From contig OX637402.1 in the NCBI GenBank assembly GCA_951799425.1, positions 29,170,492 through 29,234,491 on the forward strand: a DNA stretch of 64,000 nt. The letters run 5' to 3'. Of the stretch, positions 1-64,000 are shown piece after piece. The position numbers and the translations under genes were made by a program. This stretch comes from Ilex aquifolium (taxonomy: Eukaryota > Streptophyta > Magnoliopsida > Aquifoliales > Aquifoliaceae). The first letter of the stretch is position 1. Each line of letters begins with the position of its first letter. Under the pieces are notes generated by a model, which had not been told where the DNA came from, made no database searches, and worked only from the letters and a program-made list of their open reading frames with translations.

Positions 1-926
1 CATTCAAAAGAATAAAAACCACAGACATCAAACTATTTAAGCCCACTTATTGTTCCAAGGAGTATTAGCAAAAGGTGCTTATTTGATTCTAATAAAGCAG
101 ATGAGATGGGCAGGATTAACAGGTGAATTACACCTATCTCTCCACAAATCAAGAAGTCAACAAAAGTCCACTATTTATGCATTAGCCTATTATAAGGATC
201 AAAATTTCTTATAAATGTATTGTTTCGATCACCAAGGAAATGCGCTTTGGAAACATTTCAAAAATAGAACGGAAATGGAGAAAATCTCAAAACACCTCGA
301 AATATAAGAATTTTAATATCCAATCACCGATTCAGTTTCCATAGAACTGGAAACGTTTTGTCGGCCATTTCGAAGCAAAATTTTAATCCTTCGCCAATGA
401 TACACACCTAGGTACTTCAGACATAGGTCAGCAGTGACAAAACTATCACAATTCTTCTTGTTTTTTTGTTTTGTTTTATCACCTCTATCATACCCAAAGC
501 AAATCCACCTGTCCTCGGTTGCATTCCAAATACACCTGTCATATTAGAAAAATGATCTCACCACAAAAAGTTCCCTCCTTTTTCTAAATTAGAACTGAAT
601 TTTGGTCACATCTGAAATTCGCCACGGCATTCAAAAAATGATACTAGGGGTGAGATGAATCACAATGATATCCCTTTTTTCTAGATATATTTTGGTGATA
701 TATCCGGGAGTACAACAATTTTTAACTAATAGATCAAGCGCAGTCCTCAAAAGGAACTTAAACTAATATGTCCAGGAGTAAAACGAATTTTTGACTAATT
801 GCATCTGTGTTTGAGAAGAATAAATAAGATGAGTGTGCCAAAAAGAGTAAAAATATGCTATTGCAACAGGGCATATAATAACAGACAATAAAGAAATACT
901 AATGAATGGATTGCTAATTTGCATAC
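1..926 (-). other. intron of the UPL gene, no coding sequence seen
   Basis: This stretch follows the donor GTATGC at 926-921 and must be intron, because the next conserved UPL block (SDNAY...) is not found in any frame. It is AT-rich and holds no recognisable repeat. Confidence 0.6.
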
Positions 927-3900
927 CCTTCTCGTGCAAGTAGTGAGCATATAAGTCGAAGTTCAGCCTGTGGTAGGTTAAGAAGAACAGCTCGAGTGTC
1001 GCACTCTTTATTTACATCAGAGAACGATGGTTTGGAGGTGTCATCGGCCTTAGACGATGTTGCGTCAGAATAAGAGGACATGCCACCAGAGCCAGTATTT
1101 ATCTCAGCATTGGATGTGGACAACTGAAGACCAGATGAGTGTTCAGCTGCAGATGCCTTAGGCTCATCAGATGAACTTGGTTTGACTTCAGCATTATCGA
1201 TAATGACGTCTAACAAATTCAGCAGCTGAGACAGTAATCAAATCGGATTGGAACCAGTTAGCATGTTGGAGTTAATTAACAGCATAATACAATTCTGTGG
1301 AACCTCTTACCTGTTCAAGATGGGCTATACTTCTTAAATAAAGAGGTTGATGCAAGAGACTCAAAAGCAATGCAATAGACGTGTATCCTTCATGATGCTT
1401 GTTTTTTCCAATATCATCCTCTTCAATCATTACAGCCTTGCCCCGTCTCTGATCAGAATTCTCCGACTCTTGGGGAGCCAGCATTGGCAGGCTAAATTCA
1501 AGTAAAATCTTCGCCACAAAAGAATGATTTCGTGCCAAGTATGTGAGAGTTTCCAGAACACGCCGAGACACCAAAGGAGGAACACCTATGAATAGAAATG
1601 ATACATAAAGCTGGTATAGCTACTTTTTTCTCTGAATATAATCTCACAATTTGTGCACAAATTTTGTGTTTTGTGTCTTAGCACATTATGGAACTTCATA
1701 AGAGCACAGGGACTAGCATCCATCAGTCCAATCTCTAATGTTTTGAGTGGGTGTCTAAACACAAGCCCTTCAAATAACCGACGTAGGACAAAGCTATGAT
1801 TAAAAGGTGGTTTTCCTCAAGTGGAAAAAGTACCTCAATGCAGGTGTCTCCTCTCTCCAACTCTCCATGAATTATAGCCCAGGACTATGGTATGAACAGG
1901 AAATTGACAATTTGCATTCATAACTTAAACAGATAAATATATATATATATATATATATATAAAGGAGAGTAGTCTTAGTAAGACCCTCATTCTATGACAT
2001 TTGGTTGTGTGTGGCAACAATGTCTCCCAAAGGCGAAGAAATGACAAACCAATAATATATATGATTAATACAAGCACAAGCCAACAACTAGCCTGGCAAG
2101 TAACAGCTTCAGGTCCAGAAGCAAATGGGTCCTTGTAATGAATTCAACAATTACAAATAGAGTGAAGCGCCTGTTTTTAGACTATTTTAAGCAAAGTAAA
2201 GTTGATGGTGGACTAGTGAAAAAGGCCAGAGAACTACACATAAGCACCCAAAAACTAATGGTACTTTCAATTGTCTTCTGTATGCCACGTACACCAGTTG
2301 TGTCGCGTCAACGCAATAATGAGTTTAAATAATCTATTTTTAATTTACTGAAGGAGGGACCCGGCAGATCCTATCTCCTAGTGTGCGCCTTCTAGCATAA
2401 GTCACATGTCACAGGTGCTGTGTAACTCGGGTCGGGATCCAACTTAATCCCAGGCTGTTCCAGGGCTATATTCATAAGAATAAAACACACTAAAAAAACT
2501 CAGATGCATTTTAAGCCAAACCCAGAGCACAAGTCTACAAATACTTGAGGCTTAGCATTTCTCACCACCAGGAAACTACTAAAATGTTTCACCACCCGAA
2601 GAAAAAGTTTCAATTTCTACATACAGCTATAGAATAATGAGTGGAAGAAAAAATTGCAAGTAGTTGTCAATGGCATATCACGGCCAGGGTTCAAGTCTCC
2701 ACTTACACTAAAAAAAACCTCGGTCTTTACTCAATAACAATAGGAAAACAACACTTGCCACCAAATAACGAGATCTGAAAAGAGGCCTTACCATCAAAAA
2801 ATTGAGGGCGAGAATACATCACATGACTTTGGCAAGCATACAGCCTATATGAAGGCTCAGAAGCATTCAAATGATTGGAAGGCTTTCTCATATCAAGCAT
2901 CAACAAGTCCATCAAAATTTTCACCAGAGCAGTTCTGGTTTCAATATGAGCACAAAGATTCAAGAGAAGCCTCTGCAGCTGACCCTTATAAAGTGGCTAC
3001 AAAATAATATAAATCAATATAGGGATCACAAGGTTGAACACATATGAAATTTAAATAAATCGTACCAAGTGAATACCTGAACTACTCGAAGCAACCGAAT
3101 CATTGCTTTTAGATCTTCTGTGTTGACTAAAGGAACCCCTTCAGCTTCAATTGGCTTACTTCCGATGGATCTACGGCCAGTAATTCCACTAGCTTGGTCC
3201 ACACCTTCACCTCGCCTAGAAGACTCACCCCTACGGTTTCGGGGGTACATACCAAAGAGTGTTCGATTATAACGACGAGCAAACCGTTCACGTAACATAT
3301 TTGCCTCCGCAACAAGGGCAGGCGTGAGATTTGCAAGAATAGCATCAGAGGATGTCAAAAGAACCTGAGGAAAATGTTACAAACCCACAGGAAAGGCACA
3401 TGAGATTCCCAAAATAGCTTTTTAGGATGTCAAAAGAACCCGAAGAGGGTGAGACTCGGAATAATAGCGTCACAAGATGTCAAAAGAAAATGGAGTTGTA
3501 AAAAACCCCGAAAGAAAGAAAACTGTCATGCAGAGCAGATGGAGTTCAATATTACAAGTCTCACTATCACATAACGTACCTCTTCTCGTAATTCTGAAGG
3601 AAATGTAGCAATTATTGAGACAGTGTCCATTTCAACAGGTTGACCCTCAAGTTCCTGTGACTGATGCAGCCTTTGTGCCCTTTGTTGTGCTAAAACTTCT
3701 TCCCGGATGTCTGTGGGAAGTGCTGCAAGAAACTCGGGATCGATATCTGCAGTATTTGGGGGTTCAGCATTTGAAGGCTGTTCCGCTTGACCATGTTGAG
3801 CCGAAAGAACCTCGGCACGCAACTCCTCAGGAAGTGCATCAAGAAATGCAGGGTCAATCGGCCCAGGATCTTCGCCACCATTGTGCTGATGCTCTTCAAC

Positions 3901-6900
3901 TGGACCACCCTGCTCTGCTTCTTGACTAGGACTTTCTGCAACTTCCATAACACTGTGAAGGGATGCATCTCTACCACCAACTGGTGTTGTATTATTCACA
4001 AATGTCGCATTTGTTCTTCTTAGACGAGTATCAGCAGAACCTTGCCTGTCCCCACCATCATCATGACCATCAGCACTTCCAATTTCAACATCCAGACTCC
4101 GAAGGCTCTCCCCTAAAGTTGCCCCACTTCCACTACTTCCTTGGCTCACTGCTTCAACATCCCGCACAACAGAGTCATTGTGCTCAAACTGCATCTCAAC
4201 AGATTGAGCCTGTGCAGCCGATGCATCTGTTCCATGTACAGATTGGCTTGCCAGAGGTCTGATATCAGCTCTGCCAGAGCTATCCAGTCCTGCAGAAGAG
4301 GTAGGAGGTACATAACTGCCTCCACTGTTCCCATTGTTTTCGGCAGGGGCTTCAGGCATCGTCTCGGCTGATTCATGGAACTGATTGACCTCAACTTTAC
4401 TCTGAGATTCCACCATTGTGTTCGGGTCAGAGGGTTTCTCAGGGGTTGGTCGCCTCAAATGGGAAACAAGCAAATCTTCAAGTCCTTGCGGAATCGCAGA
4501 TGCATTTGATCCACCACTTTGCGGGTTATTGTCAGCCCACAAGCTGGATCGGTGCCCATGACGGCCATTCCTCAGTGACCGGAAAATTGAATCCAACCGT
4601 GATGAGGCATTTTCCAAGCTCCTATCAGAGAAAACATCACGAGAATTCTCTGGAAAAAGAAAGGGAAGGGATAGCTATGTCAAAACCATTATAAGAACTT
4701 TTAGTTACAAATAATAATTCGGAAAGGATAACCCAAAAATGCGGGTCAAGCTATCAGAAGTTAGAAGAAAAGTTCACAGTAGAGTTAGGGAAAGAACAAT
4801 CTCCAAGGCACAGATACCTGATTGTCTGGGAGGAACTGTTCGTAGTGAGGAAGAAGGTTCCACTAAAAGAGGATGCTGTGAGGGGACAGCATTGTCACTG
4901 CCTCTGCCCAGAAGATTGTAGATTGATGTAGTACGCCCTTGGCGTCTGGAGCCAAAAACTTCGACAGGCATCACATGGAGAGTGTCACTGGAAAATCTAT
5001 GATCTCTACCAAGTACCTCAATATGGTCAAGCACATTTATCCCGTTCATTCCCTCCCCAAGCCTAAGTATAACTCCATCCTCCTCATCCTCATCATCCTC
5101 ATCCTCTTCCTCCATCACCTCCTCATCAAACTCTTCATCAATTTCATGGTCATCTTGGTCCGTGTCTGGATGCGCTAGGTGATGGACTTCGTCTTCTTCC
5201 AGATCATTGTGCTCCTCATCATCATCATCCCCATCTTCATCTTCATCTTCATCTCCTTCATCTCCTTCATCCCCTGACATATCATCATCGTCTTCATCAA
5301 GATTCTCTTGTATATCGGGCTGGATTTCGAATCTTATCCCTACAGTGTCAAGGCCATTTTCAAGACCCCTGGTGTCCTCAGATGTTTCATGCATGTAATC
5401 ATCTTCACTAGGAGGAGCAAAACTTCCATCAATATCTTGGTCATGTTCCATATCATCAGTGACAGCTTCGGATCCACCATAATTCTGGACACTACCAAAA
5501 GACTCGATGTGCTCAGTTGGCATCGAATTCAGATTAGATTGAGGTGTAGTTTCCATGGACTGCAATATATTACCACTATTATCCGTTACTCCAGGTTGAC
5601 TATGATCGGGAGGTTTAGACGAATTCTCACCCCTCCCAGTATTAGACTCGGCGGCATGGACATGTTCCTTGGTCACCAACTCCAGAACCTTTACAAGTCC
5701 TGTAACAACCTTTGGTGAATCGGCATGATCCAGGTCCAACACACGAAGAGTTCGAGTCAATGATTGAACCAGACCAATGTCTATGAAAGTAACAGAAGCC
5801 TCTGCTGATATATTTGAACCTGTAGGCGAGCGAGCAGTCATAACATCATTGAGCAGATCAATAAAAGCCTGGATATCACTTCCTGGAGGCCTAAAGCCTT
5901 CAGAAGAATCAGCAAAGTCATTCAAAATATAACTGATCTCTGCAAAGACTCTCCTCCTTGCCTCAGTGGAGCGAACACAAGTCGCCACCAAAAACTGGCC
6001 AGCCCTGCTTGCCAATTTATGCCTCCAGTCAATATCTGTTTTCTTGTCCTTTCTAGAATTCCTCGAATATGGAAGAAATTTATGAAGAATATGGTGAAAT
6101 ATACCACTAGAGCAGTAACCTGAAGGACCACGTTGTGGAGTACCCTTGCAACTGCTAACTTCAACATCTCTCCGGAGTAGAACATGAACAGATGAAGCAT
6201 ACATCAAGATAATCTCAGTCAAGAGCTTCAAAATAAACACAATCTTTGCCAATGATGCAGAAGACTCCTGGTTATTGACTTCATTCTCTTCAGATACAGA
6301 GGCAACAGCTTTTCCTTTCCCCTTGGAAAGAGAAACATCAATGTCCATATCTGTTGATGAGCCATCCCTTGTCACGGTGTCATCTTTCAATGGAGGTAGA
6401 AAAGTTACAACTGAATCCAAAAGAAGCTCAATTACATTTATGAAACTCTGAGGAGGTTTTCGATGAACTTTCACACTCTTGGAATTTGTGTCTATATGTT
6501 TAGCATGCCCATTTGCAGGAGCCAATGAGCTCATACTACCCAAACCATCCTTCCCATCATTAGCCTGTTGCTTATCTTTCTCCTTCTCTTTTTCTTTGCA
6601 TTTGTCCTTGTCGCGATCTTTCAGCAAAACAATGTATGGCCTTTCACCCACCACCTCAACTTGGCACACAGATTGAGCAGCCTGCATGAAAATCACCGGA
6701 TCCCGTGAAACGACAGAAGTTAAATTCGAGAGAAAATTCCGGGGTGTAAGTCGTCCGTTGGTCTGCCGATTAGCAGCAGTCACAACACTGTGCCGAATCT
6801 CAGATTCCATTGCTTGCTGGAGAGTCTGGTGATCTTCGAGGATATGACGAATTATGGTAGCAGCAACATTGTCAAACCCAACAAACAAGCTACTCGTTGG

Positions 6901-9900
6901 CAAGGAAAGCAGCAAAGGCAAGCCCCCTGCTTCAAGAAAACTAAGAGCAACGGAATGAGTTCTCGTAAGAGCCGAACATAGCTGCAGAACAGCATGCATC
7001 GCTTCAGACGGAAGCTGGTTCCTGATGCAACCACAAGCAATCTCAACAAGTCTCTTCTGCTCCTGTATATCTATATGTTTTAAAGAGAATCCCAAAGTTG
7101 ACTGCAACTTGTTTTGCCTATCCTCATCAATTATGATAGATGGCTGGCTACCAACATCATCCTTCTTCAACAACTCTGAGATATCAGCATTTAATTTTTG
7201 ATCCACTTGAGCAAGCCGATCAAGAGCAACAAAAGCTGCTGTGACCCATTTTGGAACTTGAGATGTCTCCCTGCCACATGAACCAGAACTCCAGCTTGAA
7301 AGAAGATCTGAAGCAACTTTAACCAAGCCACTTTTTGAAGCAACTTCTCTTGCCGCAGCATCTTCATTAAGAATTAAAGCAAGAACATGAAAAAGAGCAG
7401 ATAGCATGTTACTGTTTCCACCTTCAGTAATGTTATCACAAAGCTTCACTTGCTCTATAATAAATGAAATAACACTGGCCCTGTGTTGACCATCATTCTG
7501 GGAGCATATCATTACAAGAAGATCCCGAACTGGAAAAGCTAGAGAGTCCTTCATTTGCAGAAGTTTCCTACATGTTGACAATAAATCGTCAACAGGGGGG
7601 AGTTGGATAATTTCTTCTTCAATATGCTGACTAGTCTCATTTGCAGCATCTTCCTTTGTATCTGTTACTGAATTCCCAAGGGACATCGCAAGTGCACGAG
7701 CAAGTTCATCGTCTTCTTGGATTTCCTCAGGATGTGAGAACAACCATTCCATTGCCAGCTCCACACTATTTGATCCAACCTGCCTCAAAGCCTCTTCTGC
7801 TCGGGACCTAGAAAATCCCATCTCCACAATTGTTGAAATAGTTGATTCATTAGGCGGAGGACCAGATGCACGAGCCCCAGTGGTATTGACGTCTTTCAAT
7901 TCAACCCCAGAATAAATGTGCCGAAGGATGGAAACAACCGATGCAATGAATTCATAATTGCAATCTGTAAATTGCGGGCGAGTCCAAACAGGAAGCACTA
8001 CCTTCAGTACCATGGACTGGAGGACCCTCACAAATGTCTCTGCATCTCGTGGAAATGGAATATCTCCACTCACTAGAGGCTGAGCGAGCAAGTGTTTTGT
8101 AAAAGGAGATAGAACAAAGGATGAAGTCACCAGGTGGTCCATGAGTTTACCATAGCTAGCCAAGGGACCATATATCCACGAATGATCTGTCTCTTCTACT
8201 TCATCCTGCTTTAAAGTCCCTTCATCGGTGTCCATAGGAGAAGCAGGAGCCCTGTTAATAGCAAAAAGCAACTGACTGGTAGCTTCAAAGGTGGTCAATA
8301 TTGATTGAACGCCACCACGTGCATACAAACAATTCAACAAAACTGGATTACACGAGTCCGGCTTGTCCAGTAGAACGCCATCTATGAAATCAATAACCTT
8401 GCCAAAGTATCGACACTTAGTTGAAACAGACACCTCTAATCCAGACTGATTGACAGGACCTCCAAAATTCATATGGTCTAATGCAATGGAGGCAAAGGTA
8501 GAAGCCACAGATTTTGCAGAAGGGGACACGTTCAACAAATCATCTCGTCGACGAGATGGAAGCACCATTACCTTCCCCAACTCTTGAAACAAATGGGTAA
8601 TATCAAGTGACAATGATCTCACCATATCACAACACGAAGAATAATATGATCTCTGCTTGTCATCTTCCTTTCTACCACTGGCCACAGCATCATCAGAAGT
8701 ACCAGGCTGATGTGGTTGATGAGTGGCTCCAAGCTGCATGTTTGAAGGACCATCAACAGTTTGTCGTTGAAGACCAGAAGCACGAGTGAGATCACGGTAT
8801 AGGTTTATGAGGTCAAAAAACTGGGATTCAAAACTCCATCCTGACATCCTTCTTCTAAGTAAAGGATCGAGAAACTGCCTGAAAGAGTTGAATCTTAGCT
8901 CTTCAGCTTCACTAGTATTCAATTCTGACTGTTGTGACTCATCACCCAAACCGGCACCATCATCCTCTGTCTCAAGCTTTGCATCTTCCTGTAGAGCAAT
9001 CTGCCATAGAACTTCACGATGAACACGTCCAATGTCTTCCAGAACATCCTTGCTACCATTTCCAAATTCTGTAAGCAATGCAGCTATCCAACGATTGTCT
9101 TTTGAGGCAGCAAGAAACAGAAGGAACTCAACAAGAAAAAGTGAAGAAAAGATTTCACTATCTGGAATCATCTTCGGGTCCAGCAGAAATGATCCTGAAG
9201 CCACACTGAATCCCGTCAAAGCTTTTTTCAGATGATCTCTGAGAGAAGAACAGAAGGCGCGTGCTAAAGGAGCAGAGTGATGTTGAGCAAAGCCCTTAAA
9301 GACCATGGTGCTATGTAAAGCTATGGACATCCCTTCCGATGATTGTGAAATGCTGGGCCGTAATATAAGTTTCAGTAAAGATTCAATTCCTGACCTCTCC
9401 ACAAATAATCGACATGTTTCAGAATTTTCTGTTGACCTATGAACAAGTACCATCACATGAAAGATGGAAAGTTGGATAAACTGCTCATCGCTCATGCTAT
9501 CTGCAGTTGACTCTGTCGCGCCAACCACACAGCAAGGGCCCACATTTTCCTTATCCTCGGAATCCATTTCCATGGCAGTACTCCCATTGACTTTTCCCAA
9601 TGAACCTGTACACTTATTGTCTTCTATAGAAGCAAGTCTGTTCACAATTTCAATGATAATATCAACACCAATACTTCTCAATGAAGATACATGCCGCAAA
9701 AGCTCTTCCACAGCATTTGCCAAAGGAACAATACCGTCATTCATTGCCACTACATATTTCTTGTCAGTGAAAACCTCGAGAAGGAACCGTAATGCTGAAG
9801 TTTCTCTCACAGCCTCCAAGCCTTTGGCATTAAGACAGATGGCCCCGAGACCATTAGGAACGCATGTAAGAGCCTTCGAAGAAGGAAGTATTCCAGCTAC

Positions 9901-12900
9901 AACTGATGATAGAAAAGCATCAGGAAGACCCAACTCATGCAAAGCAGGAAAACATGTAGGGTCTTTGTGAATCATTTCACTCATAACAGTCACAGCTGAG
10001 GAATAAATATCACCTCCAAATTTATCCACATTTCTAAATATCTGTGATAGAGTGGCAGGTAAGGAAACATCATGGGAGTTCTGGGATCTTGTAGAGTTGG
10101 CAGGGGCATAAGTAGCAGAACCGAGAGCCTTTAGTAAAATCCTGATAAGCCTTTTTTGTGAATACGAGCGATCATCATTATATCTTGAGCATTCACCAAC
10201 ACTCATTGAATTATAATCTGCTCCAGCAGAATCAATCAATCTGTGTACTTCGATCTGCAATCTATGTGCCAAGAGCTCTACCCCACCCAAATCTTTGAAA
10301 AGGGTAACTGCTGAATTGCTATAGTCCATAAGCTTTTGTAGTGTCTTCATGGCTAAACAAACAAGATGCATATGTGTGGGGTCAGTGTCCTCCAAAAGAG
10401 GTAAAAATGTGGGTACCATTCCTGAGCCCCGAATAACACTCCCAGAACTTGAAGAAGATATGACATGAAGCAGGTAAAAGTGTAGAAGTGCTTCAACAAA
10501 GGCAACAGATGAAGGATCACTGGAGTTATTTAGGGACAAAATCGCTCTCTGCAGCACATTAAGGAGAATCATTCGGTTACCCCCTGCAAAACTGATGCTT
10601 GATCCACTCAAAATGCGTGCCCGCTCATGAGATGATGAATATGCAGCTAACTGAGCTCCCAAGGCATGCATTGCAAGTGTTCTAATGGTTCCAGAAATAG
10701 TTTCCTCGGACCTCACAATCCTGATCAACTCGTTTGTATATTCTGGCTCATTGGCAAAGAAGGAAACAAGTTCTTCATGGGAGTCACTAGATTGAACAAG
10801 CACTATAAATGCAAGTATACAAATCCTGCTGTACAGCCTGCATATTCTGGGAGAACGAAAGGCATGGGCATATCTGATTCTTGTTAGCAATGAGAACCTG
10901 TGCTCAGGAGGTACATTGTACTGCTCCATGCACAGCTTCATGAGTGACAGATCATCCTCCTTTCGTAAATGGAGATCTGGGATGTGTATAACACTCATGC
11001 CAGAAGATACTGCACCATCACTGGATTTTTCACTAGTACTTTGAGAATTGACACCATGCAACTCAAAGTAAAGGGTAGACCCCAATCGGTACTGAGACTT
11101 GTCGCAATCATTTTGTACATCGGATGGAAACAAGGACAACCCTTCCTCTTGAGTTTTTTCATTCCCAATAACACATGAATACAAACCCAAGCCCTCTTCC
11201 TTGCTTCCCCAACCCTGTGCAAGCGAGAGGAGACAGCTATTCACTGAGCCACATCCAACCAGCTTACCACTTGCATGTAATTTCGATGGGTTTATCTTTA
11301 CCAATGCAGAAAGAGTCTCCAAGGTTGCAACAATAATCTCAGGATCTGTTGATGCAAGCAAGAGCTTGAAATGCTGAAGAAACATTAGGCAGTTTAGTGA
11401 AAAATATATTATCAGAGACTTGAGTAAATTAGCACAAAGTGTGCATAAATAACTAATTTCTGAAAAATAAAAATGCAGCATGGTTTCACCTTTAACTACA
11501 ACAAAATAAAATATTTGTGATTCCACCATTTCCAGCATACCTCTAAGCCACTAAATGAACTCTTATTATGGCAGTTCTCTATAATGATTTGCATCACTCG
11601 CAAAATTTGTAGAACTGCTTGCTTCGGAAATGGAATATCATCGTCAATATTATCAATCACGAGAAGGTCTTTCCTAGAAGATAAGAATGTCTTGAAGTAT
11701 GTATCAAAATGCAGAAACAATGGCCTCCAGTGATGAAAATTTCCCTGAAATGAAAGGAAGACATTAGCAAAAGAGCGAGAGTCAAAATAAACAAAAAAAA
11801 ACAAAAAAAAAAACCCTTAAAAGATAACACAAAAGCAAAATGTCACAACCTTGTTGTACTCCCAACGAAATCCAGAAAGAGGTATTGCTATATCCTGTAA
11901 TGGACACTGGATCACCTTGTCGATGAATGCCTTTATTTTTGGAGGCTGCAGAAAAATGCACATTATCCAAAAATCACTTCACAGTGGATAGAAAAAAGGG
12001 TGCACTATAAATCTTTTCATGGGCTGGGCCCACTGGATGATACCAAGACTAGGGGAAAACATGCCCCATCTCTTCAGAAGAAATGAACCCAGGCTACCAG
12101 CACGACATAAAAAACTTTACCGAGATGCGGCATCTACGTATAAATATAACTGTGCCTGTCTAACAAGAGCCATGTGGGCAGCAGTCTCAATAACTTTGGC
12201 TAGGTTGCACGATCATGGGTTCACAATATTTCATAGGGACATCCATCCCAAGTTCCATTGCATTTTGCCTCAGATCAGCAACAGAGGCTAGAAGTCCTTT
12301 CGCTTCAGCCCATGCCAGCAAGTAGGGCAGATATTATGCATCCCTCCCCCCCTTCCCAAGCAAAAGAGTAATTGGAAAATGACATGAAAGGGAGAAATAA
12401 GTAAGATTCTCTTTTCTTGACTTTCCTTCCTATCTTCATGGGAAGTGGATGTGAAGAGAGATAAAATCATAACTGAGTTCTTATACATGAACAAGAGTAC
12501 GTCTGCTGTTTAACATAACAGATTCAAACCAATAGTTTTTTGGTTTGCTATAGTGTAAATAGTTACTGCCCCCATTTCCTACCCCTTGGGCCCCCCAGAA
12601 CGACTTCTATTATAAGACGGATCAACTATATTTAGGTAACAACATACTGTGCAAAACCCCAAAACTTCACACCGGGAGAACAACTTCCAGAGCAATGACC
12701 CCACACAGAGAGAGAGAGAATTAAAGACGACCCCTTTGAAGTTGAGGGGAGTAGCAAACAAAAGAAGGCTTAATTTACAAATAGGGTTGGACAAGTTGAA
12801 TGGCTACCACCGTTACCTAATTGACACTCCTTTTTAGTTTCAACGGTAAACAAATTACTGAGATTTCCAAAAATTATAATTTCATGTTGTGGATGTACAT

Positions 12901-14218
12901 ACCAAACAAATGCAAACACCAGATGGACCCAAACCAATGGCTGCCTAATATGAAGGGGCAACTGGTCTACAGTAACAACCTAATAAGTACTAGACCCAAC
13001 ACACACACACACACACAGGAGGGGGGGTGAAAGGCACACCTAATGAAGTTCAAGAAAGTTTTGGAAACAAAAATAAGGCCCAAGTAACAATAAAAATGGT
13101 TAGTTCGATTAATATGTGTGTGCGTGTGTATTGTGTACACACACACACACACATATATATATAGAGAGAGAGAGAGAATTCTAAATTCCATGACTTCTAA
13201 ATATCATCTTAATTGATGAGATTTACCTTTTCGATGGAGCATAAATAGATGTGAAAACCTCCTATGAATATTCCCTGCAAAGATTAATATTTCCCAGTTT
13301 TTTTAACTCTATATCGATTGTGGTGTTCTGAATTCTTAGTATCAATAGGGATTATATTTCCCTGACTTATTGATCCTGATGTCCAATTCTCATTGAATGT
13401 AAACAGTTTTCATACCCCCATTTCTCATGACATATAAAGGAATTTAGCTTATGACTAAGCTAGATATTTGACAGTAAATTTTTCCGACAATCATAAAATT
13501 GAGTTTTTTAGACCACAGATGTTCATTGGACGCAACTTCATTTCACCCCAAAATAAAGTCATAAAACCATTTAATAACCAGACCAATGAATTAAATTGTC
13601 AAGTGAAATAATGGATACTTCAAATTCCAATGTTAGGGAGCACAAAAAATTAATGAAATTATTCCCAAATATGCCAAAACATTCGAGCATTGAGTACATT
13701 GTGCTTTACAAAATCAAATTAATAACATACCGATCGAGGCTCAAAATTTACAACAGACACACAAACCAAACCAATGCAGATTAGCCAGCACCATCAATCC
13801 AAAATTGCAAATATCTATGCAGCAAAAAATAAAAGAAATCCAAAAAAGCCAAAACATACCAATCAGTATAGCAACCACATTACAATACCAAAAACCACAT
13901 AATCATGGCGACACCCATTTTGCAAAATATATTTTTTAAACAAACAAAGCCTTAAGAAGATCAGAATCAATAGGCCCTGACAGTCACCAACCCAATAATC
14001 CATTACAACAACAATCCTAATAGTGATCGGAAAAAACAAGAAAACTGACCAGCTATACATACATACGCATATGCCCATATATAAAGATGGATAGAGAACG
14101 GGCGACTAACAGAAGGACTTACAGGCTCAGAGTCCAGTCTAACAGAAGGGCCTAGGGTTCCTTCGCTGGATAGAAGTTGCCGCAAACTCGATGGCAAGCT
14201 CGATCTTAGGGTTGCCAT
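927..14218 (-). CDS. UPL1/UPL2-like: HECT E3 ubiquitin ligase, UPL1/UPL2 type (3' end outside window)
   Basis: Giant E3 ligase that loads ubiquitin on a HECT cysteine and passes it to substrates. Nine coding exons with GT-AG borders and matching phases: 14218-14123, 11945-11850, 11744-11541, 11373-4818 (one exon of 6.6 kb), 4649-3580, 3364-3077, 2996-2792, 1585-1311, 1225-927; about 2,930 residues are visible. The protein starts MATLRSSLPSSLRQLLSSEG and continues with the conserved GNFHHWRPLFLHFDTYFKT block. Armadillo-like DUF908/DUF913 regions fill the first 1,200 residues. A UBA domain (VEMGFSRSRAEEALRQ) begins near residue 1306 and a UIM (DELARALAMSLG) near 1355. Long Asp/Glu runs occupy about 2155-2230, and three ubiquitin-binding motifs of the DPxFLxALPxxLRxEVL type lie at about 2582, 2618 and 2653. 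The order and wording match plant UPL1/UPL2. The last donor (phase 2) at 926 leads to exons beyond base 1, so the HECT domain is not in view. No disruption was seen. Confidence 0.95.
3415..3490 (-). repeat. partial duplications of an exon start inside UPL intron 5
   Basis: The start of exon 6 reads GTTCTTTTGACATCC on the minus strand. The intron just upstream holds two more copies of that string (near 3423-3442 and 3445-3490). The longer one carries on into a diverged version of the following exon bases (TGTGACGCTATTATTCC against CTCTGATGCTATTCTTG). Neither copy is preceded by AG, so they should not act as acceptors. Confidence 0.6.
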
Positions 14219-14246
14219 ATCACCCCTACTTTTCTACTTTTATCAA

Positions 14247-14443
14247 CTGTAAAAACAAAGACACTTCAAACGATTGCACCACAAAATCAACATCAGAAGT
14301 TCAGATTGATCATAATTATAGATAAATTCCAATAAAAATAACAAGGGCTTCAATTTAATATATAAAAAAAATAACCAAATCAGAAAGATGTAGATAGAGA
14401 TAGACGTAGATAGGGGTGTAGATGCATAAATAGAGAGAGGTAC
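14247..14443 (-). other. 5'UTR intron of the UPL gene
   Basis: The minus strand shows a donor CCAG|GTACCT at 14443 and an acceptor TTTTTACAG ending at 14247, leaving a short leader exon (14246-14219) before the ATG. The leader exon upstream of the donor is made of CT microsatellite-like runs. Leader introns are common in plant housekeeping genes; this one is predicted from sequence only. Confidence 0.55.
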
Positions 14444-14660
14444 CTGGTTGAGGAGAGAGAGGGAGAGACGACTGGTGCGTGCACATCCAAAGGTTGGAGT
14501 CACTGTACAGAGGAGAGTTGTATATAGAGAGAGAAAGAGAGAGAGAGTGAAAACCCCAGAGCGTAGAGAGAGAAACAGATGGGGAGAGGAGAAACTCGAG
14601 AGAGAGAGAGGGTTCCTTTTGTGTGTGTATTTGGTTTAACCCTCGAAACGGCGACGACGC

Positions 14661-14667
14661 TTTTATA
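14661..14667 (-). promoter_or_regulatory. TATA box of the UPL gene
   Basis: Read on the minus strand the site is TTGTATAAAAGCGTCG. It lies about 440 bp upstream of the ATG and just upstream of a leader rich in CT repeats (14440-14610), so transcription probably starts near 14,635. Confidence 0.6.
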
Positions 14668-14699
14668 CAATTAGCTGACACACAGTCCCTTCCACCGCA

Positions 14700-17600
14700 A
14701 GGTCTATAAAGAAATGCGGTATTTTCACTTTGGCCCCTTGGTTTTTAGTATTTTCTTTTTTGCCTCACTTTTATTTCTTCTTTCTTATTGTTTTCCTTCT
14801 ATCAATCTTAATGATTAAGAAATGACAAAAGAAAATGAAAAAAGATAAAAATTGCACGTGTAATAGTACTTAGATGACTGTAAAGATAATATGTCAATTC
14901 ACCCTTTACATGATTTTTGGAAAGTGCATAAGGACTAATTACAAAAAATGGAAAAGGTGGGAAATTATTTTTGAAAAATTTGTGTTTAAAAAAGAAAATA
15001 TAATGGGGAGAGAGGTTTCCAAGACGAGTTATTCAAATAAGGTTATAAATGACACTTTTCATAAAAATAGAACTAAATATTGAAAAATGTGAGAAATTAT
15101 TTTTGAGAAATTTATTTTGGTAAGTGTAAAGAAAGAAAAAATTAAGATAAAATAATGGGGAGGAGGCTTCGAGTTATTCAGATCTTTACAAATGACAGTT
15201 TTCATAAAATTAGAACTAAGTTTTTAGTCTTTTAAATTTTTTTAAAATAAATAAATAAATGAGGCATGGACCTATATCCAGGCCTAGGGGTAGAACCAAA
15301 AGTTCTAAATTGCAAATGTAAGTAATTATATGGATAAGGATTAGTCATGGAAAACATACAAGATGACCAAAAAAAAAAAGAGTAAAAAGTTGACCTATTT
15401 TTCTTTATCAACTTATGGTCAAGCTTGTTTTAAAGTTTCAACTTGAGTGGGTCTTACAAGTAATGGGACCAATAAATAAGGCATCCCCTACATGGGATTG
15501 GTTCAAGCTTATGGAATCCAATATGTTTCCTAGGTAACATTAAAGTAAAATTGAAACAATGCAACATTCATGTCGGTGCAATGTCTAGAGAGAATTTGCG
15601 TAATTTTATCATTACATTTAAAAAAAATATATTTTTGTGCCTCAATCTCAATGACGTCTAGGTCATAATGGAGCAATTTTACGTTATGTTAAAGTTTGTC
15701 CTCTAAAAAATATAATACTCATTGAACGAGTTCATTTCAATTGTTCCTTTTAAAAAAATTAAACAAAATTGTTTGCTCATTTTTCTTTCTTTTCTCTTAA
15801 CTTCACGATAGAACCAATAATGATTTATTAGGAAAAAAAAAAAGGTTTGAGTATTAAAAACGTTTAGTATACACAAAAATTATGTGTATTATAATAGATA
15901 CACGTGTTGAAAAAAATGTGTGGCAAATGTAACTCATATTATGTACTAATAAAATATTTACTTAGTCATACCGAAATACCAAGATCTTATACTAAACTAA
16001 AATATACATTCAATATGATGTTCTTATATACATATAAGAGGGAAAAACCAAACATTGTTTTGTAATTGTCAATGGTAAACAAGTTGGAAGTGATAAAGAC
16101 TTCCTAGCTTGTTGCATAAAAATAGTCGCACATGGAACAAGATTGAGACGAGCTGTATATTCAAACGTTTTGAGTTTGAATCTTGATAACTCTTTAGGAT
16201 CAGGTTATGAGATATTTATCTCTCATAAATACACTCGTACCGGCGCGGATGGTCTACTTTTGACCAAATCAAGAATAAGATTAATTGAGGTATGCGTAAC
16301 CTAACACAAATACCCCTACCCATTGAAAAAGAAAAAAAAATGGAACTGGATTGGGCTCTTCTTCACCTACTGGTTTTCTCTCATTTTACAACACAATCAA
16401 GTCTATAGGGATAAAAACTACGTTCGTCTCCTAGGAGGCCATGGCTCCTCATGAGTTTTTAAAACCCACCTATTTATTTAATCACTGTTTGACCATTAAT
16501 TTCTCTTTTCCCTCAATTGAGGAAAAACATGAAAAACATTACAAAAGTATTCAGGTTTTGAAAAATCCATACAAGGTCCCTAAAAATATATCATTTTTAT
16601 ACCCAACAAGATGGATCAAATGATCAGATACCACCATATTGTCTCGTCAGATTAGTTCCAATGGAAAAACCTCTAGGATTATTATTTCACACACACTAAC
16701 TTTATATTGTAATACAAATCAAGAGAACGTGTGACTTCGGTTTTTAAAAAAAAAATAGTATACCAAATAATCCATCAAATAAAAAAGGTGTCCCAACTAC
16801 ACCCTCCACCCTTTCATTGAAGATAAAAGATACTATTTGAATATTGCATTTATAACCAATGAGCTGCTATGGTCAAAGATATTTCTTGTGGATCAAGCAA
16901 GGGATTAGGCTAAGGATAATAATTTGTTAGGCCAACGGGTCGTCTTTTGTTCCATTGCAACGGATTAGGCTTAAAATATGAGGCATTAGCCGCTGCTTGC
17001 CACGTCAACGCTAATGTGGTATATTCCTAGACTAGATGCCAAGCTCCTTGTCCTCATCAAGTACCTTTCTTTTTATAAAAATGGCATCTTTTAATCCTGA
17101 GATTAGCATTGGATGCAAATAATAAAACTGTAAATGAAAACAATTATTAATATGTATTTGAGCTCGTTAAAAATTATTCAATTATAAAACAAACCGAGCT
17201 CGAGTCTAATTTTGAGCTCGTTTAGTTAACAAGCCTACCTTATTTATCCAATCAGATTCGTGAAAAATAGAGCTCAATCATACACACATACATAGTTATA
17301 TATAATATGACACACATACAAAAATAAGCCGAATTTTGCTTTTAAACGCAAGCCAAAACTTAAATACAAGTTCAAGTTCAGTTTGTTTAATCAAACGAAC
17401 TAACTCAAGCCCAAACTTTAAAAAACGAATTAACAAGCCAACTTGGTGAAGATGTTTGGAGTTCGTCACAATTCAAGCTTGATTTTTCTTCCCAGACCAA
17501 CAAGCTTAGTTTGATTCATTTGCAATCTTAGCCCTCAAAAAATGGTCTCATCACATTCCTTGACCAAATTCTCTTAGGAACCGACCCCACACTACATAAA

Positions 17601-17820
17601 TTAATCAAAATCCTTGCTGCCATATACAACTTAGGTATTGGTCTTTGGCCAATAAGTTCAGCCCTTAAATCCTACTTTTATAGTTCTCCAAAGAAATCCT
17701 TGTTTTAATCAGCTTGGACATTGAAATTTGCGACCAAACATACCCTTTTTCAATTAGATCAAATGCAGCAAAACTAATTCCAAATCAACGCCTTAACACT
17801 TCCGTTGGAAGTGAATTTCC
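14700..17820. other. intergenic region between the UPL and TFIIA genes
   Basis: AT-rich DNA with no supported gene; all frames are closed except for short chance ORFs. It contains a degraded SINE (about 16130-16345) and a stretch with repeated GAGCTCGTT/AACAAGCC words at about 17150-17530 that looks like an old MITE. The UPL promoter is at its left end and the 3' flank of the TFIIA gene at its right end. Confidence 0.5.
16130..16345 (+). mobile_element. degraded tRNA-derived SINE (family 1)
   Basis: The 3' body resembles other copies in this window: ATGAGATATTTATCTCTCAT, then TACTTTTGACCAAATCAAGA, then a TTAATTGAGGTATGCG block and an A-rich end. A box B-like string (GAGTTTGAATCTTGA) precedes it. 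Borders are approximate and no target-site duplication was found. Confidence 0.5.
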
Positions 17821-18199
17821 CTTGACCTTTTGTGGAAGAGGTGAATCTTCCCTCTCCCATATACAGGGTCAGTAATTCCAGCAGTCATACCAGACCATTA
17901 CTGTGCCTGCTCCGATCTACCATGAATGTTACAAGCAACAAGACCAGCTATGAAACCAATTGGTGAAAACAACAAATCATAAAATGTATCTGCAGAATGA
18001 TCAAGAAAATTGGGTGATTATATTTATCCAGGTTTATGGTATATACAGATAATATTCAACTTCCCTCTCTTGCCTGCAGTTACAACTGATTGGATGAACT
18101 CTCGCTCCACTTCTCTCACTATCTTCCCTTCCACCGTCCCCCTCTACTACCAGCAGATAGAAATAAAACTTTTACAAACATACCTTGTGTGCAGTCAAC

Positions 18200-21181
18200 T
18201 CATTGTGTTAGAAGCTTCGAGTCACATGCCACTATCTTAACTCGACCAACATTCTCCTGGCCCTCCTCGTTCTTAAATGTAGCATCTTGTAAAATGAAGG
18301 TCCAAACATTGTCACAGAACCTATAGGTGTGCAGATGTCCCTGCAGTAGAAACGTTAAAGAATCAGCAGAATTGAATTACATAAAAGTTATCAACTCACC
18401 TTAACATCATGTGTTTTCGGACATGGAAGGGAAGGAAAATATACAAGGGATAAGGAAATGTCAGGCAATGCAACAAGCTCAGGAATGACTAACCATATGC
18501 ACATACAGCACCATTGTGAATCTTTACAGAGGGAGCAAGGTCATGTGCACATGGTAAAATCACAGTATTACAAACTAAAGCCAGTCAATCACCGTCAACA
18601 TAGTTCACTTGCCATCCACATAGACATAAAAATAACATGAAGGCAACTAAAAAAATTCAAGAGCCATAATTCTGAGTCTGGCACTACATCCAGTTTGGAG
18701 TAATACTGTACCAAAAAGCAGCCAACCTGGGCTTAATCCAACATGACTTGTTATAAGGCCGAACATAAACCAAACTGTTGGCTCATTTATATTCACTGAT
18801 GATCATACTAATATAATACATGGTATTAAAGGAGACTGGCCACATCTCTACAGTGTTTTAATAAGAGGAAAATAATACAAAGAAAAAATCCATCAAATAT
18901 GATAGTTATAAGTATTAAATTGCACCATGGTTCAAAATCACAGTATCAGACATCATCTCGGAAAGCAAGGAGACACAATGGTCGTAATGTTGTGAAACGG
19001 TATCAAGCAATATGTACAAAATGTTCCATGGAAGAAGAAATTTACCACGAGAGATTGATGAGGACTCGGACAACTCGGGGTCGCCTTGGAGACCTTTTGG
19101 ACAATTTGGCCGACTTGTCAGAGACTCGTGGTGTACGCATAACATCAAACAAAATCGGATCAGAAGGTGCCAAATTGGATATGATCCGCTTGAGTTGTTG
19201 GGTATTGACCGATACTTTGAACCACGAATAGCAAGAATTTCCATTTATTTTGAACTAGTAGAGCCCCGTGTGACTATGGCCATTTCTTTTTCTTCTTGAG
19301 CTAAATATTCATTATGCTCTAAGCGTTCTATACATAAAACTTGATGCTTGTACCATAAGAATACAAAGAAGGAAAATACAAAAAACAAAAGTGGATCAGC
19401 CCTTTCTATAACTCTAATGAACATATTACTAACTGAGCTTATTTACCAATAAGAAAAGGAAAAAACTTTAAACAACAAAAATATGGAGGCATACTACACA
19501 AAACTTAATCCACCCAGAATTATAAAATGTTACAATGTAAAACATGCAATAAAACATCGAGATAATTGGTATACACACAACCCAGAAGATATATTACTTT
19601 ACACAACATCTCCCCTATAAGCAATAGAGATCACACATATTTTGAGTGAAGCATCCGGTGAAGAAGACAGAGTGAGGGCACATTAAACTGGTTTCCTAAT
19701 AAGATGCTAGCAGTCTAGCAACTAGTTATGCAAATGTATTAATCAGAAATGTGGCAAGGTTTACACTCTAAAGCCTCTTATCAAGGCACCTACCACTTAT
19801 ATAGTTGCTTTCTATATACAAATATCCTCTGCCAGACTAAAGGAACAAGAATAACTACTTAGTAGAATTACTTAGGGTTGGGCAATTCAAAGGCAACACA
19901 ACAAGAATAAAAGCAAAACAACAACATATGTTGTCCAGTTCATTTTTCCATGTCTACTGTCTCTCCACCCACACAACAAAACATCTAATGTATCTTAATG
20001 TTTTCTGTGGGTCCAACATAAGGGCTCAACTTGTGGAAGACAGATTTCTGTGGAAAAGTGTGTAACATTGAATATTTTCCAAGGGACAACTTTGAAGTTT
20101 AAAGGAGAACATAGGTTTATACAGATTAGACACTGTACACTTGGGTTCAATTCCATCTGATAATTAACAAACAAAGATTTCAGAATGGCATCAAGCCCTT
20201 TACCAAACTACAGGCCAAATGAATGCAACTGGATTGGGTTCCAGTCATCGCATGATCCATTGGCAGGTCAGCCTTTCCCTAATGTCCACACCATGTTGAT
20301 ACAAAAATATTTCGGAACTAAACGAAGAGTCTATGAGTATTCATGGGCATATGAGTTATTTATCTAATAAGCACAGGCTTCAGTGCAAGTTGGACTTAGA
20401 CAAACTAAAGACCCCAACTTCAGCTCAAAGATAAGAAAGAATCTCAGAGAAATGAGAAGGGATATGTCAGGAAAAAACTGATATTAACTATATCATTGAT
20501 CTAAGCCATGACAATTAAGCTGGAGAACCATCCTTTCCAAGAAAGACATCAGGTTTTGGACCCTAACCATTCAAATTTCTGAATATAGGTACATAAAAAC
20601 ACTAAATAGGCCGCTCGTGCGTTCACCACATCCAAGAGTAAATAGAGATTAGGTCCACTAAAATGGCTTGGTGAGCAAACATGTGATCCTCCTTGAATTC
20701 AGCAGTACATATCCGAAAGATAAAACTCAATAGCATGGAACAAAAAAAGCCATTAAAGCAATTGGCATCCAATCACTCCTAGCCATAGCATTGGTTAACG
20801 ATAAGCTAGTGACTATAATACGTTGTGGAGATAAAGGCAAAAATTACAGAAAGAACATCTACCTTGATGGAGACCTTGCTTTTGACTTGGGTTTCCAGAG
20901 CTTCAGTCATCGACTAAATCCATAAAACAATGTAAGCAGAGAAGATAATCAAAACCATCTAGGCATGTATATCCATAACACCAAAAGCTAAATTTTCCTT
21001 ATAAATATGTTTCTGAATTTCAGTGGACTGTTCGAATAACTGTAAAGCTAACCTTGTCGAACTGAACGAGGACTTGAATGGCGAGTTCAGGACTGAGACC
21101 TCCGTTCGAGACCATCTCGTCAAGTGTTTCAGTCAAACACATGCCGATTGTGGACCTACGGTACAATTCAAACGTCGCCAT
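18200..21181 (-). CDS. TFIIA-S: transcription initiation factor IIA subunit 2 (TFIIA gamma)
   Basis: Small subunit of the basal factor TFIIA, which binds TBP on the TATA box in the nucleus and steadies the pre-initiation complex. Three exons, 21181-21053, 20913-20863 and 18340-18200, give 106 residues, the usual length of plant TFIIA gamma. The N-terminal helical part reads MATFELYRRSTIGMCLTETL, and the C-terminal beta-barrel part includes GHLHTYRFCDNVWTFILQDA and ends DSKLLTQ. All splice sites are GT-AG in phase 0, and no damage is visible. Val39, the position changed to Glu in the rice xa5 resistance allele of TFIIA gamma 5, is present, so this is the ordinary form. Intron 2 is unusually long (2.5 kb) and holds a MITE. 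Confidence 0.97.
18926..19226. mobile_element. MITE-like repeat in TFIIA gamma intron 2
   Basis: The left end reads ATGGTTCAAAATCACAGTAT and the right end, reverse complemented, reads GTGGTTCAAAGTATCGG. These would be imperfect terminal inverted repeats of about 20 bp around a 300 bp body. No clear target-site duplication was seen, so the class is open. Confidence 0.4.
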
Positions 21182-21607
21182 TCTTCTTCCTTATGATCAA
21201 GATCTATCAAAAACTTATTTAAATCAGACAACTTCAGAATCTAACTAACTACCAAACCAAAACAACTGTAATTTCAAACAAACTGAATCAATTAAATATG
21301 ACATATATACAATCGGTGTACATAAATCCCATAAATCATCGAAATATTAGCAAGAATACTCAAGATACTGAACAAGCATAGACAAATACACACAATTTCT
21401 CTTATGTATACATACATCTATATATATATATACAGATATTTAGAGAGAGAGAGAGGATGGAACTGTAAGGATAGATCGAGTAAGATATAGAAATTACAGT
21501 TGATGGTCGGAGAGAGAAGACCACCGAGGGCAGTGATGGATTTTCTCGTTGTGTTCGTTTGTCTACAAAGCTTCAGATGTGAGAAAGAGAGGGAGAGGAA
21601 TTGGGGC

Positions 21608-21614
21608 TTTTATA
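21608..21614 (-). promoter_or_regulatory. TATA box of the TFIIA gamma gene
   Basis: The minus strand reads GGGTATAAAAGCCCC, followed by a CT-rich leader. A likely leader intron (donor ACT|GTAATT at 21497, acceptor GATAG at 21204) separates the leader from the ATG at 21181. Core and spacing resemble the TATA box of the neighbouring UPL gene. Confidence 0.6.
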
Positions 21615-22565
21615 CCCTAATTTTTGTAGCTGAAGGGGTTATATACGACAGTGGGGTTGAGGAAAAGCCGTGAGGACGAAATTGCCCTCAATTTTTTTTC
21701 CAAATCTCAGACAGTCCAAACCTATTTCGTGATCTTTTATGCAAAAAAAAAACAATTTCATCACAAAAATAAAAAAAAATATTTAACTATTTTTATTTAA
21801 AATAGTGTATATGCATTTGTGTAGAAATAGTATATCTACCCCCGACTAAAATAAAACAAAATATTAAAGAGATCATTTGATTACAATATTAAATGGTGAA
21901 TTTCAAAATTATAACAAATTAATTTTTTTTAATTCAATCTTATATTATATTTGGTTGCAAAAATACACTATGTATCATATATAATCTATTTCAAATGCTT
22001 ATTTAAATAATACACTCTATTCGTACTATTAAGTTGATTATAATTTTACCTGAGGAGATGATATTATAGTCTAGTTTAGGCCTATTAAGTTATAAATTTA
22101 TTATTTTATTCATCAAATAAATAAAAATATTAATAACTAGATATAATTGATAATTTTTTAATTAATATATAATTAATACTATATTATTCCACTCTTAATT
22201 CAGTATCATACCAAATACTGGATTATAATATATAGTATTTTTGTTTCATATTTAATATTATATTTTATCCATTTATACGGAATTAACTTATATTACATAA
22301 TACAATTCATTCTTTTACAATGTAGTAACCAAACAAACCATAATATTCTTATGTGCAAAGTCGAGTTAGATCCTTTATATTTGAAAACTAAACACGGATG
22401 GGAATTCGTCGGTTTAAAACATAACTTTTTTAATTCCTTAGGTTGGAAGAGTTGTTTTGATTAATAAGTAAAATTTGTGAACTTTTTATGTAATTAGTAA
22501 GAGGGGTATTCTTGCTATAACATACGAAATTTGAGGTGTCATAGTCTCATTTTCAAGAAAATAAG

Positions 22566-22960
22566 AGGTGCTTTATACAATTGGTAAAGACACGAACGGA
22601 ATTACTTTTGACCCATTGGACAAAAAAGGAGGACACAAAAGAATAAACAATGTTCAGCAGGCTCTCAGAATGAGATTATTGGGCTTGAGCCTGCGTGGTT
22701 ATATTACTAAGCACTCAAGAAGCCCAATACAAAAACCTAAAGCCCATGAAAATTGGAACAAGAAGAAGCCGAGTGCTATAAACTTAATTCAAGTACTAAT
22801 ATATGGCGATTCCATAGGTTGGACTCTGAAAAATTTATCATTTATGAATACTCTAATTCTGGTGTGAATGGTTTGCCTTTAAGCGAACCAGAGAGAGAAT
22901 TAATCGAGGTGTGCGTTAACTGACCCGGACACCACTTACTGTTGAACTAAAAAAAAAATA
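22566..22960 (+). repeat. SINE-like 3' segment beside a conserved short block (copy 1)
   Basis: The right part (about 22820-22960) is the family 1 SINE tail: a TTATCATTTATGAATAC block, then a GAGAGAATTAATCGAGGTGT block and a short poly(A). The block before it has a counterpart at 41640-41870. The 90-100 codon frames across both copies have no recognisable domain and are not called as genes. Confidence 0.45.
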
Positions 22961-23381
22961 TCTAATCTATTATATTTATTATATTAGTTTTGAATTGAGT
23001 CCCAATATTAGATCAAACTCGCCAAATCTAACAATTATAATTGATTAGGTCTTCAAATTATGTTTAATAATTTAGTTTAACTAGTAACAACTCAACTACA
23101 TTTCCAACTCTTTCTACAAGTGACTCCTTTTTCTTTTTCAACTTCTCATCTTTTTACTCTCCTCTTGCTGCAACACAATGCTTGGGGGCAGGGCGAGATA
23201 GAAATGCTATGATGGGATAAGATGTAAATCTTGCACAGAATCCATCATTAATATTAATTGGAAGCTAAAGAGTTGCCATGTGTATGGTTAGTATGTGGTG
23301 TATATAAGTGTTCTTATGTAAATACAAAGTTTAGTTGTTCCAATCTAAGTCAAATAATTAGGTCAACAAGTTAGTTATAAA

Positions 23382-24540
23382 TGTTGTTTTTGATAAACAA
23401 AATATAGTAAAATCATTTATTAAAATATCTGATTTATATCATACAATTTAGAATAAAATAATAACAGTTAAGAACGAAACAGTTACAAGTATGAATCAAA
23501 ATAGTTACAAGTATGAACGAAATAGTTACAAGTATGAACGAAATAATTACAGGTATAAACGAAACAATATCACATAAAATTTGTAATTAAACAACTGACC
23601 CGTTTGCAGAATAAGAAATGTTATTGAATTTTAATAAGCCAAGATTAATGTTTGACACTATATCCTTAAGACATATTTCGCCCCCACACTTGGTGCTTAT
23701 GAAAATCAAAACGTTTGTCTTATAGGATACAATGATCTTCACACAAATAACGTCTAGCGAACCATAACTGTGTTGTGTACTCTCCAAATGCAAACTGTCT
23801 TAATGCCGAAAATTGATTGATGCAGAATGTTAATGAACCTGAGTTTACATAGACAAGCTAGTTACTATTCCAGATAACCACCAAACGAACAAACACAATC
23901 CAGAAAACACATGTAGCACAGAAGATATCATTGAAGTGTACCCATTGAGAACATACACGAATTCGAATTTTGGACTGGAGGGAAGGATTAAATCTGAATA
24001 GATGCGAAATTTGAATTCCAACAGGCACTAGAAATTAAATTATGAGTTAAGAAATTTACGTCCAATTTGTTAAACAAATTTTTTTCAAAAAGATAAGAAT
24101 GGGTCTAAACCACACCCACACCTGAGCCTAGCCTGACCCAATCGGGTTGAGCGAGTGGCGCGTGTGGTCGAACCAATGGCATGTAAGCGCTCGTTCCGCT
24201 CATAAAAGTGTGGTATCACTTGGAGCCCAATCCATGGAGCAAACTTGACATATATATGCACAAGTAGAATTTATTTTTTAACTAATGTGAGATTGGTGTC
24301 AAATCTCACATTACACAATCTCTATTTTCACAATTCAATTGGGTCACTTTGAAATCTATTTTCTAATTTATTTCTTACTCCATTTGAGTAAGTGAATATA
24401 TTTCGTTAGTCTCCTCACGGAGTAGAACACAAACCCACAAAAGTTTACTCAAAATAACAATCGGGTCCCACTTTAATTTAAGTTTAAAGTCGATCAAAAA
24501 TTCAATTTTTTTACACTTAAAAACTTATTTTGGTCCAACA
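23382..24540. mobile_element. solo LTR-type insertion, 1.16 kb
   Basis: The element starts TGTTG and ends CAACA and is flanked by the 5-bp duplication ATAAA (23377-23381 and 24541-24545). Copy 2 has the empty site with a single ATAAA near 42,546. There is no internal coding region, so this looks like a solo LTR, a fossil. It is absent from copy 2 and therefore most simply younger than the segmental duplication. Confidence 0.75.
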
Positions 24541-24946
24541 ATAAATGACATTATTGTATAATGAGTGAACACGTAACCCTTAATCTCTTTTCCTCGAGAT
24601 TAGCACAAAGTTTGATCTTGAAACATAGAGTTTGTGCGGGGGGTGATGCTCCATGAATTTCATAGATATTTGACTAGAACTTGAAGTGATACGTCACAGA
24701 TTTGCGAATGGGAATTAACCTCTCAAAATTGAGACAAGATTGCTTGTTACTTCTCTCTCCAAAATCTTGATATAGACGGAATAACTGGACAATGGCTACA
24801 TTATTTTTTTAATCAAATTAACTTCACTTTTGTTATGTATGTTAATTTTGCCACCAAACTAAAGAAAAATAGCGGTAATGTGTATTGTAAACATGTTGAA
24901 AAGGTCATTAGAACATGTTTGCATGGAATTATAGTAAAAAGCTTAT

Positions 24947-27900
24947 TCAAGAACTACTAGATGGAGGACCTTCCAAACGGATATAGTCATACATGACTCC
25001 CTGGAAAGGGGTGGTGTGCCTTGCTTGGGTGAGATATATCGTATTATCTTCTTGCATGAGTTGAGCACTCTGTATGTCCACACTGAATAACCAATACAAC
25101 CCGTGAATGCCATGCCTTGCAATTGCGTTGTCACTCCCAATTAATCCACTTGAAAAGTGAGGAGGATTTGCCTCCGGGTCATTGATCCGAACCTGCGAGG
25201 AGAGTTCATACTATTATTTTTCAGTAATTCAATCGGGTGAAATCATGACTTAGTTGGATCGTTTGAGATTGATCCCAATCTTTTGAATAATAAGTTGACA
25301 CCATTGAATCATACCTGGACTTTTTGAGTCGTAATTTGACCAAATTTGAATTGTAACTAATCCCAATTGAATAGTAACTTTTAGTATGTGTTGAAGTTGG
25401 TACATAGTCATTTCCTAGAGTAAATAGACTTAATAAATGGTGGGACGAAGAATAGGAAAGGATTTCACTCCATTGCATTTTTTTTCCTCCTTTTCTCCAA
25501 TAGTAGATTATCTACCACGAATTTGCTTGGGAACTACTGCGTATAATTGGCTCTTCCACCACCACCACTACTACATGATGGGTGGTCTACCGTTAAAGAA
25601 CATTGAAAGAAACTACGCTAGATGAAATTAGATCAATTTGTCTTTGTGGGTGTGTAGGGTTAGACATTTTTGTAGGCTTTTTCTTAAAAATACACACCTG
25701 CAATTCGGAGGAATTGGCAGATGCGAGTGCTAAGTGCAGTGTGTAGGTTCCAGCAGCTTGATCAATATTGTCAAGTTTGAACTTGATTCGCCATGTAGTT
25801 GCCTTATATGCATTGTCACCTGTTTTCCTGCATTCACATCACCAAAATTCTAATAAACCCTACAGTCTTGAAATTTATTTTTCGATTTCATATTTGAAAA
25901 TTACAATTTCATCAAATTATGATTCAAAAAAGTCAAATTACTACCAAATGTGATCGATTAGGATCGACCTAAAAGATGTGGCATCGACTCCATTTTATTG
26001 AACCTCATTCAATCGTTATTTTTATTTGATTGAATTACATTGTTTTTAGTTTTTTTGATATGGTATCGAATCTGATACCATAAAGGTTTTTGAGATTCTA
26101 TTGGAACAAAAGAAAGAAGATTAAGACCCATGTGAAAGTCTGCACCTGGTAACCTGAGCAAAGAACCAATCTTTACGATAGTCACTGTCTCCAACTGTAT
26201 AGACCAAGTCTTCATTAGGATATAGTTCTGCGTATCTTTCCCACAATCCATACTGTCTAAACCTACTCACAAAAGATGATTGATTCCTTATTATGTTCAA
26301 AAGACCCACCAATAGATGGTACAATACTATGTAGAATAGAAGAGTCTCTGCCTGTCATAAATATTTTTGCAAGGAAGACTTACCTGTCCGCTGGACGATT
26401 TATATAAAGTCTATTGATATACATTGGATCAGGATCAGGAACATAAAATTTTGCAGCAGAACGATCTGGAACGCCGATTTCCCACAATGTGGGACCATTT
26501 CTTGGAGGCTCATATACAAGATCACCCATATCAATACTACCACCTGTGTTACATTATACATGCATGACAGAATGTTCAAATGAAATAAAAGAACTTGAAA
26601 CTTTAGCAAAGGTGAATTGAATAAATATATAGGACCTGTAGTGATAGTAATAGCATCATCGTATCGATAATCTCCAATAAAACCAGGGACCCATGCATAA
26701 AGATTGTAATCGCCAGCACGAATGTTGCTGATGGAGAAATGACCTTGGTCGTCTGCTCTGGTCCAGAATTGATAGCCCTGATATGAAAATCACAACATTA
26801 TTATTATCTTATCAAGGTGTATTATCCTCTGACTGCATGTAACATCCCAAGTTTTTTATAAAATAAATGTTAAAATTGGGAGATGTATTTGTATTTTTTT
26901 GAAGATTCGATTATCAATTTAATTTTTTTATTAATATAATTAGAACTTTGATCATGTATTTAGAAATATTTTGTTAGATTGATCAATTGATATATATAAT
27001 AACGTATCCGAGAAATCGGGACGTTACACTGCAATAACAGGATGTTGCATTTTTTCTGAAACTAATGGTCTAGCATAACATGGTACTTAGAAACTTTAAC
27101 CAAAAATCACCTTGCATTCTTTTTGAAATGATCCAGCAACCCCAGGTAAAGCCAACCCCACGTAAGCGCCATTTGCCGGCATAGCTTTCTTGCTGATATA
27201 CCTAATCAATAACAAAAAAAGAAAAAGAAAAAAGAAAAATCTATACGTTTATTACAAAAGATGAGATGAAACCATCATTTTGAGTTGAATAGATGTGACT
27301 AATTGAGGAATTGTCTATCTCTAAATACTGAGATTAAATCTTAGTAGCCACTTATATTGGCAATAAACTTGATCCGTGGCCATTCTTCCAAAACCAATCT
27401 TGGTAGGAAAAGGCTACGGTATCGTTAGTGATACCGTACTGAAAATTATAATTTTTAAGGTTACGTGATAATTTTTTAAGGTGATATTATAATTTTTTTG
27501 AGATATAGGTTACAATTTTAAATAACATGATCGATCATGGAAGGTTGGAATCGATACCGAGAGTTCTTGATCAATCATGGGTGTCTGTGATCAATCATGA
27601 CTTTCCCTTGAACAGTTGTAACTTGTCATTTCAAAATTATAACTTTACCATAAAAATAGTAACCACCGATAAGGATATTGAATTTTTAGGGTAGAGTTTC
27701 CTATCTTTGTATATCAAGAAATATAAGTGAATTTTCCCCTGGTTGATGATCAATCCCATGTTAACAAGATATTCACATTCCTTTCAAATCAATACACATA
27801 ATCGAAAGTTTAAGCAGTTAAAGATGATGAAACTTAAATATTTATATTTTAACACGCTCTATTATGTGCAAACTAAATTTTAGGTCTAACACATGAAAAT

Positions 27901-30900
27901 CATTTTTCAATAATTACGGAAGCAGTACGAGATTTGATCACATGACCTCATGTTCTGATATCATATTCAATAACCATCTACTCAAAAAACTTAAACTGTT
28001 AGAGATGATATAACTTAAATATTTATACTTCAAATATATAATATAATAAACAGAGGATTACCTGTCTAGGACAGATAATCTACCACTAATGGTACCCCTT
28101 TGATCAGCATGTGGAAAATCTTCCGAAGCTGGAAAATTGTATGGCCAACTTTGAACTTCTTTCCTCATCTAAATACCAATGGATGAAAAATGATTATCAA
28201 TTGAAAAGTCTCTCGTGTTATATCTGTTTGGTGGAAAAAAGTTACGTATTTTCAATATTTCATTTTCAAACCTGTTTTTTGGCGTCGTCCCAAAGTGAAA
28301 GTGCATCATTTTGATCCGAGACAGAATTAAGATAGATAAAAACTGGTCCAAAAACTTTCTTCCATGGCTCACCTGATCCAAAATTGATCACCACATCCTC
28401 TCCCCCATAATGAGCACTTACAAACATCTGAGAGTATCAAATTGACTAATATTGGTCAGATTAGTAGCATCGTACGTAGCAGTTGATATCTATTTGAGGC
28501 ACAATTTATCATGCTTACGACAATTAGCTCCTATTTTGGTTGTTCAACTTGCAACTAATCCCAAATACTTGCTACTCGGTTGGATTTGGGTAAAAAAATC
28601 TACACCTGATTCAAATGCAGATATTATTTAGATTAGAGTCTCGGGTTTTCAGATACCAAATTAACTCAATTTCGACCCGAATTTCACCTCCGTAATATGG
28701 AATTTCAACTCAAGATGAAAATTTTCGAATTGAATTGGGTAAACTCTTAATCCTCATAATCCATCCGAGTTTGACACCCATTAGCAATCCAAATGTTGAA
28801 ATATTTCTCCTGATAAAAAAAATGTAGTAGTATTAAGGATGGTTATTTGTCACCTACAGCTAGAGTTGTTGGGTTCACATGGGAGGTTAGGTCTTGCTTG
28901 AGAGGGCCACCAGTCCTGAACTCATTGCTGGGTGAGATTTGCCAGAACCCTGCGGGTGGGTCAAAGCATATAAACCCGTGGACCCGGTTATCTTTGTTCT
29001 CACACGAATACTGATACTTGTCATCCACCTGCCCATCAAGAAATCAATGGTAAACACAATTAAATACTATCGTTCAATTGCCAAGACATTACAGTGCAAC
29101 TTAGGAGAAGATTTTTTAGTGTAAAGTCGGGTAAGGGTGGGTCCATCAGAACTTCACCCGTTCTGTCCGAAATACTCAGTACTTGAACAAATATTTACAA
29201 TACTACACTTAATTTATCTTGAATTGAAATAGTGTTTAGGTTTTGGTCTCGAGTTTTGAAGATCCATCCAAAGTGGATCCATAGCTCGAGAATCAAATTC
29301 GATTTAAGTTGAATTAAATTAGAATTGAACTCAAATACCCGTTTGAGTTGTTTAACTTGAGAATCAGACTCGATTTTAACCCATTTTCAATCTGAATTTT
29401 AGCTTGCCTAGTGTAACTCAAGTAAATAATTTAAACATCCACAATATACTTAGGTTGTAGTCGGGTTTATTTCTCAATCTGTCACATCACAAAAGATTTG
29501 TCTTTTTTATTTTATTTTTTTCTGTTTTGGTTCAATAGTCAGAGGTGTTCTGCCAACTTACGCGCCCCTCGACTAATTTCCTCTCTGATCTAGTCAAAAA
29601 TTTGTCTGTTGAAGAAGAGAGTGGAAGACATACTTCTCCTTTAAATTCTGGCTCCACAGGATCCACAAGTAGGACTGCTTCCGGGTAGGCCAGTTGTTGG
29701 CTTCTTGAGGGTGATCGATCTTCTAGGAGGGGCATGCTTCTTTTCTTATCATCTGCTATGGCCATGTAATGAAACCTAACATACACATCAAATCAACAAA
29801 ACATGCTTTACGGTTTTCCATTACAGACAGATTTAGAATTTTTCTATGCTAATTTTTTTTTTTTTTTTGTGTTGTATCAAAAGTAAATGATATTATCAAT
29901 TTAAGGCACCGCCTAAACATGCTAAATTGTGACTAAAATTTTTCGTAATTCTTAGGGGTGGTCAAGTTTGTCCTCTTCTAAGCACGAAGTCTGAGGTTTG
30001 ATATTTCTCACATCCCCTATAAGTCAGTCATCATTGTTCCTCAGGAGACATGTCTTTAAATTAGTTCAAATTACGGTTGTCGGCTCAGAGTTCGAGGAAA
30101 TAGTCAATGCAAACTTAAACACCGTATAGCAAAAAAAAATTGTGACTCAATAGATTGGTTTATGATTGATTCAAAAGATCTGGGATCAACCATAAAAAAT
30201 TAGGATCGCTCCCAAGTTTTTGGACCTCATTCATTGGTAATAGTGGTCTCATTTGACTCTAACTTGACCTCATTAGTCGTAAAATTTTTCAATACTAAAA
30301 ACATTTTTGTCGTAGATTTGTTCAGTAAATGATAATGTGCATACTTGTCCATGCTGAGCATGAAAGCTATCCTGGTTTCGTTGAGGTTGAAAGCAGGCAT
30401 GTCCTCTACATGTTCGTATATGGCATACGAGTAAAACCCCGAGCAACCACGAAGCATTATGAACCTAAACCATCATCATAAATCAACATCATCCATGTAA
30501 AAAATCCTGATCACATCATGAAATAGTTACGTATGTATGTGTAATCAGATGTGCATGTATGTATATGTGAGATCAAGGGAAGGACCTTTTGTCTATATTT
30601 AAGGGAGAGTGCTTGCTGGTAGGTGAGGAATGAGGATCCCATGTTCTTGCAAATGAGAGCTCTACCTGTTCATCGTTTTCCACTATAACCTTGAAACTTG
30701 TTCCTTCAATCCTGCACACATTGAATAATTCTCATCATAACTTGGCATTAAGAAGATGCACCCACTTTCAATCCAATAACTGTAATGTTTAGGTCTTAAA
30801 ATTAGGTCTAAAATAGCACTTTCTATCCCAAAATTGATTGTGGTTTAGATTTGGAAGGAAATCACTTACGGATCATTATATTTTAGGTAAATTATATTTA

Positions 30901-31703
30901 TATTCCCTAAATTATCACTTTTTTTTTCACTTTGTTCCTTTAACTATTAAATTTCTCATATTGTTCTCTCAACTACCAGATTGCCTCAATTATTAATGTA
31001 CGTTACATATTTAACAAAAAATTATTTTATTTTACCCCCTGAACTATATAATTTTTTTTACTTTACCCTGAAAAAAGATAACAGACGTTTGCAATTGGTT
31101 CAATATGAAACAAAATTGTTAGTTTAGGATGCAGTGTGAGAAATCTGGTAATTGAGGGGACAAAGTAAAAAAAAATGATAGTTTTGGGGGTGTAAGTATA
31201 ATTTACACTTATATTTTTTTGGAAATTGAAAAATCAAAGAACAATGCTGTAAAGACTTAATTTGTAATAATTAGATTAGTTATAAGTCCCAATATCAGTA
31301 GAGACCAACTTTCCATTTAGCAGCTACAACGAATTAAATACTAAATTAGATACAAATAATATTTTTTAAAATCAAATAATTTCAGGTAAAATGACACAAG
31401 TTTTCATTCGATTTGTGATGGACTTCTGTAATATGATAGCATGAAACTAATAAATGCGACTTGAGGTGTATGGGAAAAAACATGAAAGTTGAGGTTGGGG
31501 TAGAGTTGAGGGGAAAGTATAATTTTTCCTTAGACATATTCTCTTGATGGGATTATTAAACTCAAAAAGTGGTCATTTAAATAGAGAGTACATACGTATC
31601 AAAAGCTCCTCTTGTTCCTGAACTTCCTGGCTCGCTCCAGTTAAGATCCCAGACCCTGCAAATTTCATTAGAAAAGAGCTAAGAGACTAGATTGATCAAT
31701 TGT

Positions 31704-31739
<36 letters not shown>

Positions 31740-32273
31740 AGATGTGGGAAATGCTATGTACCCTCCAATAATATTGATTGGACTATGAAGTTCAAGCAAG
31801 TTGTCGATTCCATTGTATTGAATTCCTATGACATTTCCTCCTGGATTTGTCAATGTGAGTTGGAGTATGCCATTATAAATCACCACCTGCACACAAACAT
31901 GTCTCATCTTGCATGGATTGTATTGTATGTAAAGCGTCTCTCAATATTTGTTCAACTTATATTCGATCTATTAATAATTATATATATAGCTAAGTTTGAG
32001 TTGATCCATATATTGAAAGTCTAACGATTCCACACTTTTATTATCAAAATCCGTTAAGATTAAATCCAAACTTATTAATTTCGTATGGAGTTGACGGATC
32101 ATGCTTAAGATTACCAGACCTATATATATATACAAATTCTACCCTGATTTTAAACCTAAAAAAGAATAATTTCATAATTAAAATATCACAATGTATATAA
32201 ATATATGTATGTATAGACATAAGTGCTTTACTTGATCATCTTGAATATGCAGCTGCACCACGGTAGTAGACAT
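24947..32273 (-). CDS. rhamnogalacturonan lyase, PL4 family (RGL-A)
   Basis: Predicted to cleave the rhamnose-galacturonate backbone of rhamnogalacturonan-I by beta-elimination. Fifteen exons: 32273-32232, 31886-31762, 31655-31596, 30711-30586, 30464-30345, 29775-29634, 29028-28858, 28427-28272, 28168-28062, 27201-27111, 26777-26636, 26543-26384, 26262-26146, 25827-25698, 25192-24947. The sum is 1,935 nt, 644 residues and a stop, with every phase consistent. The N-terminal catalytic sandwich carries LQLTLTNPGG and YNGIDNLLEL. The fibronectin-like middle domain has GTISGRLSVLDRYISKK. The carbohydrate-binding-like C-terminal domain has MGDLVYEPPRNGPTLWEIG and RHGIHGLYWLF. The start is MSTTVVQLHIQDDQ with an in-frame TAG directly before the ATG, so no signal peptide is predicted, unusual for a wall enzyme. 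A Lys replaces the Glu that RGL-A', B, C and D have in SAA(E)(F/Y)Y. Otherwise intact. Confidence 0.93.
26838..27028. mobile_element. solo LTR of a TRIM element, RGL-A intron 10
   Basis: A 191-bp sequence starting TGTAACATCCCAAG and ending GGGACGTTACA, flanked by perfect 5-bp repeats CTGCA. The same site in RGL-B holds a complete LTR-internal-LTR element (44740-45279). The single LTR here is best explained by recombination between the two LTRs after the segmental duplication. Confidence 0.8.
27830..28050. repeat. retroposon-like repeat, RGL-A intron 9
   Basis: The pattern AACACGCTCTATTATGTGC, a TCTAACACATG word, a tRNA-like region (ACGAGATTTGATCACATGAC) and a TGATATCATATTCAATAACC end is typical of a dispersed plant repeat. 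The copy in RGL-B (about 46075-46190) lacks the middle part. Family and borders are uncertain. Confidence 0.35.
29520..29605 (-). mobile_element. SINE 3' fragment, family 1, RGL-A intron 6
   Basis: On the minus strand it carries the family 1 words TCAGAGAGGAAATTAGTCGA and GGGGCGCGTAAGTTGG. It overlaps the first intron bases after exon 6. RGL-B carries the same fragment at about 47680-47760, so it predates the duplication. Confidence 0.5.
29935..30136 (+). mobile_element. SINE with target-site duplication, RGL-A intron 5
   Basis: About 200 bp with a tRNA-like head (GGGGTGGTCAAGTTTGTCC, box B-like GAGGTTTGATATTTC) and a poly(A) tail. It is flanked by an 11-bp direct repeat AAATTGTGACT at 29924-29934 and 30137-30147. 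The same copy is in RGL-B, so the insertion is older than the duplication. Confidence 0.7.
30887..31206. mobile_element. Mutator-like MITE with long inverted repeats, RGL-A intron 3
   Basis: The two ends are inverted copies over roughly 75 bp: GTAAATTATATTTATATTCC at the left and GTAAATTATACTTACACCCC read from the right, both followed by an AACTATCA-like and an ACTTTGTCCC-like word. It is non-coding. The target-site duplication is unclear. RGL-B has the same element with an altered right end (about 49018-49335). Confidence 0.6.
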
Positions 32274-32752
32274 CTATCCAAGTGCCTATGGCTTGTTAGT
32301 TCTTTGGCAGCAGAGAAAACCTCACAGCAGCTGCAAATTCCTTGATGTAAAACAACAATAATAACTGTCCAAACTACCGATGCTTTGGAGAAGAAACCAC
32401 TCTTCAAACTTCTCTCCAAAGTGAAGTGAGTTTAGAGGAACATCAGAGGTTTATTAATAGATCTCTCGGTTCCTATCATCATATCTTAATCTTAACCACA
32501 TAGATATTGATAGATGTCTTAAATCTTATCATCATATCCTAATAATTACTTCTATTATATTTGGTTTTTGTTCCTTAAAGTAGACATAAAAGGGTATCCT
32601 TTTCCTTTCCTTTATGTAATACTAATCTCTTTGCGTAAACGCCACCAGGCCCACCATTGGCTTGGAAAAATTAGATACACACGCAAGAGTTGCCTTGTAA
32701 GAAATGGCAAAACCGAGCAATACAAATCATGTACAACCAGTGAATGAAATAT

Positions 32753-32898
32753 TTCTTTTGGGTCAGATCACGAGACATTTATCTCTTATAAATTTTCTAG
32801 TCTCAGCGTAGATGACTTATCTTTGATTCAGGGAAGAGATTAGTCGAGGTGCGCAAAAGTTAAACCAGACACCTTTGACCGCAATACCAAAAAAAAAA
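32753..32898 (+). mobile_element. SINE fragment, family 1, upstream of RGL-A
   Basis: The fragment shows GAGACATTTATCTCTTATAA, TCAGGGAAGAGATTAGTCGA and GGTGCGCAAAAGTTAAACCA followed by poly(A). The head is missing. The duplicate lies at about 50815-50960. Confidence 0.6.
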
Positions 32899-32929
32899 AA
32901 AGGAAATACACATTGTTTGTAACTTTGTG

Positions 32930-35332
32930 TGTGATGCCCCCAAATCCGGGTGTCCGTAATTACTCTGTTGATCACCCATCAACCCGCTGAATACCTGTGG
33001 ATACCGTGTAACTCGATAACACGCCGTTATGCCACGTTTACCGGGTTCCATAACTTAACAAAATTCGGGCAGAGTCTCCTTTGTACAGGGAGCTCTACCC
33101 AAAACGCAACATGTGCAATCCTACAACATTGACCACACCGGGTCCATTCATCCATACTCAATTGCATAGTATTGTATACTACCATAATCATCATCACTAC
33201 GTACATTCATTCATAAAAGAATAAATGTCTCAAAAGAATCCCATATATATGCCTTTTAAATATAAATAAGTTTTTTTGTTACCAAAAATTATATAAGGCC
33301 AAAAGTAAACATATATAAGGGACTGCAAAGTCAAAATAAGAGTCACAGACCGGCTCTGTCGTCAAAGCGGGCCCATGGCCTCGCCTTCGACGGACGCCTG
33401 AGCGATACCTGAAAAATGTTCCCATAAAGGGTGAGTCAACGTTCAATAGGGTAACTACTACAGAGAATACCTCTTAACCTAAATGCATATGAAATATCAC
33501 ATGCAACAATCATTTCATGCATTCATTCAAATATTTATATTATGAACAAATGTCATAAATCATGTCATGCCATGAGATGAGACTCATGCAAGCAATACTA
33601 ACACCGAACCCCATCCTGAGCTCCCACAACACATGCAATGTCATGCATATGTATCCGGACATTCCAAGCCCCTGTCATTGGTGTTATGTACACTCAATAA
33701 CTAATTAATTCATTTTCTTGTGTCTTTGTGGGGAGATGATTTATGGTATTACACCAATGGGACACCAACCATCAACGAATTTTCAGGACATCCCGCCTGC
33801 GGCTCCGTTTCCGCCGTTACACTTTTCTGGAATTGCACCGCCAGAAAGTGTATAAACTAAGTAAGGGGTCTTGCACCCGAGGGAGAATCTAACCCTTCTT
33901 GTTATCCCCGACACATTTATCTATTTAATTTCCCGTGAGACTCAACCAGACCTTGGTGCGACTTTCCCGAGCTCACGATCAACCACCTATATGGTGATTG
34001 ATTTCATACCATGCACACACTCTCACCCATGTCAATGCCCATGAATGTAGTGCAACCCATGTATAATGCAATACAATGTTCAATTACCTTTGATACCATT
34101 TACAATGTCCATTACATAATGAATGCAATATAATGACATTTTCAACACAATCCGAAGCATGTTATATAAGATAATCAACTCAACTAACATACTTGTATTC
34201 ACCTAGGCATTTAAACAAATACCTAAGGGGCATAATCAATTTATACAACTAGCATGTTTATTACTTCCAACATGGCAACATGTTTATTAATTCTATAGAC
34301 ATAAGCACAAGTCAACCACAATAATCATATGCTAAATAATCATTTAACATACATATTATTTCATAATCACATAACAAGCTAATAATTTTATTTAACTTGA
34401 TATGCCATTAAAACATCAAGTCATGTTAATCTACAATTAACATACTTTAAACCACTAACATTAACTTCCACCAAGTTAATTACAATATGATTTTACTAAT
34501 TACAATGTTAATTATAAATCATATATTTGACCCACTAGTTATACTAGTCAAGGCCTAACATGTGATATACACCCTTAGCCTGCCATTTCATATGCTATAT
34601 TTTAGGTTGAAATTACATCTAAATAGGAGAAAACCCTACCTCTCGTAGCGTGAGTCCACGTAGTAGACTCCAAAGAAAACCCAAATTTAGCTTCCCAAGT
34701 TTTAGGCCTAGATTTTCGTACTTGATATTTTTGGAGAAAAATACGATCTTTGGTGTGGTTGCGTAGCTCTCGTTGCGTAGAGCAACTTTAATTCTTGGCC
34801 CGAAGCGATTAAACGGTTAAATTTTCGTAGATCTGAGAAGGAATGAAGTAAAGAAATAAAAAAAATCTATGTTCTCTCCCTCTGTCTCGGCAGGCTGCAA
34901 GAGTGAAGCATAAGTGGGAGACAAAAGTCTTCCACTTTTTATAATTTAAAATGTGTGGTTCTCGTTGTCCAACATGTTTTTTTTTTTAATGGGTCTAATT
35001 TTATTCCGAATCAATTAAATCTCGTCTCGTGTTAAGTTTAATATATTTTTATTGTACTAACTTTAAATTATTTTTCAGGTCCCGCGAATAAAATCTGATC
35101 CCAATTATTTTAGTCGCGTGACACACGATCGCTTTGTAATACGCGATCTGTCTCAGAATTTTACAAAAATTTATTCGGTAGCTAGATTTTGCGAGACGAA
35201 TCCAACGGTAATATCTGTTTCATCATCTGAATTTTATAAAAATTCACGTTTTTGACCCATGCTTTAACAATTAATTCCTATTTTACCCCTGTAATTAGGA
35301 TTTTTAATAATTTTTTTTTCTCGAGTTTTACA
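32930..35332. mobile_element. solo LTR, 2.4 kb, probably Ty3/gypsy
   Basis: It starts TGTGATGCCCCC and ends GAGTTTTACA, flanked by the 5-bp repeat TTGTG (32925-32929 and 35333-35337). Copy 2 reads straight across the empty site near 50,985. Length and the TGTGATGCCCC start suit a long gypsy-type LTR. No gag-pol or second LTR is present, so it is a solo LTR fossil younger than the segmental duplication. Confidence 0.8.
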
Positions 35333-35599
35333 TTGTGCCTAAAAATGACAATAAATTGAAAAGTAAATTTAACTAAGGTAAAAATATATTGGTGGTCCGC
35401 GAAGTAAATTTTTTTTTTTTTTTAACTGTGTCTATTAGAGAAATTTTTTCATTTTGGCTTTGAGTTTCCATTTTTCGAATACAAATTGTCGATAGTATCA
35501 TAGTTGTATTGAATATTGCTCCCCGCAAATGCAAGCTGCAATTTTTTGTGAAGGAGTAGATTGGATGACATGACATTGAATCATCAGTTGCATTGTATA

Positions 35600-36770
35600 C
35601 AGTGGCTTGGAACCACCTGTTATCAGCATCACAAAACCCTAGCTATATACTTGAAATTCAAACCCGTCTCAGATTTTAAGGTGAGTCCATTTATAATATA
35701 CTAAGTCAATTTTATAATATAAAAGTAATGTCAAAATTATAATTGTTGAATGATTTTACTTAATTTAATAAAATAGTGTTGACTTTCTTCGGCGTGCTTC
35801 TCACGTGTACTATCATCTGATTCTCGGTGAATTTGATGATGATAAGGGCCTGATCGGTGTGTTTCTCAATGTTTGATTTGATGTTGACTTTGGTGGATTT
35901 GGCTAAGACAAGGGCTTGACCAGCGTATCCCTTAATCTTTGATTTGGTGATACTTTGGTAGATTTTTTTTGAAGACGAGAGTCGAGTTGACGTAGTTCTC
36001 ATTCTTTGATCTTTGATTTGGTGGATTTGTTGAAGGCGAGGGTAAAATTGGTGTAACTCTCGTTCTTTGCTCTTTGACTTGACTTTGTCGAATTTTTTTA
36101 CTGTTTTTTGTGTTGAATGACTTGAAGATGATTTGGGTTTCTTGTAGAAGGACATTGGTGATGTTTCTTGTAGAAGGACATTGGTGATGTTTCTTCTCCT
36201 TAGAGATAGATTTGCAAGACCTCAGTTGGGAGTAGACTCTGGCAGAGCTTCGTTGTTGATATTTCCTTCTTCTCCTGAGATAGACTCAAACAAAGCTTTC
36301 TTGATTTTCCCTCCTTCTTGTCTTCTCTAGCTCTTCCTTCTTGGCCTCCTCTTTGGTTCCTTTTTCTTGGCTTCCCCCAGACCTCTATTTATAGTGTTGG
36401 AGTAGTTATCCATATAAAATTATTTTACCTAAATACCCGTATATGGGTTTAGGTAGTGGGCCACTCATTTTTATATAATTTTATAGGCTTTAGTTGATTT
36501 GTAGAATTTAAATCCAACCAAATTTACGTTTAAAAGTCTTTATAATTTGAACTTATGAAATTTAAGTTCAAACCAATTTAATTAAATTTGAACTTCTATT
36601 ATTTGAGCTCATGGAATTTTGGTCCAGCTTAATTTAATTTAACAAGCCTTGTAATCAAATTTTGGCTTGTATTATTTGGGTTGTGGAATTTAGGTTCAAC
36701 CCAATGTAATTTATCTAATTGTGAGCTCAATTATAGATATTAATTTATTAATTTTTAATGTCTACACTGG
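35600..36770 (-). mobile_element. LTR-like block, copy 1
   Basis: Read on the minus strand it begins TGTAGACATTAAAAAT at about 36770, has a TATA box (CACTATAAATAGAGG, 36386-36393) some 380 bp in, and then degenerate repeated words such as GAAGACGAGAGTC and AAGGCGAGGGTAAAATT. This layout (U3, TATA, transcribed part) resembles an LTR. The 3' border is not clear. The same block at about 51250-52380 shows that it predates the duplication. Confidence 0.4.
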
Positions 36771-36776
36771 CAATGA

Positions 36777-36900
36777 GAGATTTATCTTTCATGAATACCC
36801 TAGTTCTATCATAGATGACTTGCCTTTGACCGAACTAGAGAGGGAATTAGTTGAAGTATATATAAGTTAGTTCGGACAACCCTAGCCCTTGGAAAAAAAA
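36777..36900 (+). mobile_element. SINE 3' fragment, family 1 (copy 1)
   Basis: It carries GAGAGATTTATCTTTCATGA, TTGCCTTTGACCGAACTAGA and GAGGGAATTAGTTGAAG with an A-rich end; the head is missing where the LTR-like block begins. The copy 2 counterpart is at about 52388-52515. Confidence 0.55.
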
Positions 36901-38640
36901 GGGTTTCTTGGCAAATTGCAAGCACAAGTCAAACAGGAAGAAATCATAATCTTATGAGCAATTTCGATTAATTGAAGCCTACTGTTCCGTAGAGATCTTT
37001 AAGGACACACATTGAAGGGTTTTTTTTTTTAAGAAGAAGAGGGACCTTCCAAACGAATATAGTCATACATAATCCCTTGGAAAGGGCTAGTGCTCTTTGC
37101 TTGTGTCAAGAATATGGTATTAATATCCCCTTCCACAAGTTGGGAACCAGTTATGTCCACATTGAACGGCCAGTAAAGCCCATGAATCCCATGCCTTGCA
37201 ATTGCGTTATCCCATCCAATTACTCCACTTGAAAATAGAGGAGGGCCCGCTTCTCGATCATTAATCCGAACCTTGGAAAAAATTCAACGCCATAGTCAAT
37301 TTACAGGAAAAAAGGATTGAGATATTCTACAGTATGTCTTTTCTTAGATTTTTTTTTCTTAATACTAGATCATCTATCGTGAATTTAAATAGACAATAAT
37401 GTACAGTGGAGGGGTTCCAAATCCCAGTTATTGGGAAATGAAATTAAAGGGATTTGTAAGTTATAAAGTGCGGGTTTTTCCTTCTTATTTATTTAACATG
37501 GAATTTAATGAATGTAGGCTCGTGCAATTCATACTTGTAATTCAGAGCGATGTGCAGATGCAAGCGCTAACCGCAATTTGTAGATTTCAGTATGTTTTAC
37601 GTTTTCAACTTTGAACTTGATTTGCCAGGTAGTACTTTTATATGTGTTATTACCTGTTTTCCTGCAATACAATAAGGTTAACAATAGGGTGTGTGTGTGG
37701 GGGGTGGGGGGTTTGCAACAGGCTTCAATGGAAACACTACCTGGTAACCTGAGCAGAAAACCAATCTTTTTTATAGTCACTTCTGCCAACTTCGTAAACC
37801 AAATCTTCATCAGGATATAAATCTGCATATCTTTCCCACAATCCATACTGTCTAAACCTGCTCAGAAAAGTCAATGATCAAGAATCAATGTTGAATATTA
37901 CCAAAAAAAAAAAAGGAGAAAAATTGGACTCGCATAACATTTTTAAATTCGAATAACCTTGGCGAAACAAGTTTCACAAAATTGGGCATTAAAAAGATCT
38001 AACCTGTCAGGATGGTTCACATAGAGTTTGTTGATATAATTCGGGTTAGGATCAGGAATATAAAATTCTGCCGCAGAACGATCAGGAATGCCAATTTCCC
38101 AAAGTGTTGGACCATCTCTTGGAGGCTCATATACAAGATCTCCCACCTTAATATGACAACCTGCTTTGCCATTCAATTTAATACTTATACCGATCAACTA
38201 ATGTTTCACATTCTTATCAATAGCGATTTTAGAAATATTATAAAACTGAAACAACATAAGACCTGAGGTTATATTAATTGCAGTAGTATACCGATAGTCC
38301 CCGATAAATCTCGGGACAAATGCATAAAGATTGTAGTTTCCAGCTCGTATATTCTTAATGACAAAATGGCCACCTTCATCTGCCGTGGTCCAAAATTGGT
38401 AACCCTAATGAAACACAAAAGGAACCAGTGTGCTTATTTGCTCAATAATAATTTAGAGTCCACGTTTAGTAGCCTTGATAGTACTAAAAATAGAGAAGTT
38501 GTCGGGTTGAGGCGGGCCATGAAGGAGACCCATGACCCTACCCACCAGGCTCATCCATGAATCTCCACATAGTAGGCCAGACAAATGGGCGGTGGGTTTC
38601 TGGAGTTTGGGCCAGCTTGTGGGCCACAAGTTTCTTTTTA

Positions 38641-38898
38641 GGTAAAAAGTTGAAGTGAGTCCTCCTAGATGTACTTGTTTGGAGATAAGTCCTGCAAGGA
38701 AACTTATAAGGGCTAAGTGCATGTTTAAAATTATATGTAATGACTTAAGTCCACTTTTTTTTTTTTATCTCAAAAATACCCTTCCTTGAAAGGAAGTTAA
38801 ATTAATTTCCTATCTTGGAAATTATTATCCCTTAATTCAAGGTCAATTAAAATATGCCAATAAAATCTCCATCATAAATTTAAAATTCAAATTCAAGG

Positions 38899-38967
<69 letters not shown>

Positions 38968-39910
38968 CACGTTGGGTTGTTATGGAGATGATGCAAGTAT
39001 AGTGGTGGCGGTGGTGTGGAGTAAAAAAGAGCTATCGAAGTGGAACTTGAATGTGCTTTTGTGTGGTGGTGATAGTGGTGAGCGTTGTTGTGGAGGTGAT
39101 GACAAAGTGATGGTTGGCGTTGCTCGAGAGGTGACGATGGTGTGATGGTGGGAGTGCTATGGTGAGGAAAGTGATAGCCGAATATTTATATATTATGTTA
39201 CTGTTCATGTTACTATTATTTTGAGCATATTACTATTTTTATTGAGCATGTTACTACTATTATTTTACTAAATATTAATATTCAATGTTACAATTTGTTT
39301 TGTTTTTGAATATTACTATTTTTTGTGTTTGAATAGTACTTTTTTTTTGAGTTTGAATTTGAGAGAAATAATTATTGTTAAGTATGTTACAGTTTTTGTT
39401 ATCATGTTACTATTTTTGTTGAACATGTTAATATTTTTGTTGAACATGTTACTGTTGTTATTTTTAAAAAATATTAATATTGAATGTTTCAATTTTTTTT
39501 ATGTTTAAATGTTATTATTTTTTTGTGTTTAAATGTATTATTTTTTGTGTCCAAATGATAATTTTTTTTTGTATTTGAATGTTACTATTTTTTATTTTTA
39601 ATGTTACTATATATATATATACACACCTAATCTATATATGGATATAGATAGATAAGAGAGAGGAAAAATTTTAATATTAGTCAAACTCTTAACCTATATA
39701 TGAATATAGATAGATATGAGAGAGAAAAAATTTTAATATTAGTCAAACTCCTAAGATTTAGGAGTTTTTAATTTTTAGTTTTATTTCACTTTTAAAAGGA
39801 AGGGATAGTATGGTAAAATTGACAAAAAACGGACTTCATAACAAAAAAGTTTCCTTGACGGACTTAAGTCAAAACAAGTCCATATAGGGGGACCGGCCTC
39901 CAAATTTTCC
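38641..39910. mobile_element. long-TIR Mutator-like element in RGL-A' intron 10
   Basis: Ends are inverted relatives over about 60 bp: GAGTCCTCCTAGATGTACTT at the left and GGTCCCCCTATATGGACTTG read from the right, each followed by a TAAGTCC word and CAAGGAAACTT. Flanks TTCTTTTTA and TTTTTTTTA form an 8/9 match, fitting the 9-bp duplication of Mutator elements. The body has no transposase frame. It includes an AT/GT microsatellite at 38911-38965. RGL-C lacks this element. Confidence 0.65.
38911..38965. repeat. (AT)n(GT)n microsatellite
   Basis: An uninterrupted AT run is followed directly by a GT run, inside the Mutator-like element. Confidence 0.9.
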
Positions 39911-39924
39911 TTTTTTTTAGTTCC

Positions 39925-40655
39925 ATGATCAGGGTATCCAGATCAGTTTACATGTACCTTGACTAATTCCCTCCCTGATCCGGTCAAAAGTAGACCATCC
40001 ATACTCAGACTAGGCAGGGCCGGCCCAACAGTATGGAAAAAAAAGCATGGGCTTTTAGGCTTCAAATTTTTAGAAGGCCCCATATTTTTAGGTACATCAC
40101 TAGCTCACAAAAAAAATTAAATCCATTAAATTTTAAGTCATACAAAAAAGGCCCAAAAAATTAAATTCAATCAAAATTTTTATTGCAATAATTTGGTCTT
40201 ATAATCCAATCCATAACATTAAAAACTTAGAAATTAAAAAAATATTCAAAAGTCAACTCATATTTACTTTCTCTCTCTCTCTCTCTCTCTCTCCGCGGTA
40301 AAAAAATAAAAATAAAAAAAACAAAAGTTGAAATTAAACACTTCTCTCACTCTCTGTGGTAAAAAACAAAAACAAAAGTTAAAATTTATTTCTCGACAAC
40401 ATTAACACATCTTTTTTTTTTGTCTCCCTTTCACATAAAAAATTTAAAATAAATTAATATGTTTAAAAAAATAATACTAAAAATAAAAAAGACATTCATT
40501 TAATGTTTCCGTTTTAGGCCTTAAATTGACTTGAGCTGCCCCTGAGACTAGGGTATTCATGAAGAACAATTCTCTCGTGACTTGACCGCAAAAAATTATC
40601 AAGATTTAAATTCAGGACGTTTGAATTTACAACTCGTCTCTTATTACTTTCTCTG
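39925..40655 (-). mobile_element. family 1 SINE split by a hAT element
   Basis: Left part 39925-40014 and right part 40545-40655 together match the order seen in the intact minus-strand SINE at 55566-55781. The two halves are separated exactly by the 530-bp hAT element and its 8-bp duplication. RGL-C keeps a shorter, internally deleted version at about 54275-54410. Confidence 0.7.
40015..40544. mobile_element. non-autonomous hAT element
   Basis: It starts CAGGGCCGGCCC and ends GAGCTGCCCCTG, imperfect inverted termini of the hAT type, flanked by a perfect 8-bp duplication AGACTAGG (40007-40014 and 40545-40552). The 530-bp interior is AT-rich and non-coding. Confidence 0.85.
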
Positions 40656-40765
40656 TGGAACTTTACCTTGCATTCTCTTTGACATGACCCAACGTCCCCT
40701 GGAGGCGCCAACCCCACGTATGCACCTTTTGCTGGTATCTGTTCCTCACTAATGTACTATCAAAT

Positions 40766-41294
40766 TGAGTCAAATTATATAATTTAGACACTAATTTGAT
40801 ATAAAAATTAATTCAAGGAATTAATTAGCACATATGCATTGTTTAGGGACTATCGTTTGCCCATTTTTTTTATTTCCGTATCGACTTATGTATTTGTGTA
40901 GCATGTGCAAAAGAATCCACGTCTCAGAACCATCGTTGGATTAATCAAATTAGCAAGTTATCAACGGCCATTAATCCGTACACGGTCCCGCACATCGTCT
41001 CTCTCTGACCACTGACTTCTCCTTGCATGTCCAAGCTGTTGACTTCGCTCTTTCTCTCTCCGCGAGACGAAATCAACGAACACAGTTCGATCTTTCGCTT
41101 CGCCTCAATTGTATGATCTTCACTTTTCTGTCGTCTCCTGCTTCTTCGATCTTGCGAAAATGGTAATTCGTTTCTACTTTTCGATATGATTTCTTTTTCC
41201 AGCTTCCACGAATCAAACCGACTATTGAATCAGGTTAATTCTCTGAAAAATCATTTTGTTTGTGTTAAAATGGCAGATCCGCTTCATATTGCTG
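40766..41294 (+). pseudogene. captured 5' end of a gene, probably AP-2 complex subunit sigma
   Basis: This DNA is in neither copy of the segmental duplication. It looks like a gene start on the plus strand: a CT-rich leader (41000-41159), ATG at 41160-41162 directly followed by a donor (ATG|GTAATT), an intron of 114 bp with acceptor TGGCAG ending at 41276, then ATCCGCTTCATATTGCTG. Spliced, this gives M-I-R-F-I-L-L, the conserved start of plant AP-2 sigma (MIRFILLQNR). The match ends at the junction with the duplicated unit. AP-2 sigma is the small chain of the clathrin adaptor at the plasma membrane. Seven residues are a short match, so the identity is inferred; that it is a gene start is better supported. 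Confidence 0.5.
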
Positions 41295-41639
41295 GATTAC
41301 AATACAAAGTATTTTTATTTTACATTTAATATTATATTTTATCCATTTATACGGAATTAACCTATATTACATAATACAATTCATTCTTTTACAATATAGT
41401 AATCAAACAAACCATAATATTCTTATGTGCAAAGTCGAGTTAGATCTTTTATATTTTGAAAACTAAACACGGATGGGAATTTGTCGGTTTAAAACATAAC
41501 TTTTTTAATTCCTTAGGTTGGAAGAGTTGTTTTGATTAATAAGTAAAATTTGTGAACTTTTTATGTAATTAGTAAGAGGGGGTATTCTTGCTATAACATA
41601 CGAAATTTGAGGTGTCATAGTCTCATTTTCAAGAAAATA

Positions 41640-42075
41640 AGAGGTGCTTTATACAATTGGTAAAGACACGAACGGAATTACTTTTGACCCATTGGACAAA
41701 AAAGGAGGACACAAAAGAATAAACAATGTTCAGCAGGCTCTCAGAAAGAGATTATTGGGCTTGAGCCTGCGTGGTTATATTACTAAGCACTCAAGAAGCC
41801 CAATAGAAAAACCTAAAGCCCATGAAAATTGGAACAAGAAGAAGCCGAGTGCTATAGACTCACAGAGGCTTAATTCAATATCTAATTTATGGCAATTCCA
41901 TAGGTCGGGCTATGAGAAATTTATCACTCATGAATACTTTTATTTTGGCGTGGATGACTTGATTTTGATCAGGCCGAAAAGGAAATTAATCAAGGTGAAT
42001 TAATCAGACTGGAGAGGAAATTAGTCGAGGTGCGCGTAAACTCTTAAACACCCCTGACCGTTGACAAAAAAAAAA
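41640..42075 (+). repeat. SINE-like 3' segment beside a conserved short block (copy 2)
   Basis: Counterpart of 22566-22960. The SINE tail here is clearer: AAATTAGTCGAGGTGCGCGT, CACCCCTGACCGTTGAC and poly(A), with a partial internal repeat of AGGAAATTA. Confidence 0.5.
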
Positions 42076-42958
42076 GGTATCCAATCTATTATATCTATTA
42101 GATTAGTTTTGAGTCCCAATATTAGATCAAACCCGCTAAATCCAATAGTTATAATTGATTCAGTTTTCAAATTATGTTTAGCAATTCAGTTCAACTAGTA
42201 AATTCTTACAGTAAAAACCAAATCTTTCATATTCCAATGAAACATCTTAACTACATTCCCACTCTTTCTTCAAATGATGACTCCTTTTTTCTTTTTCAAC
42301 TTCTCATCTTTTTACTCTCCTCTTGCTACAACACAAGGCTTGGGGGTAGGGCGAGATAGAAATGCTATGATGGGATAAGATGCAAATCTTGCACAGAATC
42401 CATCATTAATATTAATTGGAAACAAAAGAGTTGCCATGTATATGGTTAGTATGTGGTGGATATACATGTGTTCTTATGTAAATGTAAATACAAAGTTTAG
42501 TTGTTCCGATCTAAGTCAACTAATTAGGTCAACAAGTTAATTATAAATGACATTACTGTATAATAAGTGAACACGTACCCTTAATCTCTTTTCCTCGGGA
42601 TTAGCACGAAGTTTGATCTTCAAACAGAGTTTGTGCGTGGGGGAGGGGGGGGGGGTGATGCACTGTGAATTTCACAGATATTTGACTAGTACTTCAAGTG
42701 ATACGTCAAATATTTGCGAATGGGAATTAACCTCTCTAAATTGAGACAAAATTGCTCGTCACTTCTCTCTCCAAAATCTTTGTATAGATGGAATTGTTGG
42801 ACAATGGATACGTTATTTTTTTAATCAAATTAACTTCACTTTTGTTATGTATGTTAATTTTGCCACTAAACTAAAGAAAAATAGTGGTAATGTGTATTGT
42901 AAACATGTTGAAAAGATCATTAGAACATGTTTCCATGGAATTATAGTAAAAAGCTTAA

Positions 42959-45900
42959 TCAAGAACTACTAGATGGAGGGCCTTCCAAACGGATATAGTC
43001 ATACATGACTCCCTGGAAAGGGGTGGTGTCCCTTGCTTGGGTGAGATATATCGTGTTATCTTCTTGCATGAGTTGAGCACTCTGTATGTCCACACTGAAT
43101 AACCAATACAACCCGTGAATGCCATGCCAAGCAATTGCATTGTCACTCCCAATTAATCCACTTGAAAAGTGAGGAGGTTTTGCCTCCGGATCATTGATCC
43201 GAACCTGCAAAGAGAGTTCATACTATTATTTTTCAGTAATCCAGTGAAAGTTATAGTTCAATTGGGTGAAATCACGACTTAGTTGGATTGTTTGAGATTG
43301 ATCTCAATCTTTTGAATAATAATTTGATGTAATTGAATCATATCTAACCTTTTTGAGTCGTAATTTGACCTAATTTGAATCGTAACTAATCCCAATTGAA
43401 TAATAACTTTTAGTATGTATTGAACTCGGTACATAGTCATTTCCTCGAGTAAATAGACTTAACAATTGGTGGGGTGAAGAATAGGATTGGATTTCGCTCC
43501 ATTGCATTTTTTTCTCCTTTTCTTAGTAAATTATCTACCACGAATTTGCTTTGGAACTACTACGTATAATTGGCTCTTCCACCATCACCACCACTACACA
43601 ATGGGTGGTCTACCGTTAAAGAACATTGAAAGAAACTACGCTAGATGAAATTAGATCTATTTGTCTTTGTGGGTGTGTAGGGTTAGACATTTTGCAGGCT
43701 TTTTCTCACAAATACACACCTGCAATTCGGAGAAATTGGCAGATGCGAGTGCTAAGTGCAGTGTGTAGGTTCCAGCAGCTTGATCAATATTGTCAAGTTT
43801 GAACTTGATTCGCCATGTAGTTGCCTTATATGCATTGTCACCTGTTTTCCTGCATTCACATCACCAAAATTCTAATAAACCATGCAGTCTTGAAATTTAT
43901 TCTTCGATTGAATTACATTGAATCATAATTTCATTACATTATGATTCAAACAAGTCAAATTACTATCAAATGTAGTCGATTAGGATCGATCTCAAGATTC
44001 TATTGGAACAAAAGAAAGAAGATTAAGACCCATGTGAAAGTCTGCACCTGGTAACCTGAGCAAAGAACCAATCTTTACGATAGTCACTCTCTCCAATTGT
44101 ATAGACCAAGTCTTCATTAGGATATAGTTCTGCGTATCTTTCCCACAATCCATATTGTCTAAACCTACTCACAAAAGATGACTGATTCCTTATTATGTTC
44201 AAAAGACCCACCAATAGATGGTACAATACTATATAGAATAAAAGAGTCCCTGCCTGTCATAACTATTTTTGCAAGGAAGACTTACCTGTCCGCCGGACGA
44301 TTTATATATAGTCTATTGATATACATTGGATCAGGATCAGGAACGTAAAATTCTGCAGCAGAACGATCAGGAACGCCGATTTCCCACAATGTGGGACCAT
44401 TTCTTGGAGGCTCATATACAAGATCACCCATATCAATACTACCACCTGTGTTACATTATAAATGCATGACAGAATGATCAAATGAAATATAAGAACTTGA
44501 AACTTTAGCAAAGGTGAATTGAATAAATATATAGGACCTGTAGTGATAGTAATAGCATCATCGTATCGATAATCTCCAATAAAACCAGGGACCCATGCAT
44601 AAAGATTGTAATCGCCAGCACGAATGTTGCTGATGGAGAAATGGCCTTGGTCGTCTGCTCTGGTCCAGAATTGATAGCCCTGATATGAAAATCACAACAT
44701 TATTATTATCTTATCAAGGTGTATTATCCTCTGACTGTATGTAACATCCCAAGTTTTTTTATAAAATAAATGTTAAAATTGGGGGATGTATTTGTATTTG
44801 TTTGAAGATTCGATTATCAATTTAATTTTGTTATTAATGTAATTACAGTTTTGACCGTGTATTTGGAAATATTTTGTTAGATTATATATGATAAAGTATT
44901 CGAGAAATCGGGGCATTACAGAGTAGTATCACACCTTAGATTTCAGATCTTACATAAGTATTTTGGGGAATGAGCTTGCTAAGTTTCTGTTACTAGAATG
45001 TATAAGGTGAATATGATATCAGAGTACGCAAAAAAAATAATTAGCTTATAGCCTGTGAATTTTGAGGATAAAATTCCTTTTAAGGAGGGTGGATTGTAAA
45101 ATTTCAAGTTTTTTATAAAATAAATGTTATAATTGAGAGATATATTTGTATTTGAAGATTTGATTATCAATTTAATTTTTTTTAATGTAATTAGAACTCT
45201 GACCGTGTATTTGGAAATATTTTGTTAAATTGATCAATTGATATATATAATAATGTATCCGAGAAAACGGGGTGTTACACTTCAAGAACAAGATGTTGCA
45301 ATTTTTCTGAAACTAATGGTCTAGCAGAACATGGTACTTAGAAACTTTAACCTAAAATCACCTTGCATTCTTTTTGAAATGATCCAGCAACCCCAGGTAA
45401 AGCCAACCCCACGTAAGCGCCATTCGCCGGTATAGCTTCCTTGCTGATATACCTAATCAATAACAAAAAAAGAAATATCTATACATTTATTACAAAAGAT
45501 GAGATGAAACCACTATTTTAAGTTGAATAGATGTGATTCATTAAGGAATTGTCTATCTCTAGATACAGACTGAGATTAAATCTTAGTAGCGACTTATATT
45601 GGCAATAAACTTGATCCGTGGCCATTCTTCCAAAACCAATCTTGGTAGGAAAAGATTACGGTATCGTCGGTGATACCGTACTGAAATTTATAATTTTTTA
45701 AGGTTACGTGATAATTTTTTAAGCTTATATTATAATTTTTTTGAGGTATAAGTTACAATTTTAAAGAATATGATCGATAATGGAAGGTTGGGATCGATAC
45801 CGAGAGTTCTTGATCGATCATGGGTGCCTGTGATCAATCATGACTTTCTCTTGAGTAGTTGTAACTTGTCCTTTCAAAATTATAACTTTACCATAAAAAG

Positions 45901-48900
45901 GTAACCAACGATACTGATATTGAATTTTTAGGGTAGAGTTTCCTATCTTTGTATATCAAGAAAAAATATAAGTGAATTTTTCCCAGGTTGATGATCAATC
46001 CCATGTTAACAAGATATACACATTCCTTTCAAATCAATAAAGTTTAAGGTTAAAGATGATGAAACTTAAATATTTATATTTTAACACGCCCCTTTATGTG
46101 CAGACTAAATTTTAGGTCGAACACATAAAAATCGTTTTTCAATAATTAGGGTAGCAACACGAGATTTGAATATTTATACTTCAAATAAATAATATAATAA
46201 ACAGAGGATTACTTGTCTAGGACAGATAATCTACCACTAATGGTACCCCTTTGATCAGCATGTGGAAAATCTTCTGAAGCTGGAAAACTGTATGGCCAAC
46301 TTTGAACTTCTTTCCTCATCTAAATACCAATGGATGAAAAATGATTATCAATCGAAAAGTCTCTCTTGTGTTATATCTGTTTGGTGGAAAAAAGTTATGT
46401 ATTTTCAGTATTTCATTTTCAAACCTGTCCTTTGGCGTCGTCCCAAAGTGAAAGTGCATCATTTTGATCCGAGACAGAATTAAGATAGATAAAAACTGGT
46501 CCAAAAACTTTCTTCCATGGCTCGCCTAATCCAAAATTGATCACCACATCCTCTCCCCCATAATGAGCACTTACAAACATCTGAGAGTATCAAATTGACT
46601 AATATTGGTCAGATTAGTAGCATCGTACGTAGCAGTTGATATCTATTTGAGGCACAATTTATCATGCTTACGACAATTAGCTCCTATTTTGGTTGTTCAA
46701 CTTGCAACTAATCCCAAATACTTGCTACTCGGTTGGATTTGGGTAAAAAAATCTACACCCGATTCAAATGCAGATATTATATAGATTAGAGTCTCGGGTT
46801 TTCAGATACCAAATTAACTCAATTTCGACCCGAATTTCACCTCCGTAATATGGAATTTCAACTCGAGATGAAAATTTTCGAATTGAATTGGGTAAACTCT
46901 TAATCCTCATAATCCATCCGAGTTTGACACCCATTAGCAATCCAAATGTTGAAATATTTCTCCTGATAAAAAAAATGTAGTAGTATTAAGGATGGTTATT
47001 TGTCACCTACAGCTAGAGTAGTTGGGTTCACATGGGAGGTTAGGTCTTGCTTGAGAGGGCCACCAGTCCTGAACTCATTGCTGGGTGTGATTTGCCAGAA
47101 CCCTGCGGGTGGGTCAAAGCATATAAATCCGTGGACTCGGTTATCTTTGTTCTCACACGAATACTGATACTTGTCATCCACCTGCCCATCAAGAAATCAA
47201 TGGTAAACACAATTAAATACTATCGTTCAATTGCCAAGACATTACAGTGCAACTTAGGAGAAGATTTTTTAGTGTAAAGTCGGGTAAGGGTGGGTCCATC
47301 AGAACTTCACCCGTTCTGTCCGAAATACTCAGTACTTGAACAAATATTTACAATACTACACTTAATTTATCTTGAATTGAAATAGTGTTTAGGTTTTGGT
47401 CTCGAGTTTTGAAGATCCATCCAAAGTGGATCCATAGCTCGAGAATCAAATTCGATTTAAGTTGAATTAAATTAGAATTGAACTCAAATACCCGTTTGAG
47501 TTGTTTAACTTGAGAATCAGACTCGATTTTAACCCATTTTCAATCTGAATTTTAGCTTGCCTAGTGTAACTCAAGTAAATAATTTAAACATCCACAATAT
47601 ACTTAGGTTGTAGTCGGGTTTATTTCTCAATCTGTCACAACACAAAAGATTTGTCTTTTTTATTTTATTTTTTTCTGTTTTGGTTCAATAGTCAGAGGTG
47701 TCCGGCCAACTTACGCGCCCCTCGACTAATTTCCTCTCTGATCTAGTCAAAAATTTGTCTGTTGAAGAAGAGAGTGGAAGACATACTTCTCCTTTAAATT
47801 CTGGCTCCACAGGATCCACAAGTAGGACTGCTTCCGGGTAGGCCAGTTGTTGGCTTCTTGAGGGTGATCGATCTTCTAGGAGGGGCATGCTTCTTTTCTT
47901 ATCATCTGCTATGGCCATGTAATGAAACCTAACATACAGATCAAATCAACAAAACATGCTTTACGGTTATCCATTACAGACAGATTTAGAATTTTTCTAT
48001 GCTATTTTTTTTTTTTTTTGTGTTGTATCAAAAGTTAATGATATTATCAATTTAAGGCACCGCCCAAACATGCTAAATTGTGACTAAAATTTTTCGTAAT
48101 TCTTAGGGGTGGTCAAGTTTGTCCTCTTCTAAGCACGAAGTCTGAGGTTTGATATTTTCCACATCCCCCTATAAGTCAGTCATCATTGTTCTTCAGGAGA
48201 CATGTCTTTAAATTAGTTCAAATTACGGTTGCCGGCTCAGAGCTCGAGGAAATAGTCAATGCAAACTTAAACACCGTATAGCAAAAAAAAATTGTGACTC
48301 AATAGATTGGTTTATGATTGATTCAAAAGATCTAGGATCAACCATAAAAAATTAGGATCGCTCCCAAGTTTTTGGACCTCATTGATTGGTAATAGTGGTC
48401 TCATTTGACTCTAACTTGAGTGGTCTCATTTGACTCTAACTTGACCTCATTAAGTCGTAAAACTTTTCAATACTTAAAACATTTTTGTTGTAGATTTGTT
48501 CAGTAAATGATAATGTGCATACTTGTCCATGCTGAGCATGAAAGCTATCCTGGTTTCGTTGAGGTTGAAAGCAGGCATGTCCTCTACATGTTCGTATATG
48601 GCATACGAGTAAAACCCCGAGCAACCACGAAGCATTATGAACCTAAACCACCATCATCATCATAAATCAACATCATCCATGTAAAAAATCCTGATCACTT
48701 CATGAAATAGTTACTTATGTATGTGTAATCAGATGTGCATGTATGTATATGTGAGATCAGGGGAAGGACCTTTTGTCTATATTTAAGGGAGAGTGCTTGC
48801 TGGTAGGTGAGGAATGAGGATCCCATGTTCTTGCAAATGAGAGCTCTACCTGTTCATCGTTTTCCACTATAACCTCGAAACTTGTTCCTTCAATCCTGCA

Positions 48901-49766
48901 CACATTGAACTGCAATTGTTTAGGTCTCAAAATTAGGTCTAAAATAGTATTTTCTATCCCAAAATTGATTGTGGGTTAGATTTGAAAGGAAATCGCTTAC
49001 GTGTCATTATATTTTTGGTAAATTATATTTATACTCCCTAAATTATCACTTTTTTTTTCACTTTATTTCTTCAATTATTAAACTTCTCACATTTTCCTCT
49101 TAACTACCAGATTGCCTCAATTATTAATCTCCGTTATATATTTAACGAAAAATTATTTTATTTTATCCACCGAACTATGTAATTTTTTTTACTTTACCCC
49201 GAAAAAAGATTAACAGATGTTTGCAATTGGTGCAATATGAAAAAAAATTGTTAGTTTAGGATGCAATTTGAGAAATCTAGTAGTTGAGGGGACAAAGTAT
49301 AAAAAGTGATAGTTTTGGGGGTGTAAATATAAATATAGTTTTGGGCAAATTGAAAAATCAAAGAATAATGCTGTAAAGACTTAATTTTAGTGTCTAATTT
49401 ATTGTTATCATTAGATTAGTTATTAGGTACAAATAATATTTTTTTAAATCAAATAATTCCAGGTAAAATGACACAAGTTTTCATTTGATTTGTGACAGAC
49501 GTCTGTAATATGATATCATGAAACTAATAAATGTGATTTGAGGTGTATGGGAAAAAACATGAAAGTTGAGGGGATTAAAGTGTAATTTTTTCTTAGACAT
49601 ATTCTCTTAACGGGATTATTAAAATAAAAAAGTGGTTATTAAAATAGAGAGTACATACGTATCAAAAGCTCCTCTTGTTCCTGAACTTCCTGGCGCGCTC
49701 CAGTTAAGATCCCAGACCCTGCAAATTGCATTAGAAAAGAGCTAAGAGACTAGATTGATCAATTGT

Positions 49767-49803
<37 letters not shown>

Positions 49804-50341
49804 GAGATATGGAAGATGCGGGAAATGCTATGTACCCTCCAATAATATTGATTGGACTATGAAGTTCAAGCAAGTTGTCGATTCCATTGTATTGAATTCC
49901 TATGACATTTCCTCCTGGATTTGTTAATGTGAGTTGGAGTATGCCATTATCAATCACCACCTGCACACAAACACGTCTCATCTTGAATGGATTGTATCGT
50001 ATGTAAAGCGTCTCAACATTTGTTCAACTTATATTTGACTCATTAATAATTATATATATAGCTAAGTTTGAGTTGATCCATATATTGAAAGTTTAACGAT
50101 TCCACTTTTATTATCAAAACCCGCTAATATTAAATCTAAACTTACTAATTTCGTATGGAGTTGACGGATCATGCTTAAGATTACCAGACCTATATATATA
50201 CAAATTCTACCCTGATTTTAAACCTAAAAAAGAATAATTTTATAATTAAAATATCACAACGTATATAAATATATGTATGTATAGACATAAGTGCTTTACT
50301 TGATCATCTTGAATATGCAGCTGCACCACGGTAGTAGACAT
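42959..50341 (-). CDS. rhamnogalacturonan lyase, PL4 family (RGL-B)
   Basis: Duplicate of RGL-A with the same 15 exons and the same exon lengths: 50341-50300, 49960-49836, 49718-49659, 48895-48770, 48642-48523, 47928-47787, 47181-47011, 46580-46425, 46319-46213, 45452-45362, 44679-44538, 44445-44286, 44164-44048, 43849-43720, 43204-42959; 644 residues, no breaks. The substrate should be rhamnogalacturonan-I, as for RGL-A. The start MSTTVVQLHIQDDQ follows an in-frame TAG, so again there is no signal peptide. Differences from RGL-A include Glu in SAAEFYVPDP (the common residue), Trp for Arg in IA(W)HGIHGLYWLF where RGL-A, A', C and D have Arg, and an exon 9 donor CAA|GTAATC in place of CAG|GTAATC, which should weaken it and turns the split Arg codon into Lys. 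Confidence 0.93.
44740..45279. mobile_element. TRIM-type LTR retroelement, RGL-B intron 10
   Basis: LTR 44740-44920 (TGTAACATCCCAAG to GGCATTACA), internal 44921-45094, LTR 45095-45279 (TGTAAAATTTCAAG to GTGTTACA). A purine-rich tract (AAGGAGGGTGGA) lies directly before the second LTR, and a TGATATCAGAGTACGC string inside resembles a tRNA-Met primer site. Flanks CTGTA and CTTCA are diverged forms of the CTGCA pair in RGL-A. The interior is far too small for genes. The two LTRs have diverged noticeably, so it is an old non-autonomous fossil. Confidence 0.8.
47680..47765 (-). mobile_element. SINE 3' fragment, family 1, RGL-B intron 6
   Basis: Duplicate of the fragment at 29520-29605, with GGGGCGCGTAAGTTGG and TCAGAGAGGAAATTAGTCGA on the minus strand. 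Confidence 0.5.
48086..48288 (+). mobile_element. SINE with target-site duplication, RGL-B intron 5
   Basis: Duplicate of 29935-30136, flanked by AAATTGTGACT at 48075-48085 and 48289-48299. Confidence 0.7.
49018..49335. mobile_element. Mutator-like MITE, RGL-B intron 3
   Basis: Counterpart of 30887-31206. The left inverted repeat is well kept (GGTAAATTATATTTATACTC); the right end has diverged (GTGTAAATATAAATATAG), so the border is approximate. Confidence 0.55.
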
Positions 50342-50814
50342 CTATCCAAGTGCCTATGGCTTGTTAGTTCTTTGGCAGCAGAGAAAATCTCACAGCAGCT
50401 GCAAATTCCTTGATGTAAAACAACAATAATAACTGTCCAAACTATCGATGCTTTGGAGAAGAAACCACTCTTCAAATTGAATGGAGTTTAGAGGAACATC
50501 AGAGGCTTATTAATAGATCTCTCGGTTCCTATCATCATATCCTAATCTTAACCACATAGATATTGATAGATGTCTTGAATCTTATCATCATATCCTAATA
50601 ATTACTTCTATTATATTTGGTTTTTGTTCCTTAAAGTAGAGATAAAAGGGTATCCTTTTCCTTTCCTTTATGTAATACTAATCTCTTTGCGTAAACGCCA
50701 CCAGGCCCACCATTGTCTTGGAAAAATTAGATACACACGCAAGAGTTGCCTTGTAAGAAATGGCAAAACCGAGCAATACAAATCATGTACAACCAGTGAA
50801 TGAAATATTTCTTT

Positions 50815-50960
50815 TGGGTCAGATCACGAGACATTTATCTTTTATAAATTTTCTAGTCCCAGTGTAGATGACTTATCTTTGATTCAGGGAAGAGATTAGT
50901 CGAGATGCGCAAAAGTTAAACCAGACACCTTTAACCGCAATACCAAAAAAAAAAAAAAAA
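50815..50960 (+). mobile_element. SINE fragment, family 1, upstream of RGL-B
   Basis: Duplicate of 32753-32898, with a longer poly(A) tail. Confidence 0.55.
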
Positions 50961-51249
50961 AGAAATATACATTGTTTGTAACTTTGTGCCTAAAAATGAC
51001 AATAAATTGAAAAGTAAATTTAACTAAGGTAAAAATATATTGGTGGTCCACGAAGTAAATTTTTTTTTTTTTTTTAACTGTGTCTATTAGAGAAATTTTT
51101 TCATTTTTGGCTTTGAGTTTCCATTTGCTAAATACAAATTGTCGATAGTTTCATAGTTGTATTGAATATTGCTCCCCGCAAATGCAAGCTGCAATTTTTT
51201 GTGAAGGTGTAGATTGGATGACATGACATTGAATCATCCGTTACATTGT

Positions 51250-52380
51250 ATACAGTGGCTTGGAACCACCTGTTATCAGCATCACAAAACCCTAGCTATA
51301 TACTTGAAATTCAAACCCGTCTAAGATTTTAAGGTGAGTCCATTTATAATATACTAAGTCAATTTTATAACACAAAATTAATGTCAAAATTATAATTGTT
51401 GAATGATTTGACTTAATTTGATAAAATAGTGTTGACCCTCTTCGGTGTGTTTCTCACGTGCACTATCATCTGATTCTCGGTAGATTTGATGATGATGAGG
51501 GCCTAATCGGTGTGTTTCTCGATATTTGATTTGGTGTTGACTTTGGTGGATTTGACGAAGACAAGGGCTTGGCCAGCATATCCCTTAATCTTTGATTTAG
51601 TGATGCTTTGGTAGATTTTTTTTGAAGACAAGAGTCGGATTGACGTAGTTCTCATTCTTCGATCTTTGATTTGCTGGATTTGTTGAAGGCGAGGGTAAAA
51701 TTAGTGTAAATCTCGTTCTTTGCTCTTTAACTTGACTTTGTCGAATCTTTTCACCGTTCTTTGTGTTGAATGGCTTGAAGATGATTTGAATTTCTTGTAG
51801 AAGGACATTGGTGATGTTTCTTCTCCTTATAGATGAATTTGCAAGACCTCAATTGGGAGTAAATTCCGGCAGAGTTTCGTTGTTAATTTTTCCTTCTTCT
51901 CCTGAGATAGACTCAAACAAAGCTTTCTTGATTTTCCGTCATCCTTGTCTTCTTTAGCTCTTCCTTCTTGGCCTCCTCTTTGACTCCTTTTTCTTGGCTT
52001 CTCTCAGACCTCTATTTATAGTGTTGGAGTAGTTATCCATATAAAAGTATTTTTCCTAAATACCCTCATATGGGTTTAGGTAGTGGGCCACTCATTTTTA
52101 TATAATTTTATAGGCTTTAGTTGATTTGTAGAATTTAAATTCAACCAAATTTACGTTTAAAAGCCTTTATAATTTGAACTTATGAAATTTAAGTTCAAAC
52201 CAATTTAATTAAATTTGAACTTCTATTATTTGAACTCAGGGAATTTAGGTCCAGCTTAATTTAATTTAACAAGCCATGTAATCAAATTTTGGCTTATATT
52301 ATTTGGGTTGTGGAATTTAGGTTCAACCCAATGTAATTTATCTAATTGTGAGCTCAATTATATATATTAATTTTTAATGT
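51250..52380 (-). mobile_element. LTR-like block, copy 2
   Basis: Counterpart of 35600-36770, with the same minus-strand TGTAGACATT start and a CACTATAAATAGAGG TATA box near 52,015. Copy 1 has an extra 27-bp tandem repeat of the ACATTGGTGATGTTTCTT word that is single here. Confidence 0.4.
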
Positions 52381-52387
52381 CTACACT

Positions 52388-52515
52388 GGCAATGAGAGAT
52401 TTATCTTTCGTTAATACCCTAGTTCTGTCGTAGATGACTTGCCTTTGACCGAACTAGGGAGGGAATTAGTTGAAATGTATATAAGTTAGTTCGGACAACC
52501 CTAGCCCTTGACAAA
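52388..52515 (+). mobile_element. SINE 3' fragment, family 1 (copy 2)
   Basis: Duplicate of 36777-36900, with the same missing head. Confidence 0.5.
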
Positions 52516-52647
52516 AAAGGGGTTTCTTGGCAAATTACAAGCACAAATCAAACAGGAAGAAATCATAATCTTATGAGCAATTTCGATTAACTGAAGCCTA
52601 CTGTTCCATAGAGATCTTTAAGGACACACATTGAAGGGTTTTTTTTC

Positions 52648-55600
52648 TTAAGAAGAAGAGGGACCTTCCAAACGAATATAGTCATACATAATCCCTTGGA
52701 AAGGGCTAGTGCTCTTTGCTTGTGTCAAGAATATGGTATTAATATCCCCTTCCACAAGTTGAGAACCAGTTATGTCCACATTGAACAGCCAGTAAAGCCC
52801 ATGAATCCCATGCCTTGCAATTGCGTTATCCCATCCAATTACTCCACTTGAAAATAGAGGAGGGTCCGCTTCTTGATCATTAATCCGAACCTTGGAGAAA
52901 ATTCAACGCCATGGTCAATTTACATGAAAAAGGATTGAGATATTCTAAAGTATATCTTTTCTTAGATTTTTTTTACTTAATACTAGATCATCTATTTTGA
53001 ATTTAAATAGACAAGAACGTACAGTGGAGGGGTTCTAAATCCCAATTATTGGGAAATGATATTAAAGGGGTTTGTAAGTTATAAAGTGCGGGTTTTTCCT
53101 TCTTATTTATTTAACATGGAATTTAATGAATGTAGACTCGTGCAATTCATACCTGTAATTCAGAACGATGTGCAGATGCAAGCGCTAACCGCAATTTGTA
53201 GATTTCAGTATGTTTTACGTTTTCAACTTTGAACTTGATTTGCCAGGTAGTACTTTTATATGTGTTATTACTTGCTTTCCTGCAATACAAGAAGGTTAAC
53301 AATAGGGTGTGTGCCAGGGGGTGGGTGGGTGGGTTAGTAACAGGCTTCAATGGAAACACTACCTGGTAACCTGAGCAAAAAACCAATCTTTTTTATAGTC
53401 ACTTCTGCCAACTTCGTAAATCAAATCTTCATCAGAATATAAATCTGCATATCTTTCCCACAATCCATATTGTCTAAACCTGCCCAAAGAAGTCAATGAT
53501 CAAGAATCTGTGTTGAATATGACCAAAAAAAATCGGAGTTGCATAACATTTTTAAATCCGAATAACCTTGACGAAACAAGTTTCACAAAATTGGGCATTA
53601 AGAAGATCTAACCTGTCAGGATGGTCCACATAGAGTTTGTTGATATAATTCGGGTTTGGATCAGGAATATAAAATTCTGCCGCAGAACGATCAGGAATGC
53701 CAATTTCCCAAAGTGTTGGACCATCTCTTGGAGGCTCATATACAAGATCTCCCACCTTAATATGACAACCTGCTTTGCCATTCAATTTAATACTTATAAC
53801 GGTCAACTAATGTTTCACATTCTTATCAATAGCGATTTTAGAAATATTATAAAACTGAAACAACATAAGACCTGAGGTTATATTAATTGCAGTAGTATAC
53901 CGATAGTCCCCGATAAATCCCGGGACAAATGCATAAAGATTGTAGTTTCCAGCTCGTATATTCTCAATGACAAAATGGCCACCTTCATCTGCCGTGGTCC
54001 AAAATTGGTAGCCCTGATGAAACACACAAGGAACCATTGTGCTTATTTGCTCAATAATAATTCAGAGTCCACGTTTAGTAGCCTTAATAGTACTAAAAAT
54101 AGAGAAGTTGTCGGGTTGAGGCGGGCCATGAAGGTGACCCATGATCCTACCCACCAGGCTCATGGCCGCTCCATGAGTCTCCACATAGCGGGCCAGATCG
54201 ACAAATGGGGGGGGGGGGGGGGGGGGGGTTTCTGGATTTTGGGCCAGCTTGTGGGCCATAAGTTTTTTTTTAGTTTAACGATGAGGCGTATGCGAGCCAA
54301 CTTACACGCATCTCGATTAAGTCTCTTCTCGATTCAGTCAAAGCAAGATTCAAATTCAAAATATTTGAGTTTATATCTCGTTCCTCTTATCACTTTCTGT
54401 ATGGAACCTTACCTTGCATTCTCTTTGCCATGATCCAACATCCCCGGGAGGCGCCAACCCCACGTATGCACCTTTTGCTGGTATCTGTTCCTCACTAATA
54501 TAACTATTCAAGTTTATGCAAAAACAAGAATTTCATCAAAAAAAAGAATAAAACCTTCACTGGGATTCAATCAGAACAGAAAAAAAAAATGAAAATGAGG
54601 GCAAAATAGTTATAAAAAAAAAAACCTGTCTTGTACAAGCAATCTACCCCCAACCGTGCCTCTCTGATCAGACCTTGGGAAATCTTCTGATGCTGGGAAG
54701 CTGTATGGCCAGGATTGGACTTCTTTGTTCATCTGATCTTAAGACCAGTTTGAAAGCGTAAGAACTTATTAATAAAAAATTCAAGCGTCCTTTTATACCT
54801 AATTATTTGAAAAATCAACATGCATTTTTTTTTTCATTTTTTATGGATTAATATCACTTTTAGTCTTAAAGTATGTATTTTTTTCTCAGTTTAGCACTGT
54901 TTGTATTAATCTAGTCTCTAAAGTATTCAATTCGTGTCATTTTGGTCCATATGTAAATGGACCGTCAAGTTTTTTTGATAGAAGTGATCACGTGTCATTT
55001 TTTTAAACGGTATCACGTGTCTAACGTGTGATCATTTTGTCAAAAAACTTACCGTCCGTCTATGTCTGGATAAAAATGACACGAATTGAATATTTTAGAG
55101 ATCAAATTGATAAAATTAATACAACGAAGACTAATCTAACAAAAAAATACGTTAAGGACCAAAAATACTATAAACCTTTTTTGTATATTCTAATTCAAAG
55201 CCCAAACCTGTTCTTTGGCATCATCCCATAGCGATAGAGCATCGGCTTCATCCGGTACAGAATTGAAATAGATAAAGACCGGGCCCAAAACTTTCTTCCA
55301 TATCTCCCCGGATTCGAATTTTACTACAAGATCCTCGCCCGCGTAATGAGAAGTGACAAATATCTGATGTGCAATAATATTTACCAATATTACTGATCGG
55401 AGATAATTGCCAAAATTAGTTAGTAGGTGTGACATGTATATGCAATGCAAATGAAACTATACAAATTTGGAACATTTGATTTTGGTCAAAATTCGAGTTC
55501 AGTGGGTGGATTTCATCCCGAATCGGCCCATGATAAGAATTGTGTAGTCAAGATTTGGATTTATATTTTTTTTTTTTCAATGGTCAAGAGTGTCCGGATC

Positions 55601-58600
55601 AATTTACATGTAACTCGACTAATCCCCTTCTCGGTCTAGTTAAAAGTAGACTCATACACGTCGGGACTATAGTATTCATGGGAGACAAAATCTCTCATCA
55701 CCTGACCCCAAAAATTGTCAAAATTCGAACTCAAGAATCTGAATTTATAGTTCTATTCTATTACTGCTTGAGCTACCTTGAAGTTTGATTTGGGCTCATA
55801 ATCTAGACAAAGTCCAACAAATTTTAAGGGAGATGATACGGCTAAATCATGATCGCAAGACTTTGATTGTGTAGAGCGGTTTAGGCAAAAATTCAATTAG
55901 GTACGGGCCACTTAACAGCAAGGGTGGTTGGGTTCACATGGGAGGTTAGGTCCTGTTTGATGGGTCCTCCAGTTCGGAATTCATTGCTAGGTGTGATTTG
56001 CCAGAACCCCACGGGCGGGTCAAAACATATCCACCCGTGAACCCGGTTATCTTTGTTCTCACTGGAGTACTGGTACTTGTCATCCACCTGCACATCAAGT
56101 TTTACAGAAAGGAGATTAAGAGTTTGTCTCTCTAGCAATTACAGGACACCAGTGGCAGAGCCAGAATTTTGAGAGGATGTTGAATATGTGGATACGAGAA
56201 ACTTAGGATTTTTTTTATGAGTAATGTTTTATATCTCAAATTTGTATCACAAATGTGTATCCCAAATGAATGGGAACTATTGGATGAGTGGGTCCCATCA
56301 ACTTTTTTAATTGGGACCCACTGATCCAACCATCCTTATTGATTTGGGATGCACATTTGAGATACAAATTTTGAATATGTAGCATTGCTCTTTTTTTATA
56401 AATATAATATAAATTTAATGGAGAAAAATACAATTTTGAAAACCTTATGGCCCCCGAGGCCACAACATGGCTCCGTCACTATTAGATATATATGATGAAA
56501 AAATTTAATGATGTAGTGAAGTATAGGAATAATTTTGAAGGAAGAGAGTGTTGTGGGTAGAATTACCTCTCCTTTGAATTCTGGCTCTATTGGATTGACA
56601 AGGAGGACTGCCTCGGGGTAGGCCAGTGCTTGGCCTCTTTCTGGTAACCGGTCATCTGGATCAGGCATGAACCGTTGTCTATTATCCGCTACGGCCATGT
56701 AATGAAACCTAAATTCGTGATAGACTATTAGGTGTTTTTACAATTATACGCAAATATGTTGATTTTTCCCAGTGATTAGGGGTGCAAAATGAATCAAAAC
56801 AGGCCAAAAACTAGCCTATTTGAACTCGACTCATTCATTCACAAAGAGTGATTGGGATTAGGCCTGTCAAAATCCAACACGACACGATTAACCGACACGA
56901 TTAACCGCTAATTAAACGGGTTTGGGTGAGACCTTAACGGGTTCGCGTGTTAAACGGGTTAACCCGTTTAACACGTTTAATAAACGAATCGTGTTCGGGT
57001 GAGACATGTTTAACCCGTTTAACCCGTTAAAATAAAATAATATAATTATAAATATTTAAGAAAAATAAAAAAAATGCAACTTCTCAATGCATTTAAAAAA
57101 AATTAAAATATATTATATACAAACAATAAACCAAACTGCCGAGTGGATTCCCATCCATTAAGTACAGAGTTTTCCCCTTAACCCTTAGCCGTTCACTCGA
57201 TGTGGGAAGTGTGACTTGGAACAGAGACCTCCCATGTCCTTTGTGGCTTGTGGGTCAGCATTGCTGACTCAGCAGTTTGCAAACACATTTTTAACTTGAA
57301 TTGAATCCCACATCGGTTTCACAGTGCAACTGAGACCTCCCATGCGGCTATAAAAAGTTGCAGCCTCTACTTTTAGTCTTCCAACTTTCTCACTTGTTTT
57401 TGTAAGTACTAACAAATTGAAAATCTTTTAATTAAGAGAATACAATTGTTGGGAATAATTAATGGAGTTTAAAATTTTAATTGAGTAATTTTTTGGTCAT
57501 GGTTAAATTTAAATAAAAAAAATTTATAAAAATTAAACGGGTTAAACGATTCGTGTTGTGTTATCTGTTTATTAAACGGTTCGTGTTCGTGTTCGTGTTT
57601 CGATTTTTTACCCGTTTATTAAACGTGTCGTGTACGGGTTTATACGTTTTTCACCCGTCACCTGTTTAACCCGACACGTTTAACCCAACCCGACACGTTT
57701 GACACCCCTAATTGGGATCATGGTGAGTTTCGACATTTTGTTGAAACTCGACTTATTATGTTTTTCCTGCGTTGGTTCAGCTCGGCTCGATTAATTGAAC
57801 GAGCCGAGGTAAGTTTGTGCATTGAACTTACCCTGAAGCTATGACTGGTGTTCAAGATGAAACTCATCTCATGCCAGTATATTACGCATTTTGTCTTATA
57901 TACAGGCTTCATGATTACGAGTTGAGTCTACGCGAACCGACTAAATTATTACTCAGGCTCGCCTCATTTACCTAAAACGTGGTAACTTTTAGTATAATAT
58001 GGCAGAAAATCCTTAGTAGGGATGCAGTATATTTCTTACTTGGCTTTCCTGAGCATGAAGGCAATCCTGGTTGTGTTAAGGTTGAATGCAGGCATATCCT
58101 CTAAGTGTTCGAAAATCGCGTAGGAGTAAAATCCCGAGGAACCACGAAGCATTACAAACCTAGAAAATCATCATCAACATCACTAATTAATTAGTATAAT
58201 TATGTCACTCATAAAAAAACTGAAAACATACACAAACTACTTATTCAAGGACCTTCTGTCTATATATAAGGGTGCCTGCTTGCCCTGGACCGAAGAATCC
58301 CACATCCTTGTGAATGAGAGCTCTACCTGTTCTTCATTTTCCACTACTACCTTCAAGCTCGTTCCTTCAATCCTGCATTGCAAAGATATAGATTTTCAGC
58401 CTGATACCAATTTTGAGAGAGAGAGAGAGAGAGAGATGTACGTGTCGAATTGTCCCCTTGTTCCTGAACTTCCCGCGGCACTCCAGTTAAGGTCCCAGAA
58501 CCTATGTACTCCGTTAAAAAAAAAAAGTTAATCCATTTTCCTCTTAAATATGAACCAATGCAACAATCACAAGCTGATTAATTATAAATTTGCATGAACC

Positions 58601-60830
58601 ATTTAATAAGAGCACAAATAAAAAGGAATAAGTTTTCTGGGGTTTTTGGATCAATGGTTGGGTTCTTGGTATCAAAACAAACACCACATCATGAGTTCGA
58701 GTTACGGAAGAGACGATTTATAGGCTAGATTAAAATGTCTTAATATTATGTATGAACATAGTACTATCATGTTGAATATTGGTAGATGAGTGAAGCCGTC
58801 AAAAAGAAAGGGACTACCGTTAAACGAGTATCAATAGAAAGGGTTGTCGTGAACGTTGACTCTAGGCGTAATGAAATGTTATGTTCAAATAATTATGAAC
58901 TCTAACTTTTCACAAGTCTTGAGCTTTTGAATCAACGGCTGAATTCATAACAAGAGGAAATATTGATGGGGCTAGGGGTGTTCACCCTACCCTACGGGTA
59001 GGAAATATGCTCTTCCGTTTTCCTATCCGATACTTTGCGGAAGAATTTTTTCTTGACCTACCCTACCCGACAGGTGTAGTATTTCTACCCGACTTCCTAC
59101 CCGATTAATCGGGTAGGAAGTCGGGTAGGAAATCGGATAAACACTTTTGTAACTATTAATTTTTGAATGCACCAATTTAACAACACAATAAATCAATAAC
59201 ACTAAAATCTAAAACAACTACAACAACAATTATAATAAAACACAAGAAAGTATGAACATCAATCCACCATAATTGTTACACAAATACAATAATAATTAAT
59301 TTAAGTTTAAACCATATGAAATACATTAAAATCATATTAATTAATTAATGCGGGTAGGGTAGGGTAGGAATGCGGAAATGGATAGCTCTTCCGCATTCCT
59401 ACCCGATTTAATCGGAAGACCAAAAACTCTTCCGCATTCCTACCCGATTTTTGCGGCTAACCGTTCAGTAGGGTAGGGTAGGGTCAGGTCGGGTAGGGTA
59501 GGAACTTGCGACTAGTCGGAAATTTAAACACCCCTAGATGGGGCTAGGGGGTTGACCATGCGGCCCAAAGCCTCCGGTGAAAAAGAGCCATGGCTGGCTT
59601 TGGGCAAATGCCCAAGCTGCCGGTCAAACTAGCTATTGGCTCGGGCTGGATGGGCCGGGCCGGACCACACCATGGATCCCACATCTGGTGGTTCAGGCTA
59701 GGAGCAAAACCTTTGGTAAGTGCCTGCCCTACATCTCGGCCCACACCCTAACCCGGTGATATTGGCCCGTCCCGACTCATGGTCAACCATTCAGCGGGCT
59801 ATGCACTTCTGAATCCTATGGGAGGTTGTAATGTAAAATTTTATCTGAACATCCAATAAGAATGGGAAAAGAGATATAAGAGAGCAGATGTAACACAATT
59901 CCCGTACCCTCCATTCAAATCTTTGTTGTGAAGTTCAAGCAAGTTATCAATTCCGCCATATTCTATTCCTCTGAGAATTCCCCCTGGATTTGTCAGTGTG
60001 ATTTGGAGTATTCCATTTCCTATCAGAACCTGCACTGATCTTTTCTAATTAAATGACTGATAAACAAAATCACAGTAGATTTTCTGGCATAAACTGATCC
60101 AAGAACAGTGTATATTTTCAAATAAACTTCTATCCTTTTGCATCATTAATATAAATTTTTTTTACCTCCACAAACACACATATAGGCCTGTTAATTACGG
60201 ACACAATTCGCGAGCTCAATACGGAATTAGTGGCTTTGGATTTAGTTTTGGTGAGTTTAGGTGATAAATAGGTGAACCTGTGAAACTTGTTAAATAGATG
60301 GATCCACATGAACCCAATTAAACATGATACCAACCCGCTAAATACAATTTATGCATGAACACATTCGATTTTACATAACTATAAATAAGACGTGTAAATT
60401 GAACAAATTTTAACTCGACACAAACCTGATACAATACCACCAATGAGAGTCCTACACACACAAATTTATGCAAACACGAGACAGACACAAAACTGGAAAG
60501 AAAAATGCATTTTTAGCAATTGATTTACATGATTATCTTGAATATGCAGCTGCACTCCTGTAGCAGACATTGATTTGAGGCCACAGCTAGCCCTTGTAAC
60601 TTCTTCAGCACAAAGGAAAATCTTATTCTGATACCCCAACAGCAGTAAATTCCTGAAATTGATGACACAGTATATAATTATTAGACATATGAGAAACCCA
60701 TTTGGACATGAAAAGGAACCATTTTTACCCATTACCTGATCAGTAGAATCTGGATAGAGAATGCAAGTAGTTTGAAGCTGGAAAGCTTGTAGTGTTTCCG
60801 GATTGGTTCATATAGAAAGAGACAAAGCAT
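52648..60830 (-). CDS. rhamnogalacturonan lyase, PL4 family (RGL-C)
   Basis: Full lyase gene sharing the exon plan of RGL-A and RGL-B. Core exons: 60652-60529, 60029-59908, 58501-58442, 58372-58253, 58159-58040, 56708-56567, 56087-55917, 55363-55208, 54732-54626, 54503-54413, 54013-53872, 53769-53613, 53479-53363, 53279-53153, 52890-52648. From MSATGVQLHIQDNH (ATG at 60570) this gives 638 residues. The frame stays open upstream, and joining 60830-60736 (donor CAG|GTAATGG) to 60652 puts an earlier ATG in frame, adding a leader with a hydrophobic run (LLAFSIQILLIR then NLLLLG) that could target the protein to the secretory path. Which start is used is unproven. Catalytic, fibronectin-like and carbohydrate-binding-like domains are complete, with no breaks. 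Introns hold two hAT elements, MITEs and a full-length SINE. Confidence 0.9.
54207..54228 (+). repeat. 22-base poly(G) run in RGL-C intron 10
   Basis: Uninterrupted run of 22 G. The matching place in copy 1 reads GGGCGGTGGG. The length may be an assembly or polymerase artefact. Confidence 0.9.
54847..55174. mobile_element. Mutator-like MITE, RGL-C intron 8
   Basis: Palindromic element: the left arm holds TATTCAATTCGTGTCATTTT and the right arm, reverse complemented, holds the same string. The arms match imperfectly over about 150 bp. Non-coding; no clear flanking duplication. Confidence 0.6.
55566..55781 (-). mobile_element. near full-length tRNA-derived SINE, family 1, RGL-C intron 7
   Basis: Best copy of the family in the window. 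On the minus strand it begins CAAGGTAGCTCAAGCAG (box A-like), then box B-like GAGTTCGAATTTTGAC, the body GGGGTCAGGTGATGAGAGAT, the tail GGGGATTAGTCGAG, and GATCCGGACACTCTTGACC plus poly(A). Length about 215 bp. Confidence 0.75.
56219..56390. mobile_element. MITE with 9-bp target duplication, RGL-C intron 6
   Basis: Inverted ends GAGTAATG and GAGCAATG continue into arms containing CAAATTTGTAT and AAATGTG(T/C)ATCCCAAAT. Flanks TTTTTTTAT (56210-56218 and 56391-56399) match over 9 bp, pointing to the Mutator superfamily. Internal TGGGTCCCATC and TTGGGACCCA form the palindromic centre. Confidence 0.7.
56859..57710. mobile_element. non-autonomous hAT element in RGL-C intron 5
   Basis: Termini TAGGCCTGTCAAA and, reversed, TAGGGGTGTCAAA, with a perfect 8-bp duplication ATTGGGAT (56851-56858 and 57711-57718). 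Both ends are packed with AACCCGTTTAA and ACACGTTTAA repeats, the subterminal transposase sites expected for hAT. The middle holds a TATAAAAAG box after paired CCTCCCATG words, perhaps the promoter remnant of a lost transposase gene. Confidence 0.85.
58973..59536. mobile_element. hAT-type MITE in RGL-C intron 2
   Basis: Termini TAGGGGTGTTCA and, reversed, TAGGGGTGTTTAAA, flanked by a perfect 8-bp duplication GATGGGGC (58965-58972 and 59537-59544). Subterminal regions are arrays of GGGTAGG/CCTACCC words. Non-coding, 564 bp. Confidence 0.85.
59552..59786. repeat. GC-rich element with inverted ends
   Basis: Perfect 9-bp inverted ends TTGACCATG and CATGGTCAA enclose 235 bp that is far richer in GC than its surroundings. 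It contains a stem-loop (GCCCAAAGCC ... GGCTTTGGGC). It lies next to the hAT MITE in RGL-C intron 2. Family unknown. Confidence 0.45.
60183..60454. mobile_element. possible hAT-type MITE, RGL-C intron 1
   Basis: Left end TAGGCCTGTTAATTA and right end GAGAGTCCTA, with flanks CACACATA and CACACACA (7/8 match). Weaker than the two hAT elements nearby because the inverted termini match only in the first bases. Confidence 0.4.
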
Positions 60831-61326
60831 AGTGTGTTTGTTTCCTTCTCTTTCTTTAGTGCTATCCCGTGACTTTGAAGGAAGGGAACGTAAAGAAGCC
60901 AAAACACCACGCCAACCAATAAAAGCAGGAGTGACCTATGAAATAATTGTCCTTTATTTGTTTTACGTGCAAAAGGGTACAGTATCTTAACTCTAAGTAA
61001 TTGTTGAAACGCATGCTTAAGTATAGAGAGTTTCATGTATTAAATTAGAGTGAGTATCTAAACATAATTGAGTGATTAAATACTAAGTAAACCCGGCTGG
61101 ACACGACTTTAAATGAGTTGGGTATGAGCTAAACATAAACATGCTTTATATTTAACTTTAAGATATCCCTTAGTTTTATGGGAATCCAATTACTTCGAAG
61201 ATGCATTTTGTTATGCATTGTAGCAACCCAATGAGCAGCCTTAGTAAAGACTCCGGGTACATGAAAAAACTATAAATACAAGTTCTTGGCTATAGTTCTA
61301 ATGTTAGTGATGAAAGCTGCAATATG

Positions 61327-61484
61327 TATCACCGAGCGTTAGATCAGTTGGTGAGGGACTGTTCTAGCTTAACCAAGGTTCTCAGTTTGAGACTTGTGGT
61401 CCTACCCGGCTCGAATTCAGATTAGTCGGAGCCCAATATGGCTTTCGACACCGGATGGTCTGACCCAAAAAAAAAAAAAAAAAA
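61327..61484 (+). mobile_element. SINE, family 2, with long target-site duplication
   Basis: A tRNA-like head (GCGTTAGATCAGTTGGTGAG as box A, AAGGTTCTCAGTTTGAGAC as box B) followed by a short body and an 18-base poly(A). It is flanked by a perfect direct repeat GCTGCAATATG (61316-61326 and 61485-61495), extendable by AAA. It lies between RGL-D and RGL-C. Confidence 0.85.
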
Positions 61485-61980
61485 GCTGCAATATGCCATG
61501 ACGGTACTCCCTCATTGGAACTAAGCTGGATGACTTTCTCATTGTCACTTTCGAGTTAAAATTCAGTTTTATATTGCCCGAATACTAAAAGGGTTGTGGC
61601 AGAGCCTATAATCTTATTCAATGGAATCTTCAACTAGTTATTGCTAATGTCGACTTTTTAGTTGCATCCAATAAGATTAGAAAAATTAATCAAATTTTCC
61701 CAATTACATATAAGATAATTTTAGATCAATTCATCAATAAATTACATTATATACTCAATTAAATCAAATAATTACTTAAGTACAACTAAATATAACCTTA
61801 ATCCATTACACAATCAACAATTTCAGCACAAATGTACCATGTATACATCAATTTCATCAAATAACATAATAAATTGAAGGTTTTGTTTTCTAAAAACCCG
61901 AGGAGCCATTAGGTGAAAATGTTATCGACTAAATTCTCGATGTAAGAGATCCCCATTTTTGCTCCTTAATGAGAACACAT

Positions 61981-63732
61981 TCAAACGATCGGATTAGAAT
62001 TCGAAGAAGAGGGACCTTCCAAACGAATATAGTCATACATAATACCCTGGAAAGGACTGGTGCTCTGTGCTTGTGTCAAATAGATGATATTGCCCCCTTG
62101 CACGAGCAGATTTCCCACTATGTCCACATTGAACAGCCAGTAGAGACCATGGATCCCATGCCTCGCAATTGCATTGTCCCTCCCTATAATTCCACTTGAA
62201 AACAGAGGAGTACTGCTTGGATTTGGATCGTTGATTCGGACCTACGGGTCGATGGATTCAATGAGCACCGTAGGATGGGGGAGAGGAACATAGATGGTAA
62301 TGGATGGTATTGTACAGTGTATACCTGTAGTTCAGCTTGAGCTGCTGATGCAAGTGCCAATCGCAACTTGTATGTTCCGGTTTGATTGACGTTTTCGAGT
62401 TTGAACTTGATCTGCCATGTGGTTGCTTGGTATGTTTGGTCATCTTTTTTCCTGTAATGCAAATTGCATGAGAATCGTTTGAACATCGAGAATTAAAATT
62501 AGCAATTCAATGATTATGAACGATTAAGTTAACAAATCAGGTCAAATAGCGTTCCTCCATCAGTAAATAGCTTACCCAACTTCAAAAAAGAAATGAGAGA
62601 ATGAGAATTCGTTGAATTGAAATGAATGGCCTAATGTAATTAGTTCTCAGTTCTCACCTGGTAACTTGAGCAAAGAACCAATCTTTCCGATAGTCGCTCT
62701 CTCCAACTGTATAGACCAAGTCTTGATTAAGATATAACTCCGCGTATCTCTCCCATAATCCATACTGCCTGAACCTACCGTCCACAAGATTTTGGGTTGT
62801 TGGATCATAAGATATAATGCCATTTAGCTTTCAAAATCATTTTTAAAAAGGTGGCTTTTTGAGTTGCAACCTGGTTGGTTAGGCGTAAGAGAGTTGAACC
62901 CAGACTCAACCTAAAGTTATAAAATTTACAACTCAAGCTTAACTTGAACCCGAATTCAATTGGAAACCTTCAACCTAAATGTTGGCATGCCTAAATGCTT
63001 GAACTTGAGTTGAAATAGGATTCAGTTTTTAATTGGAAATAATCAAGTATGATCCAAGTTTGATTCTCAACTACTACAATCCGGGTTGAAATTAGATTAA
63101 AATTCGCAGCTGAAAACTAGAAATCCCAATCCGTGTATTGCATGAATATTCATTGGTTTGGAATTTTTTTGCTTAATCTCAATTGGATTATTAAAGAATT
63201 TGATTAAGAATATTTCAAGTTGAGTTCGGGTTGGGCTGACTTGAGACACCCCCATTGAACCATGGTGACTCTTATACGTTATCATCTGATTTTCAAAATC
63301 GATGGAACAAGAATTTTGTAATAAAGCAATTAGTTAATAATAACCTGTCAGGATGATTGACAAAAAGTTTGTTGATATATTTCGGGTTAGGATCAGGAAC
63401 ATAATATTCTGCAGCAGATCGATCTGGGATGCCTATCTCCCACAACGTAGGCCCATCTCTCGGAGGGTCATACACAAGATCACCCATATCAATATCACAA
63501 CCTGTTTTTTAAATATTTTCTAATATCATGATATGTATAATATGAAGAATTTAAGGAAAATGTATTGAAAAAAGGTGGAAAAAATAGGACCTGGGGTTAT
63601 TGTGATGGCAACATCACATCGGTAATCGCCTATAAAACCAGTGACCCATGCATACAGATTATAGTCACCACTACGAATATCATTGATGGAGAAATAACCA
63701 CCTTCGTCTGATCTTGTCCAGAATTGATAATC
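61981..63732 (-). CDS. rhamnogalacturonan lyase, PL4 family, partial (RGL-D)
   Basis: Only exons 11-15 are inside the window: 63732-63591, 63501-63345, 62774-62658, 62451-62325, 62241-61981. The missing 5' part lies past base 64000. Frames are open with correct splice sites. Visible are the end of the fibronectin-like domain (YQFWTRSDEGGYFSINDIRS) and the C-terminal carbohydrate-binding-like domain (GDLVYDPPRDGPTLWEIGIP, RHGIHGLYWLFNV). The C-terminus is longer than in the other copies, adding NSNPIV after EGPSSS. It is clearly diverged from both RGL-A/B and RGL-C, so it is an older member of the array. Confidence 0.9.
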
Positions 63733-64000
63733 CTGATAAATTGTAAGCATGGGTGTTACTTGTAAGTGAATGGCTGTAATTGTTGCTTTTGAAGTTCTAA
63801 GAGTGAATCCGACAAAATTAGAACGATACAGAAAAGAGCGACAACATGCACTGCAATTTTTATGTTAATGATCATTTATTAAACATTGCTTTGCTTTTGG
63901 AACATTTAAAGATGGGACAGTCATTTGATACATGCAAGTTAAGTTGTTTGGACGGATTAAGAGGTCAATGTAAACTAAAAGCAAATTATAAGACACCCCG

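Follow-up and report, generated by a model that had tools for sequence, protein, structure and literature searches.

The window analyzed here, the 64,000 nucleotides at C12:29170492-29234491 of the 800-Mb Ilex aquifolium genome, carries a cluster of rhamnogalacturonate-lyase (RG-lyase) genes. Domain PF06045, the N-terminal part of RG lyase, has 40 hits in the genome, 12 of which fall in the window and mark three N-terminal halves: A1 at 29.6-31.9 kb, A2 at 47.8-50.0 kb and B2 at 56.6-60.0 kb. Domain PF14683 has 28 genome hits, 15 of them in the window, and these resolve into five C-terminal halves, A1, B1' (37.1-38.1 kb), A2, B2 and C. The N-half hits that fit C lie outside the window. For B1', no N-terminal half was found among the PF06045 hits (three PF14683 hits have no PF06045 partner). 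All hits to either domain in the window are on the minus strand. Elsewhere in the genome, additional RG-lyase hits occur at C20:25.87-25.94 Mb and C3:1.17 Mb. The window also includes long reading frames on the minus strand at 3526-11538, which we take to resemble a plant UPL1/UPL2-type HECT ubiquitin ligase.

The duplicated RG-lyase genes

Comparison of the window with itself revealed a direct, same-orientation tandem duplication of RG-lyase genes, with a unit of approximately 13 kb. The main features are:

22218-40760, no strand: copy 1 of the tandem pair, lengthened by insertions specific to it (self-BLAST; breakpoints by eye)
37050..40756, minus strand: B1', the copy 1 RG-lyase C-terminal half without an N-terminal half (first exon approximately 40667-40756, by eye)
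40756..40760, no strand: downstream breakpoint E, with the bases ACTAT, which the edge of copy 2 has as well and which contain the minus-strand AG acceptor of an RG-lyase exon (by eye)
41292-54507, no strand: copy 2 of the tandem duplication, opening with CTGGATTA as copy 1 does, with a 2-bp CT overlap with the donor described below

The two copies differ at 618 of 12,769 gap-free sites (4.8%), counted over seven blocks of at least 84% identity each, two of which overlap in copy 1 (26838-27028), so that this region is counted twice. Divergence is uneven, ranging from 0.7% to 11.5% by 400-base stretch. At 28415-30417 the copies differ by only 0.7-2% per stretch, against up to 11.5% elsewhere, and this low divergence may reflect either gene conversion or selection.

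Three insertions are present in copy 1 and absent from copy 2, and every one is flanked by a target-site duplication. These are a 1.16-kb insertion at 23384-24540 (7-bp duplication ATAAATG); a 2.4-kb insertion at 32930-35329 with TG...CA ends and the 5-bp duplication TTGTG, presumably a solo LTR or LTR-type element; and a MITE at 40015-40544, with ends CAGGGCCGGCCC and GAGCTGCCCCTG and the 8-bp duplication AGACTAGG, which we assume to be hAT-like.

At the downstream breakpoint E, homology between the copies stops at ACTAT (ATAGT on the minus strand). The RG-lyase exon that ends here, at approximately 40667-40756, reads YISEEQIPAKGAYVGLAPPGDVGS and has a corresponding exon in B2, A1 and A2 (boundaries by eye). 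Beyond E, 111 bp on the copy 2 side align to A2 at 75.7%. Given the corresponding exons of A1 and A2 and the alignment of this flank with A2, the copy 2 side of E is taken as ancestral. The end of the duplication cut the B1' gene ahead of the YISEEQ exon and left a half-gene in copy 1.

Source, orientation and retained intron of the bridge

Copy 1 and copy 2 are separated by a bridge of about 531 bp (approximately 40761-41291) that belongs to neither copy. A first-pass annotation of this DNA had described such a bridge, with a left edge at 40766, as the start of a probable AP-2 sigma gene. Self-BLAST (E<=1e-10) agrees that it has no other match in the window; the one exception is an alignment between the copies whose last 14 bases, up to 40774, fall in the bridge. 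The earlier left edge is near the one read by eye, at approximately 40756-40761. The bridge consists of two parts:

40761..40866, plus strand: part A, a repeat fragment of about 106 bp whose family is dispersed; the other 24 scored matches are 76-87% identical
40867..41293, plus strand: part B, the AP-2 sigma 5' flank, 5' UTR, ATG, intron 1 and the opening codons of exon 2, with 96% identity to C12:33252688-33253112
41160..41162, plus strand: AP-2 sigma ATG, with the splice donor GTAATT directly after it
41163..41276, plus strand: AP-2 sigma intron 1, with donor and acceptor intact

The gene-start structure annotated earlier, a CT-rich leader, an ATG followed at once by GTAATT, a short intron with its acceptor, and codons for IRFILL, is present in full. 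Its identification as AP-2 sigma rests on a match far above chance (E 2.1e-194, 96% over 427 bp). The donor, on the plus strand at C12:33252688-33253112, matches bridge positions 102-528 and lies on the same chromosome and the same strand as the bridge, 4.04 Mb away. In the genome search, the bridge thus finds its counterpart in the 5' part of an intact AP-2 sigma gene that runs on beyond the break (ATTGCT|TCAGAACAGG). This gene is complete, with an ATG, a short intron and then ATCCGCTTCATATTGCTTCAGAACAGG onward; its product of 142 amino acids (spliced by eye) has AP-2 sigma as its best PDB match (E 5.3e-55), ahead of AP-1 sigma (1.3e-42). A paralogue is located on C16.

A search with the 529-bp bridge returned 16 genome matches: the bridge itself, the C12 donor, a 38-bp match to the C16 paralogue, and 13 repeat hits within the first 89 bases. 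Only the bridge itself and the donor cover part B. We base the single-copy count of part B on this search, in which all 16 matches were scored, because a transposable element swelled the candidates of the donor-query search, of which the best 40 of 1,321 were scored. The absence of any match, or a match to a repeat family only, had been named beforehand as telling against a captured gene start; neither describes the bridge as a whole, but a repeat-only match does describe its first 106 bp or so. The filler differs from the donor at 13 of 422 aligned sites (3.1%). It has kept intron 1 and approximately 290 bp upstream of the ATG, and a processed retrocopy, which would lack introns, begin at the transcript and carry a poly(A) tail, is rejected on these grounds.

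No near-identical source of part A was found in a genome search in which the best candidates were scored and very common words were skipped, and two gap-free part A patterns, allowing up to three mismatches, were found in the window only. On the donor, the homology shared with the filler starts within a T-run abutted by a transposable element that starts TAGGGATRGCAGT, and the border between parts A and B of the filler likewise sits in a T-run. The abutting element is high-copy, accounting for 54 of the 56 matches among those listed for the donor query, and other copies of it extend further. At the donor (L009:4957-5196) it is truncated and internally deleted, and adjoins the AP-2 sigma promoter region directly upstream. 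It was compared with four of six element loci (L028-L031), two being in reverse orientation and set aside; conservation lines of the repeat and element alignments were used only where loci shared an orientation. Part A is not a collinear flank of the donor as it stands today: the sequence left of the element is only weakly similar to it, and in reverse orientation, with a score of 44 that 3 of 500 letter shuffles attained; in forward orientation, 172 of the 500 shuffles attained the score of 28. Since donor homology ends where the truncated element now abuts, part A may be former donor flank. In the simplest account, the donor flank would have been altered after the capture, and part A, once upstream of the donor, would have been lost when the transposable element joined it.

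Junction sequences and the origin of the bridge

Junction S lies at the upstream unit edge. There copy 1 has CCAAATA|CTGGATTATAAT, copy 2 has CATATTG|CTGGATTACAAT and the donor has CATATTGCT|TCAG. By these three sequences, donor identity stops at ATTGCT, two bases into the unit, which starts CTGGATTA, giving a 2-bp CT overlap. The donor continues past the junction, as had been predicted, but identity ends at CT and not at CTG. The octamer CTGGATTA, previously noted as an 8-bp site, does form the first 8 bases common to both copies; with five occurrences in the window (three on the plus strand, two on the minus) it is rejected as a special recombination site. Short overlaps are thus found at both filler edges, CT at S and possibly ACTAT at E. 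No target-site duplication around the filler was seen by eye at the junctions. In the 681 bp searched for inverted pairs, none of five short pairs has arms at both filler ends. Two of them span S (16 nt, 81%; 12 nt, 92%); as the right arm of each falls within the unit, they are not the ends of a captured element.

Templated filler is recognized by an insert at a junction whose template is still in place, joined by short overlaps and with no target-site duplication, and by its arrival together with the rearrangement, for which the divergence counts are given below. Part B has such a template in the intact donor at C12:33.25 Mb (96%), and the junctions have the CT overlap at S, possibly ACTAT at E, and no target-site duplication visible by eye. 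Templated repair also fits the retained intron and upstream DNA, the same-orientation donor and the single copy. We consider it probable, at roughly 0.7, that the bridge is templated filler DNA, left when break repair or a replication error produced the tandem duplication. A strand end originating at E, the downstream breakpoint at the exon acceptor, would have taken the beginning of the AP-2 sigma gene as its template for 427 bp or more, perhaps for all 531 bp or so. Copying would then have switched back to the upstream unit edge S at the 2-bp CT overlap and continued through the second copy. The route may have been ectopic SDSA or microhomology-mediated template switching. The first-pass annotation had likewise proposed DNA-level capture during break repair rather than a retrocopy, a view favored by the retained intron and upstream DNA, the single copy, and the lack of flanking terminal repeats, transposon ends or target-site duplication.

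The simplest reading, and a likely one, is that duplication and capture were one event. The filler-donor difference of 3.1% is compatible with the overall copy-copy difference of 4.8% (Fisher p=0.10). In the unit block adjoining the junction, however, the copies differ at 84 of 1158 sites (7.3%) against 3.1% between filler and donor (p=0.002), which could mean a later capture. Changes polarized with the C16 paralogue in a rough alignment fall on the donor in 5 of the 10 columns where C16 aligns and on the filler in 2, with 3 left ambiguous, and thus give no sign of a slowly evolving donor. Under a later capture, the duplication would have come first, and a subsequent double-strand break between the copies would have been repaired with AP-2 sigma filler, possibly erasing the original junction. 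We regard such a sequence of two events as unlikely, as it requires a second event at the same place, and as divergence is uneven along the unit and its overall level is compatible with one event. Somewhat less doubtful is a composite filler, with parts A and B copied from two separate places. The non-collinearity of the part A repeat fragment with today's donor flank and the position of the A/B border in a T-run speak for it. Set against these are the lack of a near-identical part A source, the two gap-free patterns confined to the window, and the end of donor homology at an abutting truncated element, which suggests that the donor changed later; on balance this reading is less likely than not.

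The remaining alternatives are far less probable. A Pack-MULE or other TIR element, or a Helitron, could have captured the AP-2 sigma start and carried a copy here, and part A is indeed a fragment of a repeat family. Helitrons have a 5' TC and a 3' CTRR with a hairpin, and insert between A and T; the CTGG at the S edge precedes an A and belongs to the unit itself, and with no second copy of the piece among the 16 genome matches a Helitron is rejected on both its 3' end and copy number. TIR elements and Pack-MULEs are rejected on end structure and the same copy number, given that the 681 bp searched have no inverted pair at both filler ends and that no target-site duplication was visible by eye. 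Capture of plant gene fragments by such elements is stated in a portion of PMC3445842, yet for this bridge transposon capture is very improbable. An assembly artefact, a false join or a haplotig duplication, is less probable still: the filler diverges 3.1% from its donor, and the copy-specific insertions carry target-site duplications.

Relation to known filler DNA and possible consequences for copy 2

As templated filler DNA, the bridge is a long and clean case of a kind already known and no new system. Wicker, in "Patching gaps" (2010), reportedly described how ectopic SDSA moves gene fragments as filler. FoSTeS/MMBIR events combine a duplication with an insert from a distant site and short overlaps where the template is switched. 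The present junction resembles them in all three respects, and the name is applied by analogy, from one genome. FoSTeS/MMBIR is named in sections of PMC3706897, which also give filler-like segments in 38 barley insertion/deletions (12.7%). Passages of PMC2686159 give maize filler sizes of 8 bp at bz1, 1-131 bp at wx and 31-84 bp at R-r, along with a 50-bp p2/p1 filler from two sources in a chimeric gene intron beside the P1-wr tandem array; short fillers in maize p1 alleles appear in parts of PMC3014980. For rice transposon excisions, the relevant portion of PMC4423477 reports foreign filler in 58 of 94 cases, with a mean of 13 bp and a range of 1-123 bp. As at these maize and rice breaks, foreign DNA was copied into the junction here, and such filler can be a mosaic. 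The fillers in these excerpts are, however, short and often local (1-131 bp, PMC2686159; 1-123 bp, PMC4423477), whereas here at least 427 bp came from 4 Mb away, at a duplication junction. Gene-bearing fragments serving as SDSA filler, described in a section of PMC3445842, share the copying of gene DNA into a break, but the link made there is with the insertion of transposons and with entire non-collinear genes; the present filler bridges a tandem duplication.

The captured fragment lies on the plus strand and the RG-lyase genes on the minus strand, so that any transcript starting in the fragment and entering copy 2 would run antisense to them. Such a transcript, if spliced, would contain one further feature:

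41277..41360, plus strand: computed fused reading frame of 28 amino acids (M, IRFILL and unit sequence), with its stop at 41358-41360

An active AP-2 sigma promoter and first exon in the captured piece might drive a spliced antisense transcript toward the 3' end of the copy 2 RG-lyase gene, but we consider this very improbable. If true, the act of duplication would itself have given the copy a regulatory state new to it, supplied by a housekeeping gene.

The junction preserves the donor, orientation, overlaps and extent of the filler, and is therefore useful for asking how frequently long templated filler accompanies plant gene duplication. One rearrangement can set a housekeeping promoter region and splice donor beside a new gene copy, leaving a half-gene cut at an exon border.
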